This document shows positions 1-64,000 of a DNA stretch of 64,000 nt, piece by piece; position 1 is the stretch's first letter; each line of letters starts with the position of its first letter. Origin of the DNA: Comamonas testosteroni TK102 (lineage in GTDB: Bacteria > Pseudomonadota > Gammaproteobacteria > Burkholderiales > Burkholderiaceae_C). Where the stretch lies: contig NZ_CP006704.1 of the NCBI RefSeq assembly GCF_000739375.1, positions 3,100,001 to 3,164,000 of the forward strand. The letters are read 5' to 3'. The notes beneath the pieces were generated by a model, which searched no databases, was not told the DNA's origin, and saw nothing but the letters and a program-made list of their open reading frames with translations. The position numbers and the translations under genes were made by a program.

Positions 1-1151
1 TCGTTATCGCCGTAGTCGTAGCATTGGTAGGCCCCTGGCTACTCGGCTGGACGTGGATGCAGGCCGTCTATAAGGCACTGGTTCTGCTAGTTATTGCTTG
101 CCCCTGCGCACTCGTAATCTCCACACCAGTGACGATTGTGAGCGGCTTAGCGGCGGCAGCCCGCCGTGGTATTTTGATCAAAGGCGGTATCTATCTGGAA
201 GAGGCGCGCAAGCTTAAGGCAATCGCGCTGGACAAGACCGGAACAATTACTGAGGGCAAGCCGCGCCTTGTGGACTGGTCGTTGGTTGATGCCGCGAGCA
301 GCCTTGATACCGCGGAGTCGGTGGCAGCAGCTCTCGCTGGCCACTCAGATCATCCTGTGTCGCGCGCCATCGCAGCGGGCCTGAAGCCTAACAGCGCAGA
401 CATTCAGAACTTCACGGCACTTGCTGGACGAGGTGTGCAGGCCGAACTGAGTGGAACAGTCTATGTACTAGGGAATCATCGCTTGATTGAAGAACGTGGC
501 CAATGCTCCTCAGAGCTTGAAGCCACGCTCAAGCGGCATGAAGAATCCGGCCGTACTGTCACATTGCTTGCCGACCCGGAACGAGTCATCGCACTGTTTG
601 CAGTTGCCGACACGATTAAGGGCTCCTCTCGTGAAGCTATATCTGAATTGAAAGCGCTTGGTATCACCCCAGTCATGCTGACTGGAGACAACCAAGCCAC
701 CGCCTCTTCAGTAGCCAGTGAGGCTGGTATCGAGCAAGCACGAGGAAACTTGTTGCCGGAGGACAAGCTAGCTGCCATCAAAACCCTCCAGAGCCAGTAT
801 GGACTCACCGCAATGACGGGCGACGGTATCAATGATGCCCCAGCGCTGGCCCAAGCAGACGTCGGGGTTGCCATGGGTGCCGCCGGTACAGATACCGCGA
901 TGGAAGCAGCCGACGTCGTCGTGATGAATGATGACTTGCGAAGGATTGCTGAGACAGTGAAGCTGTCTCGATCCACCCATGCGATCCTTTGGCAAAACAT
1001 CACTCTTGCTCTTGGCATCAAGGCGGTATTTCTAGTCTTGGCAGTGTTCGGGAATGCATCCATGTGGATGGCTGTATTCGCTGATATGGGGGCAAGTCTC
1101 CTAGTTGTCGTCAATGGGCTAAGGCTGCTTGGAAAAGTGTCCAAGTCCTGA
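1..1151 (+). CDS. cadA: Cd/Zn/Pb-exporting P1B-type ATPase, C-terminal part (5' end outside window)
   Basis: This is the catalytic half of a heavy-metal P-type ATPase that pumps divalent soft metals out of the cytoplasm. The open frame runs in from the window edge, so the N-terminal metal-binding domain is not visible. Seen in order are the CPC metal-site motif (nt 99-107) followed by ALVIS, the DKTGT phosphorylation loop (nt 231-245), the TGD motif, the GDGINDAP hinge, and C-terminal helices with LGIKA and ADMGASL. The lysine and aspartate in those last motifs are typical of the ZntA/CadA (P1B-2) subgroup rather than copper pumps. A zinc-ribbon gene follows 49 bases later and may be co-transcribed. 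Substrate assignment within Cd/Zn/Pb is inference. Confidence 0.93.
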   Translation, partial: VIAVVVALVGPWLLGWTWMQAVYKALVLLVIACPCALVISTPVTIVSGLAAAARRGILIKGGIYLEEARKLKAIALDKTGTITEGKPRLVDWSLVDAASSLDTAESVAAALAGHSDHPVSRAIAAGLKPNSADIQNFTALAGRGVQAELSGTVYVLGNHRLIEERGQCSSELEATLKRHEESGRTVTLLADPERVIALFAVADTIKGSSREAISELKALGITPVMLTGDNQATASSVASEAGIEQARGNLLPEDKLAAIKTLQSQYGLTAMTGDGINDAPALAQADVGVAMGAAGTDTAMEAADVVVMNDDLRRIAETVKLSRSTHAILWQNITLALGIKAVFLVLAVFGNASMWMAVFADMGASLLVVVNGLRLLGKVSKS

Positions 1152-1200
1152 ATTCGACAGAGGTTTTTCGTGTGCACCAACTTGAATTGTGAGGATAGTT

Positions 1201-1473
1201 ATGAGCTTTTTTGAACGCCTACTCGGAGGCCATCACCGATCTGGTGGCGATCAGCATGGGAATGGTCATCATCAAAAACGGACACCCGCCTCCTACAACG
1301 ATCCAAGAGTGTCCGGTGGGATCATTTGTCCTAACTGCCGAACTCAAAGCTCTCCCCAAGCACGGTTCTGTCAACAGTGCGGAAGCGGCCTAGCCCCCCA
1401 GGCCTGCAATGCATGCGGCGTCCAGATGGCGCTTGGATCGCGTTTTTGCGCAAACTGCGGAAAGTCTGCTTAG
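1201..1473 (+). CDS. Double zinc-ribbon small protein
   Basis: This is a 90-residue protein of unknown role. It has a His/Gly-rich N-terminus (GGHHRSGGDQHGNGHH) and two C-terminal zinc ribbons, CPNC-x11-CQQC and CNAC-x10-CANC. I start it at ATG 1201 because GAGGA lies 6 bases upstream; an upstream TTG at 1189 lacks a ribosome site. It lies directly behind the Cd/Zn ATPase on the same strand. Binding or sensing zinc near the pump is an inference from its ligands, not a known function. Confidence 0.8.
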   Translation: MSFFERLLGGHHRSGGDQHGNGHHQKRTPASYNDPRVSGGIICPNCRTQSSPQARFCQQCGSGLAPQACNACGVQMALGSRFCANCGKSA

Positions 1474-1479
1474 AACTTT

Positions 1480-1516
1480 GGAGAACAGCTGATCGGTGGG
1501 TTGATCTCTGTTCTCC
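1480..1516 (+). other. Inverted repeat behind zinc-ribbon gene
   Basis: Two 9-base arms, GGAGAACAG and CTGTTCTCC, are separated by 19 bases. They begin 6 bases after the zinc-ribbon stop codon. No T-run follows, so this is a 3'-end stabiliser or factor-dependent end rather than a classical terminator. Confidence 0.5.
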
Positions 1517-1538
1517 TGAAGGTTCAGATTACAGAAAG

Positions 1539-1599
1539 GTGTCAAAAATGTAATCTTCAGACCATGTAAATGGCTGAATAGTGTCAAAAATGTAATCTT
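1539..1599 (+). promoter_or_regulatory. Two direct repeats, probable response-regulator boxes, upstream of flgB
   Basis: The 19-mer GTGTCAAAAATGTAATCTT occurs at 1539-1557 and again, identical, at 1581-1599. The start-to-start spacing is 42 bases, close to four helical turns, which would place two bound dimers on one DNA face. The core resembles the CopR/CusR-type box TGACA-N4-TGTNAT with one change. A near-identical core (TGACAAAAATGTAATCT) precedes eptA at 13353. The repeats lie 56 bases before flgB. Confidence 0.7.
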
Positions 1600-1654
1600 G
1601 CGGGGAAGGCAATTTAGCTACCATTGAGGCTTCGAAATTTACTAGAAAAATCCT

Positions 1655-2038
1655 ATGGATTCTCTTAGATTCGAGGATGCCGCTCTATATCTTAGAGTTA
1701 AGAGGATGGAAGTATTAGCAAGCAATATTGCGAATGCTGACACTCCTGGATATCAGGCGAAAGATATAGACTTCAAGGCTGCGCTTGAAGAGACGCAAAG
1801 GCAAATGCTGACAGTGCAGTCTACGAATAAGTCTCACCTCGGTAACATAGCTCCAACATCAATTGATCCTCAGATTGCATTTCGCCCTGTTTCTCAGAAT
1901 GCCATGGATAGAAATACGGTTGATCTCGATCAAGAGAGAGCTTCATTTACAGCTAATGCCATCCGTACGCAATTCGCTATGAGTCAAGCTGTCGATGAAT
2001 ATGTAGAGATGGGGCAAATGCTATCGAAATTAGTATAA
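1655..2038 (+). CDS. flgB: Orphan flagellar basal-body rod protein FlgB homologue
   Basis: This 127-residue protein matches FlgB over its length: an N-terminal amphipathic segment, the rod-family signature ASNIANADTPGYQAKDIDF (residues 23-41), and the C-terminal NTVDLDQE region with a helical tail. FlgB normally forms the proximal rod of the flagellar basal body with FlgC, F and G. No other flagellar gene is present here. It sits between metal and lipid A genes in AT-rich DNA, behind two direct-repeat boxes and in front of a terminator, so it is probably transcribed alone. A role outside the flagellum, or as a decoy rod subunit, is only conjecture. Confidence 0.85.
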   Translation: MDSLRFEDAALYLRVKRMEVLASNIANADTPGYQAKDIDFKAALEETQRQMLTVQSTNKSHLGNIAPTSIDPQIAFRPVSQNAMDRNTVDLDQERASFTANAIRTQFAMSQAVDEYVEMGQMLSKLV

Positions 2039-2060
2039 TTTTATTAAGTTGGTCATTCAC

Positions 2061-2088
2061 AGAGCGCATTTACTTGCGCTCTTTTTTT
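2061..2088 (+). terminator. Rho-independent terminator after flgB
   Basis: A perfect 8-base stem (AGAGCGCA / TGCGCTCT) with a 6-base loop is followed by seven T. It lies 23 bases after the flgB stop. Confidence 0.9.
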
Positions 2089-2186
2089 AATTCAAGTAGT
2101 AGTGAAAATAAAATTCGCGACAAGATTATTTTCAAAAATTTCATTGTTGGAAATAATGAATATGTTCAAAAGCGATAAGATGGAAG

Positions 2187-2921
2187 ATGTCAAATAATAT
2201 AAATAAAAAATTCTTTGTAAATCATTTGCTGATTCCGATTACTTTCCTGGCGCTAACTTTTTATTATTTCATGTATCTAGGAGGAGATAGTCTCGTTGCC
2301 GCGAAGATATACGCACTCCAGGGTTATGAATGGTCATTGAATGATCATTGGGTTACAAACAAATTGCTTCATAAGGGTGGAAAGCATCTGAGCACCCTAG
2401 CAATCGTTGTGATCATTGCACTATATATATTTGTACTTGCCTCCAAATCTGAGCAGCGAAAAAAATGGCGGTCTCCGCTGCTTTACCTGATTTTATCTTG
2501 TTTGGTCAGTGTAATTTTGGTGAGCCTTCTTAAGGCATTAACAAATATGGATTGTCCATGGAATTTAAATCAATTTGGTGGCGATCGCCCTTTTATTGGT
2601 CTTTTCGAGCACAGGCCTCAAGAAATGGGGAGCGGAAAATGCTTTCCGGCTGGTCATGCGAGCGCTGGCTATGCCTGGGTTAGTTTATATTTCTTCTTTA
2701 AGATGATCATCCCTAAGTATCGATGGTTAGGATTGCTGTGCGGCATTATGGTTGGGTTGACATTTGGTATCTCTCAACAATTGAGAGGAGCCCATTTCAT
2801 TTCTCATGACATTGCCACGATTTTCATTTGTTGGTTGATTGCCACACTTTTGTTTATATTCTTTAGCATCAAGAAATATACTGTTAAAAATGGAAAACAA
2901 CTCGAAAGCCAACATCTTTAA
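2187..2921 (+). CDS. PAP2-family membrane phosphatase (lipid A / undecaprenyl-PP phosphatase type)
   Basis: This 244-residue integral membrane protein has about six hydrophobic segments. The three phosphatase blocks are visible: the first as KALTNMDCPW, the second as CFPAGHASAGY, and the third as LRGAHFISHDI with the catalytic His and Asp. Enzymes of this group remove phosphate from lipid A, polyprenyl diphosphate or lipid intermediates at the outer face of the inner membrane. The dgkA start lies inside its last 32 bases, showing translational coupling. PAP2 genes are known companions of some mobile eptA/mcr genes, and an eptA lies 10 kb downstream. The exact substrate is not determinable from sequence. 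Confidence 0.85.
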   Translation: MSNNINKKFFVNHLLIPITFLALTFYYFMYLGGDSLVAAKIYALQGYEWSLNDHWVTNKLLHKGGKHLSTLAIVVIIALYIFVLASKSEQRKKWRSPLLYLILSCLVSVILVSLLKALTNMDCPWNLNQFGGDRPFIGLFEHRPQEMGSGKCFPAGHASAGYAWVSLYFFFKMIIPKYRWLGLLCGIMVGLTFGISQQLRGAHFISHDIATIFICWLIATLLFIFFSIKKYTVKNGKQLESQHL

Positions 2922-3291
2922 TAATATTCAAAAGAATAGAAAAGGATTTTCTAGAGTCTGGCATGCATCAAAGTACTCATGGTCGGGTATAAAGGATGCG
3001 TGGTTAGAGCCTGCATTCCGCCTTGAGGTGATATTGTTTATGATTTCGCTTCCATTGGCTCAATTGATTGGGCGATCCATGATGGAGAAATTGCTTCTGA
3101 TCTCTTGTATTTGGTTTTTGATGATCGTTGAAGTAATTAATTCTGCGATAGAGTCTGCAATAGATAGAGTAGGATTCCAATATCACGAGCTTTCCAGGAA
3201 AGCCAAAGACTTGGGGAGTGCTTCTGTATTAATGACAATTATTTTTTGCCTGGTAGTTTGGGGTTCTTTGATTTATAAAAATACTATTTAA
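2890..3291 (+). CDS. dgkA: Diacylglycerol kinase
   Basis: This small integral membrane kinase phosphorylates diacylglycerol to phosphatidic acid. That recycles the diacylglycerol left when phosphoethanolamine is transferred from phosphatidylethanolamine to lipid A. The 133-residue protein has the family signature EVINSAIESAIDRVG followed by HELSRKAKDLGSASV and three membrane helices. ATG 2890 is chosen because the sequence before it reads as the end of the PAP2 gene; overlap is 32 bases. Pairing with PAP2 and eptA suggests a lipid A modification set. AT-rich composition matches its upstream neighbour. Confidence 0.92.
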   Translation: MENNSKANIFNNIQKNRKGFSRVWHASKYSWSGIKDAWLEPAFRLEVILFMISLPLAQLIGRSMMEKLLLISCIWFLMIVEVINSAIESAIDRVGFQYHELSRKAKDLGSASVLMTIIFCLVVWGSLIYKNTI

Positions 3292-3561
3292 TTTTCGCCG
3301 TAGGTGCTGGAACGCTTCACCGTGATGCGCATCATGCATCGCATAAAACGAGTCTTCACGCTTACAGCGGAGGGAGCGAGCTCCAGCTCTTGGTCTGCAT
3401 CCTGCATGTTAGCTCTAGCCTCGCGAAGATTTCTCGGACTACTGCGCGCGACGACGCCTGGATTTTTTAGCCTACGAACCTTGTTGTGCGGAGTGGAAAG
3501 ACTGATGAAGGTGAATCCTGCATCGACAGTAGAGCGTTAACTCGATCCTAAGTCACTGCAA
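3292..3561. other. Non-coding or decayed DNA between dgkA and IS remnant
   Basis: A 78-codon open frame on the plus strand (3304-3540) has no ribosome site and no recognisable domain. The sequence sits against IS debris and is probably decayed. I see no promoter or terminator that I can defend. Confidence 0.4.
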
Positions 3562-4425
3562 CTACAACTCCTGACCAGCCTGTGGGGCACAGGCTCTCCC
3601 GCAAGTCCCTCTCCCTCCCAAGCTCGCCAGACCAGGATCTCTCTGTCGTAGCAGTCCTTTGCGAAGGAGGCTGTGACTGCCCCCCGAATCGCACTTGATC
3701 TCAAAGCCGTCAGAGCACCTGCGCATGTTGCTCATCGGCACACTGACGTGACCAGCGTGAATGCGGCTCGAATGCCGCCGCTTGGGCTCTTTGGCCAACA
3801 CCAGTCGATGCTGCGCCATGGCCCAGTGGATGCGCGCTTTTGGTTCGGCGCCTGTTGCCCTTGCGATCGCCTCTCTCGATCGAGCAGCGCACCGCCGCGG
3901 CGATAGCCTCGGCAATGTGGCGCCGCAGGTCGGCCAGCAAGAGCTCATCCGGGGTTGGAGTTCGGCTTCTGCGGCTGTCCTGCCAGTGGCCAGAGCGGTG
4001 ATGCCGCACATGCAGAATCGAGCGCGACACGCCCTGCACCGAGCAGACCGACGTCATTGGTCGTTCACAGGCAACAAGGGCGAGCGCGCAATCCACTTTT
4101 TTCTGCGGCGAGCTCCACGGCTTCCTTGAGGATCTCGTTCTCCTAGGTCCCCCTACACACGTTGCAGCTTGGCGATGTCGGCGCGAGCTGCCGGTAGCTT
4201 CGAAGCCGCCACAACCACTTCGCCGGCACTCACGGCCACCAGCGAGCCTTCGCGATCCAGCCGCCGCCAACTGAATAGAAAGCTCGCCGACGCGCCCTCC
4301 TAGCGGGGCAGAAGCGAGGCGCTCATGCTCGGCTCATACGTTTTGCGAACAAAGGCAGCCTTCTCGGCAGCGGACCAACGCTGGTCCCGGGGAATCTCCT
4401 CAATCGTCTCTGTATGCCTAGTCAT
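3562..4425 (-). mobile_element. Degenerate IS3-family insertion sequence (OrfA plus start of OrfB)
   Basis: Read on the minus strand from ATG 4425, the sequence starts like an IS3-family OrfA (MTRHTETIEE, then RWSAAEKAAFVRKTYEP). It is broken by a stop near 4300 and continues in another frame as LVAVSAGEVVVAASKLPA. Further on it matches an OrfB with the integrase-core stretch SDGFEIKCDSG and then CYDREILVWRAWEGEG. Several frame changes and stops make it inactive, and the OrfB C-terminus is missing. Terminal repeats are not identifiable. It lies between the dgkA and czcS genes. Confidence 0.75.
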
Positions 4426-4485
4426 ACGCACAGTCCTATGCCTACTCGAAGATAAGCGATGGACTCATTCCGGAGATTCAGGAGG

Positions 4486-4587
4486 CTATCGAAACCTATT
4501 TATACCTTCAGCCACCGAGAGCCCCTTCTCCGTGACTTGCATGACCGCCTCCCTCTTAAATTCCGGCGTAAACCGCTGTGCACTCAT
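4486..4587 (-). mobile_element. Second, unrelated IS3-type OrfA fragment
   Basis: From ATG 4587 the minus strand encodes MSAQRFTPEFKREAVMQVTE and then KGLSVAEG, the N-terminus of another IS3-group OrfA helix-turn-helix protein. The frame ends at a TAG after 33 codons. It is a fragment of a different element from the one at 3562-4425, so at least two insertions or deletions happened here. Confidence 0.65.
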
Positions 4588-4646
4588 GGAATGCCTCCTA
4601 TGCTCAAAAGGGCTGACCAGGTATGTCTACCTGCCTAGGGGCACTC

Positions 4647-6041
4647 TCATGAAGGAGATTTAAAGGTATCGGGCGATGCAATAGGTGATTCAGGTAAGGA
4701 AATCCCAATTTTGGTGATCCCGCTTGAAGAGATTGCAAAAGTGGTACCGCCGTGCATCCGTGCGATAGCTGCAACGATGGCCAATCCCAAGCCGTGATTG
4801 AGATTTGCATGTGCGCGGGACGCATCAGCACGATAGAACCGATCAAACAGGCGTGGCAGATGGATGGGATCGATCTCCGCTCCTCGGTTGATCACCGCAA
4901 TGCTAACGTTGTCACGTTTGCCATCTGGTGTCTCCACTACGCTTTGGGAGATCTCGATAGTGATCGTTGATCCGGGTTCTGCATAGCGTGAAGCGTTGCC
5001 TAAAAGATTGGATAGTGCACGGCGAACCAAACGCGCATCCACAGCAACACTTGCATCTCCATCGATTAGAACTTGAAGGTGCGCTTCTTGAAGTACTGCC
5101 TCATGGAACTCGGCCACTTCTGAGGCAAGCTCTGCAAGACTCACTTTGGCGGATCGCCGCGCTTCAGTACCGCGGTCTGCGTGTGACAGAAACAGCATGT
5201 CTGCCACGATTCCAGCCATGCGCTGTAGATCCTCTAGGTTGGAGGCCAAGATGTCCTGTAGTTCAACAGCACTACGCGGTTTACGAAGCGCCAACTCGCA
5301 ACTACTGATCAAGGTGGTCAACGGTGTGTTTAGTTCGTGTGCCACGTCAGCATTGAACGCCTCCATTTGTTGATAGGCGATGGCCAGTCGGTCAAGCAAT
5401 GCATTGAACTGTGCGATCAATGGTCTTAATTCTTGAGGTTGATGGCTATCATCTAAACGGCGATGCAAGTCTTGCGCAGAAAGGCTTCGCGTTTGATCCA
5501 CCAGTAGGCGTAAAGGCTTGAGTCCTATGCGAACAAGCCATGTGCTCGCAAATGAGACCAGCAATGCACCCGCCACGGCGGCAATGCCCAGGGTCCAGGC
5601 CAGACGATTAAGCAGTCGGTCATCTGGTCTACGGTCTAGCAACAGGACCGCTTGCATTGGCTGCAGGCCGTCGTTAACTGTCGGAACTTCCACTGAAAAT
5701 TTGCGAACTGCAACCCGGTCGTCATCTTCAGGTTGGCGCAAAAGTTCAAATGCGCTTTTACCGGAGGTTGGCACCAGGCGTAAAGACAGTTCGTCATGCC
5801 CCGTGACGAAGTCGTTAAGCATGTGGTTCAAGGCCTCTGGGGAGTGAACCCCTCGGCTCTCGCTTAACAGGTGCTCGATTGCTGTTTTCTTGTGATCTAA
5901 GGTGTCTTGCTGACGTTCCGACAGCGTGACGGAGATCACAAAATAGACAGCAATGCATACAAAACCGAGGCCGACAATGGTTTGCAGTGCTAAGGCGCGG
6001 GCTAAACGTCGAGCTAAATGTGGTGCAGCGGTCTTGCTCAT
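4647..6041 (-). CDS. czcS: Heavy-metal sensor histidine kinase CzcS-type
   Basis: This inner-membrane kinase of the CusS/CzcS/IrlS class senses periplasmic metal and phosphorylates the adjacent regulator. The 464-residue protein has a first membrane helix (about 18-40), a periplasmic loop, a second helix (about 151-172), a HAMP linker, and the HisKA phospho-acceptor His235 in [10 protein letters not shown]. An HATPase domain follows with N-box [10 protein letters not shown] and G-box HGLGLAIV. It overlaps czcR by 4 bases (ATGA). The pair is divergent from czcCBA, the usual target. Which of Zn, Cd, Co or Cu is sensed cannot be read from sequence. Confidence 0.92.
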
Positions 6042-6730
6042 GTTGTGCGAGATTCGAGCACATAGCCCATGCCACGGACGGTGTGGAGGAGATGATGCTC
6101 AAAAGGCTGATCAAGCTTTAGTCGCAGCCGCCGGACAGCGACCTCTACCACGTTGGTTTCACTGTCGAAATTCATATCCCAAACCTGAGATGCCAACTCT
6201 GTTCTTGATAGAACCTCCCCTTGACGGCGCAATAGAAGGCTTAGCAAATTGAACTCTTTGGCCGTAAGCTCGATTCTTTGGCCCGCCCGTGTAGCCCTAC
6301 GACGAATCAGGTCTAACTCTAGGTCAGACAAGCGCAGAGTTGTCGCTTCCGGGGCGGCTTGGGCCACACTGGGGCCACTGCGCCGCAATAGCACATGCAG
6401 GCGTGCGACCAGTTCAGAAAACGCAAATGGCTTCACGAGATAGTCATCGGCGCCACACTGCAGTCCCTTGACACGATCCTCCACTTGGCCACGAGCAGTC
6501 AACATCAGTACAGGTGTTTGCTTCGTTTGCCTCAGCGCAGCTAGCACGGCTAGGCCATCGATGCCCGGAAGCATGCCGTCAAGCACGATCAGGTCGTAGT
6601 CCATTTCACTGGCCAGGTGCAGACCGTCAATACCGTTATGGGCTACATCCACAGTGAAGCCCTCCTCCGCCAGACCCTTGTTTAGGTAATCGGCGAGCTT
6701 GATCTCATCTTCTACAACCAGGATTTTCAT
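6038..6730 (-). CDS. czcR: OmpR-family response regulator CzcR-type
   Basis: This 230-residue transcription regulator has a receiver domain with acidic pocket EDE (residues 8-10), phosphorylated Asp51 in [10 protein letters not shown] and Lys in [10 protein letters not shown]-terminal winged-helix domain follows ([21 protein letters not shown]). It pairs with the kinase downstream in one operon. It is divergent from czcC, with a perfect palindrome at 6768-6783 in the gap that is the likely binding site. It is strongly similar in plan to the copR product at 56252, so cross-regulation is plausible. Confidence 0.93.
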
Positions 6731-6767
6731 GCTGACTATTCTGAGATAGGTGCACGCATTTTGAAAA

Positions 6768-6783
6768 TGACAAATTTGTCATC
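6768..6783. promoter_or_regulatory. Palindromic metal-response box between czcR and czcC
   Basis: ATGACAAATTTGTCAT is a perfect 16-base palindrome and matches the CusR-type consensus TGACAA-N2-TTGTCA. It lies 38 bases before the czcR start and 123 bases before czcC, so it could control both directions. Confidence 0.8.
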
Positions 6784-6905
6784 CGGCTGTCAGGATGGTG
6801 AGGGGAGCACTTTATTAGAGTGGCAGCGCCCACCCGCTTTCTATTCCTCACTTGGGCAAAGTAACGCCCGGCAGACTTTCGATTGCACGGGTAGGAGTTT
6901 TAACA

Positions 6906-8183
6906 ATGATTTCTTCGTCGTCTCATCGCGCTGGCCGAGCAGCTTGTGCGTTGCGTCATGCGTTGTTGTTCACCAGTTTGGCTTTAACTGGCGTGGCAGG
7001 CATAGCGCAGGACAATCCTGCCAATAAGGCGTCTCTGGCACCGCTGACTCTTGACACGGCAGTCGCACGCGCTATCGACCAACACCCCCGTTTACGAGCT
7101 GCCCAGCGCGGTCTTGAGGCCAGCGATGGAGCTGTTCTGCAAAGTAAGGCGAGGCCTAACCCAGCGCTATCGTATTCACAAGAAGATACCAGCAGGGATA
7201 AGCGCACCTCTACAGTGCAATGGACCCAAATGCTGGAAATCGGCGGCAAGCGCGATGCTCGCATGCGTGCTGCAGCACGTGGCCGAGATGTGGCTGAAGC
7301 GGAACTGGATGCCGCCAAAGCTAACCTTGTCGCAGATGTCCGACTCGCATTCTTCGGGTTGTTAGTGGCACAGCAGCGTGAGGTCCTCGCAGGACAGACT
7401 CTTGACATCGCACGAAGCGCGCGTGAGGCCGCATCAAAGCGTGTAGCAGCGGGCAAGGCAGCGCCCCTAGAGGCCAACCGGGCCAGCGTAGCTGAGTCCA
7501 GTGCTGAACTGGAGCAAGCTCAAGCTCAGGCCGCAAAACGAGTGGCTCGTCAACAATTACAGGCCCTTATCGGAGAAGGAGGCCCTGTATTTGGTGATGC
7601 GCAAGGCAAACTTGACGCGTTACCTCCTGTTCCGGAAATTGGGTCTCTTCAAAGCCGCTTGGAACAGTCGCCTTCCATTCAGCAAGCTCGCTTCACTGTT
7701 GAACAGAGCCGGGCGACCGCAGATCTGGAGCGCGCAAAGCGAATTCCTGACCCAACGGTGAGTCTAGGTATGAAGCGCGCTCAAGAGACCGGCAATCAAC
7801 TCGTAGTCGGCGTCTCCATTCCCTTGCCTGTGCTCGATACCAATCGAGGAAATCAGTTGCAAGCCCTCCGCCTGGCTGACCAAGCTGAAGAGCGCTTGCT
7901 AGCTACCCGGTTGGAACTTCAGTCTCAACTTTATGCGGCGCGAGAGACGCTAGAGGCAAGTCGTAAACAAGCTATCCAACTGTCTGAACGCGTGCTGCCG
8001 ACTGCACAAGTCGCCTATGAGGCGGCAAGCAAAGGCTTTGCGCTAGGGAAATTCGGCTATCTGGACGTACTTGACGCGCAACGCTCTTTGTTTGATGTAC
8101 GTAGTCAATACCTGGACCAGTTAATGGCCACACATCGTGCTTCGGCCGATATCGAACGCTTGTTGGGCACAACAGACGAGTAA
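6906..8183 (+). CDS. czcC: RND efflux outer-membrane factor CzcC
   Basis: This is the TolC-like outer-membrane channel of the CzcCBA efflux complex. The 425-residue protein has a signal-peptide-like N-terminus ending near GVAGIAQ and then the two long coiled-coil outer-membrane-efflux repeats. The start at ATG 6906 has TAGGAG 8 bases upstream; a longer TTG start is not supported. The gene leads the czcCBA operon, with 22 bases to czcB, and lies behind the palindromic box. Confidence 0.92.
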   Translation: MISSSSHRAGRAACALRHALLFTSLALTGVAGIAQDNPANKASLAPLTLDTAVARAIDQHPRLRAAQRGLEASDGAVLQSKARPNPALSYSQEDTSRDKRTSTVQWTQMLEIGGKRDARMRAAARGRDVAEAELDAAKANLVADVRLAFFGLLVAQQREVLAGQTLDIARSAREAASKRVAAGKAAPLEANRASVAESSAELEQAQAQAAKRVARQQLQALIGEGGPVFGDAQGKLDALPPVPEIGSLQSRLEQSPSIQQARFTVEQSRATADLERAKRIPDPTVSLGMKRAQETGNQLVVGVSIPLPVLDTNRGNQLQALRLADQAEERLLATRLELQSQLYAARETLEASRKQAIQLSERVLPTAQVAYEAASKGFALGKFGYLDVLDAQRSLFDVRSQYLDQLMATHRASADIERLLGTTDE

Positions 8184-8205
8184 GTTTTTTGCACAGATCA
8201 TCAAC

Positions 8206-9555
8206 ATGAACGATACAAAATCATCTCCATTTGGGACTCGGCGCACTCAGATTGCAATTGCTGCAATCCTAGTAGTTGGCGCTCTTTCTGCTGCACTAAT
8301 TCTTCGCAGTGGTCCGGACAGCAGCAGTGCTAAAGGTGCCGGAGGTCAGGGGCACTCAGAAGCCGCTAGCCACGCAGACACAGAACATCACGGCGAGAAG
8401 CAAAGCGGTGATCACAAAGATGAAAAAGGGCACGCAGATGGTGAGCACCATGATGAAAAAGAGCAAAACGACGGAGCCAAGTCTGCAGAGAAGAAAAGCG
8501 CCGAAGGTGCTCATGATGACGATGAAGGTCTTATCCAAATGGATTCGCAGCGTATGCAGGCTGCAGGCATTCGAACCGCAGAGGTCGGCTCTGCAACTGT
8601 TCGCTCAGTACTGCAACTTCCGGGGGAAATACGCTTCAACGAAGACAAAACGGCTCACGTTGTCCCTCGAGTCCCTGGCGTCGTCGACTCGGTACCCGCC
8701 AATCTCGGCCAGGTTGTAAAGAAGGGGCAGTTGCTGGCTGTGTTGAGCAGTGCGGCTGTTTCTGAGCAACGAAGTGAACTTCAAGCCGCTAGCCAACGCT
8801 TAGCACTGGCGCGTACAAGCTATGCCAGAGAGCAAAAGCTGTGGGAGGAGAAGGTATCGGCTGAACAGGATTACTTGCAGGCTCGGCAGACACTGCGCGA
8901 GGCAGAAATTGCCGTTTCAAATGCTCAACAAAAATTGGCGGCTAACGGCGCCGGAGGCGGAGGCGGTGCACTAAACCGATTTGAACTAAGGGCTCCTTTT
9001 GACGGAGTGATCGTCGAGAAGCATCTCGCCGTCGGTGAAGCTGTTCAGGACACTACCCAAGTTTTCACAATCTCAGACTTGCGTTCCGTTTGGGCTGAAA
9101 TGAGGGTTGCAGCATCTGACTTGCCCGCCGTGAAGGTTGGGGAAAAAGCAACTGTCAAGGCGACAGCATTCTCGTCGTCTGCGACTGGGGTGGTTGCTTA
9201 CGTGGGTGCTCTGATTGGTCAGGAAACACGTACTGCTCCTGCTCGAATCACTCTAGAGAATCCTGAAGGCGCGTGGCGCCCAGGTCTATTCGTCAATGTG
9301 GAGTTGACTGCCTCTTCGCAACAAGTGCCAGTAGCGGTAGCTTCCAGTGCTATCCAGCGTCTGGACGGCCAAAACAGTGTTGTGTTTGTGCCCGTCAAGG
9401 GGGGCTTCCGAGCTCAGCCCGTGCGCGTTGGTCGCTCGGACCCCCAGACAACAGAAATTCTTGAAGGGCTGAAGTCCGGCCAGTCCTATGTGACTGAAGG
9501 CAGCTTCATGCTTAAGGCCGAACTGGGCAAGGCTACAGCCGAGCACGCACACTAA
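8206..9555 (+). CDS. czcB: RND efflux periplasmic adaptor CzcB with His-rich segment
   Basis: This membrane-fusion protein couples CzcA to CzcC. The 449-residue product has an N-terminal membrane anchor (about 16-34). A His/Asp/Glu-rich segment follows (about residues 50-106), probably a metal-capturing tail. Then come the barrel-sandwich hybrid, a coiled-coil hairpin with a Gly-rich stretch (GAGGGGG), and beta-barrel domains. ATG 8206 is chosen because the sequence before it overlaps the czcC end and has no signal. Metal binding by the His segment is inference from composition. Confidence 0.93.
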   Translation: MNDTKSSPFGTRRTQIAIAAILVVGALSAALILRSGPDSSSAKGAGGQGHSEAASHADTEHHGEKQSGDHKDEKGHADGEHHDEKEQNDGAKSAEKKSAEGAHDDDEGLIQMDSQRMQAAGIRTAEVGSATVRSVLQLPGEIRFNEDKTAHVVPRVPGVVDSVPANLGQVVKKGQLLAVLSSAAVSEQRSELQAASQRLALARTSYAREQKLWEEKVSAEQDYLQARQTLREAEIAVSNAQQKLAANGAGGGGGALNRFELRAPFDGVIVEKHLAVGEAVQDTTQVFTISDLRSVWAEMRVAASDLPAVKVGEKATVKATAFSSSATGVVAYVGALIGQETRTAPARITLENPEGAWRPGLFVNVELTASSQQVPVAVASSAIQRLDGQNSVVFVPVKGGFRAQPVRVGRSDPQTTEILEGLKSGQSYVTEGSFMLKAELGKATAEHAH

Positions 9556-9568
9556 GCAAGGGCTGCAA

Positions 9569-12500
9569 ATGTTCGAACGAATTATCCGATTTGCCATTGA
9601 GCAGCGCTGGCTGGTCATGGTTGCCGTTCTGGCCCTAGCGGCTATTGGCGTATACAACTATCAACGCCTCGCTATTGATGCTGTACCTGACATTACCAAT
9701 GTTCAGGTACAGATCAATACGCAGGCCAGCGGCTACTCGCCGCTTGAGACCGAGCAGCGAGTCACTTACCCAATTGAAACGGTGATGGCCGGCTTGCCCA
9801 ATCTGGAACAGACTCGCTCGCTGTCGCGCTACGGCCTGTCGCAAGTGACAGTAGTGTTTAAAGATGGCACTGACATCTACTTTGCTCGCCAGTTAGTCAA
9901 CGAACGTATCCAACAGGCCCGTGATAATCTTCCCGCTGGTGTCACTCCCACGCTGGGACCTATCTCTACAGGTTTGGGTGAGATCTATCTTTGGACCGTT
10001 GAGGCCGAGGATGGTGCAAAGAAGGCAGATGGAACGCCTTACACACCTATGGATCTGCGCGAGATACAGGACTGGGTGATCAAACCGCAACTGCGTAATG
10101 TGCCAGGTGTCACTGAAATCAACTCTATTGGCGGCTTCGCGAAAGAGTATCTGGTTTCGCCTCGCCCAGAACAGCTGGCGTCCTATGGTTTCACTCTTGC
10201 TGACCTGGTTGCTGCGTTGGAACGCAACAATACCAATGTGGGAGCTGGATACATTGAGCGTCAAGGTGAACAGTATTTGATCCGTGCCCCAGGTCAAGTC
10301 TCTGGCATTGCTGACATTCGAGAAGTGATCGTGGGTTCGGCTCAAGGCCAGCCCATACGTATTCGTGATTTGGCAGAGGTTGGCTTGGGTCGTGAGCTTC
10401 GCACTGGAGCTGCCACGGATAACGGCCGAGAGGTCGTGCTTGGCACGGTCTTCATGCTGATCGGGGAGAACAGCCGTGTGGTCTCGCAGGCTGTGGCTGC
10501 ACGCATGGAGCAGATTAACCGCAGTCTTCCTGAAGGCGTGAAAGCGATCACGGTCTACGATCGCACAAACCTCGTCGATAAAGCTATCGCAACGGTCAAG
10601 AAGAATTTGGTGGAAGGTGCGGCTTTAGTTGTTGTCATCCTCTTCCTTTTCCTAGGCAACCTCCGCGCGGCCCTGATTACAGCGCTGATCATTCCATTGT
10701 CCATGCTGTTCACCTTTACTGGCATGGTGCAATACAAAGTCAGTGCCAACTTGATGAGTCTGGGCGCTCTTGACTTCGGCATCATCATTGATGGCGCGGT
10801 GGTCATTGTGGAGAACTGCGTGCGTCGTCTTGCCCACGCGCAAGAAGCACGCGGACGCTCTTTGACGCGCAGTGAACGCTTCCACGAAGTATTTGCTGCA
10901 GCCAAGGAAGCGCGTCGGCCATTGTTGTTTGGACAATTGATCATCATGGTGGTCTATTTGCCAATCTTTGCGCTCACAGGTGTAGAGGGCAAGATGTTCC
11001 ATCCCATGGCGCTGACTGTGGTGATCGCGCTTGCTGGCGCAATGCTGCTGTCCATTACCTTCATTCCTGCGGCGATTGCTCTTTTCATGGGCAACAAGGT
11101 TGCGGAGAAGGAAAATCGCCTCATGGTTTGGGCGCGTCGCGTTTATGCACCAGCCCTTCATCGCGTCATGAGAGCTCCTGCAGTTGTTCTGACTGCCGCT
11201 GGTGTGGCGGTGGTGTTAAGCCTGCTGCTGGCAACGCGTCTTGGTAGTGAATTTGCACCAAACCTCAACGAGGGCGACTTCGCCATTCAGGCTCTGCGGA
11301 TTCCAGGAACCAGCCTGACCCAGTCCCTTGAGATGCAAATGCAGATCGAGAAAACCTTGAAGAAAGAGTTTCCTGAGATCGACAGGGTATTTGCTCGTAC
11401 AGGTACCGCGGAGATTGCCTCTGACCCGATGCCACCGAACATCTCGGACGGCTACATCATGCTTAAGCCGCAGTCCGAATGGCCGGATCCGGCACGTACA
11501 CGAGACGATTTGTTGGCAGCAATTCAGGCAGCCGCAGATCGAGTTCCAGGCAACAATTTCGAGTTCTCTCAACCTATTCAACTGCGCTTCAATGAGTTGA
11601 TATCGGGTGTGCGTAGTGATGTCGCTGTAAAGATTTTTGGCGACGACATGACTGTGCTGGAGAAGAACGCACAAGCCGTCGCAGGCATGTTGCAGCAAAT
11701 TTCTGGAGCCTCTGAAGTCAAGGTCGAACAGACCACAGGCTTGCCAATGCTCACCGTGAAAATCGACCGTGAGAAGGCCTCGCGCTATGGTTTGAACATG
11801 GGTGACGTGCAAGACACCATCAGTACGGCACTGGGCGGTCGTGAAGCCGGCACAGTTTTTGAAGGAGACAAGCGGTTCGACATTCAGGTTCGTTTGCCGG
11901 ACGAAGTGCGCAATGACATGGAAGCGATAGGACGCCTACCTATCGCGCTTCCACGCGGTACGGATGGCCGACTTGGTTTTGTTCCGCTTTCGGCCGTGGC
12001 TAGTTTTGATATCGCACCAGGCCCTAACCAGGTGAGCCGAGAGGATGGTAAGCGCCGCATCGTGGTGAGTGCCAACGTGCGCGGACGTGATATTGGATCT
12101 TTCGTCACAGAAGCACAACAACGCCTCGAATCGCTGCAACTGCCTGCCGGCTACTGGACCCGATGGGGCGGAACCTTCGAGAACCTCGAGTCGGCTAGAA
12201 AACGCTTGACGATTGTTGTGCCGGCAGCATTGCTGATGGTCTTTGTCTTGCTGTTTGCAATGTTCGGCAATGTTCGTGATGGTCTCATCGTGTTCACGGG
12301 CATTCCGTTTGCGCTGACAGGTGGCATCTTGGCGCTCTGGATGCGCGGTATTCCTTTATCCATTTCGGCTGCGATCGGGTTTATCGCACTGTCAGGCGTG
12401 GCTGTGCTCAATGGCTTGGTGATGATTGCCTACATCCGATCGCTGCGCGAAGAAGGCAAACGCCTGTATGAAGCAGTCACTGAAGGCGCTTTGACCCGAC

Positions 12501-12742
12501 TGCGGCCTGTTCTGATGACCGCGTTGGTTGCATCGCTAGGCTTTGTTCCGATGGCCATCGCCACGGGCACAGGCGCAGAAGTTCAGCGCCCCTTGGCCAC
12601 AGTGGTGATCGGCGGGATCTTGTCGTCGACTTTGCTGACCCTTCTCGTGTTGCCATTGCTCTATAGCTTGATACACCGCAAGGATCTCTCCGAGACGGAG
12701 GATGAGCAGGTGTTAGCTTCTACTGAGGAAAAGCCAGCCTGA
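9569..12742 (+). CDS. czcA: Heavy-metal RND pump CzcA (HME1 type)
   Basis: This 1057-residue inner-membrane proton/metal antiporter exports Zn, Cd or Co through CzcB and CzcC. It has the two repeated halves of RND pumps, each with six helices after a large periplasmic loop. The fourth helix carries DFGIIIDGAVVIVEN (near residue 405), the acidic signature of the Zn/Cd/Co HME1 subgroup. This contrasts with the cusA product at 62975. The start is ATG 9569, 13 bases after the czcB stop. A strong terminator follows at 12767. No truncation is seen. Confidence 0.95.
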   Translation: MFERIIRFAIEQRWLVMVAVLALAAIGVYNYQRLAIDAVPDITNVQVQINTQASGYSPLETEQRVTYPIETVMAGLPNLEQTRSLSRYGLSQVTVVFKDGTDIYFARQLVNERIQQARDNLPAGVTPTLGPISTGLGEIYLWTVEAEDGAKKADGTPYTPMDLREIQDWVIKPQLRNVPGVTEINSIGGFAKEYLVSPRPEQLASYGFTLADLVAALERNNTNVGAGYIERQGEQYLIRAPGQVSGIADIREVIVGSAQGQPIRIRDLAEVGLGRELRTGAATDNGREVVLGTVFMLIGENSRVVSQAVAARMEQINRSLPEGVKAITVYDRTNLVDKAIATVKKNLVEGAALVVVILFLFLGNLRAALITALIIPLSMLFTFTGMVQYKVSANLMSLGALDFGIIIDGAVVIVENCVRRLAHAQEARGRSLTRSERFHEVFAAAKEARRPLLFGQLIIMVVYLPIFALTGVEGKMFHPMALTVVIALAGAMLLSITFIPAAIALFMGNKVAEKENRLMVWARRVYAPALHRVMRAPAVVLTAAGVAVVLSLLLATRLGSEFAPNLNEGDFAIQALRIPGTSLTQSLEMQMQIEKTLKKEFPEIDRVFARTGTAEIASDPMPPNISDGYIMLKPQSEWPDPARTRDDLLAAIQAAADRVPGNNFEFSQPIQLRFNELISGVRSDVAVKIFGDDMTVLEKNAQAVAGMLQQISGASEVKVEQTTGLPMLTVKIDREKASRYGLNMGDVQDTISTALGGREAGTVFEGDKRFDIQVRLPDEVRNDMEAIGRLPIALPRGTDGRLGFVPLSAVASFDIAPGPNQVSREDGKRRIVVSANVRGRDIGSFVTEAQQRLESLQLPAGYWTRWGGTFENLESARKRLTIVVPAALLMVFVLLFAMFGNVRDGLIVFTGIPFALTGGILALWMRGIPLSISAAIGFIALSGVAVLNGLVMIAYIRSLREEGKRLYEAVTEGALTRLRPVLMTALVASLGFVPMAIATGTGAEVQRPLATVVIGGILSSTLLTLLVLPLLYSLIHRKDLSETEDEQVLASTEEKPA

Positions 12743-12766
12743 TACAAGTAGTTCTACTCGCCTCGT

Positions 12767-12799
12767 AAAAGCCATGGCCTCTAAGGCCATGGCTTTTTT
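12767..12799 (+). terminator. Terminator of the czcCBA operon
   Basis: A perfect stem of 12-13 bases (AAAAGCCATGGCC / GGCCATGGCTTTT) with a 5-base loop is followed by T-rich sequence. It lies 24 bases after the czcA stop. Confidence 0.93.
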
Positions 12800-12818
12800 C
12801 TTGTAACAATACTTAATA

Positions 12819-12832
12819 TGACAACATTGTCA
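12819..12832 (+). promoter_or_regulatory. Metal-response box upstream of small periplasmic protein
   Basis: TGACAACATTGTCA is an exact TGACAA-N2-TTGTCA dyad. It lies 110 bases before the gene at 12943 and nearly equals the box at 58839 in front of the paralogue. Confidence 0.8.
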
Positions 12833-12942
12833 CATTCCTGTTGGCAATCTGTCGGTGGGTATTTTCTACACTTGACCCATCTTCTCTGAATAGACCACTT
12901 TCTTAGATGGAGAAGAAAATCAATTCACTTAAGGAGTATTAA

Positions 12943-13287
12943 ATGGCTCACCGTAAAATTTTTGCATCTCTCACCGCCGCAGCCGCAATGGCAACCGTTC
13001 TGGCAATGCCTGGCGTCGCAGTCGCAGATACGTACTGGCACCCCACAAATAACGAGGCCGGTGTAAAAGCATACCCTGGACACTTCAAGAGCTCTCAAAC
13101 CCGTGACCAAGTCCGTGCAGAAGCAGCGAATGCAGTGCGCGATGGTGGGGATACTCGGATGCGCGCAGGAAATTACCCTGCGGTTAAGAGCACAGGCCCC
13201 GAGAAGACTCGTCAACAAGTTATTGATGAGCTGACAAAAGAAACCCCTTCGCAGCGAGATGCTCGTAACCAAGCTATGGCTGGGTAA
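12943..13287 (+). CDS. Small exported protein, DUF4148-like, paralogue of the one at 58962
   Basis: This 114-residue protein has a clear signal peptide (cleavage near VAVADTYW) and a soluble charged remainder. Three KTR/QTR-x-Q/DQV-type segments are present (QTRDQVRAEA, KTRQQVIDEL) with a tail PSQRDARNQAMAG. It has no enzyme motif and no cysteines. A homologue of the same length follows copRS at 58962. AAGGAG lies 8 bases before ATG 12943. Its own metal-response box and terminator make it a single-gene unit tied to metal stress. A periplasmic stress or metal-binding role is inference. Confidence 0.85.
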   Translation: MAHRKIFASLTAAAAMATVLAMPGVAVADTYWHPTNNEAGVKAYPGHFKSSQTRDQVRAEAANAVRDGGDTRMRAGNYPAVKSTGPEKTRQQVIDELTKETPSQRDARNQAMAG

Positions 13288-13304
13288 TCAGTAATATTTT
13301 CTTG

Positions 13305-13342
13305 GCGTGGATTCGTGGTGACACGATCCACGCTTTTTTTTT
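13305..13342 (+). terminator. Terminator after small periplasmic protein
   Basis: GCGTGGATTCGTG pairs with CACGATCCACGC (one bulge) across a 4-base loop and is followed by a run of nine T. Confidence 0.9.
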
Positions 13343-13352
13343 GCTCAAAAAA

Positions 13353-13367
13353 TGACAAAAATGTAAT
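13353..13367 (+). promoter_or_regulatory. Metal-response-type box upstream of eptA
   Basis: TGACAAAAATGTAAT fits the CopR box TGACA-N4-TGTNAT exactly and shares a 16-base core, one mismatch, with the two repeats before flgB. It lies 112 bases before eptA. Confidence 0.7.
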
Positions 13368-13479
13368 CTAAATGTCATCGTTTAGATCAGATTTTATCTC
13401 TACTATTGTGGGTTTTTGTAAATTCAAAAATAGTTTCATTGAGAAGCTGAATAGTTCTTGATTAAATTCTTTCCGTAAA

Positions 13480-15123
13480 ATGAAGACTTTCAATAAAATA
13501 AGTGAATTCCTGCTATCTAGTGGCATGCAATCAACACGCATGATCATTGGAGTTAGTATATGGATTGCTATTTTTTCTAATTATTATCTTTGGCTGAAAA
13601 TATCTAAATTAGGTGAAGAATCGGATATAAGTCTAATAATATCCTTTGTTTTTATATTAATTGGTTTGAATATTCTTTCGATTTCTGTTTTGGGATGGGG
13701 GAGGCTTTTAAGGCCAATTGCCAGCATCTTTGTCGTAAGTGCGGCTTCAGTTGCCTATTTCATGCAAGCATACGGGATTGTTATTGATTCCAATATGATA
13801 ACTAATGTGCTGCAAACAGACTTCAAAGAAGCCTCTGATTTGATTAATTTGCAGATGATTTTTGTGATTTTGCTGCTGTCGCTACCTCCATTGTGGTTTA
13901 TATGGCGCAGAAATTTCTCAAAATCTACTTTTGGCAAACTGATATTGCAGCGTTTGATGCTTGCTCTCCTGGGGATTTCAATAGCAGTGGTAAGCCTAAT
14001 CGTTTCTTTTCAGGCGTTCTCCTCAACCATGAGGAACCATAAGGAGATTCGCTATTTGATTAACCCATACAATGGACTATATGCGGTCTTCAAGAAAATT
14101 GACGATTCCCAGAAGAGGAAATCAAAAGATTTGGTAAAAATAGGAGAAGGAGCATACATTGAAGGGGCTGTAGACCCTATAGTATTTCTTGTAGTCGGAG
14201 AAACCGCTCGTTCAGATCATTTGGGGTTGAATGGCTATTCAAGAGATACCACACCTTTGCTATCAAGTCGAAAAGACATCTTGTCATTTAAAAATTCCTG
14301 GGCTTGTGGAACGAGCACCGCAGAGTCACTGCCGTGCATGTTTTCACACTTACCGAGGGAGAAGTTCTTTGATCGACGAGAAAATTACGAAAATTTATTA
14401 GATGTTCTAAAAAAGGCAGGTCTGGATGTGCTTTGGGTTGACAATCAATCAGGGTGCAAGGGGGTATGTGCGAGAATACCTGCTGAAAATCAAGAGATAA
14501 TCAAAGGTGACATCAATTGCAGAGATGATGGTTGCTTTGATGCAGCAGTGTTGAACAATCTCCAAAAGAAAATTGAAAACTTACCAAAGCTTGGTAAAGC
14601 TAAAGGAACCGTTGTTTTAGTTCACCAAATGGGCAGCCATGGCCCAGCCTATTACAAGCGTTCTTCACCAGATAGAAAAACCTACTTCCCAGAATGTGAA
14701 TCTTCAGCTCTGCAAACCTGCAGTCGAGAACAAGTAGTCAATGCATATGACAACAGCATAAGAGAAACTGATTATTTCATTTCGAAAGCAATTGATTGGA
14801 TTAAGGAGACCTATCCAGATAGGCCAACTGCAATGATGTATGTCTCAGATCATGGCGAGTCTTTGGGAGAAAATAACATATACCTCCATGGTCTTCCTTA
14901 TAGTTTGGCGCCCGATGCTCAGAAACGCATTCCTTGGATCGTTTGGTTCTCTGAATCATTTAAGCGCGAAAAATTCGAAGATAAGGGATGTGCTGCTCTA
15001 TTAGACGTTGATGCCAGGATAAGCCATGATAATTATTTCCATTCAGTTCTGGGATTAATGAGCGTAAAGTCTGAAATTTATAATCCTGGTCTTGATATTT
15101 TTGAAGAATGCAGGCGATCTTGA
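13480..15123 (+). CDS. eptA: Lipid A phosphoethanolamine transferase, EptA/MCR family
   Basis: This inner-membrane enzyme moves phosphoethanolamine from phosphatidylethanolamine to lipid A, lowering surface charge; the family includes the mobile colistin-resistance MCR enzymes. The 547-residue protein has five N-terminal helices and a periplasmic sulfatase-fold domain. Metal ligand Glu241 lies in VVGETARSDH, nucleophile Thr280 in CGTSTAESLPC, and further ligands in VSDHGESLGEN and YLHGLPYS. Paired cysteines typical of the family are present. AT-rich sequence and a metal-response-type box set it with flgB-PAP2-dgkA. Whether it confers measurable polymyxin resistance is unknown. Confidence 0.93.
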   Translation: MKTFNKISEFLLSSGMQSTRMIIGVSIWIAIFSNYYLWLKISKLGEESDISLIISFVFILIGLNILSISVLGWGRLLRPIASIFVVSAASVAYFMQAYGIVIDSNMITNVLQTDFKEASDLINLQMIFVILLLSLPPLWFIWRRNFSKSTFGKLILQRLMLALLGISIAVVSLIVSFQAFSSTMRNHKEIRYLINPYNGLYAVFKKIDDSQKRKSKDLVKIGEGAYIEGAVDPIVFLVVGETARSDHLGLNGYSRDTTPLLSSRKDILSFKNSWACGTSTAESLPCMFSHLPREKFFDRRENYENLLDVLKKAGLDVLWVDNQSGCKGVCARIPAENQEIIKGDINCRDDGCFDAAVLNNLQKKIENLPKLGKAKGTVVLVHQMGSHGPAYYKRSSPDRKTYFPECESSALQTCSREQVVNAYDNSIRETDYFISKAIDWIKETYPDRPTAMMYVSDHGESLGENNIYLHGLPYSLAPDAQKRIPWIVWFSESFKREKFEDKGCAALLDVDARISHDNYFHSVLGLMSVKSEIYNPGLDIFEECRRS

Positions 15124-15202
15124 TTATGACGGATTGTTGAATAAATAATTTCTGATTATCTATGTGGCTAGTGCCTAAATTGTTGACACGAATGCCAGCG
15201 GC

Positions 15203-15493
15203 TTAACCACTGCTGACTACCGCAGGTGGAGGTACTAATGCCCAACGCAGTGCATACCAGCGTACCCCTCCGCCCTGAAATAAGGAGCCGATAGTGAGCG
15301 TCTCGCCCGACTGAAGCGGTGCCTTCATGCGAGCCAGGCGTTCTTGCGTGGTTAGCTCTGCATGGAGGGCTAGGATCACGATGCATACCTGCTGCGCAGT
15401 CAGCCCAGCAAACAGCTGAAGCATCCCGGTCACTTTGATATCGAAGACTGGGATCTCTTGGTCAGACGTGTTCTTGTGTGAGAAAACACGCAC
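15203..15493 (-). CDS. Small hypothetical protein with uncertain start
   Basis: A 96-codon frame on the minus strand starts at GTG 15493; the frame stays open about 24 codons further up without an ATG. The product (…VFDIKVTGMLQLFAGLTAQ…) has a short hydrophobic segment and no motif I recognise. It lies between eptA and the recombinase and could be the residue of an ICE gene that lost its start. Confidence that it is expressed is low. Confidence 0.35.
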   Translation of the reverse strand: MRVFSHKNTSDQEIPVFDIKVTGMLQLFAGLTAQQVCIVILALHAELTTQERLARMKAPLQSGETLTIGSLFQGGGVRWYALRWALVPPPAVVSSG

Positions 15494-15752
15494 TCCCTTT
15501 GCGCAAAGATCTAGCTCATGGATTTCCTCGGAAATGGACGAGGAACCGTGTCGTTACTGCGCGCAAACAACACCGAACAAGGAGACATAGCTCCCTGTCC
15601 GGGTTGGATTAGGAGTCTTTGCACCGATCTAATGGAGCAATGCAGAATGGCACTAGGCCGGCTGATGCGCAGACAAAGCGGCAGTTACTCTCAAAAGCTC
15701 AATCGCGTAGAAAATGCAGCAATGCTACCGATTCAGCCTCAACGGTACAAGA

Positions 15753-16721
15753 TTACCAACGCACATAGCGCTCGAAATTCGCGCTGCGTGGATGATGCTG
15801 ATCCGCCATGGCCCGGATATCCTCATGCAAGATAGAGACATAGTGCGCAGTCGTCTCTTGATGCTCATGGCCCAGCAGTAGCTGGATAGTGTGCAGAGAC
15901 GCCTTTCCCTGGTACAGATGCGACGCAAAGGCGTGTCGCAATGCGTGGGGTGTCAACCGAAGGCCGCATTCGCGACCGTACCGGCTGACCATTCTGCGCA
16001 ACTGGTAGTAGCGATAGTCTGGATAGCGTCCGCTACTAACGAACAGTTTGGATGTGGATCTTTTGCCATGGCCTCCGGCTGCAAGGATCACTTGTCGTGC
16101 CGTTTTGTACTGCGCAATCCAATACCTGGCATGTTCTCCAACGACAACCAAGCGCTCTTTGCTCCCCTTCCCCCATATCTGCAAGGGCTTGCCGCTGGCG
16201 GGGACCTGATCGAGCGTAATGTTCAGCAGCTCTCCTGCACGTAGCCCGGATCCATAAAGGAGCTTCAAAGCTGCACGATCTCGCATGCCTTTGGCCGTTT
16301 TCGTGTCCGGTAGCTCCATCAGCTTAGCGATCGCGTTACTGGATGGTGGGCGACGCGGGCGACGCAAGCCCCCGCGAAGTGGTAGCAGTGCGCGGTGAAC
16401 GCCAAGGTCCACGATGCCGGACTCTTTCGCCCAGCGGTACAACCGCTGCAGCATCCATTGTTTGAGGCGTAGTGCCGAAACAGATCTGGTGTCTTTCCAG
16501 CTAAGTAGGAATACCTGCAGGTCGTCGACCGAAGCATGTTCCCACGAGCGACCGGTCGCTTCCAACAGCCATGCGTTGAAAGCTCGCAACTGGATCTGGA
16601 GGACCTGAAGAGTGCTTTCTGCAAGGCCCTCTTGAAAAAATAGATCGGTTAGAAAATCTCCAAAACGGAAATCCCAGCCGGCGGGAACATCCATCGTGCC
16701 GGCAACTAGCAAATTATTCAT
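15753..16721 (-). CDS. Tyrosine recombinase/integrase (XerD-like)
   Basis: This 322-residue site-specific recombinase has an N-terminal SAM-like core-binding domain (about 20-110) and a catalytic domain. All six active-site positions are visible: Arg161 in YGSGLRAGE, Lys188 in GKGSKER, His249 and Arg252 in HALRHAFASHL, His275 in LLGHEHQ and nucleophile Tyr284 in TAHYVSI. It points away from the pilus operon. It may excise or integrate the element, or resolve multimers. No att or dif-like core could be assigned, and a role as a pilV shufflon invertase is not supported because it lies 11 kb from pilV. Confidence 0.88.
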   Translation of the reverse strand: MNNLLVAGTMDVPAGWDFRFGDFLTDLFFQEGLAESTLQVLQIQLRAFNAWLLEATGRSWEHASVDDLQVFLLSWKDTRSVSALRLKQWMLQRLYRWAKESGIVDLGVHRALLPLRGGLRRPRRPPSSNAIAKLMELPDTKTAKGMRDRAALKLLYGSGLRAGELLNITLDQVPASGKPLQIWGKGSKERLVVVGEHARYWIAQYKTARQVILAAGGHGKRSTSKLFVSSGRYPDYRYYQLRRMVSRYGRECGLRLTPHALRHAFASHLYQGKASLHTIQLLLGHEHQETTAHYVSILHEDIRAMADQHHPRSANFERYVRW

Positions 16722-16813
16722 TCATCTACCCGTGTGAATGCCCGCACGAAGAAGCCGCCTCATCGGCGCCTTCTTTGGCTGGCGAGACACACACCTCGAC
16801 AGTTCAAATATAG

Positions 16814-16874
16814 ATCAATTCGGAATTGATATGTCAAGCGGAAACCGTGATGTATGTAACGCACGGTTTCCGCT
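16814..16874. promoter_or_regulatory. Two consecutive inverted repeats ahead of the pilus operon
   Basis: The first is a 17-base dyad, ATCAATTC-G-GAATTGAT (16814-16830). The second has perfect 13-base arms AGCGGAAACCGTG and CACGGTTTCCGCT (16837-16849 and 16862-16874) around a 12-base loop. They lie between the recombinase and the first pilus gene. They could be operators, an attenuator, or a recombinase site; no T-run follows the long stem. Confidence 0.65.
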
Positions 16875-16909
16875 GGAGGCAACGCCGACCGCTCCCTAAA
16901 GTGCGGTCC

Positions 16910-17698
16910 ATGCAAAAGCAATCACATATCAAAGCAATGCCTCGCATAGTGATAGGCAGGCTTGCCGCAGCCGCGGCTTTGTTCGTTGGCCTGACGGCTG
17001 GAGCAATAGCTGCAGACGTATCAGAGAAGGTTGCGGCGCAGATCAAGGCCGGCGTCAACGCAAACACGAACGGAGCGGTGCGTGTAGAGCAAATCAATAC
17101 AACTCCGCTCACCAACATTTATGAGGTGATTTCCGAAGGGGAGATATTCTATGTGAATGAAACGGGTCGTTACAGTTTTGTGGGCGGCTCGTTGATGGAT
17201 TTGAAGAGCAAAACAGACCTGACCGCCTTGCAACAAGACAAGAGGATGGTCATTCCATTCAACAAGCTTCCCCTGCAGCACGCGATTAAGGAAGTGCACG
17301 GAGATGGAAGCCGTGTGATGGCGCTCTTCGAAGACCCGTTCTGCCCCATCTGCCGAGTCTTCACAAAGTTCGTCGACCAGATCGACAACGTGACGATCTA
17401 TCGCTTCATCTTCCCTATCACTGATCGGCGAAGCCAATCTCTTGCACGGATGGCCTGGTGCTCACGCGACCGTGCCGGCGTGTGGAAAGCCATCATGGAC
17501 GGCGCACGGCCGCAATTGCCCGAGTCGTGCAACACCGATGGTTTGGTCGAGATCCTCAAGCTCGGTGAGCGCTATGGCATGAACAACACGCCCACCGTGG
17601 TGCTGGCAAGCGGCAAGCGCTTGGTTGGCGCCACACCGCCCGAGCAATTCATGGAGGAGTTGGAGCGTGGCGGTCGTTTGAAGGCGGACCAACGATGA
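16910..17698 (+). CDS. DsbC-like periplasmic thiol-disulfide isomerase
   Basis: This 262-residue exported protein has an N-terminal hydrophobic signal (about 12-35), a DsbC/G-type dimerisation domain, and a thioredoxin-fold domain with active site Cys145-Pro-Ile-Cys148 in DPFCPICRVF and cis-Pro in NNTPTVVL. It probably shuffles disulfides in secreted pilus parts; the PilV product and the protein at 29110 are cysteine-containing. ATG 16910 is chosen over the upstream frame, which lies in the hairpin region; ATG 16937 is an alternative with a shorter signal. The stop overlaps the next start by 4 bases, marking the head of the pilus operon. Confidence 0.85.
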   Translation: MQKQSHIKAMPRIVIGRLAAAAALFVGLTAGAIAADVSEKVAAQIKAGVNANTNGAVRVEQINTTPLTNIYEVISEGEIFYVNETGRYSFVGGSLMDLKSKTDLTALQQDKRMVIPFNKLPLQHAIKEVHGDGSRVMALFEDPFCPICRVFTKFVDQIDNVTIYRFIFPITDRRSQSLARMAWCSRDRAGVWKAIMDGARPQLPESCNTDGLVEILKLGERYGMNNTPTVVLASGKRLVGATPPEQFMEELERGGRLKADQR

Positions 17699-18267
17699 TC
17701 GCGCCCGCCTCCGTTCGCCCCCTCATTTCTGCCCTATTCCCTGCGCTTGCCATTGCCATGGCGACAAGCTCTCACGCGCAGTCCTGGGAGACCATGCGAG
17801 AAGTCGTCTTCGACAGCTCGGTGTTTTCGTCCACGGGTACAGCGGTGGACCGGGAGATCCTCAAGACAGTTTGGGCAACAGAGCTTTCCGCTCCACGACT
17901 GGGCAGCGCAGGAAAGCGCATGCCTGCGTTCGCGCTGCTGGGTGACACCGCAACCGCTGAGGGCAAAGTCATCTTCAGCATGTTCGCCGCTGCGGGCAAC
18001 ACACTTTGCCTGGATGCACCAAATGGCGCGGCAGCCATGGACATCTACAGCGTCTGCACCATGCGTGTCATCGCTTGGCCGCCTCGGCCTGGACTGCGCG
18101 CCATTGAACTCCCCGGCTACTGCATGTTGTACGCCAATACCGACCGATCACAGAACCGTGTCGAGTACCGCATAGAGCAGACCCAGCCAGCCCTGACGAT
18201 TCGATTCCGGGCATGGCAGTTCGGCAAAGTCATTCCCGCATGCAATCGCGCTATGCGCCTGAGCTAG
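17695..18267 (+). CDS. Exported hypothetical protein of the pilus operon
   Basis: This 190-residue protein has a signal peptide (cleavage near SSHAQSW) and a soluble domain with four scattered cysteines (LCLDAP, SVCTM, GYCMLY, PACNRA), possibly two disulfides. I do not recognise the family. It overlaps the DsbC-like gene by ATGA and precedes the muramidase-like gene by 2 bases, so it belongs to the same operon. A role in pilus assembly, perhaps in the PilM position of related clusters, is a guess from location. Confidence 0.75.
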   Translation: MIAPASVRPLISALFPALAIAMATSSHAQSWETMREVVFDSSVFSSTGTAVDREILKTVWATELSAPRLGSAGKRMPAFALLGDTATAEGKVIFSMFAAAGNTLCLDAPNGAAAMDIYSVCTMRVIAWPPRPGLRAIELPGYCMLYANTDRSQNRVEYRIEQTQPALTIRFRAWQFGKVIPACNRAMRLS

Positions 18268-18269
18268 TC

Positions 18270-19166
18270 ATGAGCTGCCGCATTTTCCCGCGACTATCCA
18301 AGCTTGTGTGGCTATTGCCAGCCGTGGCTTTGGCCGCCATCGTCAGCTCTTCAGACATTACCCAAGCCATTCAAAACTCGCCAAATGCGAGTGCCTGGCT
18401 AAAGCAGAACGCGCAGGCTGTGGCCAACCTTGCTATCAACGTCGAATCGGGCGGCAACACCAGCGCATTCAACGGCAGCTGCTGCTATGGCGTCCTGCAG
18501 ATGAATAGGACAAACATCGCCAAGTATGCAGGAGTGACACCTGAACAGTATCGCCAACTGCCCCTGCAGGCTCAGATCGATGCTTGGTCGCAACTGACCG
18601 CCGACGCCATGCGTTCCGGCGTGGTCCGCCAATTGATTGGCTCGGGCACTTTTGATGGGCGCGCCGTTGACGGGAATCTGGTGCTCGCTTGCGTGCAGCT
18701 TGGCATCGGCAACTGCCAGCGAATGATTAACTCGGGGTCTTGCCGTGGCTTTGCCGACAGCAATGGCACATCTATATGCGACATGGCCGACAGGATGGCC
18801 AATGGACGACCTACCAACCCAGGCAACACCAACCCGCTCGGAAACGGCTCTGGAAGCACGGGTGGCAACGGTGGCACCGGGTTGGGGGGTAGCAGCTGCC
18901 CGCGAGACGCCACCGGTGCATGCATGGAAGTCTCGGCAGCAATGCAGCAAGGCTTCCTGCAGGGCTCCGGGATGCAGATGCCCAGCCTCAAGCAAATGCT
19001 GCTTGCAGGAAGCGGCGCGTTTTTCTTTCTTGTCACAGCCAGTGCCTTCAGCGGCCTTTACGGTCGCTACACCTCGGGACGTGTTGCCACGAGCGAGCTA
19101 GTGCACTATCTCGTGAAAGGCACAACAACCTTGCTCATTGGGCTGTTGGCCCTCTCGATGCTGTGA
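18270..19166 (+). CDS. Muramidase-like domain protein with C-terminal membrane segments
   Basis: This 298-residue protein has an N-terminal signal or anchor (about 12-26). A lysozyme-like region follows with Glu59 in INVESGGNTSAF and CCYGVLQMNRTNIAKYAG, which resembles the Glu-Ser-Gly and GLMQ blocks of lytic transglycosylases. A Gly/Asn/Ser-rich linker (about 195-215) leads to two C-terminal hydrophobic segments. Start ATG 18270 follows the previous stop by 2 bases; longer frames overlap the upstream gene. It probably opens peptidoglycan locally for the pilus or mating channel. A second, soluble transglycosylase follows directly. Confidence 0.75.
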   Translation: MSCRIFPRLSKLVWLLPAVALAAIVSSSDITQAIQNSPNASAWLKQNAQAVANLAINVESGGNTSAFNGSCCYGVLQMNRTNIAKYAGVTPEQYRQLPLQAQIDAWSQLTADAMRSGVVRQLIGSGTFDGRAVDGNLVLACVQLGIGNCQRMINSGSCRGFADSNGTSICDMADRMANGRPTNPGNTNPLGNGSGSTGGNGGTGLGGSSCPRDATGACMEVSAAMQQGFLQGSGMQMPSLKQMLLAGSGAFFFLVTASAFSGLYGRYTSGRVATSELVHYLVKGTTTLLIGLLALSML

Positions 19167-19173
19167 GGCGCGG

Positions 19174-19755
19174 ATGTTTAGCCTAGCCCACATCACTCGC
19201 AATCTGCTATTAGCAACCCTCGTCGCTGCACCTGGCCTGTCCCTGGCCCAGTTGCCGCCGAAAAAGCTCCCGACCTACGACTGCCTTCGCGGAAATTCCA
19301 GGTCTGCCCACTGTGAGCAACTGCTCCGCAACTATTGGCAGCACGAGCCGGCCATTCGCGCGATCGCTGTTCACTACGGACTGGAACCAGCGCTGCTAAT
19401 GGCTCTCGTGGCTATCGAGAGCCAATTCAACTCGCGTGCGAGATCGCCTGCAGGTGCGCTCGGTCTCACTCAAGTCATGCCAGATACGGCCCGTGGCGAA
19501 GGCTTGCGGGACCCAAAGGTCAACTTGTATCAGCCCGAGCTTGGGCTGGCCACCGGCGCAGCTTACCTGCGAAAGATGTGGTTCGAGTTTAGAGACTGGG
19601 AGCTGGCACTCGCCGCATACAACGCCGGCCCTGGCGCCGTGCGTAAGCACAAAGGCATTCCGCCGTACCGCGAAACACAAGCCTACGTCCCCATGGTTCT
19701 CGCTTTGTACCGCGAGTTTGCCTGGGCAGACGCCATGGCCCGAGCAAGCAAATGA
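19174..19755 (+). CDS. Lytic transglycosylase, PilT(R64)/VirB1-type
   Basis: This 193-residue exported enzyme cleaves peptidoglycan glycan strands to let the pilus through. It has a signal peptide (cleavage near LSLAQLP) and an SLT domain with catalytic Glu82 in AIESQFNSRA, ALGLTQVMP and AYNAGPGAV. Start ATG 19174 lies 7 bases after the upstream stop; the stop overlaps the next open frame. In the R64 pilus cluster the equivalent is called PilT, not to be confused with the retraction ATPase. Confidence 0.88.
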   Translation: MFSLAHITRNLLLATLVAAPGLSLAQLPPKKLPTYDCLRGNSRSAHCEQLLRNYWQHEPAIRAIAVHYGLEPALLMALVAIESQFNSRARSPAGALGLTQVMPDTARGEGLRDPKVNLYQPELGLATGAAYLRKMWFEFRDWELALAAYNAGPGAVRKHKGIPPYRETQAYVPMVLALYREFAWADAMARASK

Positions 19756-19763
19756 GGAACGCA

Positions 19764-20567
19764 ATGAAATTTCATCACCTAGGACGATGCGTTGCAGCTG
19801 TCGCTGTTGCGCTTACTGCCTGGCCGACCATGGCACAGGAAGCTGAAGGCACCAGCGCCAAATCAACGCTCCTGCAATCAGAAATCGAAGTCACATGGCA
19901 GGACAAGGCGCAAGGCCTGGCTCAACTCTTGGCAGATCGACTGGGCGTTCCCTTCACCAGCCCAGTACCACTGGACACTCAGGTGTCCGTCAAACAGGCA
20001 GGTGGCTCCACGGTCGCCAATCTGATCTCGACGGTCAACAGCCAACTCCCCCCTGGGATCAAGCTTCAGCTCACGGAAACTGCTGCTGGCACGAAGCTGG
20101 AAGCAGTAGCAGCGAGCGCACCGACTACAGCGGTGGCCACTGCAGTGGTACAGGGAAGCGCACCATCGCGCGCGCAGATTGAGGGACTGTTCACAACCAG
20201 CACAGTTCCAGGCTCTGGCTCGTGGGTGGACCAGGCGCGCCAACACTGGAAAGCCTCCTTCACTGACGGCTCTGGACAGCCTGCACGTCGCTGGGAGCTC
20301 AAGCTCCAGGACGTAACGCTGAACAAGGCCTTCACACGCTGGGCCGCAGAAGCCGGCTATCGCGTGCGCTGGGATGCGCGCAAGCATGTCGTGATCGGAA
20401 GCCCCGAGACCTACGAAATGCCATTCGAGCAGGCCGTGACCGCCGCCCTGTCGTCACCAGGCATTCAAGCGAGCGAATACCCGCTTGATGTCTGCTTCTA
20501 CCCAAATAACCCGCCCTTGGCCCGTATCACCCGCCGTGGCGAGCAAGACAAGGAATGCACCCAATGA
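19764..20567 (+). CDS. pilL: PilL/TcpQ-domain pilus protein
   Basis: This 267-residue exported protein has a signal peptide ending at TMAQ. Its C-terminus carries a TcpQ/PilL-type domain (WELKLQDVTLNKAFTRWA, then FEQAVTAALSSPGI and DVCFYPNNPPLARI), which works with the secretin in type IVb pili. The middle is Ala/Thr-rich. ATG 19764 is preferred because GAGG lies 6 bases upstream; ATG 19752 is possible. The stop overlaps pilN (ATGA). Family placement rests on the C-terminal domain and operon position. Confidence 0.8.
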   Translation: MKFHHLGRCVAAVAVALTAWPTMAQEAEGTSAKSTLLQSEIEVTWQDKAQGLAQLLADRLGVPFTSPVPLDTQVSVKQAGGSTVANLISTVNSQLPPGIKLQLTETAAGTKLEAVAASAPTTAVATAVVQGSAPSRAQIEGLFTTSTVPGSGSWVDQARQHWKASFTDGSGQPARRWELKLQDVTLNKAFTRWAAEAGYRVRWDARKHVVIGSPETYEMPFEQAVTAALSSPGIQASEYPLDVCFYPNNPPLARITRRGEQDKECTQ

Positions 20568-22354
20568 TTCTGGCCAACCTAAAGCACAGTGTCGTACCCT
20601 CTGCTCTCGTTTCTGCTCTGTTGCTCGCAGGATGTGTCTCGCCTGCAGTCACCCAGCAAGTTCGTGGCCACATTGACAGCTCCTTGGAGGCTGCAGGTGT
20701 CATGAATCGGAGCCTGCGCGTAGAAGAGACCACACAGGGCCACAAGGCTGCCACAAATGCAGCGGCCGCCCGTCAGCTCTCGCCCATCGTTGCGCGCCGT
20801 GCTTCGCGTCCGTGGATCGGCTCCGAGATGATCGAGATCAGTTCCGAAGACTCCCTTCCCGCCATCTTCGATGAAACCTTCAAGCTCATCAGCTTTGAAG
20901 ACAAAAGCACTGGCGGCAAGGTCAGCCTTACGGTTTGGGCCGAACGCATGTCTCGCATAACTGGCGTTCCGTTTCGCATCAAGCAGGACGTATACAGCCC
21001 CGCGTCATCGGCAGTCGCCTCTAGCCCAAGCACCGCTCAGCCGGCCAAGCCCGCGACCGCCACAGTTGCAGGAATGAGCATGCCTGCACCTCTGGCCGTT
21101 GCTGGCCAGCCGAGCGTCGAGGCCATACGCCCTGGTCCAAACCTCATGCTCGACACAGTTGAGATGGACTGGAAGAACAACACGCCGCGCGGCATCACTG
21201 AGTTCGTGACAGCCAGGCTGGGACTGTCCTATGCGTATCGCGATGGCGTGATCATTATTGAGCGCTACGTCACAGAAACCTTCGAGATCGCCGCTCTTGA
21301 AGGAAGCAAGGACTTTGCTATGAATTTGCAAGGTGGCTCAACATCGGGTGCTAGCAGCACCACCGGCGCTACTGGCAATTCCCAGTCCAATTTCCGCATC
21401 GACGAAGCTGGATCACTGGACATCTTCAATTCATTCATGAATAGCCTGCAGCAGATGGTGGCTGCGGTGCCCGGATCATCCATCGCTATCAACCAGGGTA
21501 CCGGTAGGTTCGCGGTGACGACGACCAAGGAAGCCATGCAGCGCATCCGCCAAGTGGTCAAGTCCGAGAACGAGTCGCTGACACGCCAGGTCCGCATACA
21601 GATGGACATCTACTCCATCACGACAAAGGACGGAGACGAGAAGGGAGTGAACTGGGGCGTGGTGCTCAATTCGCTTACCTCCAAGTGGGGCGCAACCATT
21701 GACTCGCCCACTTCGCTAGTTGGTGATACGGCGGGCCAGATCGGGTTGACGATCCTCTCTCTGGCAAACGGAGGCAGCCCAAGCAGCGGCACGGTGCCCC
21801 GCTGGGGTGGCACACAAGCGGCGATCCAGGCGCTGAACGAGTATGGCACCAACATCCAGCATCGCCCCATAGAGATGCAGGCGATGAACCGCCAATGGGC
21901 ACGCAAGACCAACCTCAACGACCGTTCTTACGTGTCTGAGACGCTGCCATCGACCTCTACTGCAGCCGGATCGGGCTCGGTGGGCATGAAGACTGCCAAC
22001 GTCACTACGGGCGATCGCTTCATGATCCAACCCGCGATCTTGGACAACGGCTCAGTGCAGTTGAGATTCGGCATCAGCATGACCAACCTTGTGGCGATGA
22101 CCGAGACGACCTCCGGCCAGGGTACTTCGATCTCAAGGGTCCAAAACCCCGAAAGGTCAGGCATCGACGATCAATCGACGGTCATGCTCAAAGCTGGCCA
22201 AGTCATGGTCCTCACCGGCATGGCCCGCTACAAAGCCAAAGACAACCGCCGCCGTCTGGCTGAAGGTTGGAGTTTGCTCGCTGGCGGCTCTGACGCGCAA
22301 AGCCTGGAACGTGAGGAATTCCTCGTTGTGGTTCGTCCTGTGCTCATGAACTGA
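20564..22354 (+). CDS. pilN: Type IVb pilus secretin lipoprotein PilN
   Basis: This 596-residue outer-membrane secretin forms the exit pore of the pilus. A lipoprotein signal has lipobox LLLAGC with Cys24. N-terminal domains are followed by the secretin core (RQVRIQMDIYSITTKDG), a Gly/Ser-rich gate region, and the C-terminal stretch SGIDDQSTVMLKAGQVMVL. AAGGAA lies 8 bases before ATG 20564. It is translationally coupled to pilL by 4 bases. This is the R64/SPI-7 PilN type rather than the type IVa secretin PilQ. Confidence 0.92.
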   Translation: MILANLKHSVVPSALVSALLLAGCVSPAVTQQVRGHIDSSLEAAGVMNRSLRVEETTQGHKAATNAAAARQLSPIVARRASRPWIGSEMIEISSEDSLPAIFDETFKLISFEDKSTGGKVSLTVWAERMSRITGVPFRIKQDVYSPASSAVASSPSTAQPAKPATATVAGMSMPAPLAVAGQPSVEAIRPGPNLMLDTVEMDWKNNTPRGITEFVTARLGLSYAYRDGVIIIERYVTETFEIAALEGSKDFAMNLQGGSTSGASSTTGATGNSQSNFRIDEAGSLDIFNSFMNSLQQMVAAVPGSSIAINQGTGRFAVTTTKEAMQRIRQVVKSENESLTRQVRIQMDIYSITTKDGDEKGVNWGVVLNSLTSKWGATIDSPTSLVGDTAGQIGLTILSLANGGSPSSGTVPRWGGTQAAIQALNEYGTNIQHRPIEMQAMNRQWARKTNLNDRSYVSETLPSTSTAAGSGSVGMKTANVTTGDRFMIQPAILDNGSVQLRFGISMTNLVAMTETTSGQGTSISRVQNPERSGIDDQSTVMLKAGQVMVLTGMARYKAKDNRRRLAEGWSLLAGGSDAQSLEREEFLVVVRPVLMN

Positions 22355-22361
22355 GGCCACC

Positions 22362-23705
22362 ATGAGTGCATACCTCATCGAACGGCGCTATGTGATCGGC
22401 GTGACTTGGCAGCAGACTGTCCAAGCCGTGAATCTCAAGAAGCACGCACAACAACTTGCCCGCAAGGGGAAGGCGGACTACTACTGCACGGTAGCTCCAG
22501 CCACCGTCGGCACCGCGAAACTCAAAGTGTCCAACCAGGGGGAAAAGCTCATCGCCTTGGCTACCGGCGTGGCCGCCTTCGCCAATGGCCATGTGTTTGC
22601 AGCCATCAAGCTCCCACAAGGGATCTGGATTTGCGCCGCAATCGACGGAGCACCAGCGACTGGCTTCGACGCGCTGGTGACGGACGAAGAAGCGGCTCGA
22701 TCGCGGCTGGCTGCATTTGAGCGATTGGCCACCTCTTCCATCTCACTGTTCACGAATGAGCCAGATTTACTTTACCCCGCACCAGAGGTACAGCCCGTAA
22801 CGCTGAGTCAGGTCATAAGCGCAGCTGCCAGCAACGAGGCCAGTGAGGCCTTGGCCAAGGTCGGCACCAGCATCCCTCCAGCTGTGCTCTACACCGTAGC
22901 CGGCGCGATCCTTTTGCTCGGGGGATTACGTGCTTGGGACTATTGGCAACTGGAGCAAAGGCGCCAAGCAGAGCTCTTGGCCAACGCCAATGAGCTGGAC
23001 CCCAAGACAGCATGGACTCAGGCCTTCCAAGCATATGCACAGGAGAAGTCCACCTACGGGCATGAAGCGCTACGAGCATTGCGCGAAGCCACCGAAAAAC
23101 TACCCACCAGCATCGCCGGGTGGCGCCTAAAGGAGACGGACTGTAAGCCAAGCGCTGGCAGCACTTGGGGTTGCACCCTGAAATTCGACCGCACCGCAGA
23201 TGTGGGTCTAGACCCCACCAACGAAGACTTCGAGCATTTGCGTCCACGCGAGTGGACCGTCCGCTATTCCACAGTGGATGAAATAGAGGCCGTTATGCAA
23301 GTGTCAGCGCCTGCACGTCGCCTCAACTTCGATGAGCTGACCCCACTGGCCATCCAGCAAGTACGTGGACTTAGTTCCTTGCAACTGATCTTGCGCGCTT
23401 TCAGCGGAAAAACCATTGGGCAATTCCAGCCTGAAGCAGTTCCAGCACCGCTCAACAAGGTCGGAGAGCCCGTGTCCATGCCTGCTGAGCTCGGGCTGGC
23501 CATCTACAGAGCTGCGTTGACAAACCTGAGCGGCCCCTTGCTCAGCGTGGATCTGCTGATAACTCCAGAGGTACCGGTGGCGTGGACCTCTTTCAAGGTT
23601 GACTTTGCCCGACTGCCCAACGACTGGCAGGCCAACGGCGAAGCGTCTCTCAAGAAAAGCCTCATGACGGCCACCTTGGCCGGAGAAATCTATGCAAAGA
23701 ACTAA
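22362..23705 (+). CDS. pilO: Pilus assembly protein PilO
   Basis: This 447-residue inner-membrane assembly protein has a cytoplasmic N-terminal half, one central membrane helix near PAVLYTVAGAILLLGGLRA (about 168-186) and a periplasmic C-terminal half with WGCTLKFDRT. The plan and position between secretin and PilP match the PilO2/Tcp-type proteins of IVb pili. It starts 7 bases after pilN and overlaps pilP by 14 bases. Confidence 0.88.
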   Translation: MSAYLIERRYVIGVTWQQTVQAVNLKKHAQQLARKGKADYYCTVAPATVGTAKLKVSNQGEKLIALATGVAAFANGHVFAAIKLPQGIWICAAIDGAPATGFDALVTDEEAARSRLAAFERLATSSISLFTNEPDLLYPAPEVQPVTLSQVISAAASNEASEALAKVGTSIPPAVLYTVAGAILLLGGLRAWDYWQLEQRRQAELLANANELDPKTAWTQAFQAYAQEKSTYGHEALRALREATEKLPTSIAGWRLKETDCKPSAGSTWGCTLKFDRTADVGLDPTNEDFEHLRPREWTVRYSTVDEIEAVMQVSAPARRLNFDELTPLAIQQVRGLSSLQLILRAFSGKTIGQFQPEAVPAPLNKVGEPVSMPAELGLAIYRAALTNLSGPLLSVDLLITPEVPVAWTSFKVDFARLPNDWQANGEASLKKSLMTATLAGEIYAKN

Positions 23706-24144
23706 GCCCGCCGTTGCAGCCGCGCTGATTGGCTTCGCTATGCACGCTGCCGCCCAGGATCTCGCTGCGGCCGCATCGCAGCCACAGCCAGGCTATGGCT
23801 TTGCTCCAACCGTGAAGAAGCTCTTGCAACTCGAAGCCGATAAAGCCGTTGAGGCTGCGCTCGGCCAAACGGGCGGCTCCACTACTGCAGCCGCGGCTCC
23901 ACAAGGAGCAGCACCAACTGTGCAGCCAGCCGTAGAAGCACCGCCGGAGCCTCGCCCACTTCTTACCCTCAATGGCATCTATGGACGCGCAGGCCGTTGG
24001 ACGGCCGAGGTCGCCATCGACGGTCGCATCTACGCCTTTACGCCTGCAGAGACGAAGGCAGGCTACACAGCAAAGCGCATTGATGCACGGTGCATCGAAC
24101 TGCAGCACAGCAAGTTCCCGCAAAAGCTCTGCAGCGACCGCTGA
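23692..24144 (+). CDS. pilP: Pilus biogenesis protein PilP
   Basis: This 150-residue exported protein has a signal peptide (cleavage near MHAAAQD), an Ala/Pro-rich linker, and a C-terminal domain (LLTLNGIYGRAGRWTAEVA) like other IVb PilP proteins. These link PilO to the secretin. It overlaps pilO by 14 bases and pilQ follows after 10 bases. Confidence 0.85.
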   Translation: MQRTKPAVAAALIGFAMHAAAQDLAAAASQPQPGYGFAPTVKKLLQLEADKAVEAALGQTGGSTTAAAAPQGAAPTVQPAVEAPPEPRPLLTLNGIYGRAGRWTAEVAIDGRIYAFTPAETKAGYTAKRIDARCIELQHSKFPQKLCSDR

Positions 24145-24154
24145 GGAACCAAAG

Positions 24155-25945
24155 ATGCAGTGGCCATTCTTCTCACGCCAACGTTCAACAGTCCCAGCTC
24201 CGCCGACTGCGACCACTTTCGTCCTCAGTCAACGTGTCATAAAGACAGAGACCGAGCTGCTCAAGGAAGTGAGCTTCCATCGCCCACTCGGGAAGGACAA
24301 GGACATCAACCTGGCGGGAAGTCTGGCCCAGCACATCTGTCCTCTCGAAACACGAAAAGACAGCAAGCAGTTCATTCTGCTCGTGAGCAACCGCCACCGA
24401 AGCTCGCAAGAACTACGGGCTACGACCGAGCTCCTCCTGTCCAAAAACTACCGTCTCGCACCAGGCGCCAACGTCTATCTGGTCGAGAGCGAAACCATCA
24501 TCCATGCCGTCTCGCGTGGCCACATCGACGGGACCCAGGGGGAGCGCCTTCGCAACATTTTGGGCGACAGGGCAAAAGCGGGCTACTACCAGTCGTTCGA
24601 GGAACTGGTGCGTTACGGCGTAACCAACCGCGCCTCTGACATTCACCTGAACATCTTCACTGCCCAAACACGCAGCGAGGTCCGGTTCACCATCGAGGGC
24701 AAGTACGTGGCCCCACCACGCTTCCACTTGCCAACTGCAACGCTTCTGTCCATCGCTGGAGTCGCGTACCAAACTGCCAAGGGAGTCAAAGACCCCGTTT
24801 TCAATGGCACTGTCGAATCCCAGTGCCGGATCTTCATCGATCTGGCCGAGCTTGGACAGTTCATGCTGCGCTGGGCGTCGATGGCCTGTGACGAAGGCCC
24901 GCAGATCACCATGCGGATCACGCCAATCAATGCCAAGAAAGAACCGCTGACGCTGGAGCAACTTGGCTACCTCCCCACACAGATCTCCATGCTGATGCGG
25001 GCCATGCGATCCGAGGGCGGTGCAATCGTCCTCTCGGGGGTCGTTGACTCGGGCAAATCGACAACGATATCGACACTACTCAGTGGAGTTCCAAGCACGC
25101 GCAAAGTGATGACAGTGGAAGACCCGCGAGAAAACATCTTGCCTGGCAGTCACTTTCACCAGAACACGGTGAGTCGCGACCTTGAAAGCGATGACGACCC
25201 TTTCAAGCCAAAGAAGAGAACATTAAAGCGAACCGCACTTAACGATCTATTCATCGGTGAGATTCGTGACCAGCAAACTGCCGCCCTGCTTCAAGATGCT
25301 ATCGAATCGGGCACGAACTGCTATACGACTGTCCACGCTCGTAATTGCATGGGTATACCAGCACGCTTGATATCGCCAGGTATTGGCATTGACATCGATG
25401 TCGTTTCCACCCCTGGAAATCTCAAGCTCTTGGGATATCAAGCACTACTTCCGAAAAACTGCCCCGGCTGCAAGCTAAAGGCCACAAAGCTCCTACAAGG
25501 TGAAAATGCAATGGAGTGGGAGGATTACTTCTCACGCATAAAACGTCTCTACGATATTGATCAAGAAACGATATATGTCAGAAACCCCGAGGGATGCGAT
25601 AAATGCCGGCGTGATGGCTTGCCTGAATTGAATGGCTTACTTGGCCGCACCGTCGTCGCTGAGTTGGTTGAGCCAGATGACTATTTCCTGGAATGTATAC
25701 GCGACGCCAAAACAATTGAACTGAGCCAGTATCTGGCGTCATCGCGTACCGCACCATATGACGATCCAGATATGACTGGAAAATCTGCAATGGACTGTGC
25801 CATCTACAAAATGAGCAAAGGTGAAATTGACCCTAGAGAGATCGAGCCTCGATTTATGTCATTTGTCACAGTAGAAAGACGCCGAGAAATGGCTGCAGTT
25901 CACACAAAGAATCATCAATCAATTAAGAAGCTGCAGGCTGTGTGA
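24155..25945 (+). CDS. pilQ: Pilus assembly ATPase PilQ (GspE family)
   Basis: This 596-residue secretion ATPase powers pilin polymerisation. An N-terminal domain precedes the ATPase core, with Walker A GVVDSGKSTT (Lys301), Asp box VEDPRE, Walker B LNDLFIGEIRD and His box TVHARN. A four-cysteine zinc site follows (CPGC about 30 residues past the His box, then CDKC). Walker A has Val-Val-Asp where many relatives have Pro-Thr-Gly, but the essential GKS is intact. ATG 24155 is chosen for GAGG upstream and because the longer frame runs through pilP. Confidence 0.93.
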   Translation: MQWPFFSRQRSTVPAPPTATTFVLSQRVIKTETELLKEVSFHRPLGKDKDINLAGSLAQHICPLETRKDSKQFILLVSNRHRSSQELRATTELLLSKNYRLAPGANVYLVESETIIHAVSRGHIDGTQGERLRNILGDRAKAGYYQSFEELVRYGVTNRASDIHLNIFTAQTRSEVRFTIEGKYVAPPRFHLPTATLLSIAGVAYQTAKGVKDPVFNGTVESQCRIFIDLAELGQFMLRWASMACDEGPQITMRITPINAKKEPLTLEQLGYLPTQISMLMRAMRSEGGAIVLSGVVDSGKSTTISTLLSGVPSTRKVMTVEDPRENILPGSHFHQNTVSRDLESDDDPFKPKKRTLKRTALNDLFIGEIRDQQTAALLQDAIESGTNCYTTVHARNCMGIPARLISPGIGIDIDVVSTPGNLKLLGYQALLPKNCPGCKLKATKLLQGENAMEWEDYFSRIKRLYDIDQETIYVRNPEGCDKCRRDGLPELNGLLGRTVVAELVEPDDYFLECIRDAKTIELSQYLASSRTAPYDDPDMTGKSAMDCAIYKMSKGEIDPREIEPRFMSFVTVERRREMAAVHTKNHQSIKKLQAV

Positions 25946-27069
25946 TGCGATCCATCCTTGAGTTTTTCTCGCCATTAAAACGCGCAGCACGACAATTTAG
26001 AAGGCATCGTGCCGACTATTACGAGTATCTCGCTGACGTGCTTTCAGATTCCGATGGGCGAATCCTTATGCACGACATATTCGTAAAGGATGCTCAACGC
26101 TACGCACCAAAGAACCGCTGGCAGAAGCTCCGCCCCCATCCGCGAGCAGTGCTTTCCGAATACTGGGCAAGCAAGTTTCTGGACACTGGCACAGACATCG
26201 GCGCAACTTGGCGAGGCACGCTGCCCGATGCAGACATGCTGATTATTGCTTCAGCAGCTAACCACGGAGGCACTGGATCAGTACCGGATGCATTGAAAGA
26301 GGCTGCACGCTTGGTGAGAGTAGTTGATGAGGCTCGCAGTCTGTTTCTCTCAATCATTGCTGTTGCAATATTCTCAATTATTGTTGTACTGGCAACTCTC
26401 ACAAGCGTGCCTGCTTTTGTCTGGCCGCAAATAAAAACAACCTTCGACTTTGTACCGGAAACACTTTACGGACCACATGCTTTTGATCTGGAACATTTCT
26501 CAAGGGTGTTCGCCTCATATATCATTCCTTTAACAATCGGGATACTAATACTTAGCATCGCCTTTAGTTGGTCCTTGACTCGCTGGAGCGGCCGTTCTCG
26601 TCAATGGGCAGAAAAATTCATTGTTTACAGGGTCTACAGGAACTATCGCGGCGCGATGTTTCTTTCGACCCTATCTACTCTGGTAAAGCGAGGCTCTGGT
26701 CTCAATCTTCGAGAAGGCATACAGGCAATCTCATTGCAGGCGGAGCCTTGGTTGCAATGGTATTGCCAACGCATCATGGAGAATATTGAGCTCGGCTTTG
26801 TGGATGGTAGGCTATTCGATGTGGGCCTGATGGAGTCGGATGCTCTTTATTACTTGTTCGATATTTCTGAAGCAAATTCTTTAGAAGCTGGTCTCCAACT
26901 AACAGGCCGTCGCACAGAGCGCGATATGGGAAAGAGCATCAAAAAACGTGCATTTATCATCCGATGGAGCATTTTATTTGTATCGTTGGCAATAGTCGGC
27001 TGGGTTGTTTTCAATACCTTTAATGCTATTCATGAAATGACCGATGCCGCAAAAATGGTTTTTCTGTGA
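25945..27069 (+). CDS. pilR: Inner-membrane platform protein PilR (GspF family)
   Basis: This polytopic protein of 374 residues has a T2SF-type layout: a soluble N-terminal region, a first membrane segment (about 130-155), a second (about 190-210), a second T2SF domain, and a final helix near the C-terminus (SILFVSLAIVGWVVF). It anchors the ATPase PilQ under the growing pilus. ATG 25945 overlaps the pilQ stop (TGATG); GTG 25942 is an alternative start. Confidence 0.9.
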   Translation: MRSILEFFSPLKRAARQFRRHRADYYEYLADVLSDSDGRILMHDIFVKDAQRYAPKNRWQKLRPHPRAVLSEYWASKFLDTGTDIGATWRGTLPDADMLIIASAANHGGTGSVPDALKEAARLVRVVDEARSLFLSIIAVAIFSIIVVLATLTSVPAFVWPQIKTTFDFVPETLYGPHAFDLEHFSRVFASYIIPLTIGILILSIAFSWSLTRWSGRSRQWAEKFIVYRVYRNYRGAMFLSTLSTLVKRGSGLNLREGIQAISLQAEPWLQWYCQRIMENIELGFVDGRLFDVGLMESDALYYLFDISEANSLEAGLQLTGRRTERDMGKSIKKRAFIIRWSILFVSLAIVGWVVFNTFNAIHEMTDAAKMVFL

Positions 27070-27105
27070 TCCCGTTTCAAACCGCTTTAACTAGGAGCAA
27101 ACAAT

Positions 27106-27687
27106 ATGCAAAACATGATCAATATCACTCGTCGCACACGCAAATCGATTCGATGCAAGAACAATGAAGGCGGCTTCACGTTTATCGAACTGATGATTGT
27201 TGCGGCGATCATCGCGATCCTCGCAGTGCTTGCTGTACCAGTGCTGCAGGGCCTCTACCGCGAGTACCGCGCGCCCTACTTTGCGCGCGACTTGGCCAGG
27301 GCAGTCAACACGCTGCAAGGAGCTGCGAACACCGTGGCCACTGCGACGCCGTACACCGGCGTCACAACTGCAACACTGGCCAGCGCGCTGAAGGACACCG
27401 CATTCAGCGTCTCCGGCGCAGCGGCCACCCATTCGATCCAAGCGACCGGCCTGGCCCCTCAAGCAGTTGCCGTGACGGGCACGCCTGGCGCGAACCTCGT
27501 CATCACAGTCTCAAAGGTCCACGAAAAGGCCTGTATGCCCATGCTGACCCAGATGGTCCGAGTCGCTGAAAGCATCAAGGTGGGCACAACCCCAGTAAAG
27601 GTCGCTGGTGCGCAGCCTGCAATTGCGACGCTGCAAAGCGCCTGCGCGGTTCCCGCAGGCGCCGACATTGAATACACCATCCAATAA
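27106..27687 (+). CDS. pilS: Major type IVb prepilin PilS
   Basis: This 193-residue prepilin has a leader that ends at Gly23 before FTFIELMIVAAIIAILAVLA, with Glu at mature position 5. The hydrophobic helix that packs the pilus core follows. Two cysteines (KACMPM and QSACAV) can form the C-terminal D-loop disulfide. Gene order pilR-pilS-pilV matches conjugative IVb clusters. AGGAGC lies about 11 bases before ATG 27106. No prepilin peptidase gene is in the window, so processing needs an enzyme from elsewhere. Confidence 0.93.
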   Translation: MQNMINITRRTRKSIRCKNNEGGFTFIELMIVAAIIAILAVLAVPVLQGLYREYRAPYFARDLARAVNTLQGAANTVATATPYTGVTTATLASALKDTAFSVSGAAATHSIQATGLAPQAVAVTGTPGANLVITVSKVHEKACMPMLTQMVRVAESIKVGTTPVKVAGAQPAIATLQSACAVPAGADIEYTIQ

Positions 27688-27697
27688 CACCCCTCCC

Positions 27698-27719
27698 GCC
27701 GTGCCTAAGTAGGCACGGC
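27698..27719 (+). other. Hairpin between pilS and pilV
   Basis: A perfect 8-base stem (GCCGTGCC / GGCACGGC) with a 6-base loop has no T-run. It lies just after pilS and could protect the pilS message 3' end so that the major pilin is made in excess of PilV. Confidence 0.6.
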
Positions 27720-27730
27720 AAAAGGACACC

Positions 27731-29098
27731 ATGCTGCGCACGCGCCATCATCGCAAACAACAACAGGCGGGCTTCCTCATGCTTGAGCTCATCGCTGTGC
27801 TTGGCTTGACCGCTGTACTCGGCGTCTATGCATCCAAGGAGGCAATCGACAAGATCAACAGCGGCCGCGCAGAAGCTACCGGCGTCTACCTCTCGACGCT
27901 CAAGGATGGACTGGACAAGTTCCTGAACCTCAATGCCCAGGCCCTTGCCATGGGATCGGTTGTGGCCGGCTTCTCCGATCCACTCGCACCCACAGTCGAC
28001 GAGCTGCGCACTGCCAAGTATTTGGCTGCCTCATTTCCTCTCATCGACCCAATGAGGCGCCGGCAACTCATCACGGTGGATCGATCTGGCTGCCCAGGAT
28101 CGACGTGCTCGCTTACCGCCTATTCGTATAGCCACCTACCACTGACCGCCAGCTGCAATGGATATGCAACCGATGGAGCCTGCGCGGCTGCGATGGGCTC
28201 CATTTGGCATGTGCAAGCTGAAGAGATCAGATCCGCTAGCCAGGGTTATGGCGCTACGGTGACCTTGCTTGCGCCCACTCGCCTGCGCGGGAGCAGCTGT
28301 AACTATCCAACTCCAGGGGGCGCAGCTCCAGCCACATATGGCGTCTGCACGACCAGGACTGCAGCGATCTATTCTCAATTTGTACGCATCCGAGACGACC
28401 GCGATCCCGATCTGCAAGGCGACTTGAGCGTCGTGGGGAAAGTGAAGTCAGGCTCGCTCGTGTCTCAGTCGTTGTCGATCAGCAATGGACCAACCGAGAC
28501 CGCCAGCATCAACAGCGGCGGCGACCTGACGGTTAAGAATGGCTCTGGTGTCCCTACGGCCGGCATCTCGATGAGCGACGGCTCTGGTCGAACGTATGGC
28601 CAGGTCATCAAGCCAACTAGCGTTCAAGTCAAGGGCAGCTCATGTACTGGAGCCAACCAGCAAGGCGATATTGCTCAGGACTCGACTAGCCAGGGACTCG
28701 TCATGTGCATTGGAGGTACTTGGAAAGGAATCTCCCCGCAAAAGGATGCTATAGCCGGAGGATGGTGTCCGCAGAACGGCGGAGTCGCATGGAATGCACA
28801 GGATATTGCCCTCTATTGCTCAGGAAACCAATGGGTACCGCTAGCAGATCGATTTGGAAAGAAGATATTTATTGAGTCTTACTCAGCTAGCAATGGGACT
28901 TGGATACCTAAACCGGCCTGTGTTTCTGGAACTGCGGGCTCGATGGTCATACTCACTCCCAAGAATCAAAGCACTGATGCAGTCAAGCTAAATCATTACG
29001 CCACTGACTACGGCTGGGCGTGGCTAGTATCAGTTGTTGATAACCTCGGCGCAGCAGCAGCTGGTGAAGCAATTGCACAGACATACTGCATTTATTAA
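27731..29098 (+). CDS. pilV: PilV-type minor pilin/adhesin
   Basis: This 455-residue minor pilin has a short leader with Gly14 before FLMLELIAVLGLTAV and Glu at +5. A PilV N-terminal domain follows. The C-terminal segment starts with GSSCTGANQQGDIAQDST and carries several cysteines, as in shufflon-type tips that choose the recipient cell. In R64-like plasmids alternative tips are swapped by inversion. Here I see one continuous gene and no adjacent invertase or 19-base sfx repeats, so the tip looks fixed. It may be disulfide-bonded by the DsbC-like protein. Confidence 0.88.
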   Translation: MLRTRHHRKQQQAGFLMLELIAVLGLTAVLGVYASKEAIDKINSGRAEATGVYLSTLKDGLDKFLNLNAQALAMGSVVAGFSDPLAPTVDELRTAKYLAASFPLIDPMRRRQLITVDRSGCPGSTCSLTAYSYSHLPLTASCNGYATDGACAAAMGSIWHVQAEEIRSASQGYGATVTLLAPTRLRGSSCNYPTPGGAAPATYGVCTTRTAAIYSQFVRIRDDRDPDLQGDLSVVGKVKSGSLVSQSLSISNGPTETASINSGGDLTVKNGSGVPTAGISMSDGSGRTYGQVIKPTSVQVKGSSCTGANQQGDIAQDSTSQGLVMCIGGTWKGISPQKDAIAGGWCPQNGGVAWNAQDIALYCSGNQWVPLADRFGKKIFIESYSASNGTWIPKPACVSGTAGSMVILTPKNQSTDAVKLNHYATDYGWAWLVSVVDNLGAAAAGEAIAQTYCIY

Positions 29099-29109
29099 TA
29101 CAGGTTCAT

Positions 29110-29478
29110 ATGAAGCGTACTCTGATCACATTATCAGTCTTGCTAGCAATCTCGGTGAACGGAATTGCACAGAATTATGATTCTACTGGCACCGTTCGGT
29201 TATGGGCTCCGAGTCCTCCTGGCGGAAATTTACCAGTTGTTGTTCCTGGCTATGGCTCCTTGGGAGAGGGAGCCATTAGTAACTCGTTTAACCTTCAGAC
29301 TACAGGCGGCTGCTTTCCAGCTTGGACATACGGAGTCTGCGTGGTCAAAAGCGGAGGCGGAGGTTATTCGCTTGCCGGCTCTGATGGTCGGTGGCATAGC
29401 CTCTGCCCTTCGAATACATACGGAATCATTACCGGGACACAGGCTACCACTACCGGATCGGTGTGTGGCGGTGACTGA
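29110..29478 (+). CDS. Small exported cysteine-containing protein after pilV
   Basis: This 122-residue protein has a signal peptide (cleavage near GIAQNYD) and a Gly/Ser-rich domain with four cysteines (GGCFPA, GVCVVK, SLCPSN, SVCGGD). The segment GGGGYSLAGSDGRWHSLCPS resembles the terminal modules of PilV tips. It starts 11 bases after pilV and ends at the operon terminator. It may be an extra tip subunit or a detached tip module; this is inference. Confidence 0.75.
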   Translation: MKRTLITLSVLLAISVNGIAQNYDSTGTVRLWAPSPPGGNLPVVVPGYGSLGEGAISNSFNLQTTGGCFPAWTYGVCVVKSGGGGYSLAGSDGRWHSLCPSNTYGIITGTQATTTGSVCGGD

Positions 29479-29481
29479 GCA

Positions 29482-29511
29482 ATAAAAAAGGCCCTACAGG
29501 GCCTTTTTTAT
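29482..29511. terminator. Bidirectional terminator between pilus operon and CAP lipoprotein
   Basis: A perfect stem of 13 bases (ATAAAAAAGGCCC / GGGCCTTTTTTAT) with a TACA loop has T-runs on both strands. It ends the pilus operon and the minus-strand gene at 29523. Confidence 0.93.
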
Positions 29512-29522
29512 GATCACAAGAT

Positions 29523-30593
29523 TTAGTTTTGTGTACCAGTGGAGAACACAAACACCTCATTCAGTGGTTTTCCATCCGATGTGCCGCTTACGGTAATTCG
29601 GTATTGGGTGTTCGCAAGCAGAGGCTTATCAGGGATAACAAACGCCTCGCCGATTGCAAGCAACTTATTCACGTCATCCGTGGAATTGAGGATTCTAGTT
29701 GCCACTGGAGCAGACGAGCTTACCTGAACCATTTCAGCAGTCTTGATTTCGATGGAGCCACCATAGGCAGCCTTGAAATAGACGGGCGTTCCCATGGGAG
29801 ACGCGTTGAAGTCGCGGCTGGGATAGGGGCTTGGGGACTCGGGACCGAAGAGAGGTGATACGCCAGTTGTGCCGTTGCAGGGGAAGCTGCGGACCTTACC
29901 ACCTGTGTAAACAGGAGTCGAGGTCCCAGCTGGCACGCCAAAATTCACAACAGCGACGCCATAGTAGGCAGTCTCTCCAGCGATAGGAGTCTTGTTGCCC
30001 GACACAGAGAAGCCCACCCCCATCTCCACCCATTCACTCGCGGCTGCCGACAAATGGTAAACAGAAGAGAAAAGACCTTTGATCCTTGCTTCACCGGATG
30101 GAAGATTTGGAGAGGTCTCAATGCCCGAGGGGCTAGTTCCTGCAAATAATGATCCAGAATTCTCGTTGGAAACAATTTCGCCGAGTGTAGTCGCCTGATA
30201 GCCTGCCGCCGTGGCACGCGCCAATAAATCCGCACCAGTAAAGCCAGGATTTGTATTGACCTGAGTATGACTGATAGTCTCATTCAATCGCAGGTAATTC
30301 GCATGACCTGATGAGGCAGTGTCTAGCAACGAGTTCTGCTTCAAGGCACCGAAACCACACGTAACGCGGTTCTTATTGATGATGTCGAAGATCTTGGCCC
30401 GGTTTACATCTGCATAGTTGCCCGGTTGCGCGTCAGAAGGATAGGTTTCTGTCGGTGTTTCTGGCTTCGGGGTAGTTCCACCACCGTTACCGGCACCAGC
30501 ATTACTGTTCCCGGAGTCGCTGCCACCGCCGCCTCCGCATGCGGCGAGTGCGCAGGCAATTGCAACAATCGACAAAGTGCTGGAAATCTTCAT
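29523..30593 (-). CDS. CAP/SCP-domain lipoprotein
   Basis: This 356-residue lipoprotein has a signal ending in lipobox ALAAC (Cys19), then a Gly/Ser/Asn/Pro/Thr-rich linker (about 20-55). A CAP domain follows, with RAKIFDIINKNRVTCGFGAL, HANYLRLNETISHTQ and later GVAVVNFG. The C-terminus looks like a beta-sandwich (PLLANTQYRITVSGTSDG). Bacterial CAP proteins are surface or secreted, with unclear activity. It is transcribed toward the pilus operon and is its own unit. A link to mating-cell contact is possible but not shown. Confidence 0.85.
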   Translation of the reverse strand: MKISSTLSIVAIACALAACGGGGGSDSGNSNAGAGNGGGTTPKPETPTETYPSDAQPGNYADVNRAKIFDIINKNRVTCGFGALKQNSLLDTASSGHANYLRLNETISHTQVNTNPGFTGADLLARATAAGYQATTLGEIVSNENSGSLFAGTSPSGIETSPNLPSGEARIKGLFSSVYHLSAAASEWVEMGVGFSVSGNKTPIAGETAYYGVAVVNFGVPAGTSTPVYTGGKVRSFPCNGTTGVSPLFGPESPSPYPSRDFNASPMGTPVYFKAAYGGSIEIKTAEMVQVSSSAPVATRILNSTDDVNKLLAIGEAFVIPDKPLLANTQYRITVSGTSDGKPLNEVFVFSTGTQN

Positions 30594-30845
30594 CTGGAAC
30601 CTCTATTTCAAATATGAAAGCTGCGCTCGATCGAATGAAACGTCGAGTGCGAAAATTGAACGGAAATTTGGAAGAGACGCGACAGTCGGTATGGACTGTG
30701 CAGGGGAACGATATGGCGTTATTTCATTGGTACTCCGCGTGGGACATATCTTGTGGGCTTCTCACAAGGGGTGACGCGAAGATTTCCAACGAAGCCTTGT
30801 GTAACTGTGCGTGACAATTGTATGTCTGTCAAGTGCCTCGAAAAT
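30594..30845. other. Intergenic region upstream of CAP lipoprotein
   Basis: This stretch must hold the promoter of the minus-strand lipoprotein; GAGG lies 8 bases before its ATG. Short plus-strand open frames here have no support. I see no other structure. Confidence 0.4.
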
Positions 30846-30886
30846 AAAAAAAAATGACCACAAGCTGTGAAAACAGCTTGTGGTCA
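30846..30886 (-). terminator. Terminator of the minus-strand ICE block
   Basis: A perfect 14-base stem (TGACCACAAGCTGT / ACAGCTTGTGGTCA, 30855-30886) with a GAAA/TTTC loop is followed on the minus strand by nine T. It lies 8 bases beyond the helicase stop. Confidence 0.93.
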
Positions 30887-30893
30887 AAATGGG

Positions 30894-33287
30894 CTACATC
30901 GTCAAAAGGTCTCTCGCGAGAGCCATCTCAATGCTTTCGCCCTCGTTGTCGTTGAGAACGTCCAGTCCACTCTCAGGCATATCGCCAGAGGTGGACTGCG
31001 ATACCGCGATTTTCTTGGCCATGAGTCGCAGGCATTCCATTTGTGAAGTGCCGGCGTAGCCAAGGAAGATCACGCGAACATCATGCTTCTGACCAATGCG
31101 CCAGGAGCGCCTGGCAGCCTGAAGCATCGTGTAGACGTTGAATCCCGATTGCATGAAAGCGATCGTTGGGAACTCAAGCAAATCCAGGCCAGTCTTCACA
31201 AGCTCGGGATTGGTGATGAGCACATCGATGCCTCGCTCTACCTGGTCCGCTACCCAGTCTTCCCGCTTGGCCGCATCTACGCTGGCACGCAGCACAGCTA
31301 CCTTGAACCCCCTGGCTTCGAGCAGCATGCGCAACCGGGCCGTGGTGTCGCGGGTGCCTGAATAGATTGAATAGACCAGGACCTTGCGGCCGAGGGCTTT
31401 CTCATCCATGCAGAGCTCAATGAGCTTGGCCTCTTTCGGAGTGCATTCAACATCATCGAACAGAGCCGGCTGCATGTGCAGCAGCTCCTTGCTTCTTGGA
31501 TGCCTCACCGTTTCCGAACGAAAGCAGCATTCTGGCCATGCAAGCAACACGTTCATGACCACACCCAACAGCGTGCTGTCCTTCATGGCCAAGGCCTGCT
31601 TCAGGATCTGCACCAGTTTCCTCGACATATCGGCGTATGCCTCAGCTTGGTCATCGCCCATTTGCACGTCAACAAAGGACTCGTCATACGCCGGCAGCAC
31701 CTTCTGCCCAATGTCCCGCAGCTTTAGGAATACCGTAATGGGAAGCACGTAACGCAAGATACCCACGGGGCCGAACCCTGGAGCCTTGCTTGTGCGAACA
31801 GTCACGCCTTTACCCTTGGCCGTGCGGTGGGAAGTAGTTGAGGTCTCTTTGTAGATGTCCTTGAGCACTCCATGCACGCGCATGAAGCCCATGGTCGCAG
31901 CAGCCATGGAGCCGGTCTTGGATGGCTTGAAGCCGTCCTCGATCAACACCCTGGGATTGACGCGCCAGAGCAGGTGAAAAAGATCATCCGCATAGCCGCC
32001 CATGAGTGTGCCCGTCAGCAGAAGCACCTTTTCGCACTGGCTGGCCAACACGCCCATTGCCTGCCCCTGGGCCGAGCCCTCGTTTTTGTACTCGTGTCCT
32101 TCATCGACCACCAGCAAACCAAAGTAGTTGGTCGGCAGATAGCGCTTGATGAACTCCGTGGGCTGATAGCCGCCCTGCCCGATTGAAAACTCGAACGTGG
32201 CCAGGCTTCGCTCCATGCGCTTCGCCTGCTTGTCGCTGAATACCAGCTCCCCGTTCTCGTCCATCAAGTTCAAGAACTCGTAGACGTTGTCCTCCAGCAT
32301 CGCAGCCAGTGTTTTCTCTCCAAACTTGCTGAGCAGCCGCTTCGCAGAAACCGGGCCGATGGTTGGCATCTGCTGAAGTGCGTTGAGCACCAGGTCGGAC
32401 ATAGAGTCGATGGGCCGCCCATTGCGAATCAGCATCCACAGCGTCGAGTTGCAGTGTTCGCACTTTCGCCGGCGGTCACTGAGGACCTGCTTGGCCAAGG
32501 GTACGGACATGGGCAAGGTCTCGTCGTCATCGCCCTTCGATTCGAGCGGCCGCATGCAGCAAGGGCAGCATGCAGCCACGAAACGCTGGCCACCAACGAG
32601 GATGGTGCGCTCGATAAAGGACGGACGCCAATGAAACCCCATACGCATCCGCACACGGCCCAGCACGAAGAACTCCGGCTGGCTCGTTGTGATGCCCAAG
32701 CGGGCACGCATCTGCAGCAGCTTGCGCAGCGTGTCCGGGCCATTCAAGATCCAGACCCGAGCGCCGGGTACCGTGTCAAGAATCTCGCGCCGCCACTTGT
32801 AGACAAGGTGCGGCGGTGAGATCACAAGAGTGCGAGGATTGCGTCGCTGCAGCTGCTGAAGCAGCACAGACACGCAGATGGCCATCATGGTCTTGCCCGT
32901 GCCCATCTCCGCGTTCAAGACCGCAGCTGGCTCGCCTCGATCAGCCAGGAGCTTTACGATGGCCTGAACCGCTTCGGATTGCTCTTTGAATGGCTTGCGC
33001 TTCAAATTGTCGAGGATCTGCTGGCGGGCCAGCCAGACCTCGGACAGTTGATCGCGCTGCGGTAGATAGACAGGCGGGTTCTGTGACCGGACCTGATCGA
33101 GCAGCCCTTGGCCAAACTCGCGTATGAAATCTCCAAGGGGCAGGGTTTCATCAATCACTTCGGCCAGAAAATCTGCGCCTTCGATCGTGCCAAGTTCATC
33201 AGCGACTTCCTGTACCACCGGGGCGGCCTCGGCCGCAGTAGTGGATGCCTCTGCCACAGCGGGCTCAGCAATTGCCAAATCGTTCAT
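30894..33287 (-). CDS. SNF2-like superfamily 2 helicase/ATPase with zinc-finger insertion
   Basis: This 797-residue DNA-dependent ATPase has Walker A AEMGTGKT (Lys132), motif Ia SPPHLVYKWRRE and Walker B variant VVDEGHEYKNE. Motif III is LTGTLMGG and the C-terminal helicase domain has QAARRSWRIGQ. Between motifs Ia and II it carries two cysteine pairs (CCPCC and CEHC), probably a zinc finger, and a helix-hairpin-like segment TIGPVSAKRLLSKFG. ATG 33287 has GGAG 6 bases upstream; a longer frame reads through the leader hairpin. It is the last gene of a block typical of ICEs. The cellular task (DNA repair, defence or element maintenance) is unknown. Confidence 0.88.
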   Translation of the reverse strand: MNDLAIAEPAVAEASTTAAEAAPVVQEVADELGTIEGADFLAEVIDETLPLGDFIREFGQGLLDQVRSQNPPVYLPQRDQLSEVWLARQQILDNLKRKPFKEQSEAVQAIVKLLADRGEPAAVLNAEMGTGKTMMAICVSVLLQQLQRRNPRTLVISPPHLVYKWRREILDTVPGARVWILNGPDTLRKLLQMRARLGITTSQPEFFVLGRVRMRMGFHWRPSFIERTILVGGQRFVAACCPCCMRPLESKGDDDETLPMSVPLAKQVLSDRRRKCEHCNSTLWMLIRNGRPIDSMSDLVLNALQQMPTIGPVSAKRLLSKFGEKTLAAMLEDNVYEFLNLMDENGELVFSDKQAKRMERSLATFEFSIGQGGYQPTEFIKRYLPTNYFGLLVVDEGHEYKNEGSAQGQAMGVLASQCEKVLLLTGTLMGGYADDLFHLLWRVNPRVLIEDGFKPSKTGSMAAATMGFMRVHGVLKDIYKETSTTSHRTAKGKGVTVRTSKAPGFGPVGILRYVLPITVFLKLRDIGQKVLPAYDESFVDVQMGDDQAEAYADMSRKLVQILKQALAMKDSTLLGVVMNVLLAWPECCFRSETVRHPRSKELLHMQPALFDDVECTPKEAKLIELCMDEKALGRKVLVYSIYSGTRDTTARLRMLLEARGFKVAVLRASVDAAKREDWVADQVERGIDVLITNPELVKTGLDLLEFPTIAFMQSGFNVYTMLQAARRSWRIGQKHDVRVIFLGYAGTSQMECLRLMAKKIAVSQSTSGDMPESGLDVLNDNEGESIEMALARDLLTM

Positions 33288-33302
33288 TGTTTGCTCCAAA
33301 AA

Positions 33303-33386
33303 AATGAGCACACACCCCACAAAGGAGTGCGCGCCCAACGGTTAGATGAATGAAGGTGAGAAAGGCCTCTGGCGAGGCCTTGATGG
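33303..33386 (-). promoter_or_regulatory. Two-hairpin leader cassette 1 (before helicase)
   Basis: In mRNA sense a hairpin AAGGCCTCGCCAGAGGCCTT followed by TCTC is succeeded by TTCATCTAACC, then a second stem pairing GCGCGCACTCC with TGGGGTGTGTGC, then GGAG and ATG. It follows the plan shared by cassettes 2-11. Confidence 0.65.
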
Positions 33387-33388
33387 AG

Positions 33389-33985
33389 TTAAGGAAGGAG
33401 AACGCGGTTGCGAACGCCCTCACTTACATGCCGAATGAAGTGATCAGAAATACTTACACGCAGCGCGTGAAGATTTCCGATGCGCGGATAGAGGCCACCC
33501 CCGAGCTCGTGGACAGCGCCCTTCTCTCGACACCAGGCAATCAAGGGTCCTTGCCAGTGATCGAGCAGCGCAATGGGAGCCAAGGTTTTCACCAGAGCCC
33601 ACACCTTCTCCTCGATGCCGGCGTCGACATTGGACACCACCCAGCCAATGCGGTTGGGCTTGTCGATCTCCTGTAAGCGTTTGTCGTAGACGAACAGATG
33701 GTTCAAAGATCCAAAGAGGTTCTGACGCGGTAGACGGCCGGTGAACTTTCCCAGGCGCTCCGCAGATCCAACCTGGACATGGTTACGCGTTCCTTCAGGG
33801 CTCACCAACGTGAAATCCGTGATTCCGTGCTCAGTCCTGCCCAGCTCCATAGCCGCGATGAACTGCATGGCAGAAGCATCGCGCCCATAGAACGAGAGAA
33901 ACATGAGCTCGCCCTCATCGTTCCGCAGGCAAGCGTCGGCCCATAGATCCGCGAAACCCTCTATACGGTGAAGCGCTCTTTGCAT
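33389..33985 (-). CDS. Hypothetical ICE protein
   Basis: This 198-residue soluble protein has no signal peptide or membrane segment. I do not recognise the family or any catalytic motif. ATG 33985 has GGAG 6 bases upstream, preceded by a leader hairpin like its neighbours. It lies between small unknown genes and the helicase and reads in the same direction. Codon use matches the block. Confidence 0.75.
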   Translation of the reverse strand: MQRALHRIEGFADLWADACLRNDEGELMFLSFYGRDASAMQFIAAMELGRTEHGITDFTLVSPEGTRNHVQVGSAERLGKFTGRLPRQNLFGSLNHLFVYDKRLQEIDKPNRIGWVVSNVDAGIEEKVWALVKTLAPIALLDHWQGPLIAWCREKGAVHELGGGLYPRIGNLHALRVSISDHFIRHVSEGVRNRVLLP

Positions 33986-34008
33986 GAAATGCTCCTTTTA
34001 TGGAGCAG

Positions 34009-34045
34009 CCCACAAGGGGCGTGCCCCGTGTGGGTGGATGAAAGA
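34009..34045 (-). promoter_or_regulatory. Leader cassette 2
   Basis: Sense order is AGTCTTTCATC, then a 12-base stem CCCACACGGGGC / GCCCCTTGTGGG, then the ribosome site of the 33985 gene. Confidence 0.65.
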
Positions 34046-34297
34046 CTATGGATTCGGTATCCAGAGCCAGGCGGCGACGTAGGTACCGTCTTCCGCCGGC
34101 GCTACCAGCGGCAAGGGATCGATGACGCATTGGTCATTGGCGTGGATCTCCCTGGCACGGGCGATTGCATCGGCGCACTCAGCGCGATTCAGATCCTGGT
34201 TGTTGAGAAGCCTGCCGAGCTGCGTGACAGCACCGGCAAGGTCGCCCGACTCCCAGGAGTCAACGACATCCCGCGCTGCTTCCTCCAGCTCATGCAT
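34046..34297 (-). CDS. Small hypothetical ICE protein
   Basis: This 83-residue acidic, mostly helical protein has no recognisable domain. It starts at ATG 34297, overlapping the end of the upstream gene by 8 bases, which implies coupled translation. A separate leader cassette follows it before the next gene. Confidence 0.65.
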   Translation of the reverse strand: MHELEEAARDVVDSWESGDLAGAVTQLGRLLNNQDLNRAECADAIARAREIHANDQCVIDPLPLVAPAEDGTYVAAWLWIPNP

Positions 34298-34637
34298 GGG
34301 CAGCCGCCTTGCGTTTCTCCAAGGCGTCGTAGTGCATCTCGACCTGCAGTTTGAGGTCCTCGATCTGGGTCAGCGCCTGCGTATGCTGTTCGCGGACAAC
34401 CTTCTCAGTCACACGCTTAGGCTTTGAAGCCACGAGCGTCTTGCTGAAATCGCCATCGCCGCCAAAGCCCATGACAAAGCGCTTGAAACCTCCCTCCACC
34501 AATGACACAGAGGCCGATGTGACGAGGGAGCTATTCAACTTACGTGTTGAGACGGTGAGCACGCGCCGGTCGCCGAGATCAATCTCGGTGTTCCCACGGT
34601 GGCCATCACGGATGTTGTTAGAAAAAGATGTATTCAT
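34290..34637 (-). CDS. Small hypothetical ICE protein with coiled-coil tail
   Basis: This 115-residue protein has a basic middle (SKPKRVTEKVV) and a probable C-terminal coiled coil (QALTQIEDLKLQVEMHYDAL). ATG 34637 has AGGAG 6 bases upstream. It overlaps the next gene by 8 bases. No family is recognised. Confidence 0.7.
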   Translation of the reverse strand: MNTSFSNNIRDGHRGNTEIDLGDRRVLTVSTRKLNSSLVTSASVSLVEGGFKRFVMGFGGDGDFSKTLVASKPKRVTEKVVREQHTQALTQIEDLKLQVEMHYDALEKRKAAAHA

Positions 34638-34674
34638 GGATCGCTCCTGGTTCAAGTGGATAGAGCGAGCCCCT

Positions 34675-34732
34675 CCCCTGCGGGACAGGCCCGCAAGGGT
34701 GGTTGAAGAAATGCCAAGGTCTCTCGACCTGG
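34675..34732 (-). promoter_or_regulatory. Two-hairpin leader cassette 3
   Basis: In sense order a stem CCAGGTC-GAGA-GACCTTGG is followed by CATTTCTTCAACC and a second GC-rich stem (CCCTTGCGGGCC / CCCGCAGGGG), about 40 bases before the ATG at 34637. Confidence 0.7.
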
Positions 34733-34860
34733 TGCGCCTTCATGGCTCAGCGCGCCTTAAAACCGTTTCTGACAGGTCAAACGGTTTTCCGCAGCTCACC
34801 TCTATGGGTAGGCTGGGGAAAACCGGCTGTAGCCGGTTCTCGTGGGTTTAATGGGTCCTA

Positions 34861-35169
34861 TCAGAATCCATCACTGATGCATGGCTTGCTGCTGGAAGCA
34901 AGCAGGCCAAGCGCCAGTGACAGATCGAGGGCAACCAGGTTGCGAAACGTCCGGTCCGATTCCGTCATGCGCTCCCCGAGATGAAGCATGACGTTCTCAA
35001 GACTGGCTGATGCATCACATGCCTTGTTGAGCGCATCCAGGATGTGGGGGATCTTGGAGGGCAACTCTGCAAGCGCTTCGAGCATGAGCTCGTCCTGCGT
35101 CGTCAGCCCCTGCAGATGGAGGCTGAGGATGTGTTCAAGCAGCTGGAAGGTATTCATCGAGCTCGCCAT
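34861..35169 (-). CDS. Small hypothetical helical protein
   Basis: This 102-residue, probably all-helical protein starts at ATG 35169, inside the stop of the upstream gene (TGATG), so translation is coupled. An internal ATG at 35157 is an alternative. No motif is recognised. Confidence 0.65.
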   Translation of the reverse strand: MASSMNTFQLLEHILSLHLQGLTTQDELMLEALAELPSKIPHILDALNKACDASASLENVMLHLGERMTESDRTFRNLVALDLSLALGLLASSSKPCISDGF

Positions 35170-35468
35170 CAATATTCCGAGGGCAGCAAAATGGTCGTGA
35201 CCGCCCAATCTGCGTCGGTTATGACCCATACCTTCTTATCGCCTACCGAGTAGGAAGACATGAGACGGCTTCTGTCTAAAAGCGCCCGTCGATTCAATGA
35301 CTTATCTGACTCGTCTAAGTCCCCCCAATCCCCGCGCACATGCCTAGAGAGCAAGTCGTACGGATTGAGGGCGAGACGACGAAGTAGATCGTCGGCTCCA
35401 ACTGTGGCCACACAGCGGCCCAACTGAAAAAGTGGAGCTGCCGCCGTAGTAGGTGGTTGTTTTTGCAT
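35169..35468 (-). CDS. Conserved plasmid/ICE protein, copy A of a tandem pair
   Basis: This 99-residue protein has a pattern I know from many plasmids and ICEs: FQLGRCVATVGADDLLRRLA, then LLSRHVRGDWGDLDESDKSLN, RLMSSY and a C-terminus VWVITDADWAVTTILLPSEY. Function is unknown; it is not a proven restriction subunit although relatives are sometimes labelled so. A divergent second copy follows upstream at 35561. Start ATG 35468. Confidence 0.8.
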   Translation of the reverse strand: MQKQPPTTAAAPLFQLGRCVATVGADDLLRRLALNPYDLLSRHVRGDWGDLDESDKSLNRRALLDRSRLMSSYSVGDKKVWVITDADWAVTTILLPSEY

Positions 35469-35490
35469 GATGGTCCTCGTTAAAAAAATC

Positions 35491-35537
35491 GGGGACCACC
35501 GGCCCTAGAGGCTAGTGCCCCCAAGGGTGGTTAGATT
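35491..35537 (-). promoter_or_regulatory. Leader cassette 4
   Basis: Sense order is AATCTAACC, then a GC-rich foldable segment (ACCACCCTTGGGGGC … GGGCCGGTGGT), then CCCCGATTTTTTTAACGAGG and the ATG at 35468. Confidence 0.6.
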
Positions 35538-35560
35538 TACAGCGTGCTTCCAGTAAGGAA

Positions 35561-35905
35561 CTACGCTGCGCGTGCTTCAGCGCTCCATTCGCATGAAAGC
35601 ATCAGCTTTGTCACCGACCAGTCAGCACTTGTCACGACCCATACATACTCGCTGTTGACAAGAAATGCAGATAGTCGCTGGCCACGCGCCGCTTCCAAGT
35701 CACGCGCAAACATGACCAACTTCGTGTTGGCCAGCTCGCCTGGATCGCCACAGATGTGCCGCTGCAGGAGCTCGTGGGGATTGATGGTCCCCTGGCAAAT
35801 TAGGTTGTCTAGGCCCAGCGTTGCTACGCATCGGCCCGGTCGAAACAGCGGTGTGTCATAGCGCTGCGATGGTTGTGCTGGCTTCACAGCATTTCTCAAG
35901 GTCAT
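35561..35905 (-). CDS. Conserved plasmid/ICE protein, divergent copy B
   Basis: This 114-residue paralogue of the 35169 product keeps FRPGRCVATLGLDNLI, LLQRHICGDPGELANT and VWVVTSADWSVTKLML. It has lost the terminal LLPSEY and changed the middle. ATG 35905 is chosen; TTG 35911 is possible. The divergence suggests relaxed or new function. Confidence 0.7.
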   Translation of the reverse strand: MTLRNAVKPAQPSQRYDTPLFRPGRCVATLGLDNLICQGTINPHELLQRHICGDPGELANTKLVMFARDLEAARGQRLSAFLVNSEYVWVVTSADWSVTKLMLSCEWSAEARAA

Positions 35906-35930
35906 CTCCAATCAAGTGAATGAACGAGGA

Positions 35931-36002
35931 CAACCTTCCCTGGGAAAGTGTCCCCAGGGGGTTGCGGTTCGCCGGCCGAGGCCAGCAGTGGTTAAAGAAA
36001 AG
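35931..36002 (-). promoter_or_regulatory. Two-hairpin leader cassette 5
   Basis: Sense order is AGCTTTTCTTTAACC, a stem GCTGGCCTCGGCCGGC, the spacer GAACCGCAACC, a second stem CCCTGGGGACACTTTCCCAGGG, and the ATG at 35905. Confidence 0.7.
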
Positions 36003-37130
36003 CTATGCGATGGCGACGATCCGACCCAGCCGGTGGTCGGGGGTGAACTCGATGGCATTGATGACGGGGACGAACCGGTCCAGCATCACCGTGGTCTGCG
36101 ATGCTTGACCTTTCTCGTCAAAGTCAACGGACACCTTGCGCTCCTTGCGTTTGTAGGTATCCCCCTTTATCAGGAGAGTTCTGCCGCCGGCGCCGTGGAT
36201 CATTCCGACCACCTGGCCAGCCGCAAGGGCAAGCGCAAGGTGCCATGGCGTCAGATCGCGCAACGGCGGTCGACAAGCGCCGCCGACCTGGCTGAACTGC
36301 GATGAAAGCCCGCTCCAAAGCAGACTCGATTCATACTTGTCCAGCTCGTCGCCGAGCTGCTCGGCATCGATCTGCACAGCGTGGAAGTCGAACTCCTGAT
36401 CGACCTGCAGCGCAGGAATGACATATGGCTCCAACTCCCAGGAGTCTGGAATGACAGGGGCGCCCTCTTCCGAGGCTTGGGCCTCAGTCAGTGGCTGCAG
36501 GGCCGCCTTGGTGGCATGGGTTGCCCGGCAGCGCTTGCCAATCACTATGCATTGTCGAAACTGCTGCACTGGCGCCATGAAGATCCGCAGATCCTCAAAG
36601 TTGCGCACCAGGTAGCTGCGTATTTCGTCGTCGAGCGCGTAGTGCGGAATGATGTAGACAAGCACTCCGCCGTAGGCGAGATATGGCACAGTTTTGCGAA
36701 GAAAGGTTCGCTCCAGGCGCTCGGCCTTATCAGCCTCCGCTAACAGCGAGCGCTGGGCTGATTGATCGGCTACGCCGAAGCCATAAGGCGGATTTAGAAA
36801 CAGCAGGCCCATGCTTCTCGGCTTGAGCACGACATCGTGCACGTCCGAATGAATCACACGGTCGAGGATTCCCTTTGCATGACGCGCTCTGTCACGGTCG
36901 AGCTCGATGCCGAAGGCCTCGGCACCGCCGATTCGCCCTCGATCGACGGTCAGTAGCTGCCGTAAATCGGCGAGCGCGCTGCCCTCGCCGCAGCAAGGGT
37001 CAAACATGCGTATGCCCCCCTTCTCGGGCATCTGCAGCAGGTTTGAGATCCGGCGTATGGATTCCTCGTCCGTGGGGTAGTAGCCGTTTTTGACATAGTT
37101 GTGCGCCAGGCGCGAGAACATTAAGGCCAT
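36003..37130 (-). CDS. DUF6094 / N6-adenine methyltransferase-like protein
   Basis: This 375-residue Rossmann-fold protein has an SAM-binding motif I FDPCCGEGSAL (about 43-53) and catalytic motif NPPY (113-116), as in adenine-N6 methyltransferases. I match it to the DUF6094 proteins found beside helicase genes in ICEs. The C-terminal third is unlike known target-recognition domains. No cognate nuclease is adjacent, so it is either an orphan DNA modifier that protects the element or an RNA/protein methylase. ATG 37130 has GGAG 7 bases upstream. Confidence 0.82.
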   Translation of the reverse strand: MALMFSRLAHNYVKNGYYPTDEESIRRISNLLQMPEKGGIRMFDPCCGEGSALADLRQLLTVDRGRIGGAEAFGIELDRDRARHAKGILDRVIHSDVHDVVLKPRSMGLLFLNPPYGFGVADQSAQRSLLAEADKAERLERTFLRKTVPYLAYGGVLVYIIPHYALDDEIRSYLVRNFEDLRIFMAPVQQFRQCIVIGKRCRATHATKAALQPLTEAQASEEGAPVIPDSWELEPYVIPALQVDQEFDFHAVQIDAEQLGDELDKYESSLLWSGLSSQFSQVGGACRPPLRDLTPWHLALALAAGQVVGMIHGAGGRTLLIKGDTYKRKERKVSVDFDEKGQASQTTVMLDRFVPVINAIEFTPDHRLGRIVAIA

Positions 37131-37150
37131 GGGCGGCTCCAGAAATGGAA

Positions 37151-37205
37151 AAGCCAGTCTCCTTGTGGAGAGCTGGCTTGGTTAAAGAGGTGGTACTTCA
37201 GTACC
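37151..37205 (-). promoter_or_regulatory. Two-hairpin leader cassette 6
   Basis: Sense order is a small stem GGTACTGAAGTACC, then ACCTCTTTAACC, then a long stem AAGCCAGCTCTCC / GGAGACTGGCTT, and the ATG at 37130. Confidence 0.7.
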
Positions 37206-37207
37206 GC

Positions 37208-37768
37208 TTAGAACGGGATCTCGTCTGGATCAAGGCCAACGCCGGTAAGCTCTTGAACCTTTCCGTAAATGTCGAGGCGCGGCAACGCGCGCTTCAAGGC
37301 TTCTCGGTAGAGAGGGTTAGAGCGTGCATGCACCGCGATGACGGACGCTGCAGACTGCTGAGCGGGTAAGTCTTGAATGCGGCGAAATGCCACGGTATCG
37401 GCAAGCGCCATCACTTCTTCTACGTCTGGCGACTGCAGCTCGTCAATCTCAGCACGCATCTCTAGGCGACGCATGATATGAAAGAGCGCCTCATGATCGA
37501 ACAGCCTCTGCACGGTCGACAGCATGCTGCCGCCTTCATGCATCCATATGCCATTGACATACCGGATCTGCTCCACGGTGCGGTCCATGAGACGACACTG
37601 GAAGGCTGTCGAGCTCAACTCAGTTGCCTTCGCAATAGCGTCCTTCGCGATATAGAGCCGGTAGGTGACCTCCATACGCGTGTCGTAGATCTCATAGCGA
37701 TGCGCGGGCTCATTCTGAGTCCACAGGAGAAGCTCTTTGAACGCAGCTTCATTTGCACTAATGGACAT
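37208..37768 (-). CDS. Hypothetical ICE protein
   Basis: This 186-residue soluble, helix-rich protein has no recognised domain. ATG 37768 is chosen because GGAGG lies 7 bases upstream; four codons earlier is a weaker ATG. It belongs to the same-direction ICE block. Confidence 0.7.
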   Translation of the reverse strand: MSISANEAAFKELLLWTQNEPAHRYEIYDTRMEVTYRLYIAKDAIAKATELSSTAFQCRLMDRTVEQIRYVNGIWMHEGGSMLSTVQRLFDHEALFHIMRRLEMRAEIDELQSPDVEEVMALADTVAFRRIQDLPAQQSAASVIAVHARSNPLYREALKRALPRLDIYGKVQELTGVGLDPDEIPF

Positions 37769-37801
37769 AGAGTCCTCCAAACTAGGCTCAGGGAACTCCA
37801 G

Positions 37802-37869
37802 CCCATAGGGGCCAAAGCCCCATAGGGAAAGAAAATGCCAGCCCTGATTTCTCAGGGACTGGCACGGGT
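37802..37869 (-). promoter_or_regulatory. Terminator plus leader cassette 7
   Basis: Directly after the stop of the 37870 gene comes a strong stem TGCCAGTCCCTGA / TCAGGGCTGGCA with a GAAA loop and TTTTCTTT, a classical terminator. It is followed at once by a second stem CCCTATGGGGC / GCCCCTATGGG and the ribosome site of the next gene. Confidence 0.8.
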
Positions 37870-38103
37870 TTAAAGGTGGTCCTTCTGGGACCAGTGACCC
37901 TTCGCCCAGGCCTTTTCAGCCTTGGCTTGGGTATTCCAAGTCTCCAGAGATTCACGAGTGAACGGGCCACGCTCGGTACAAGTACCGAGGTAGAAGCCGC
38001 CTCCACTACGCAGAACCTGCATCGGCAGAACCTCGCCACATTGAGCAGCGAGAACGCCGAAAGTCACACCAGTAGTTGCTTGCGATTGAACGATTTGCGT
38101 CAT
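37870..38103 (-). CDS. Small hypothetical ICE protein
   Basis: This 77-residue protein starts MTQIVQSQATTGVTFGVLAA and has a C-terminus rich in Lys and Trp. AGGAG lies 7 bases before ATG 38103. The sequence GGGFYLGTCTERGPFTRES suggests a small beta-rich fold. The family is unknown. Confidence 0.65.
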   Translation of the reverse strand: MTQIVQSQATTGVTFGVLAAQCGEVLPMQVLRSGGGFYLGTCTERGPFTRESLETWNTQAKAEKAWAKGHWSQKDHL

Positions 38104-38141
38104 GTCTTTTCTCCTGTTGATGGGGGAAAAGGACGAGCGCG

Positions 38142-38186
38142 CCCGAATGGGACACGGCCCATCCGGGGTTGAGAGAGGTTGAAAAC
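38142..38186 (-). promoter_or_regulatory. Leader cassette 8
   Basis: Sense order is GTTTTCAACCTCTCTCAACC, a stem CCCGGATGGG / CCCATTCGGG, and the ATG at 38103. Confidence 0.65.
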
Positions 38187-38317
38187 GTGAGACACTTTCC
38201 AGATGACTGAAAAGCGTCCCCAGTTGAGAGTAATAACAGGGACTCCTCGTCATGAGGAGCCTCTGGACCTAGTGCATCTTTTCGAGGAAATGGATGCGCG
38301 TGATGCGCTACCTATTC

Positions 38318-38602
38318 TTAGAAAGAGGATGCGTCAGCAGACGGCGGCGGCAAATTCCGCTCTTTCAATAGTTGAACCAAGCTCGACGGCATGCCGTCAA
38401 GCAGCTCCGGCTTTTGATAGCACGAACTGATCAGCGTCACGATCGAACAAACCTGCCCTGGTGCAACCTGCTCGCGCAGTCGCATCAGTGCTTCGTAGTC
38501 CTGCTCGGTACACATCGCCACGAACTTGCGATAGGCGTCATGCATTTGCATGCGCTGGTCCTCAGACCAGGCAATGAGCTTAAGGCTGGAAGGTGTGCCC
38601 AT
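38318..38602 (-). CDS. Small hypothetical ICE protein
   Basis: This 94-residue helical protein starts at ATG 38602 with GGGAGGAG upstream. It has no recognised domain. A plus-strand frame (38203-38430) overlaps its 3' end but lacks a ribosome site. Confidence 0.65.
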   Translation of the reverse strand: MGTPSSLKLIAWSEDQRMQMHDAYRKFVAMCTEQDYEALMRLREQVAPGQVCSIVTLISSCYQKPELLDGMPSSLVQLLKERNLPPPSADASSF

Positions 38603-38623
38603 GGAGACTCCTCCCGATAAGGA

Positions 38624-38690
38624 GCGGGCACGCCGGCCCTTGCGGACAGTTGTGCCCGCGAGGGTTATAGAAAAATGATGCCCAGGGCAT
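38624..38690 (-). promoter_or_regulatory. Two-hairpin leader cassette 9
   Basis: Sense order is ATGCCCTGGGCAT, CATTTTTCTATAACCC, then a long stem GCGGGCAC … GTGCCCGC with an inner CCGCAAGGGCCGG, and the ATG at 38602. Confidence 0.72.
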
Positions 38691-39055
38691 TGCTGCCAGC
38701 ACTTTTCAAGGGCTCAAAGTGCGCGAAACCATATTGATGGTCAGATGGTTTCCCAGAAGATCCGCAATTGCTGCAGACACTCTGGGAACCCATCGGGCTC
38801 CCGGCATTGCCAGATTACAGTACCCAGGCCGCCTATAGGCTGGCCGGCTGTCACAACGGGCTCAGACAGCCAAGGAACGGCGCGGTCACGAGGCCGGCTT
38901 GGCTTTCACCGGACACGCACTATCGCAAAGCCGCTGCGCATCAGGTCGCAGCCACCCTATTTCCACCTTCCCGCTGCCTGGCTACCAGGCAGTAGGCTGA
39001 TCCATATACGCGCGTTCACGCATATGGATCAGCCCGCTGATGCGGGCGATGGGCT
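38691..39055. other. Gene-free, hairpin-rich region after DUF3275 gene
   Basis: This stretch of 365 bases has no gene I can support on either strand. It holds three stems close together: CTGCCTGG/CCAGGCAG (38974-38992), a 12-base perfect stem GCTGATCCATAT/ATATGGATCAGC (38996-39033), and GCCCGC/GCGGGC (39032-39047). They lie just past the DUF3275 stop. A structured 3' end or an unannotated RNA is possible. Confidence 0.5.
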
Positions 39056-39730
39056 TTACTTTGGATGCCAAGTTTGATCTTGGAACACAAATTTATAGGA
39101 GCCCAGTTGGCCGATGGCCTTGGTCTGCTCTCGCAACATCGAGCGATCGACAGTGGGATCGAGCTTCACTGGTTGAAGACCGCGGATCTGATCCCAGTAT
39201 TCTCGGAGCACTTCAGGAAGATCGGGCGTATCGACCTGACCTACATCTTCGACTGAGGACGCTTGTGCAATTGCTTGGGTTGGTTGCCCAGGGTTACGCT
39301 TTATTCTCTCAATGCGCTCTCGCATCTGTTCGCCCAACCGCGTGGACCCCTCGGTCTTCGACTCGGTACTCGGCGCGGGCAGCGGAGCGGACCACACAGG
39401 CGTTTGAGACGTCAGGGATGGCGATTCAAGCAGTGGGTCGGGCTCGGCCAATTCGGTCTCGACAGGAGCGTCAGAGGCGCTATCGAGCTGCATGTCATGC
39501 AGCGTTGCTCTCATCTCAGTGACGGCTTTTCCAAACGCAATGTACTGATGCAGGAAGATTCGGCTGATCCACACAGTACCGTGATACTCGCCTTCTTCAA
39601 ACTGATCCAGGAGTGAATCCTTGACCTTGAGTTCGCAGCACTCGTGGAATAGCTCCCCGACGCAGAAATCGCCGTAGCGGCCCCCTCGAATTTGTTTGAC
39701 ACGCAACGTCACGTTTTCGAGCTTTATCAA
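39056..39730 (-). CDS. DUF3275 family ICE protein
   Basis: This 224-residue protein has an N-terminal domain starting IKLENVTLRVKQIRGGRYG with FHECCELKVKDSLLDQFEEG and YHGTVWISRIFLHQYI. This is the pattern of DUF3275, a family found almost only on ICEs of the SPI-7/PAPI/clc kind. The C-terminal half is Pro/Ser/Glu-rich and ends in a second small domain. The start appears to be TTG 39730 with GGAG 7 bases upstream, since no ATG lies in frame nearby. Function is unknown. Confidence 0.85.
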   Translation of the reverse strand: MIKLENVTLRVKQIRGGRYGDFCVGELFHECCELKVKDSLLDQFEEGEYHGTVWISRIFLHQYIAFGKAVTEMRATLHDMQLDSASDAPVETELAEPDPLLESPSLTSQTPVWSAPLPAPSTESKTEGSTRLGEQMRERIERIKRNPGQPTQAIAQASSVEDVGQVDTPDLPEVLREYWDQIRGLQPVKLDPTVDRSMLREQTKAIGQLGSYKFVFQDQTWHPK

Positions 39731-39762
39731 GCTTTTGCTCCATCAGATTGCGGAGCACCAGT

Positions 39763-39827
39763 CCAACGCGGGGCCAGGCCCGCGTGGGTGAAAGAAAAAC
39801 ACTCCACACGCATATGCCTGTGGAGTG
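39763..39827 (-). promoter_or_regulatory. Terminator plus leader cassette 10
   Basis: Sense order is a stem CACTCCACA / TGTGGAGTG followed by TTTTTCTTTC (terminator-like), then a second stem CCCACGCGGGCC / GGCCCCGCGTTGG and the DUF3275 start. Confidence 0.78.
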
Positions 39828-40069
39828 CTGTTTGGAATTGCCAAAGGACTTCCGATCCTTTGGGAATGAGACAGAACACACCGGTTCGAGGTGTGCGTCA
39901 ACGAGTGAAGTGTGTACGGTCTATAAGTGCCTCGGCCCGTAGGGCGCGCAAGTTTCAGAGGCTCACCTGCTTCGCTAGTTGCCTAGCATCCGGTTTGAGT
40001 GATACCGGCAAACACTTGGAAAGGCTGAGAGCATAGCGCAATTCCAGGGTATTCGGGCCACAAATCACG
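39828..40069. other. Gene-free region between STY4534-like and DUF3275 genes
   Basis: About 240 bases are without a supported gene. Some short inverted repeats exist, such as GGAATTGC near 39835, but nothing convincing. It may hold a promoter for the DUF3275 gene. Confidence 0.4.
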
Positions 40070-40095
40070 CCCTGAATTGCTTTCGCAATTCAGGG
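40070..40095 (-). terminator. Hairpin after STY4534-like gene
   Basis: A perfect 11-base stem CCCTGAATTGC / GCAATTCAGGG with a GAAA loop lies 18 bases past the stop. There is no long T-run, so termination may be weak. Confidence 0.6.
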
Positions 40096-40113
40096 GTGGG
40101 TGGCTACTGCTGA

Positions 40114-40845
40114 TTACGCGTAATCATGTTCGCGTCGATCAGCATATCCGCCTTGCCTTTGATGGCCAGGCGTAATGCCGTACCCGCCTGAGCGAGCTGG
40201 CTGGCGCGCAGGCGCCGAAGGTGTACGGCCCTGCGGAACAGGAGCACGATACTGAGGTTGCTGACGTGGAGCTTGAGCCGGTGCACGTTCCTGCGCTGCA
40301 GGTCCATGCGCTTGCTCATTTTGGCCACCCTGTTCAGAGTTGCCAGCACGTTCATCGTGAAACGCCTCATCGCCATGCGGTTGACTGCCCGACTGAGCAG
40401 CATCCGCATTCGACTCGGCACGTTGATACACGAGCTGACCGTCGACCTTAACGGAGTTAACCAGAATAAGACGGCCCTTGATGAGACCGGCCAGTTCCTT
40501 CTGCCCGGTGGGGCGTCCGCCTTGATCTCGCGCATCTCGCTCGTAAGAGTGAGCGTAGAGGTCAGCAATACGGAAAGAGATCAGCACCTTGCGGCGCTCA
40601 TCAACTTCCTTTTGCAGACTATCGATCAGGTCAATGGCCTCGGCAGAGGACACGCGCAGATCGAAGTATGTGTAGTCGGGAGAATCCGTTGCCCCACGCA
40701 GCGCACTGATGGCGCAAGCGAGAAACGGTTCAGCCTTACGACCACGACCAGCGGGCGTTACCCAACGAACACGGTGCAAATACCCAATGCCGTTAGCGTG
40801 CAGGTTGAAAAACTCACGTTGAGCAGGTGCTTGTTGTTGCTGCAT
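40114..40845 (-). CDS. DUF3577 / STY4534-family ICE protein
   Basis: This 243-residue protein has an N-terminal domain FFNLHANGIGYLHRVRWVTP, FLACAISALRGA, VSSAEAIDLIDSLQKEVD and LIKGRLILVNSVKVDGQLVY. It matches STY4534-family proteins, which have a single-strand-binding-like plan and are ICE core genes. The C-terminal 90 residues are Gln/Pro/Arg-rich and disordered, as in SSB tails. It is probably involved in element DNA processing. ATG 40845 with GGAG 6 bases upstream heads the minus-strand block. Confidence 0.85.
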   Translation of the reverse strand: MQQQQAPAQREFFNLHANGIGYLHRVRWVTPAGRGRKAEPFLACAISALRGATDSPDYTYFDLRVSSAEAIDLIDSLQKEVDERRKVLISFRIADLYAHSYERDARDQGGRPTGQKELAGLIKGRLILVNSVKVDGQLVYQRAESNADAAQSGSQPHGDEAFHDERAGNSEQGGQNEQAHGPAAQERAPAQAPRQQPQYRAPVPQGRTPSAPARQPARSGGYGITPGHQRQGGYADRREHDYA

Positions 40846-40903
40846 GATGACTCCAAATTTCCAATGTTTGGACGGAGCACAGCCACACCTGACCGCAAGG
40901 TCT

Positions 40904-40968
40904 GGATGGGGCGATGATCCCCATCCGGGTTGCGAGGTAATGCTTTGACCGATCCTTGGGGGATCGGT
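40904..40968 (-). promoter_or_regulatory. Two-hairpin leader cassette 11 (head of block)
   Basis: Sense order is ACCGATCC-CCCAA-GGATCGGT, CAAAGCATTACCTCGCAACC, a stem GGATGGGG / CCCCATCC, and the ATG at 40845. It is the first in the series. Confidence 0.7.
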
Positions 40969-41382
40969 TGACGACTCTCAAAAGCTCAGTCGTCTATGTG
41001 TGCCCAAGGGCGTTCACGTGCAGGAGAATAAACGGTAGATTTCTGCCCGTCAAACAGTGTTGACAGTTGGCGCGGCGAGTTTGCGGGCGCTGGCCTTAAT
41101 TGACCATCATTCCGAGACGTGATGACCGGCCTGCTTGTACTGACCACCGGCAGCAATCGACCCGCAGCGGTCGTTCATACGTATGAAAAGCGGACGCTCA
41201 ACTGAGGATTCACATTTTTAGTCGATTGCACATTGCTCATAAGTTGGCGGCGAACCACCGGCCACAGCCATTCACATGTCGTTGGAGAACTTGGCACCTA
41301 GACGTACAAGTGATGATCGCTCTTTGAGCATTGCTGGGACGACTCTACATAGGGTCGGTGTTTGGTAGAGCCCGATGGTGCC
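40969..41382. other. Gene-free junction between ICE block and arsenic genes
   Basis: About 410 bases hold no open frame with coding character. I see no integrase site, IS end or terminator that I can defend. The promoter of the ICE block should lie in its left part. Confidence 0.45.
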
Positions 41383-42435
41383 TTAGATATTGAGATACTT
41401 GTGTAGGGAGTCCATGATTTGCTCAGAATCAGGACCAACACCGCGGAGCGTTGCTGAAGCGAAGTTTCGCTGCTTCGGCAAGCCCACGAAGAAGATGCCT
41501 GGGTTCGAAGTAGAAACCCCTTGATGTTGCTTGACGCCTTGCTGTGAATCCAGGATGTCCAGTGGCTCAAACGGTTTGAGATTTGGACGAAAACCTGTTG
41601 CGAAGATGATGCCGTCAATTTGATCTTCTGCTCCACCTGGCCAGACTACGCCGCTGGACGTTACTCGCTCAAACATAGATGTGTGAGCAAACAGACCAGA
41701 CTTAAGTGCATTTCGGTAAGTGCCGTCATCGAGCACCGGTGTACTTTGATCATTGAGCCAGCGTGTTCTTTCTAGGCCCGTCCATTTGAGCCAAGAATGA
41801 AAGTCGACTCCCAAAATCCGTTGTGGAAAGAACCGAACGCTTTCGCGTGTGGCCAGTGTTACTTTGGCTACTTGCGCAAGTTCGTAGGCGATTTGTAGTG
41901 CAGAGTTTGCGGCTCCAACGACTACCACCCTCTGCCCTAGAAAAGGCTTCACATTTCGATAGGACGAACTGTGAATCTTCGTTCCCTCAAAGTTGTGGAG
42001 ACCGGCAATGTTGGGAATGAAGGGGCGACTAAATGCCCCAGTCGCCACAACAATTGCTCTCGAAGAAAACTCCGTTCCATTTTCCGAGAGAAGTCGAAAT
42101 CCACCGCTGTCCCGGTACACACGCACGATGCGAATGTTCGGCTGCACAGGCAGTTCGAAATGCTTGCTGTATTGCTCCAAGTACTTCACTACTTCGTCGC
42201 GTCGAGGGTACGCTGAGGGTGCCCCAGGAAAAGGCATTCCAGGAAGAGACGAGTACGAAGCAGGGGAAAACAGTGTGAGACTGTCGTAGTAGTGGCGCCA
42301 GTTCCCCCCAGGTTTATCCTGCTCGTCCAGTATTGTGAAGTCCAAGCCCCGCTGCTTCACGTGCCAGCCGCAGGCCAGTCCTGCTTGGCCTCCACCAACG
42401 ACGATTACATCGTGCCTCTTACTCAAACTGTTCAT
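41383..42435 (-). CDS. arsO: ArsO-like flavin-dependent monooxygenase, second copy
   Basis: This 350-residue FAD/NADPH enzyme has an N-terminal dinucleotide motif VIVVGGGQAGLACG, the flavin-monooxygenase segment FSPASYSSLPGMPFPG, and a second nucleotide motif VVVVGAANSALQIA (Ala in place of the usual Gly). The ATGF motif is FATGFRPNLKP. It resembles the ArsO product at 42918 in plan but is clearly divergent. It follows its own ArsR gene by 45 bases. The reaction is unknown; relatives accompany arsenic genes. ATG 42435 is taken; ATG 42453 would add six residues. Confidence 0.82.
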   Translation of the reverse strand: MNSLSKRHDVIVVGGGQAGLACGWHVKQRGLDFTILDEQDKPGGNWRHYYDSLTLFSPASYSSLPGMPFPGAPSAYPRRDEVVKYLEQYSKHFELPVQPNIRIVRVYRDSGGFRLLSENGTEFSSRAIVVATGAFSRPFIPNIAGLHNFEGTKIHSSSYRNVKPFLGQRVVVVGAANSALQIAYELAQVAKVTLATRESVRFFPQRILGVDFHSWLKWTGLERTRWLNDQSTPVLDDGTYRNALKSGLFAHTSMFERVTSSGVVWPGGAEDQIDGIIFATGFRPNLKPFEPLDILDSQQGVKQHQGVSTSNPGIFFVGLPKQRNFASATLRGVGPDSEQIMDSLHKYLNI

Positions 42436-42480
42436 TTGTGCGCACATATACACATTTCATTGAAAAAAAATGGACACGGT

Positions 42481-42831
42481 CTACAGTGAGGTGGCGGGAC
42501 AGCAGTGTGCCGCTATGCCTTGAGTATGTTTAAGAATGCCTTCTAGGCGCGCAATGATGGCTGGACCATCCACCTCATAGAACATTTGGCGACCAACTTT
42601 GGTGGCTCGCACGATCCGTGCATCCAGCAAGACTTGCAGGTGGCGAGACACAACGGATCGCTCTTGAGGAAGGTCAGCTGCAATCGCGGTCACATCCGCT
42701 CTGCCCAATTGCATGACACGCTTGAGCACAGCGACTCGTGCAGGTTCACACAACGCACGAAAAAAGTTGCTGTCTAGCGAGGCAATTGCGGCCTCAATCG
42801 CCTGAGTACGAATTGAAACTACGGAGGACAT
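42481..42831 (-). CDS. arsR: ArsR-family repressor, second copy
   Basis: This 116-residue winged-helix repressor has the recognition helix region SVVSRHLQVLLDARIVRATK and wing GRQMFYEVDG. The usual ELCVCDL metal site is absent; instead two cysteines lie at the C-terminus (AAHCCPATSL). That suggests an independently evolved As(III) site or a different inducer. ATG 42831 is chosen for GGAGG upstream; the longer frame reads through the promoter. It heads a two-gene unit with the monooxygenase at 41383. Confidence 0.85.
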   Translation of the reverse strand: MSSVVSIRTQAIEAAIASLDSNFFRALCEPARVAVLKRVMQLGRADVTAIAADLPQERSVVSRHLQVLLDARIVRATKVGRQMFYEVDGPAIIARLEGILKHTQGIAAHCCPATSL

Positions 42832-42917
42832 AGTGGCAATCATATGTGTATAGGTTTGCACATGTAAAGGTTGCCCCCACCCGAGTATGTCCCCAGAGAG
42901 CATGGACAAACAACCCT

Positions 42918-43967
42918 CTACGAGAGGTACTGCTCAACTTCCTCGGCGGTGCTACGTGCTGTACGCATGACACCAATGAGCGTGGCCGACGCCGGCCCGG
43001 TCCACTCTCCGTAGCCCACCAGCCATAAACCTGAGACGCCACGCACCTGGGTGCCGTCTACCGCGACTCTGGATTCGTTGACAACGCCAAGAGTCTCCAG
43101 AGGCTGCAACGCAGGCCTGAAGCCGGTACACCAGATGATCGCGTCGAAGGGCTTGGTACTTCCGTCGCCCCATTGAGCCCCGTCCGCCGTGAGCTTCTCA
43201 AATGAGCCGACAGAATGCAGCACGCCGCGCTGGCGTGCTTCAAGGACAGGGGGAACCATCACGATATCGCCAAAGCCACCTGGCAGGTTCTCTGGATCTT
43301 TACCCTCCTGCAGGGCCTGCCAGCGCGCAGTGGCCCTCTCGAAGAGTACGCGCCCATCGACCTCGTCCGGTAAAAAGGCTGGAGGCTCCAGCGTGACCCA
43401 GGTCGTGGACTGCGCAACAAGCGAGACCTCCGCCAGGATCTGTGCGCCGGAGTTTCCTCCGCCGACCACCATCACCCTCTTGCCTGTGAACGGCTCAGGA
43501 GATGCGTACTGAGCTGAGTGCAACTGTTGCCCCTTGAAGGACATCAAACCCTCAACGTTGGGGACAAATGGATTTCGCCATGTTCCCGTGGCAAATACAA
43601 CGGCACGCGAATGCCAGCTTCTCACTCCGGCATTGACCTGGAAGCCTTGCTCAGTAGGTTCAATGCCTGTGACGCATACCGGCCTCTCGATCTTGAGTTC
43701 GTAGCGTGCTTCGTACTTGCGAAGATAGTCAACCACATGGTCACGACTTGGATATTGCTCACCCGAAGCAGACATTGGCCATCCCGCGATGGAACTCCAG
43801 GAAGCGGGAGAAAAAAGCCTCAGCGAGTCCCATCCATGCTGCCAGGCCCCGCCTCCGGCTTCCTCGGCATCCAGCAGCAGCACCGACAGATTGGAGCGAC
43901 GCAGGAAGTACGCCACCGATAGGCCTGCTTGACCAGCTCCGACGATGATCACATCGTGAAATGACAT
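42918..43967 (-). CDS. arsO: ArsO flavin-dependent monooxygenase
   Basis: This 349-residue FAD-binding protein of the ars operon has motif [41 protein letters not shown] motif [17 protein letters not shown] and [18 protein letters not shown] lies 5 bases before ATG 43967. It follows the MFS pump by 19 bases and is last in the ars operon. The ArsO/ArsK-type pairing is known from other ars clusters; its chemistry is not settled. Confidence 0.88.
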
Positions 43968-43986
43968 TGTTGACCTCCTTTTGCCT

Positions 43987-45171
43987 TTATTGCTGTGGAC
44001 TCACACGCATGGACCACAGAGCCGCAAATGCACTGATCGCCAGCAGAGAAGACAGCCACAGAGCCTGGCTGCCCCAGTTTGCGACAGCCAGTCCGAAAAG
44101 AAACGGTGACCCGGCTTGCACGATGCGTGCAGGCACCATGAGCCAGCCTTGACGCTGGCCATATCCTTGAGAGCCAAACACCTTGAGTGGCAGCGTGCCT
44201 ATGGCAATCGTCAAGATGCCGTTACCCAGACCATGCAGGATGGCAAAAATGCTGGCTGCAGGTGCACCGGCAAGGCCCAGACAGACAGCGGCCAGCGGAT
44301 GGGCAAGGATGGCCAAGCGAGCAGAAAGCAGTGGGTGTGCCTTCTTGAGAAAGCTGTACTCCAACACCCTACCCGCCACCTGGGCAGGCCCGACCAATGC
44401 AGCAGCAGCAATCGAAGCAGCCAAAGTTGCACCGCTGGCCTGAAGAATCTGAGGCAGGTGGGAAGCCATGGCAGTGCTGATGAACCAGGATGCCGCGAAA
44501 ACGTAGGCCATCAGATAGGCCGTGCGCTTAAGACTGATGCCCACGTTGTTTCCGCCCTGGGACACAGCTCCAAGCGGCTTTTGCTCTTCGATCACTTCCC
44601 TCGGGGTGGGCTTGGCACGCGACAACAAGGCATTGAGTGGAAGGCCCAGCAGCAGGTGCAAGGCGGCCCAGAACATGCATACGACGCGCCAGTCGTACAG
44701 GCCTTCCAGATAGCTGGAAAGCGGCCAGCCTACGGTGCTGGCAAAGCCAGCAAAAAGCGTGATTCCGGTAATGGCTGGGCGTGCATCCTGACCATACAGG
44801 TGCACCACACTGGCAAACGCGGCTTCGTAGAGGCCGCTACCCATTGCCACGCCCATGAACGCCCACGCCACGAAGATATGCAGTGTCTGCGTGGCCTTGC
44901 TCAACATCAGCAAGCCACAGGCAAAAACCAGATTGCTGGCGAGAAGCACCGACCTTCCGCCAAAGCGATCAATCAACCGGCCCGCGATGGGTCCTACCGC
45001 TGCAGCCACAAGCAAGGCTGCCGAGAACGCGCCGAACACCAGAGAGTACGAGGTGCTTGTCGACTGACTGATTGGCGTGGCCAGCACCGCAAGCAAGTAG
45101 TACGACGAGGCCCAGGACAGGGTCTGGGCAATCCCGAGCATGACTGTGACTTGCGTGCGGTTCAGTGCCAT
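43987..45171 (-). CDS. MFS transporter of the ars operon (ArsK-like)
   Basis: This 394-residue major facilitator has 12 predicted helices, with [14 protein letters not shown] between helices 2 and 3 (the MFS A-motif). It lies between arsH and arsO in the same direction. MFS pumps in this position export trivalent arsenicals or antimonite in related clusters. Substrate here is inference from context. It starts 9 bases after arsH. Confidence 0.85.
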
Positions 45172-45180
45172 CTGTATTGT

Positions 45181-45919
45181 TTAAATGCTGCGTTGATTGA
45201 CCCGTTTAGACAGTTCTTCAGCGCTTTCACGGCGCTCGCTGTAGCGATCCACCAGGTAGTCCGAACAGTCTCGCGTCAACAGCGTGAACTTGACCAGCTC
45301 TTCCATCACGTCCACCACCCGTTCGTAATACGAAGAGGGCTTCATCCGGCCAGCCTCATCGAACTCCGCGAATGCCTTGGCAACGGACGACTGATTCGGG
45401 ATGGTGATCATGCGCATCCAGCGACCCAGCACACGCATCTGGTTGACCGCATTGAAGGACTGCGAGCCCCCCCGAGACTTGCATCACCGCCAGTGTCTTG
45501 CCTTGCGTCGGTCGCACGGCACCAGCGGACAAAGGAATCCAGTCTATCTGCGCCTTGAGGATGCTGGTCATCGCACCATGACGCTCAGGAGACGTCCAGA
45601 CCATACCCTCGGACCATACAGCCAGCTCACGCAGTTCCTTGACCTTCGGGTGATCGTCAGGGGCACCATCGGGCTGCGGCAGGCCACGCGGATCGAAGAT
45701 CCTGGTCTCGGCACCCATCTTGCGCAGCAGGCGCGCCGCCTCTTCGGTCAACAGTCGGCTATAGGAGCGGTCACGAACCGAGCCATACAGAAGCAGAATG
45801 CGCGGCGCGTGCTCAGCACGCTGTGCGGGCAACAGGCCTTCCAGGCTGGGCTTTTCAAAAACTTGTTCGTCGAGGTTCGGTAGATCAGAGCTTGCCAATT
45901 CGATTTCCTTTCGAGTCAA
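45181..45919 (-). pseudogene. arsH: ArsH, interrupted by a one-base frameshift
   Basis: ArsH is an NADPH:FMN oxidoreductase that oxidises trivalent organoarsenicals. The first frame (from 45919) gives [25 protein letters not shown] and [14 protein letters not shown]. The rest of the family sequence ([20 protein letters not shown] to VNQRSI) is in another frame ending at 45181. The switch falls at a run of seven C (45467-45473); six would restore [12 protein letters not shown]. Either the copy is broken near residue 150 of about 246, or a base was mis-called in the homopolymer. It overlaps arsC by 35 bases. Confidence 0.88.
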
Positions 45920-46316
45920 TGACGGCTTCCCCGTCTTCTTTGGAGAATGCGGCCTGTTGAGGCTGCGGCAGGATGTCCAGCACGGCCTCCGAGGGACGGC
46001 ACAGGCGGGTTCCCAGAGGGGTGACCACTATCGGACGATTGATCAGGATGGGGTGCTGGAGCATGAAATCAATCAATTGCTCATCCGTCCATTTGGGCTC
46101 GCCCAGGCCCAGCTCGTCATACGGCGTACCTTTTTGGCGCAACACATCGCGCACGGGCATGCCCATGGCTTGGATCAGGCCCACCAGGGTGGCGCGATCA
46201 GGGGGTGTCTTGAGGTACTCAATGACCTTGGGCTCTTCCCCGCTGTTGCGGATCAGGGCCAGAACATTGCGGGAGGTACCGCAAGCAGGGTTGTGGTAGA
46301 TCGTGATGTCGCTCAT
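45885..46316 (-). CDS. arsC: Glutaredoxin-coupled arsenate reductase ArsC
   Basis: This 143-residue ArsC of the E. coli R773 type reduces arsenate to arsenite using glutathione and glutaredoxin. The catalytic cysteine lies in [10 protein letters not shown] (residues 8-17) and the downstream arginines in [22 protein letters not shown] 46316 is chosen; seven codons earlier is another ATG. It lies 25 bases after arsB. Confidence 0.93.
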
Positions 46317-46341
46317 AGCGCTAGATTCCCGTTGCAAAGGT

Positions 46342-47631
46342 TCATGACGCCACGCTGAGCCGCAAAGCCAGCGCTGCGAGGGTAATGAGCAGCACGGGCA
46401 TGGTCAGCACCGCACCGACTTTGAAGTAGTAGCCCCAGCCAATCGTTGTGCCTTTCTTGGCGAGCACATGCAGCCAAAGGAGCGTGGCCAGGCTGCCAAT
46501 CGGCGTGATCTTGGGACCCAGATCGCAGCCAATCACATTGGCGTACACCATGGCTTCCTTGACTGCCCCTGTGGCCGTGGATGCATCGATGGACAAGGCT
46601 CCGATCAGGACCGTGGGCATGTTGTTCATGATGGAAGACAGCACCGCAGACAGCACGCCTGTGCCCAGTGAAGCGGTCCACACGCCACCGGCTGCAAACT
46701 GGTTCAGCAACATGGCGATGTAATCCGTAAGGCCCGCGTTGCGCAGCCCATAGACCACCAGATACATCCCCAGCGAGAACACCACGATCTGCCACGGAGC
46801 ACCATGAAGTACTTTCCTGGTGCTGATGACATGACCACGCGCAGCCACCGCCAGCAAGATCGCAGCCCCCACGGCGGCCACGGCGCTGACAGGGACGCCC
46901 AGGGGCTCCAGCGCGAAGAAGCCGACCAGCAGCAAGACCAACACGACCCAGCCAGCCTGGAAGGTGGCCAGATCCTTGATTGCAGCCGATGGCGACTTGA
47001 GCTGGGCCACGTCGTAAGTGGCAGGAATATCGCGTCGGAAAAACAGCAGCAATACACCCAAGCTCGCCAGGACCGAGGCAATATTGACGGGAACCATCAC
47101 CGATGCGTAGTCATTGAAGCCGATCTTGAAAAAATCGGCGGAGACAATATTCACCAGATTGGAGACGATCAGCGGCAAGCTCGCAGTGTCGGCAATAAAC
47201 CCGGCGGCCATTACGAACGCTAGCGTTGCCGCCGTAGAGAAGCCCAGTGCCACCAGCATGGCCATCACGATGGGCGTGAGAATCAAGGCGGCTCCGTCAT
47301 TGGCGAACAGGGCCGAAACGGCAGCACCCAGCAGCACGATGAAGGCAAACAGTTTGACTCCGCTGCCGCCACCCCAGCGGGCAAAGTGCAATGCAGCCCA
47401 CTCGAAGAAACCGGCCTCATCGAGCAGAAGGCTGATGATGATGACGGCGACAAAGGTAGCCGTGGCATTCCAGACGATATGCCAGACCACTGGAATATCA
47501 GCTAAGTGCACGACTCCCAGCAACAGTGCGATACCTGCCCCAATAGAGGCGCTCCAGCCAATGCCAAGGCCGCGCGGCTGCCAGATGACCAGCGTCAAGG
47601 TGAAAATGAAAATCAGGATGGCCGTCAACAT
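46342..47631 (-). CDS. arsB: Arsenite/antimonite efflux pump ArsB
   Basis: This 429-residue inner-membrane antiporter has 12 helices. Family segments visible are [36 protein letters not shown] and [15 protein letters not shown]. It exports arsenite made by the two ArsC enzymes. No arsA or arsD is present, so it works as a proton-driven pump. It lies 121 bases downstream of the LMW-phosphatase-type arsC gene. Confidence 0.95.
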
Positions 47632-47752
47632 GACGTATAGGTCCTAGAAAAAGCTATAAGTCGGCATCAGTCGCCCACCGCGTGCGGGCGTCAGTGAAGC
47701 CTGGTGCTGCAATCCAGACTCTGGATCTGGATCGCAATTGCAGTAACGGGAT

Positions 47753-48259
47753 TTAGTGCGAAGAGAGTTCACGCGCCGTGGACTGGAGTACTGCCTGCTC
47801 CAGCTTTTGCGCTGGCAGGTTCACCAATAGCTCCAGGCGACGACGAATCATGTGCATCGTCTGCCGGAAGGCTTCCAGCTTTGCTTCGTCAGAGGCCTCG
47901 CCTTCCGAGGGGTCCGGGTAGCCCCAATGCGCTGTGGCGGGATGACCAGGCCAAAACGGACACACTTCACCAGCCGCGTTGTCGCATACGGTGATGATCA
48001 GATCCATATGCGGCGCACCAGGCACAGCAAATTCGTCCCAGCTCTTGCTGCGCAAGCCCTCGACCGAGACACCGGCCTTTTGCAGCACCTGCAGCCCAAG
48101 CGGATTGGGTTGCTGATTCTCGCAGGGGCTGCTGCCCGCCGAATAGGCTTTAAAACGGCCTTGGCCCATATCGTTGAGCAAGGCCTCAGCCAAGATGCTG
48201 CGTGCCGAATTGTGGGTGCACAGGAACAGGACGTTCAGGGGAGCTTTGTTGTCAGACAT
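47753..48259 (-). CDS. arsC: Arsenate reductase, low-molecular-weight phosphatase type
   Basis: This 168-residue protein has the P-loop FLCTHNSARSILAE (catalytic Cys, then Arg) of thioredoxin- or mycothiol-type ArsC. Further segments are SAGSSPCENQQPNP and the acid loop YPDPSEGEAS. It gives the operon a second, unrelated arsenate reductase. ATG 48259 is chosen because the longer frame lacks a ribosome site. It follows arsR by 46 bases. Confidence 0.9.
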   Translation of the reverse strand: MSDNKAPLNVLFLCTHNSARSILAEALLNDMGQGRFKAYSAGSSPCENQQPNPLGLQVLQKAGVSVEGLRSKSWDEFAVPGAPHMDLIITVCDNAAGEVCPFWPGHPATAHWGYPDPSEGEASDEAKLEAFRQTMHMIRRRLELLVNLPAQKLEQAVLQSTARELSSH

Positions 48260-48305
48260 GGTTTTAGCAGCGGGACTTAGGGATGGGAAAAGGTTGCAGC
48301 GACGC

Positions 48306-48629
48306 TTAGCACTCGCACGACGCAACGGCGTCATCGGTACAAACCGCGCCCTGGCAGCAGTTCTCGGTGAGATATGCCAACAGATCGTTCATCACGGGAA
48401 AGGCCGCGCGATAGAGCACGTTTCGGCCCTGCCGCTCCTGGGTGACCAGGTCGGCATGAAACAGCTCTTTCAAATGAAAGGACAGCGCGTTCGGCGCGAT
48501 GCCGAGCCGCTCAGCTAAGGCACTAGGTGTCAGGCCTTCAGGTCCAGCCACAACAAGGGCGCGAAATACGCGCAATCGGGCCTCATGGGCCAGAGCGGAG
48601 AGTGAGCGAATGACTTTTGCTTCTTGCAT
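48306..48629 (-). CDS. arsR: ArsR-family arsenic repressor
   Basis: This 107-residue winged-helix repressor has AHEARLRVFRALV, recognition helix PNALSFHLKELFHADLV and wing QGRNVLYRA. The ELCVC site is missing. A cysteine cluster at the C-terminus (NCCQGAVC, then SCEC) resembles the C-terminal arsenite site of Acidithiobacillus-type ArsR. A perfect dyad precedes it at 48639. It heads arsR-arsC-arsB-arsC-arsH-MFS-arsO. Confidence 0.92.
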   Translation of the reverse strand: MQEAKVIRSLSALAHEARLRVFRALVVAGPEGLTPSALAERLGIAPNALSFHLKELFHADLVTQERQGRNVLYRAAFPVMNDLLAYLTENCCQGAVCTDDAVASCEC

Positions 48630-48638
48630 GAGTTGATA

Positions 48639-48664
48639 ATACATCAATTATTGAATTGATGTAT
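48639..48664. promoter_or_regulatory. Probable ArsR operator
   Basis: Perfect 11-base arms ATACATCAATT / AATTGATGTAT flank 4 bases. The dyad lies 9 bases before the arsR start. Confidence 0.85.
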
Positions 48665-48752
48665 AGAGCTATGAGCAAAGTCGACCCCTCCATAAATGCA
48701 GCTTATGGCGAAAGGGGCCGAATCAGTGATTTCGTAGACACTGGCCGCTAAT

Positions 48753-51272
48753 TCAGTTGAGGCGATTCGACTTACTCAACCGCAGCGCGTTGAAGATCAC
48801 AGATGCTGAACTTAAGCTCATTGCTAACGCTGCGATCATTGGCGAAAGAAGCCACCCAGTGAACGGGTACAGAACTCCCGCAGCAATCGGCACACCAATT
48901 CCGTTGTATATAAAGGCAAATAGTAAGTTCTGCCGCATGTTGCGCACTGTGTCAGTTGAGATTTCACGCGACTGGGCAATGCCACGCAAATCACCCTTGA
49001 CCAGCGTGATCTGACCGCTGTTCATTGCTACGTCGGTCCCTGTTCCCATGGCTACACCTACATCAGCTTTTGCCAAGGCCGGCGCATCGTTGATACCGTC
49101 ACCAGCCATGGCAATCACATGGCCTTCACTTTGCAATCGCTCCACGAGAGCAAGCTTGTCAGCGGGCTTCACTTCGCCATGTACTTCATCAATACCAAGC
49201 TTGGCACCGACAGCCCTAGCTGTAGTCAAGCCATCTCCGGTCGCCATGACAATTCGCAAGCCGCTTGCATGAAGCGTTTGGATGGCATCCAGAGTGCTAG
49301 CTTTGATAGGGTCTGTTACCGCCAGAATGCCCGCGAACTTCCCATCAGCCGCTAAATGCATGATGCTTGCGCCCTCTCCTCGCAGGCGTTCTCCGTCCGC
49401 TTGCAAGGAAGATACAGAAACGCCTTCTTGAGCCATCAATGTGGTGTTGCCTAATGCCAAGCGCCGCCCCTCAACGGTTCCACGTACACCAATACCGCTG
49501 GCGGAATCGAAGTCCACTGGTTTAGCGAGTTGCAAGCCTTGTTCACGTGCAGCTCGGACGATGGCATCCGCAAGCGGATGCTCGCTACCCTGATCCAAGC
49601 TAGCGGCAAGCCTCAAAACTTCGTCAGCGGTGAAATCTGCAGTAGGAATCGCTTTATCGAACGCAGGCCGACCTTCTGTAAGGGTGCCCGTTTTATCTAC
49701 GATGAGCGTATCCACTTCACGCATTTTTTCTATGGCGCCCGCGTCACGGAACAAAACGCCTTGCTCTGCAGCGCGCCCTGTGGCCACCATTACTGACATG
49801 GGTGTGGCCAAACCTAGCGCACATGGGCAGGCGATGATGAGTACCGCGACGGCATTGATCAACCCAAACACCCAACTGGGCTCTGGGCCAAAAATTCCCC
49901 AGACGAAGAAGGTCACTACAGCAACTAGCACGACAACCAGAACGAACTTTCCAGCCACTACGTCGGCCATTCGCTGCATCGGTGCCTTAGACCGTTGGGC
50001 CGATGCAACCATCTGAACTATCTGGGAGAGCATGGTGGCAGTGCCCACCTTTTCTGACCTCATGACCAGAGCTCCACTCGTATTGAGTGTGGCGCCGATC
50101 AGTTTGTCGTCAACGCGCTTTGTCACAGGTATTGGCTCGCCCGTGAGCATCGATTCATCAACGGCGCTTTGACCTTCCGTGACAATGCCATCCACGGGTA
50201 CTTTCTCGCCTGGACGTACGCGCAGCAGGTCTCCGACATGCACGTGGCTGAGGGGAACATCTTCCTCACTGCCATCTGCATTGATACGCCTTGCCGTCTT
50301 AGGAGCTAGGCTAAGCAATGATTTGATAGCGGCCGAGGTCTGAGAGCGAGCCTTCAGCTCAATGATCTGCCCCAACATGGTCAAAGAAATGATGACCACC
50401 GCTGCCTCGAAATAAACAGCTACACGGCCCATGGATACGAACGAGTCGGGAAACACACCAGGTGCCAGCGTCGCTACGAGGCTGTAGACAAAGGCGGCTC
50501 CCGATCCCAAGCTGATCAACGTCCACATGTTCGGACTGCGGTGGATGATTGACTGCCAGCCTCGAACAAAAAAGGGCCAGCCCGTCCATAGCACCACGGG
50601 CAGGGAAAGAGTCAACTCGACCCATGTTTGGGTCTGCATAGTGAACCAGCCGAACTTGTGTCCGAACATGGCCAGAGTGGTAACAATCAGGGTGAGTGGT
50701 AGCGTCCACCAGAATCGCCGTTGAAAGTCTTGCAACTCGCTGTTGTCCTCTTCTCCAACCGGGATCAGTGGCTCCAGAGTCATTCCGCATTTAGGGCAGT
50801 TTCCGGGATGATCTTGCCGGACCTCCGGATGCATCGGGCAGGTATAGATCGCTCCGGCGGGAACCACGCCCGAGTCATCAAACGATTTCTGATCTGAATG
50901 ACTTGCAGCCACATGAGCATGTTCGTGCGAGCTGAGCAACTGGGCCTCAGGCACTAAATGCATTTGGCATTTAGGACAACGCCCCGGATGATCTTGATGG
51001 ACTTCAGGATGCATTGGGCATACATAGACTGAGCCCTCTACTGCGTGATCCGCCTGCCCGCTACTCGATATGAATTGCGCAGGGGCATGAGCAAATTTTT
51101 GCTGGCAATCGGCACTACAGAAGCGATAGGTCCGTCCCTCGTGAACTATCTGATGAGGCGACTGTAGAGAGACAGTCATGCCGCAAACAGGATCCTTCAA
51201 AGGCTCAGCCTCAGTCATGGTGTTTTCCAACTCAACTGACTCTGAAGAAGATCGATGCTGATGATGATGCAT
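48753..51272 (-). CDS. copA: Copper-exporting P1B-type ATPase with YHS and two CPMHP domains
   Basis: This 839-residue copper pump lacks the usual MxCxxC domains. Its N-terminus has a YHS domain (DPVCGMTV … [10 protein letters not shown]) and two heavy-metal-binding repeats ([20 protein letters not shown] and [20 protein letters not shown]). The core follows with CPC in [21 protein letters not shown] and [10 protein letters not shown]; helix motifs [11 protein letters not shown] and [15 protein letters not shown] are typical of Cu pumps (P1B-1). ATG 51272 opens a His-rich start (MHHHQHR); ATG 51218 is possible. A MerR-type promoter lies just upstream. Confidence 0.93.
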
Positions 51273-51305
51273 GCCGATGGCCCTTCACGATGTTGGATCG
51301 ATTCT

Positions 51306-51331
51306 TGGCCCTTACACCATGTGAATGTCAA
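51306..51331 (-). promoter_or_regulatory. MerR/CueR-type promoter of the copper ATPase
   Basis: On the minus strand TTGACA (51331-51326) is followed after a 19-base spacer by AAGAAT. The spacer holds the imperfect dyad TTCACATGGTGTAA. A 19-base spacer with a dyad is the mark of MerR-family activation; the same layout precedes the chaperone gene at 58664. Confidence 0.7.
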
Positions 51332-51569
51332 GCCAGAATCTGCTCGAAAAACAACTCTATCCACCTATTCTGAGATAGCGCAATCAGAGTTCGCTGCTTG
51401 TGGCCATCTCAATTTAAGAAATAGTTCTTTGTTGAGATGGCCTTTGTCTGACTACATGACGCGGACGCCATCCAAGCATGAATCGACGGAAGCGTTTTAC
51501 CCTTCCTATCAGTGTCTACGTCTGCTTAGAGCAGCTCCGCTTCTGCTGTCGGTGGTTGATCTCGGAGGA

Positions 51570-52496
51570 TCAAATTCCTTTTGGGGAAAGAATCCCTAGC
51601 CAAGCCACACTCGCCAAAACCAGAACTGCAAGTGTTGTCTCCATGAACAGGCTCTGGCGTAGCTTAGCGACTGCTTGCGCGCGATTCCCTGAGCCCAATG
51701 ATGCCTCCAGACTTGGACTAAGCCGGAACCGATTTGCAGCTGCCAAAGCAAGCATTCCGAGAACCAGCACTAGCTTGCCTAGCAGCAACTGACCATAGAG
51801 TGTCGAAACAAGCGGATCAAGCGAAGGCCCTGCGATCAATACATAGTTGACTACACCACTGGCCGCAAGAACGAAAACGATCAGCGTTCCGACATGGGCA
51901 AAGCCGTTTGATGTGCGGCTCAATATGGCGACAGTGTCCTGTGTCGCATTTGCCCTACTTGTGGCTAAGATCAAAAAAGCAAGCAACGCGCCGACCCATG
52001 CACCTGCTGCCCAGAGGTGGGAGATGTCTGAAGCAAGGTGGATGTATCCACGCATTCCGTCGTCCATCGCTCCATGACCAGCCCAGGCCAGTGTCGCCAG
52101 CGCTACACCGCTAGATACGGACATGGCAACGAAGCGAAACGTTGGATTGAACTTCACTAGGGCAATCAAGATGCAAAGCGCTAGCGCAAGAATACGAATG
52201 CACCAAGCAAGGCCCATGTGAGTGCCGGTGATGAGCATCTCGAAGATATGCGTTGACAACTCGGAGTAAGTTTGCGCACCGGACATGGCCTTGGCAAGGA
52301 CTGTCATGCCAATCACTGACAGTCCAATCCCGATTACTGCACATACACCAACGCAAACGCGATAGCGACGCGCAATTGCCAAGGATCGCTCGTCATGGCC
52401 AAGGGCATAGACGCCGAACACGGCGACGCCAAAAGCTGCAGCCATGTCCAGATAAAGCGCGAGGCGCAAAACGATGGTGAACCAATCCTCGGCCAT
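51570..52496 (-). CDS. copD: Copper resistance membrane protein CopD
   Basis: This 308-residue inner-membrane protein has eight predicted helices and the CopD-type segment LASDISHLWAAGAWVGALL. It is thought to take copper across the inner membrane together with CopC. It starts 4 bases after the copC stop and ends the copABCD operon. Confidence 0.9.
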   Translation of the reverse strand: MAEDWFTIVLRLALYLDMAAAFGVAVFGVYALGHDERSLAIARRYRVCVGVCAVIGIGLSVIGMTVLAKAMSGAQTYSELSTHIFEMLITGTHMGLAWCIRILALALCILIALVKFNPTFRFVAMSVSSGVALATLAWAGHGAMDDGMRGYIHLASDISHLWAAGAWVGALLAFLILATSRANATQDTVAILSRTSNGFAHVGTLIVFVLAASGVVNYVLIAGPSLDPLVSTLYGQLLLGKLVLVLGMLALAAANRFRLSPSLEASLGSGNRAQAVAKLRQSLFMETTLAVLVLASVAWLGILSPKGI

Positions 52497-52500
52497 TTGG

Positions 52501-52887
52501 TTACTTCACCTGAAATGTGACATTGCCATTGATCGGGTGTGTGTCCGAAGACACGGCACGCCAATCCACGCGATAGGCACCGGGTTGAAGTGCTTGCGCA
52601 GGAGTAATGACCATGGTTTTGCCATCGCTAGCGCCAGAGACGCTTGCGCTGACCTTCATTGCACCGTGGTTCGGCATCCCGGGCATGCCCGTCATGATCA
52701 AGTTCGCAGCCGAGAACTGAGGAACCAGCGTTTCCGAGAACTTCAGCTCAATCGTTGCAGGTGCAGCAACCTGCGACTTATCCGCAGGAGAGGAGGAAAC
52801 TAACGAAGGATGTGCAAATGCTGCGGAAGCGAACAGTGTTGCGGCAATTGGCGCGATGAACTTAGCGACCAGGGTTGAGCGGTTCAT
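52501..52887 (-). CDS. copC: Periplasmic copper-binding protein CopC
   Basis: This 128-residue protein has a signal cleaved before HPSLVSSSPAD, leaving an N-terminal His Cu(II) ligand. A Met-rich loop follows (MTGMPGMPNHGAM), then the conserved SSDTHPINGNVTF. It carries copper in the periplasm. AGGAG lies 6 bases before ATG 52887. Confidence 0.93.
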   Translation of the reverse strand: MNRSTLVAKFIAPIAATLFASAAFAHPSLVSSSPADKSQVAAPATIELKFSETLVPQFSAANLIMTGMPGMPNHGAMKVSASVSGASDGKTMVITPAQALQPGAYRVDWRAVSSDTHPINGNVTFQVK

Positions 52888-52998
52888 GAGGACTCCTATC
52901 TAAGTGTGATGGTGGTTTGAAAATCGATTGCGAATCTGGGTCTATGGAGTTGGCGCGCCCTCAAGAACGCGCCAGCGAGGAAGTGCACATTGGTCTGG

Positions 52999-53970
52999 CT
53001 AGAACCAGAAGCGGACACCGGCCACCCATCGTGTTTGTTGAGCACGGCCGCCGTCTGCACGAACGAGATCTGCGGTTCGCCCGAAACTGCCCGCACGTTC
53101 GACGCCGATATATGGAGCGAACTGACGGCTGAACTCGTAGCGCAGTCGCAAGCCCGCAGATGCTTCGGCTAGGCCCTTGCCGATGTGGCGCTCTGGATCA
53201 TCCTTGCCGTAAAACTGCATTTCAGCTCTAGGCTCAAGGATCAGGCGCTGAGTCAGCAATAGTTCGTAGCTTGCATTTAGGCGAAGCGCAGTTCTGCCGC
53301 CACTGCCAACATAGGCTGTGGCCTCCAGCTCGAACCAGTAAGGGGCTAGGCCCTGTACACCAAATGCCAGCCATTGACGGCTAGGTCCCACGCCGTTGTC
53401 TAAGCGCAGACCAAGCTGTGTATCCCAATAGGTTGTGGCAGCACGGCTCCATAGCAGTTCGGTGCGAGACTCTTCGAGCTTTCCTTTGGCGACGTCACCT
53501 TCTGCCTTCAAGACAGCTTTGTTGTATGAGGTCCCGTACCATGCTTGCAAGTCATAGGCCGTTGAATCATCACCTCTGCGTGAAAAACGGCGTTCCAGGG
53601 TCTCACCACGCAGCGAGGCAAAGGTATGCTCGTCCGCAAGCATCAAGCGCGGGACGCCAGGCACCGCGTAATCGCCCGATCCCAAGGTCAACCCATTGGA
53701 ATACCCATGTGGGTCGCGAGCATCTGGAGGTGCGGATCCCCCTTGCATCTGCATGCTGCCGTGATCCATCGCAGGGCCGCTTGCAGCGCTGCCAGTCATA
53801 GCACCATGACCTGCATGTGGATCAGCTGCAGTTGTGGCAGGGCTTGCCGGTGCTTCCATTTGCATATTCGCTTGGCCATGCGATGAATGGTCGCTTTGCG
53901 CCTGGGCCGCAATACTCACCAGAGCGAGGAGCGCAGTGGACAATGCACGAATAGGGAGTGCTTTGGACAT
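52999..53970 (-). CDS. copB: Outer-membrane copper resistance protein CopB
   Basis: This 323-residue exported protein has a Met/His-rich N-terminal part (PAMDHGSMQMQGGS) and then a beta-barrel domain. Segments typical of CopB are YDLQAWYGTSYNKAVLKAEG, ELLWSRAATTYWDTQLGLR and a final Phe (RFWF). It lies 25 bases after copA. It binds or sequesters copper at the outer membrane. Confidence 0.92.
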   Translation of the reverse strand: MSKALPIRALSTALLALVSIAAQAQSDHSSHGQANMQMEAPASPATTAADPHAGHGAMTGSAASGPAMDHGSMQMQGGSAPPDARDPHGYSNGLTLGSGDYAVPGVPRLMLADEHTFASLRGETLERRFSRRGDDSTAYDLQAWYGTSYNKAVLKAEGDVAKGKLEESRTELLWSRAATTYWDTQLGLRLDNGVGPSRQWLAFGVQGLAPYWFELEATAYVGSGGRTALRLNASYELLLTQRLILEPRAEMQFYGKDDPERHIGKGLAEASAGLRLRYEFSRQFAPYIGVERAGSFGRTADLVRADGGRAQQTRWVAGVRFWF

Positions 53971-53995
53971 TTTTGATCTTCCTTGTGAGGTTTGT

Positions 53996-55885
53996 TCAAG
54001 ACACTACGACTTCGCGGAACATGCCTGCATCCATGTGGAACATCAGGTGGCAATGCCATGCCCAGCGCCCCAGAGCATCTGCCGTCACCAAGAAGCTGAT
54101 GCGTTGTGCAGGCTGTACTGGCAAGGTGTGTCGACGGGCGAGGAATCGACCATCAGGGCTCTCCAGTTCACTCCACATCCCATGCAAGTGCATAGGGTGA
54201 GTCATCATCGTGTCGTTGTGCAGGATGACTCGCAAACGCTCGCCGTGACGGAAGTGAACAGGCGTTGATTGCCCGAACTCCAATCCATCAAGAGACCAGG
54301 AATATCGCTCCATATTCCCCGTCAGGTGCAACTCCACCTCTCGTCCAGGACCGCGCGAGTCCATCGGACCTGAAGGTGTATGCAGATCTGCCAAGGTCAG
54401 CACCCGTCTGCCGTTATTGCGCAGACCGATACCGGGATCGTCAAGATTGGTGCGGGCCATATCGACTCGCATATCTGTTCTTGCGCCATATTCAGTGCGA
54501 GCATGGCGTGCGGTGGTGCTGGGCACTGCCAAGCTCCCAGCAGGCTTGGCATGCTGACTATGGTCCATCGCCATACCACCGTGATTCATGCCGGCCATCG
54601 CACCATGATCCATGCCGGCCATTGCCCCCGACATACCAGCCATCCCGGCCATACCCGTCATCCCAGACATGCCGGTCATCCCAGACATGCCGGTCATGTC
54701 CATGTCGGCTCCAGAACTGCCATGGCTCATGGCGCCCATCATGTCGCTCATACCCAGCCATTCGACGGGATCGAGTGCGGGGACTGGAGCCTGCAGGCCT
54801 TCGCGCACTGCTAACGTAGCGCGTGCGTAGCCTGTTCGGTCCATCGACTGGGCAAAAATCGTATAGGCGTCATCACGTGGCTCGACAATCACGTCTATGG
54901 TTTCGCCAGGGCCGAATCGGAATTCATCGACAGTCACAGGCTCTACGTCGACACCGTCAACATGCACCACCGTGAGCTTCAGGCCCGGTATACGTACGTC
55001 ATAGAAGGTATTGCCCGCGCCGTTGACCATGCGCAGCCGGACACGCTCGCCCGGACGGAAAAGAGCAGTCCAATTGCCTGCAGGTGTGACGCCATTTGCG
55101 AGGTAGGTCAGGGTCGCAGAAGAGAGGTCGGCTAAATCCGTTGGATTCATGCGCATCTCGTTCCACATCTTGCGCTTGTCTAATGCCGCTGACACGCCAT
55201 CACGCGATGCATCACGGAAGAAATCAAAGACCGTGGGCTGGTTGTAGTTGTAGTAGTCGCCCTGAACCTTGAGCTTTGCGAAAACGCGCATGGGGTCTTC
55301 GTCAGTCCAGTCAGAGAAGAGCACGACATGGTCACGATCTGCACGGATAGTCTCAGGTCCTGCGGGATCAATGATGATCGCTCCATACATGCCGGTGAGT
55401 TCCTGCATGCCTGAATGTGAGTGATACCAGTAGGAACCGCTTTGCTGAACCTTGAAGCGGTAGGTAAACGTCTCTCCAGGAGGAATGCCCGCAAAGCTGA
55501 TGCCTGGAACTCCATCCATCTGGTAGGGCAAGATAATGCCGTGCCAATGAATAGAAGTGGCCTCGCGAAGCTTGTTAGTGACGCGAATCGTCACCGTCTC
55601 ACCCTCTCGCCAGCGCAGGGTTGGAGCAGGAAGCGATCCATTGATCGTGGTCGCCATGCCAGGCTTGCCCGTAAAGTTCACTGCGGACTCGGCGATCACC
55701 AAATCGAACTCGTTACCCTTCAGCACCGGAGCGGCCCCGCGGACTGTGGAGCTCTGCTGTGCGAATGCCATGAGCGACTGCGTTGACAGGCCCGCCAGAA
55801 CGCCTCCTGCGGCCAGCCCCTGAACGAAGCGCCGACGAGAGAACCCTTGAGTGGGAGTGACAAAAAATGGCGAATGACGCGGCAT
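53996..55885 (-). CDS. copA: Multicopper oxidase CopA
   Basis: This 629-residue periplasmic Cu(I) oxidase is exported by Tat (SRRRFVQG). Copper ligands are visible in SIHWHGII, YWYHSHSGMQ, HPMHLHGMW and WAWHCHLMFHMDAGMF. Between domains lies a long run of MSGM, MAGM and MDHG repeats (residues about 395-460) likely to bind copper. ATG 55885 is preferred for GGAGG 9 bases upstream; the longer frame reads through the promoter. It heads copABCD, divergent from copRS. Confidence 0.95.
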   Translation of the reverse strand: MPRHSPFFVTPTQGFSRRRFVQGLAAGGVLAGLSTQSLMAFAQQSSTVRGAAPVLKGNEFDLVIAESAVNFTGKPGMATTINGSLPAPTLRWREGETVTIRVTNKLREATSIHWHGIILPYQMDGVPGISFAGIPPGETFTYRFKVQQSGSYWYHSHSGMQELTGMYGAIIIDPAGPETIRADRDHVVLFSDWTDEDPMRVFAKLKVQGDYYNYNQPTVFDFFRDASRDGVSAALDKRKMWNEMRMNPTDLADLSSATLTYLANGVTPAGNWTALFRPGERVRLRMVNGAGNTFYDVRIPGLKLTVVHVDGVDVEPVTVDEFRFGPGETIDVIVEPRDDAYTIFAQSMDRTGYARATLAVREGLQAPVPALDPVEWLGMSDMMGAMSHGSSGADMDMTGMSGMTGMSGMTGMAGMAGMSGAMAGMDHGAMAGMNHGGMAMDHSQHAKPAGSLAVPSTTARHARTEYGARTDMRVDMARTNLDDPGIGLRNNGRRVLTLADLHTPSGPMDSRGPGREVELHLTGNMERYSWSLDGLEFGQSTPVHFRHGERLRVILHNDTMMTHPMHLHGMWSELESPDGRFLARRHTLPVQPAQRISFLVTADALGRWAWHCHLMFHMDAGMFREVVVS

Positions 55886-56004
55886 AAGGTGAAATCCTCC
55901 AGAGCTTCCAAGAAATTCGTTTTCGGTAACGCTTGCCTGATGCAATGAGCGCTCGATATGTTCAGTATGCTAGGGCGTGCTGAATTTCGGTGGAGTGACT
56001 CATT

Positions 56005-56022
56005 CATTACATTCATGTAATG
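56005..56022. promoter_or_regulatory. CopR-type box between copA and copR
   Basis: CATTACAT-TC-ATGTAATG is a perfect dyad with 8-base arms and fits ATNACA-N4-TGTNAT. It lies 120 bases before the copA ATG. Confidence 0.78.
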
Positions 56023-56251
56023 CTCGCGTCATGTTTGGTGCGACAGAGGGCTTCTATCCAGCCATGCCCTCGTTGCAACCAGAAGGTTCACTCTGCTCAC
56101 CACGCTTGATGGCTTCCCAGGAGAGAACAACAAGGCCGTGTTGAGCCTTTCTATCGCCAGGATTTCAGGAACATTACATTTTTCTTATCTTCATGTCAGA
56201 GGGCATCAAACTCGGCACACTCTTGATCGTCCACTGCAGCGGAGCGAGTAC

Positions 56252-56935
56252 ATGAGGATTTTGATTGTCGAAGATGAGCCTAAAACAGGTGAGTACCTGC
56301 GCCAAGGACTGACCGAGGCTGGCTACATTGCTGACCTCGTCCCAAATGGCTCAGACGGCTTACATCTGGCTCTGCAAGGTGAATACTCCTTGGTGATCTT
56401 GGATGTCATGCTGCCGGGCCTCAATGGTTGGCAGGTGCTCCAGTCTCTGCGTGATCGGGGACTACATATGCCGGTCCTGTTTCTTACTGCACGGGACCAT
56501 GTCGAGGACCGTGTCAAAGGACTAGAGCTCGGCGCTGATGATTACCTGGTAAAGCCGTTTTCTTTCGCAGAGCTACTCGCCAGAGTTCGCATTATTCTTA
56601 GACGTGGACATCCGGCCAATGAAGGTACTACTCTGACTGTTGCAGATCTCGAGCTAGACCTGCTGCGTCGCCGCGTATCTCGCAACGGCAAACGTGTTGA
56701 CCTCACAGCCAAAGAGTTCGGACTCTTGGAGTTGCTGATGCGCCGACATGGTGAAGTGCTGCCACGTTCATTGATCGCATCGCAGGTATGGGACATGAAT
56801 TTCGACAGCGACACCAACGTCATTGAGGTGGCCATGCGCCGTCTGCGGGCAAAAATTGACGAAGGCCACTCGATCAAACTGATCCAGACCGTACGAGGAA
56901 TGGGCTATGTGCTTGAAGTCCCCGAGGAGGAATAG
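56252..56935 (+). CDS. copR: OmpR-family response regulator CopR-type
   Basis: This 227-residue regulator has EDE at 7-9, phosphorylated Asp51 in [10 protein letters not shown] and DDYLVKPF in the receiver. Its winged-helix domain ends [23 protein letters not shown] 56252 is chosen; the longer frame has no ribosome site. The stop touches the copS GTG. Divergent copABCD is the likely target. High similarity to CzcR suggests the two could share boxes. Confidence 0.93.
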
Positions 56936-58339
56936 GTGCAGCGTCTCACTCGCAAGGTAAAGCTCTCTTTAACGATTCGCTTGGCCCTCTGCTTCACGGC
57001 TGTTGCGGCAGCCGTAGTGCTAGGTTTAGGCGGCCTATTTCTAGTCGTTACAGAAAAGCATTTCGTGGAATTGGACCGAATGACGCTTCAGGACAAGCGC
57101 CATTTGATCGAGAAAATTCTCCAGAACACCAAGTCGGTCGATGATGCTCGTTGGCGTTTAAATGAGGCACTGAACTATCACGAGGATCTTCAAGTCCAGG
57201 TGAAAGATGCCCAAGGAGAAACCGTATTTCAATCGCCCGCATCCGGCTTTGCAGTGCCGGATCGCAACTCGGCTTCTATCGACAAGGAAGGATCGTTTGG
57301 GGTGTGGCGGCATGCAGACGCAGAATTCCACATCTTGAGCTTTGAGACGCTACCGGCCTACGCACCGTCACCATTAAAGGTACTGATCGCAGCAGACACC
57401 AAGCATCACATTCAATTCCTCAACGGAATTCGCACAAGCTTTGCCATTTATGTGATCGCAGCAATTTTGCTGTGCTCACTTCTGTCTTGGCTCGCCGCTC
57501 GACAAGGGCTGGCACCGCTGCGAGAAATGAAATCACGTGCGGCCGTTGTGACGGGACAGAAGATGAGTGAACGCATGCCGGTCGAGGCTGTACCCGTAGA
57601 AATGGCCGATTTGGCGCATGAGCTCAATCGCATGCTGGATCGGTTGCAGGACGATTTTCAGCGACTGACAGATTTCGCGTCTGATCTGGCCCATGAACTA
57701 CGCACGCCCATCAGCAACCTGTTGACGCAGACTCAGGTTGTGCTGGCATCCAAGCGTGACGCCGCGACATACCGAGACATTCTTGCCTCTAATGCCGAAG
57801 AGTTTCAGCGTTTGGCTCGTATGGTGTCAGACATGCTTTTTCTGGCCAAAACTGAACGGGGCGTAAGCCTGCCGCGCAAGGAGCAATTTTCGGCACAGCA
57901 AGAATCGTATGCATTGCTGGAGTTCTACGAGGCTGTCGCTGAAGAAAAGCAAATTCATTTGAAGTTAAAAGGCGATGGACTCGTTGATGGTGATCGACTG
58001 ATGTTCCATCGTGCTGTGAGTAATTTGCTATCTAATGCTTTGCGCTACACGCCGCATGCAGGCATGGTCACCATCGACATTGAGACCGCAGCTTCCTGGA
58101 CACTTGTCACTGTGGAAAATACAGGGCAGGACATTGATCCCAAAGTCCTGCCCAGGTTATTTGACCGCTTCTACCGAGCTGACCCTTCCAGGGCTCATCC
58201 GGACTCAGACGGTAGCGGATTGGGTTTGGCCATCACCCGAGCAATTGCCGAAGCTCATGGAGGCTCCATTACCGCCACTTCAGCCGATGGACGAACTCGC
58301 TTCACCTTGAAATTCCCCACTCCGCAGCCGACTTCCTAA
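56936..58339 (+). CDS. copS: Copper sensor histidine kinase CopS-type
   Basis: This 467-residue heavy-metal sensor kinase has helix 1 (about 15-38), a periplasmic loop with HADAEFH, helix 2 (about 170-188) and HAMP. His253 lies in DLAHELRTPIS and the ATPase domain has NLLSNALRYT and GSGLGLAI. It starts at GTG 56936 directly after copR; no better start exists. It senses periplasmic copper. Confidence 0.92.
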   Translation: MQRLTRKVKLSLTIRLALCFTAVAAAVVLGLGGLFLVVTEKHFVELDRMTLQDKRHLIEKILQNTKSVDDARWRLNEALNYHEDLQVQVKDAQGETVFQSPASGFAVPDRNSASIDKEGSFGVWRHADAEFHILSFETLPAYAPSPLKVLIAADTKHHIQFLNGIRTSFAIYVIAAILLCSLLSWLAARQGLAPLREMKSRAAVVTGQKMSERMPVEAVPVEMADLAHELNRMLDRLQDDFQRLTDFASDLAHELRTPISNLLTQTQVVLASKRDAATYRDILASNAEEFQRLARMVSDMLFLAKTERGVSLPRKEQFSAQQESYALLEFYEAVAEEKQIHLKLKGDGLVDGDRLMFHRAVSNLLSNALRYTPHAGMVTIDIETAASWTLVTVENTGQDIDPKVLPRLFDRFYRADPSRAHPDSDGSGLGLAITRAIAEAHGGSITATSADGRTRFTLKFPTPQPTS

Positions 58340-58379
58340 GCAGATCAGAAAACAGGCTTTTCTTGAAAGCAAGAAGACA

Positions 58380-58664
58380 CTATCCGCAGCAAGATGTCTT
58401 TGCTGAAGTTGAGCCGCAGCATTTCGTCTGCGGCTTCTCAGCATTTGCCTGCTCGGCTTCGGCTAACGCCAATAATTCTGGAGTGTATCCAGCGGTCTGG
58501 ATGGCCAACATGTAGTCGGCGTCGCTCAGATCGCCAGAGACTTGCACCGTTTTATCTCGCGCATTCACTCCGATCTTTGCTTCATCATCGATCGCCAAAA
58601 TGGAGCGCTGAATCCGCGCGGCACAGGCACCACATTTCATGTCATTGATGCGAAAAATAGCCAT
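58380..58664 (-). CDS. copZ: CopZ-like copper chaperone with Cys-rich tail
   Basis: This 94-residue cytoplasmic protein has one HMA domain with metal site MKCGACAARIQRSI. A C-terminal extension then carries two CCG motifs (KCCGSTSAKTSCCG). The HMA fold hands Cu(I) to P-type ATPases, and the ATPase at 48753 has no HMA of its own. The tail is not usual for CopZ (about 70 residues) and may store copper or act in sensing. A MerR-type promoter precedes it. Confidence 0.88.
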   Translation of the reverse strand: MAIFRINDMKCGACAARIQRSILAIDDEAKIGVNARDKTVQVSGDLSDADYMLAIQTAGYTPELLALAEAEQANAEKPQTKCCGSTSAKTSCCG

Positions 58665-58698
58665 TACGTACTCCTTTAAAGCTTGTGGCTAAAGTTTC

Positions 58699-58723
58699 AT
58701 CCTTCACATGATGTGAATGTCAA
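58699..58723 (-). promoter_or_regulatory. MerR/CueR-type promoter of the copper chaperone
   Basis: On the minus strand TTGACA (58723-58718) is followed by a 19-base spacer containing TTCACAT-C-ATGTGAA, a perfect 7-base dyad. The region matches the promoter of the copper ATPase. Confidence 0.75.
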
Positions 58724-58838
58724 GTATCTGTCTGCACATGCACTGGAGCACGCTGTGTACGTCAACTACGTTGGTCTTCGCTTTTCGCTTTGGGTTTATT
58801 GGTATGCAGATTTGGGGTAAGAGCTGCCGCGAAAAAGC

Positions 58839-58852
58839 TGACAACAATGTCA
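58839..58852 (+). promoter_or_regulatory. Metal-response box upstream of second small periplasmic protein
   Basis: TGACAACAATGTCA fits TGACA-N4-TGTCA and differs by one base from the box at 12819. It lies 109 bases before the gene; the same distance, within one base, is seen for the paralogue. Confidence 0.78.
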
Positions 58853-58961
58853 CCGGACAGACCTGATTTTGTTGGGCTCCGACTCCTAAGATCAACCCAT
58901 CTTCTCCTCACCTTGATCAAGGTCCAGGAGATGTGTTCATCAACTGTCTTAGGAGCCAACC

Positions 58962-59306
58962 ATGTCTCAAAACCGCATCTCCATTTCCTCCGTACTCGCA
59001 AGCGTTGCTGCCGTTGTCACCCTGGCTCTTCCTGGAATGGCCTCTGCAGCCTACGAGCATCCAGCCAACAATGAACAAGGCGTGATCGTGCATCCGGAGC
59101 ACTTTGTAAGCCAGAAAACCCGAGCTCAAGTCAAGGCCGAGACTGAAGCTGCCATGAAGCAGGGCCGCCTTTCTTACGGTGAAAGCAATTTCCCACGTGG
59201 AACTCCCGAGACAGGATCGAGCAAAACCCGCGAGCAAGTGATCAACGAAACGCGTAATGAATCGCCAGCTGCGCGAGATGCTCGCCTCCAATCATTTGCA
59301 GGCTGA
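58962..59306 (+). CDS. Small exported protein, DUF4148-like, paralogue of the one at 12943
   Basis: This 114-residue protein, equal in length to the 12943 product, has a signal peptide (cleavage near ASAAYEH), HPANNEQGVIVHPEHF, KTRAQVKAET, KTREQVINET and PAARDARLQSFAG. It has more His than its paralogue. It is a single-gene unit behind a metal-response box. Function is unknown; a periplasmic metal-stress role is inferred from two independent metal contexts. Confidence 0.85.
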   Translation: MSQNRISISSVLASVAAVVTLALPGMASAAYEHPANNEQGVIVHPEHFVSQKTRAQVKAETEAAMKQGRLSYGESNFPRGTPETGSSKTREQVINETRNESPAARDARLQSFAG

Positions 59307-59766
59307 TCTCCATCAAAGACGCATGCATCGCGGATGCAGCTCTTTCCTGCATTTTTGTTCCGATCTACCGCAGAGGCCTCAAGCAACAGAGGCCTCTGCA
59401 TGTAGAACATAAGCTTGAGCTAACTACAAATTTCCCGGAAGAATTTCGGCCCAGATGATCGCAATCATCACTTAGGGGGGCGACACTGGGTTCAACGATG
59501 CGCGGACTCACCGAGGCGGATATCGCTACCGAGCATCACATTGCATGTTTCCTCATCCATTAACTTGAGGATGGGACAGGACACCGCCTTCTTCAGAACT
59601 GAGTTGTGCATACGGTGTCGCGCTTCCTTCAGACACAGCTGTAGCGTTTGCTCCTAGGATGCGAGTTAACCACTGGCTTGCCGAAGATCTGTAGCAATTA
59701 AAGATCGGTAGCAACGTATGGCCTTCACCGCGTACCCCTGGTAGATTGACTACACTAACTGCTGCC
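59307..59766. other. Gene-free region before the cus operon
   Basis: This stretch has one strong stem, GCAGAGGCCTC / GAGGCCTCTGC (59370-59399), without a T-run, probably the 3' end of the gene at 58962. I find no metal-response box near the cus promoter. A 39-codon frame on the minus strand from about 59610 has no support. Confidence 0.45.
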
Positions 59767-60150
59767 ATGCTACGAAGTCGCATTCACCGCCTATCCACCG
59801 CAGTCCTTGTGGCGCTTTCGCTGCTGTTCGCACAGTTGGCGTTGGCGGGTTACGTCTGCCCACAGGAGGAAGGCGTTGATGCAATGACGGCCAGGATGGA
59901 GGCCGGCATACCATGCGAAGGTATGGACCAACAGCAACCGGTTCTGTGTCATCAGTACACCAATGCCCCGGATGTGACCTTCGAAGCAGTCAAACTGCCC
60001 GTGGCGTCATTACCTGCCATCGTGCAGGTGTTGGAACTGCCGCTAGTGCTCGAATTTGATGCTGCACTTGCAGTGTCCTGGCCCATCACCTTGGAGGTTC
60101 GACCGCCTCCGGACCCTCTTTTTCTCTCTACTCTCAGACTCAGAGTCTGA
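59767..60150 (+). CDS. Small exported Cys/Met-containing protein at head of cus operon
   Basis: This 127-residue protein has a signal peptide (cleavage near LALAGYVC). A short soluble part has cysteines and methionines (CPQEEG, IPCEGMDQQQPVLCHQ) and then a Pro-rich tail. Small exported proteins with a CxxMD…PxLCH pattern often precede cusCBA-type genes. Function is not established; copper or silver binding is inference. ATG 59767 is chosen over a TTG seven codons upstream. Confidence 0.75.
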   Translation: MLRSRIHRLSTAVLVALSLLFAQLALAGYVCPQEEGVDAMTARMEAGIPCEGMDQQQPVLCHQYTNAPDVTFEAVKLPVASLPAIVQVLELPLVLEFDAALAVSWPITLEVRPPPDPLFLSTLRLRV

Positions 60151-60226
60151 TCACTCCGTCGACTGACTGGTGCTGGCATGGCTTGTCCATACGCCGGCGA
60201 TGCCCTCATTCGTCCACGGAGTTTCC

Positions 60227-61459
60227 ATGTCCCCTATTTTTTTGCGAGCGGCCTCCCTGGCTGCCGTCTTTCTGCCGGCCGTTGCTGCTGCAGAATCGAT
60301 TTCATTCGACCAGGCAATAAGCTTGGCCGTCCAACGCTCCGAAGCAGCCCGCGCAGCCCAGGCGGCGATGCAAGGCTCTGTCCATTCCATCCAGGCTGCG
60401 GGTCAGCTGCCAGACCCCATGCTGCGGGCCGGCATCGACAATTTCCCGGTTACCGGCTCAGACCGCTTCAGCGGTACCCGTGAGTCCATGACAATGAAGC
60501 GCATCGGTGTCAGCCAGGAGTGGCTCTCCGCCGATAAACGAGCCGCGCGCGAAGGTGCGGCTCGTGCAAGAGCCGACCGCGACGCCGTACAAAAAGACAT
60601 TGCCGAAGCCGAGGCTCGCCTGCAGGCCAGCATGGCGTATGTCGATGCTTGGTTCGCCACTGAAGCACTCAAGCTAACCACCCAGACCGAACATCACTTG
60701 CACGAGGAGCTGAATGCGGCAAAAAGCCGCATAGCAGCTGCCACAGGCAACAGCGCAGAAGCGTTGCAACTCCTATCCGCCAAAGGGATTGCAGAGGATG
60801 AAAGTGAAGAGGTTCGCCAACAGCAGTCTGCAGCCATGGTCAGTCTGCAACGCTGGATCGGCGTTCTTCCCGACGCTCTCAACAAGCCACCGACCTTCCC
60901 GGTTCCCGAGGAGCGGGACTACGTGGCGAGATATCCAGCCGTCGCAGGCTTAAAAAGCGACGTCGAAATTGCTCGCCAGAGTGCAAACGTCGCAGCCAAG
61001 GAGCGCTCTCCCAACTGGACCTGGGAAGTGTCCTACGGCCAGCGCACTGGCTATTCCGATTTGGTTTCAGTCGGCGTCAGCATCCCGCTCCAAATCGCAC
61101 CAAGCCAGCGCCAAGACCGCGAAACCTCGGCCAAGCTGGCCATGGTCGACAAAGCAGAGGCTGACCTGACGGAGGGAATGCGCGCAGCCATGGCCGATTA
61201 CCGCACCTTGACTAGCGACGCCGCGCGCCTGCAGCAGCGTATCGAGAGATACCAAGGCTCCGTAGTGACTCCGGCCAGACAGCGCACTTCCGCCGCCCTG
61301 GCAGCCTACCGCTCAAATCAATTGGCCCTGACCGCCGTGTTTGAGGCACGACATGCCGAGGTCGAAGCTCAGAGAAAACTCCTCGCACTGCAGCGTGATT
61401 TGGTACGTACGCAGGCCCAACTGAACCTCAAACCCATCGCTCATGGAGGTGCCCAATGA
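60227..61459 (+). CDS. cusC: Outer-membrane factor of the Cus efflux system
   Basis: This 410-residue TolC-family protein has a signal peptide (cleavage near AVAAAES). The two outer-membrane-efflux repeats are visible, with SFDQAISLAVQRSEAARAAQ at the front and long coiled coils. CGGAG lies 7 bases before ATG 60227. It overlaps cusB by 4 bases. It forms the outer channel for Cu(I)/Ag(I) efflux. Confidence 0.9.
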   Translation: MSPIFLRAASLAAVFLPAVAAAESISFDQAISLAVQRSEAARAAQAAMQGSVHSIQAAGQLPDPMLRAGIDNFPVTGSDRFSGTRESMTMKRIGVSQEWLSADKRAAREGAARARADRDAVQKDIAEAEARLQASMAYVDAWFATEALKLTTQTEHHLHEELNAAKSRIAAATGNSAEALQLLSAKGIAEDESEEVRQQQSAAMVSLQRWIGVLPDALNKPPTFPVPEERDYVARYPAVAGLKSDVEIARQSANVAAKERSPNWTWEVSYGQRTGYSDLVSVGVSIPLQIAPSQRQDRETSAKLAMVDKAEADLTEGMRAAMADYRTLTSDAARLQQRIERYQGSVVTPARQRTSAALAAYRSNQLALTAVFEARHAEVEAQRKLLALQRDLVRTQAQLNLKPIAHGGAQ

Positions 61460-62978
61460 AGCGCACAGCACTGGTCACTTCATTGGTTACGGCAGGCGTA
61501 CTGCTGGCAGCCGGTGGCTTCTTTATTGGCCGCTTGACCTCCGAAGGCGCTGCCCCCCCCAGGCCGTAGCCGCCTCGGAATCCAAGGCTCCCACAGGCGA
61601 GCGCAAGATTCTCTACTGGCATGACCCCATGGTGCCGGGACCACGCTTTGACAAGCCCGGCAAGTCGCCATTCATGGACATGCAATTGGTGCCCGTCTAT
61701 GCGGACGATGCCAATGACACAGGTGTCAAAGTCAGCTCAACGGTGCAGCAGAACCTCGGCATCCGGACCACGATGGTCAAGCGAGCCAACATCGGTGCGT
61801 CGTTCGATGCCGTTGGAACGGTACAGTTCGATGAGCGTCTGAGTGTCGCTGTCCAGAGCCGTGTTACCGGCTATGTCGAGCATTTGGCAGTACGTGCTCC
61901 AATGGAGCAAGTGCGGAAAGGTCAGGCGCTGGCCACCATTTTTGCGCCAGAGTGGCTGGGTCCGCAGAACGAGCTGCTCGCACTCAAGCGCGCAGGTGTG
62001 CCCCTGGAACTTATTACGGCAGCACGTGAGCGCATGCGCGCCATGTCCATCCCCGCAGAACTGGTCCGCAAGACTGAGGAAACCGGGGTCGCCCAGGCTC
62101 GCTACCCCTTGCAGGCTCCGGTAAATGGCGTGGTGACGGAACTCGGTGTTCGGGAAGGAGCCCAGGTGTCACCTGGCCTGACGTTATTCCGCATCTCCGG
62201 CCTGGAAAAGGTCTGGGCCGTAGCTGAAGTGCCGGAGGCACAAGCCGTACGCCTGACGCGTGGCCAGAAGGTCAAGGCCGTTCTGCAAGCCGATGCATCC
62301 CAAACCTTCGACGGCGAATTGAAGGAGATCCTACCGCAGGTCAACGCCAGCACGCGCACCTTGCAGGCACGATTCGAGGTCGATAACCGCAGCGGCAAAC
62401 TGATACCGGGGTTGCTGCTGCGCTTGCAGGTTGGCGGGGCTCCAACCTCTCGCCTGGTCGTGCCTGCTGAAGCCGTCATCCGTACCGGCACCCGTGCATT
62501 GGTCATCGTCCGCAAGGAGTCTGACAACTTCGAGCCTCGGGAAATCAAACTGGGCGAGGACTTGGGTGATCAATTGGAGGTGCTGCAAGGCTTGCGCGAA
62601 GGCGAGGAAGTAATTACCAGCGGCCAATTCCTGGTGGACTCCGAAGCGCGGCTCAAGTCAGCTCTGGGAGCCATGGAAGCCGGCCAACCCCAACCTGTGC
62701 CTGCTACGGCCACCGAAGCCTCGGACATCTACCGCGCCGAGGGCAAGGTGGAAAGCATCGATGACGACGGGATCACGATCTCGCATGGTCCCGTACCCAA
62801 ACTCAAGTGGCCCGCCATGACAATGAGCTTTGGCAAGGCCGACTCGATAACGCTCACGGGTTTGAAGCCAGGAGATCTGGTGCGCTTCGAGTTCCGAAAA
62901 GGCGGGCCCCTAGATTGGGAAGTCGTCTCCGTGCAGAAAAGCGGCAGTGACGCAGGAACCACCGGAGGCGCCAAGTGA
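61456..62978 (+). CDS. cusB: CusB adaptor fused to a CusF domain, with apparent frameshift near its N-terminus
   Basis: This periplasmic adaptor passes Cu(I)/Ag(I) to CusA. From ATG 61456 a membrane anchor is read ([20 protein letters not shown]) and then a stop at 61567. The rest, from [10 protein letters not shown] on, is in the +1 frame. One missing C in the run 61553-61560 (eight; nine needed) explains it. Beyond are a metal domain (YWHDPMVPG … FMDMQLVP), the adaptor domains, and a C-terminal CusF-like domain (about 430-500) with KWPAMTMSF, whose Trp and two Met bind Cu(I). Real mutation or base-call error is undecided. Confidence 0.88.
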
Positions 62979-64000
62979 TTGCTACCCTTATCCGTTGGTC
63001 CATCGCCAACCGCTTTTTGGTGTTGGTCGTCACAGCGTTCCTTGTGGCGGCAGGCATCTGGTCGGCATCTCGCACTCCAGTCGATGCACTGCCAGACCTG
63101 AGCGACGTGCAGGTAATCGTCCGCACCACCTATCCAGGCAAACCACCTCAGGTGGTGGAAGACCTCGTGACCTACCCGCTGACCACGACCATGTTGAGCG
63201 TACCTGGGGCTAAAACCGTCCGAGGCTATTCGTTCTTTGGCGACTCCTTCGTCTACATCCTGTTCGACGACAAGACCGATCCGTACTGGGCACGGTCACG
63301 GGTGGTGGAGTATCTGAACCAGGTGCAAAGCCGCTTACCAGTAGGTGCGACAGCCGCGCTAGGCCCGGATGCCACAGGTGTGGGCTGGGTCTACGAGTAC
63401 GCGCTGGTCGACCGCAGCGGCCATAACGATATTGGACAGCTGAGAGCCCTCAACGACTGGTTTCTGAAATTCGAGCTGAAAACCGTTCCGGATGTGGCAG
63501 AAGTCGCCAGCATCGGCGGCATGGTCCGCCAATACCAGGTGGTGCTCGACCCGGACCGGATGCGAGTGCTCGGCATTACGCAGTCCATGGTCGTGCAGGC
63601 TCTGCAGAAGGCCAATCAGTCGTCGGGCGGTTCGGTAGTGGAAATGGCCGAGACCGAGTACATGGTGCGCTCGCGCGGATTCCTTCAATCACTGGAGGAC
63701 TTCCGTACCATCCCGCTCACCCTCAGCGGAGCGACACCTGTGCTGCTGAAAGACGTGGCCACCGTCCAGATTGGCCCAGAAATGCGCCGAGGCATCGCCG
63801 AACTGGATGGCGAGGGTGAAGTCACGGGCGGTGTGGTGGTCATGCGCTCCGGAAAGAATGCCCGTGCCACCATCGAAGCCGTCAAAGCCAAGCTGGAGAA
63901 GCTAAAGCCCAGTCTGCCCAAAGGCGTTGAGGTGGTGGAAACCTATGACCGCTCCCAGCTCATTGATCGTGCGGTCGACAACCTGCGTGTCAAGCTCCTG
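62975..64000 (+). CDS. cusA: CusA-type heavy-metal RND pump, N-terminal part (cut by window end)
   Basis: From GTG 62975 (overlapping the cusB stop as GTGA) an open frame runs to the window end, 342 codons. It starts [20 protein letters not shown] and has [54 protein letters not shown] and [20 protein letters not shown]. These are typical of CusA/SilA (HME4) and unlike the CzcA at 9569. The pump's metal-binding methionines lie beyond the window. Confidence 0.93.

Follow-up and report, generated by a model that had tools for sequence, protein, structure and literature searches.

Putative Shine-Dalgarno-hiding, two-state leaders before most genes of a DUF3577 block in a pKLC102-like element of Comamonas testosteroni

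Translational attenuators of the ermC type carry a four-strand leader in which the helices are mutually exclusive and the Shine-Dalgarno (SD) sequence is hidden by default. In the fold-back inhibition of IS10 the SD is kept paired in long read-through transcripts, and in the metastable leader of the hok mRNA the folding path taken during transcription decides translation. T4 gene 32 is subject to translational autoregulation by a single-strand-binding protein.

The block considered here, running from DUF3577 through DUF6094 to an SNF2-type helicase, sits in a pKLC102-like element of Comamonas testosteroni TK102, within the 64,000-nucleotide stretch that was analysed (the window). Its leaders resemble ermC-type attenuators in their four strands, their exclusive helices and an SD hidden in the default fold, but the strand order is A-B-B-A, it is the first strand, not the second, that pairs with the anti-SD strand, a leader peptide is not known for them, and there is one copy per gene of the operon. 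As with IS10, a mobile element would keep the SD paired in long transcripts, but the block leaders are repeated before most genes and have an alternative open fold. As with hok, the folding path during transcription would decide translation, although the block leaders are operon-wide and are not known to go with a toxin or an antisense RNA. The likeness to T4 gene 32 lies in the protein at the head of the block, DUF3577, a predicted OB-fold single-strand-binding protein that could act on the mRNA leaders; unlike the T4 case, RNA binding by DUF3577 is at this stage putative. The radC RNA (RF01754) and STAXI (RF01728) are structured RNAs of the same elements, and in 12 of the 20 DUF3577 loci scanned they lie ahead of DUF3577 and on its strand, but the block leaders are separate from them in sequence, and neither model matches the window at gathering or, between 29000 and 42500, at E ≤ 10.

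Control of PAPI-1-type elements acts at promoters, through TprA/NdpA2, according to the part of the source consulted (PMC8565334). If the reading developed below is true, the leader switch would be a second, post-transcriptional lock beside promoter control, and it would explain how a long block could be transcribed yet silent.

Leaders of the block genes

Eleven of the 13 block genes have their own leader upstream on the minus strand; the two without one (34297 and 35229) each overlap the preceding gene. An earlier note on this DNA had described a shared two-stem plan in 11 gaps, and we find it in 11 gaps; at all seven coordinate pairs that it listed, stems and a pyrimidine/AACC linker precede the start codon on the minus strand. 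The stem that follows AACC (H2, an ACCC-flanked hairpin) is indeed a constant part, but the first stem is optional, and the note missed the constant partner, a hairpin holding the ribosome-binding site (H3), which follows H2 and has the SD as its 3' arm. By-eye reading of the folds finds a terminator-like first stem with a T run before 33287, 34637, 37768 and 39730; elsewhere this stem is weaker, lacks the T run or overlaps the end of the upstream gene. The features are listed below, with E values from R1, a covariance model of the leaders.

40904..40932, minus: leader of the DUF3577/STY4534 gene, AACCC + H2; folds; R1 E 0.63, near-identical L002 row in model
40847..40880, minus: same leader, H3 (anti-SD strand, SD GGAG, start region); folds; H3 arms change among relatives
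40870..40926, minus: same leader, alternative long hairpin (H2 5' arm with H3 5' arm), SD free; −27.8 kcal/mol alone
39763..39790, minus: leader of gene 39056-39730, CACCC + H2; R1 E 0.0014, L002 row in model
39736..39759, minus: same leader, H3 (GGTGCTCC...GGAGCA); folds
38637..38667, minus: leader of gene 38318-38602, TAACCC + H2; R1 E 0.00021, itself a model row
38607..38625, minus: same leader, H3 (GCTCC...GGAGGAGT); folds
38624..38659, minus: same leader, alternative long hairpin, 8 bp outer plus inner helix; −23.5 kcal/mol alone
38142..38171, minus: leader of gene 37870-38103, CAACCCC + H2; R1 E 0.81, no such row in model
38106..38131, minus: same leader, H3 (CTTTTC...GAGAAAAG); folds
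37802..37827, minus: leader of gene 37208-37768, H2 after a strong terminator-like first stem; R1 E 1.5; folds
37770..37799, minus: same leader, H3 (GGAGTTCC...GGAGGACTC); folds
37151..37184, minus: leader of DUF6094 methyltransferase gene 36003-37130, TAACC + H2 (variant); folds; missed by R1
37139..37148, minus: same leader, short SD hairpin CCATTTCTGG; folds; weak
35938..35964, minus: leader of gene 35561-35899 (TTG start), CAACC + H2; R1 E 0.19, L002 row in model
35900..35935, minus: same leader, H3 (GGTTGTCCTC...GGAGATGACC); 12 SD-arm pairs
35503..35534, minus: leader of gene 35169-35468, CTAACCACCC + H2; R1 E 0.03, no such row in model
35469..35500, minus: same leader, H3 (GGTGGTCC...GGACCATC), U7 loop; SD opening 7.8 kcal/mol
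34675..34705, minus: leader of gene 34290-34637, CAACCACCC + H2; R1 E 0.00032, itself a model row
34638..34671, minus: same leader, H3 (GGCTCGCTC...GGAGCGATCC); SD opening 7.1 kcal/mol
34665..34694, minus: same leader, alternative long hairpin GCGGGCCT.CCCC...GGGG.AGGGGCTCGC; −24.7 kcal/mol alone
34009..34034, minus: leader of gene 33389-33985, CCACCC + H2; R1 E 0.0016, L002 row in model
33991..34006, minus: same leader, H3 GCTCC-ATAAAA-GGAGC; SD opening 7.4 kcal/mol
33305..33344, minus: leader of SNF2-type helicase gene 30894-33287, TAACC + H2 (variant, then U7); no clear H3; missed by R1

A strong hairpin follows YAACC at 15 sites in the 64 kb window, both strands counted. Eight of these sites fall within the 7.7 kb block on its minus strand (one of them is the first stem of the DUF3577 leader), where about one is expected from its share of the sequence. 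A hairpin scoring at least 20 precedes 8 of 10 called block genes; for host genes, taken from 20 stretches of this genome, the count is 23 of 120. The SD arm is partly paired in the folds of all 11 window leaders (4 to 12 pairs, the helicase leader being weakest), and 8 have a local H3 of at least nine pairs.

The 109 leaders with motif and hairpin fell to 84 after duplicate removal, and 23 of these were left out by eye, giving the 61 rows of R1, of which two are window leaders and five are near-identical C. testosteroni copies (locus L002). The eight best matches of R1 in the window are eight window leaders, as are the four best in the 6.06 Mb genome (150 of 1061 candidates scored); both results are partly by construction, only the matches at 35494-35537 and 38135-38178 having no own or near-identical row in the model. 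Beyond the window, a search of 430 kb of this genome gives another such leader as its best match (E 0.55), followed by a match at E 0.57. In Rfam, no family reaches gathering in the window, so that the leaders match no known family at that level, and between 29000 and 42500 the seven matches at E ≤ 10 are weak and all below gathering scores. We found no description of such leaders in the open-access literature searched. A 'DUF3577 RNA motif' attributed to a 2017 survey was dropped, as no such family appears in 20 DUF3577 loci and the two terms do not occur together in any open-access paper searched.

Strand matching across related elements

In the wiring that we propose, each leader would be a cis-acting RNA controlling translation of the gene downstream, made of segments in the order a (UCAACCC), A1 (G-rich), B1 (C-rich), b (GGG), B2 (anti-SD, CUCC-type) and A2 (the SD arm up to the start codon). 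The closed state would pair a with b and A1 with B1 as H2, and B2 with A2 as H3, hiding the SD. In the open state, A1 and part of its loop would pair with B2, and B1 with b, so that a single long hairpin forms, with linker a and the SD unpaired. As A1 is an imitation of A2, and B1 of B2, the SD would dictate the whole series of G and C runs, and the intervening bases would drift together. The conserved ACCC would thereby be largely explained, as the last link of an alternating-pairing chain anchored on the SD, and UUUC/UCA before it is the sole leftover, a possible binding site. On the question of a riboswitch with a ligand-binding aptamer, the leader alignments show no conserved core beyond UCAACCC and the G/C runs, and Rfam is likewise without a match.

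The pairings were examined in 34 related loci, with the near-copy of the window (L001) excluded and gene starts taken from a simple gene caller of our own; a leader was counted only if its gap was at least 40 nt, its SD was not weak and enough sequence was available upstream. Hairpins scoring at least 20 precede 145 of 209 block genes in these loci, near-duplicates kept, versus 23 of 120 host genes and 37 of 133 outside the block; in the pairing, likeness and re-pairing tests near-duplicates were stripped by shared words. In related elements the sequences of H2 and H3 change and their pairing stays. The covariation that the earlier note proposed to look for is there, the middle pairs of H2 having changed on both sides with pairing kept in 15 to 22 of the 61 aligned sequences, and the H2 covariation score is 0.305 versus at most 0.190 when slid, in rows selected for having a hairpin. 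Changing stems with retained pairing, a conserved linker, and recurrence before many genes and in related elements bear out the note's reading of a selected RNA structure.

An alignment of 27 DUF3577 leaders chosen by hand (MAFFT and RNAalifold) gave only three pairs and did not recover H3, probably because loop lengths differ, and we therefore compared partner strands within and between leaders instead. Partners fit better within than between leaders, with |z| of 3 to 9 in the block and at most 1 for host genes. The SD-arm duplex gives z −8.7 in 157 block leaders, −7.3 in 22 DUF3577 leaders and −1.0 in 94 host leaders; the corresponding values are −5.0, −3.1 and −0.2 for A1 plus loop with B2, and −4.5, −2.1 and 0.0 for B1 with A2. 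Likeness of A1 to A2 gives z 4.3 in 29 DUF3577 leaders, 3.0 in 115 block leaders and 0.5 in 28 host leaders. The H2 loop alone does not match B2 significantly (z −0.9 in 22 DUF3577 leaders; the block figure is unreliable because loops fell below the length that the program can handle), nor does the AACC linker (z −0.4 in DUF3577 leaders, −1.3 in the block), and the H3 signal is absent from helicase leaders taken alone (z 0.3, n = 15). Leaders outside the block also pair the SD somewhat (z −3.3, n = 112; 3.0, n = 126; −2.4, n = 29), in a set that is not clean, since in one locus (L137) R1 matches stand before some 'outside' genes.

The median energy needed to open the SD is 4.7 kcal/mol in 193 block leaders versus 3.2 kcal/mol in 112 host leaders (p = 5e-9). 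Against simple shuffles the anti-SD match is modest, with 91 of 198 leaders at a score of at least 10 versus 39% shuffled, and 14 of 198 at a score of at least 16 versus 3.6%. The anti-SD strand is often also complementary to the 5' arm and loop of H2, which gives two mutually exclusive folds. Upstream re-pairing of this strand before the SD is made reaches 0.70 in DUF3577 leaders versus 0.36 shuffled (n = 29, z 6.0) and 0.54 in other block leaders versus 0.40 (n = 109, z 5.1), with z 0.1 for host leaders; B2 is re-paired to at least 80% in only 42 of 116 SD-hairpin block leaders (14% shuffled), so that the switch shows in only part of the copies.

Eight plasmid loci that had not been used to form the idea were treated with NCBI starts, the block and outside lists being drawn up by hand from annotation (60 and 52 starts, 51 and 51 without duplicates). 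Hairpins precede 33 of 51 block starts versus 5 of 51 outside, and the SD-arm duplex gives z −6.2. The refolding signal is weaker here (re-pairing z 2.5, p = 0.006), with at least 80% re-pairing in 9 of 35 leaders versus 14% shuffled.

It seems very improbable that the hairpins act instead as single-stranded DNA, as Frpo-type promoters or protein sites on the strand that enters the recipient. Genes of the leading-region kind lie nearby (an annotated antirestriction protein in L092, radC in L094, methyltransferases), and radC RNA and STAXI elements lie upstream of DUF3577 in relatives; for STAXI, the part of Weinberg 2010 consulted raises single-stranded DNA as a possibility and then prefers RNA. 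However, sigma-70-like sites are not in excess (2 found, 3.7 expected), hairpins of about 10 bp are too short for a −35 plus a −10, and the arms track the SD of the mRNA. G.U also outnumbers A.C in H2 (80 to 49, p = 0.008), which supports RNA sense for H2 only and, as G.T over A.C, favours the mRNA-sense strand; there is no such bias in block SD-arm helices (43 to 43) or in hairpins outside the block (21 to 23).

The two-state fold and competing readings

The long-hairpin form (A1.B2) is clear in 3 of the 11 window leaders; in leaders 35468 and 35899 H2 is extended through the linker, in 39730 the first stem is used instead, and five have little or no such form, while the helicase leader has no good H3. 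Among 18 hand-chosen DUF3577 leaders cut before the SD, 13 fold into the long hairpin and 5 do not; 12 of the 13 refold to the closed form when whole, and one (L119) stays long. The SD is sequestered in the predicted ground state, by a helix kept through compensatory change except in helicase leaders taken alone, and in the relatives as a group two mutually exclusive helices that share a strand are both selected.

H2, SD sequestration, the alternative helix and the matching of strands within leaders across related elements are all computed. On these folds and statistics we think it rather probable that the leaders are a regulon of SD-sequestering, bistable translational leaders. The closed state would repress translation, the open state would be used in the cell, and flipping could come from a factor common to all leaders or from the order of folding during transcription. 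The folds suggest that most block genes carry a small folding leader that hides the ribosome site, that many copies can refold to expose it, and that control of translation may both silence the block and turn it on. We hold a wider proposal more tentatively, at somewhat short of even: that these leaders are an undescribed two-state class, one per gene, through which elements with a DUF3577 block (ICEs and plasmids found in beta- and gammaproteobacteria and in at least one alphaproteobacterium) control translation as a regulon, with private, drifting pairings around the same wiring and input, and that one element or host factor acting on UCAACCC opens them all at transfer.

In a variant of the preferred reading, timing would take the place of a regulator: nascent transcripts would be open until the SD emerges and would close for good afterwards, each giving a short burst of translation. 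The 13 DUF3577 leaders that form the long hairpin when cut, 12 of them closed when whole, behave in this way, but 5 of the 18 behave otherwise and minimum-energy folds are silent on rates; we regard this timing as rather unlikely.

Transcription attenuation, the earlier note's attenuator/antiterminator, appears slightly less likely still. Here A1.B2 or the first stem would be an intrinsic terminator before each gene, H2 the antiterminator, and a factor or processive antitermination complex would let polymerase through. Strong terminator-like first stems do precede several window genes, and the two strands of 33000-41500 hold 15 terminator-like sites versus 6.4 in shuffles. What lowers its standing is that a U-rich tract (5 of the first 8) directly follows the closing strand B2 in 28% of 137 block leaders; this is well above the 3% in host leaders (n = 64), with 9% in outside leaders (n = 76), yet most copies lack a GC stem with a direct U tract. 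The first stem, moreover, is not constant, in 19 of 145 leaders of relatives ACCC stands no more than 15 nt from the previous called stop, and the match of B2 to the SD arm, which attenuation does not need, is the strongest within-leader signal.

Several window gaps have two stable stems around a pyrimidine-rich linker, an arrangement in which an RNase could cut the U-rich linker. The first stem would then guard the 3' terminus of the mRNA before the cut and H2 the 5' terminus of the mRNA after it, SD pairing being secondary. As a possible parallel, for ICEclc the part of the transcriptome study consulted describes a long polycistronic mRNA thought to be cleaved rapidly (PMC2892462). Such processing would account neither for H2 arms that imitate the SD arm leader by leader nor for SD occlusion, and we consider it improbable.

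Candidate triggers

Under the translational reading, one input is predicted to open all leaders, and the leaders would offer many dozens of naturally occurring answers to a single bistable-RNA design, against which RNA folding models could be tested. The earlier note's suggestion of an RNA-binding-protein regulon that silences the element is plausible as to the silenced regulon, and its RNA-binding factor is inferred. Our preferred candidate for the trigger is a putative RNA-binding factor that would act in trans by recognising the linker common to the leaders. A ribosome at the upstream stop was rejected as a general trigger because in 80 of 145 leaders more than 60 nt separate ACCC from the previous called stop.

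The SSB-like DUF3577 protein may perhaps be the factor, which would give it a testable role; its predicted core resembles, in weak matches, the OB folds of single-strand-binding proteins. Of the six leader-bearing plasmid records tested, the Rhizobium plasmid, in which no DUF3577 relative was found, is a counter-example to a DUF3577 trigger, and the other five carry a relative, one of them above the family cut-off.

Distribution of the leaders

The minus-strand block (30894-40845) comprises 13 genes, beginning with DUF3577/STY4534 and ending with an SNF2-type helicase, with a DUF6094 methyltransferase in between; most of the remaining genes are short and have no Pfam or NCBIfam match. A leader and gap precede 11 of the 13, and the remaining 2 overlap the adjoining gene. 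The DUF3577, DUF6094, and helicase genes co-occur in most loci compared, and pKLC102 likewise carries them together. From the pKLC102 match and a PilN-type pilus gene, we take the element to be of the PAPI-1 kind. The host genome is 6.06 Mb, and the nearest named records found for the DUF3577 protein are from Comamonas terrae (100% identity) and C. testosteroni (88%). A search of 299 family genomes at E ≤ 0.001 gave methyltransferase relatives in 37; 27 of them, including the window's own, match at E < 1e-69, and the other matches are short and weak.

The earlier note described a hairpin leader repeated before almost every block gene, and this repetition is not due to chance, as hairpins are enriched over host and outside-block genes and matches to a covariance model (R1) are concentrated in the block. 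One fixed rule places a hairpin scoring at least 20 upstream of 8 of the 10 block genes called in the window; in 34 related loci it does so for 145 of 209 genes in the block (near-duplicates kept) versus 37 of 133 outside it, and for host genes the count is 23 of 120. The motif [CA]ACC stands at the hairpin foot in 70% of window block, 40% of related block, 8% of outside-block, and 1% of host leaders.

R1, a covariance model of the sort proposed in the same note, was built from 61 leaders. The block supplied its four best matches genome-wide, but seven of its rows are window leaders or near-identical copies from locus L002, and its matches inside the window are largely by construction. The fifth genome-wide match, 22 kb past the window, sits before another gene with such a leader, and the best match across 430 kb outside the window (E 0.55) is likewise a leader of this type. 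Seventeen loci, some of them near-copies of one another, contributed no row to the model; 13 of these yielded 29 R1 matches at E ≤ 1, every one on the strand of DUF3577, besides six more from L001, a copy of the window. A second set of 12 loci yielded 36 matches, 35 on the block strand and three coinciding with sites in the 17-locus set. Among these 12, R1 found no match in L131, L133, or L134, although the L131 leaders, judged by eye, share the wiring. The latter, at L131 8564 and 9279 in a 2.45 Mb genome, are AT-richer (AGGGAATACAT / ATGTGTTCCCT / GGAGAACACAT).

Pairing within the leaders

The ACCC-flanked hairpin, H2, has a consensus close to UUUCnUCAACCC-N3-GGGG-loop-CCCC-N3-GGG, and its CCC does not vary among 27 DUF3577 leaders selected to be diverse rather than to have a hairpin. 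The middle pairs vary freely: at each pair, between 15 and 22 of the 61 sequences differ on both sides yet keep the pairing. In the 61-sequence alignment 73.5% of cells pair, and the covariation score is 0.305, compared with 0.181 after shuffling and no more than 0.190 when partners are slid; this covariation count leans towards structure because the 61 were selected for having a hairpin. The unbiased evidence for H2 is the enrichment relative to host and outside-block genes.

In the second hairpin, H3, the 3' arm is the Shine-Dalgarno (SD) sequence. In DUF3577 leaders the strand just upstream matches the SD arm, and the flanks change between loci.

Upstream strand and SD arm in four DUF3577 leaders
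L094: GATGCGATCTCC/GGAGATCGCATC
L075: AGCGATCTCC/GGAGATCGCT
L058: ATGGTCTCC/GGAGACCAT
L092: GACGATTC/GAATCGTC

By stem score, each SD arm fits the partner in its own leader better than partners taken from elsewhere (z 5.5 for 22 DUF3577 and 6.2 for 168 block leaders, versus 3.0 for 126 outside and 0.1 for 112 host leaders); by duplex energy the values are z −7.3, −8.7, −3.3, and −1.0, respectively. The window's ten leaders gave z 1.8 (p 0.045), and helicase leaders alone showed no significant own-versus-other fit (z 0.3, n = 15). The excess of anti-SD matches over plain shuffles is smaller than this own-versus-other signal. Opening the SD also costs more in the block, with a median of 4.7 versus 3.2 kcal/mol in the host (193 versus 112 leaders, p 5e-9).

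Eight plasmid loci (two from Stutzerimonas, two from Vibrio, and one each from Enterobacter, Rhizobium, Shewanella, and Aliivibrio) served as an independent check, analyzed by the same rules from NCBI gene starts. A hairpin of at least 20 precedes 33 of 51 block genes versus 5 of 51 others, with [CA]ACC at the foot in 13 versus 2, and SD-arm fit reached z −6.2 (46 block leaders) versus −2.4 (29 others). SD pairing by itself does not distinguish the block, because outside genes also show some; certain outside genes in L137 are also preceded by R1 matches.

A second fold and a proposed mechanism

The H2 5' arm and loop often repeat the leader's own SD arm.

H2 5' arm plus loop, and SD arm
L117: GGGGAAAATC and GGAGAAAATC
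L118: GGGAAATACA and GAGAAATACA
L092: GGGGAATTGTC and GGAGAATCGTC

The resemblance is specific to each leader (z 4.3 for 29 DUF3577 and 3.0 for 115 block leaders; 1.1 for 48 outside and 0.5 for 28 host leaders), as expected if both arms compete for one anti-SD strand. Folded computationally without the SD, 13 of 18 DUF3577 leaders (chosen for printing) form a long hairpin, and 12 of these 13 switch to the closed form when folded whole. Across all 29 DUF3577 leaders, the share of the anti-SD strand that re-pairs upstream is 70% versus 36% with the upstream part shuffled (z 6.0); it is 54% versus 40% for 109 other block leaders (z 5.1), 40% versus 36% for outside genes (z 1.3), and 35% versus 35% for host genes. 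In the plasmid loci the fractions are 0.56 versus 0.44 (35 leaders, z 2.5, p 0.006), with z −0.1 for other genes. Within the window, the leaders of the genes starting at 34637, 38602, and 40845 have a clear long-hairpin form, 35468 and 35899 re-pair via the linker and 39730 via its first stem, and five show little or no re-pairing.

We consider it reasonably probable that the best explanation of the leaders is SD-sequestering translational control with two folds, an estimate lowered slightly because R1's window matches are largely built in and SD pairing also occurs to some extent in the outside set. The GGAG of the SD arm (A2) would set CUCC in the anti-SD strand (B2), which would in turn set G runs in the H2 5' arm (A1), C runs in its partner (B1), G runs in the following segment b, and CCC in the leading segment a. 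Most of the conserved sequence is accounted for by this SD-anchored chain; what is left over is a pyrimidine-rich UUUC/UCA 5' of the CCC, mostly unpaired in the inspected folds. A factor bound at this linker would separate a from b and favor the open fold, with the SD free, in all leaders together. Alternatively, folding order alone could leave new transcripts open briefly.

For a linker-binding factor, the block's first gene product, DUF3577, is a candidate. Its predicted structure has a beta-rich core, where pLDDT for residues 21 to 140 mostly exceeds 90. Foldseek ranks first a chain from a trypanosome RNA-editing complex (E 1.5e-4); SSB proteins make up most of the next matches, which have E-values of 1e-3 to 1e-2 and low TM-scores. 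Among 6 leader-bearing plasmid records tested, 5 contain a DUF3577 relative.

Known RNAs and neighboring features

The block leaders would work like an SD-sequestering translational attenuator, and no riboswitch-like aptamer was seen in them. Rfam radC RNA and STAXI are distinct from the leaders, and neither model matches the window at its gathering threshold.

Rfam RNAs upstream of DUF3577, same strand
radC RNA (8 matches) or STAXI (4): 12 of 20 loci scanned (L004, L006, L011, L013, L118-L125)

In L006, a comparison of coordinates has the radC RNA stopping before H2 begins. The recurrent siting of these RNAs ahead of an SSB-like gene may hint at their role. Searches of an open-access library turned up no account of leaders that recur across a whole element with the same wiring but pairing sequences of their own, and no described case is known to us.

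Several further features lie in or near the window.

Features in and near the window
L130 6923-10131, minus strand, about 19-22 kb past the window end: second gene set of the same genome with ACC-type hairpin leaders, one imitating its SD (CGGGATAACACA / GTGTTGCCC / GGAGCAACAC)
15517-15606, minus strand, by an XerD-like integrase gene: complete-looking leader with CAACCC, a 12-bp hairpin, TTCCTCG...CGAGGAA, and ATG
29437-29550, between converging genes: inverted repeat AAAAAAGGCCC-UACA-GGGCCUUUUUU, with weak Rfam matches
41383-47631, adjoining the block: arsenic cargo with an ArsR/SmtB regulator, ArsK-like transporter, ArsH-like gene, ArsB, and two ArsO-like monooxygenases (41383-42453 and 42918-43967)
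13480-15123: phosphoethanolamine-lipid A transferase family gene (EptA-like)
2187-2921: PAP2-type gene
9569-12742: CzcA/CusA-type efflux gene

The frame behind the leader at 15517-15606 ends two codons in (ATG AGC TAG), which gives the look of a remnant leader missing its gene, and the inverted repeat at 29437-29550 has the appearance of a two-way terminator.
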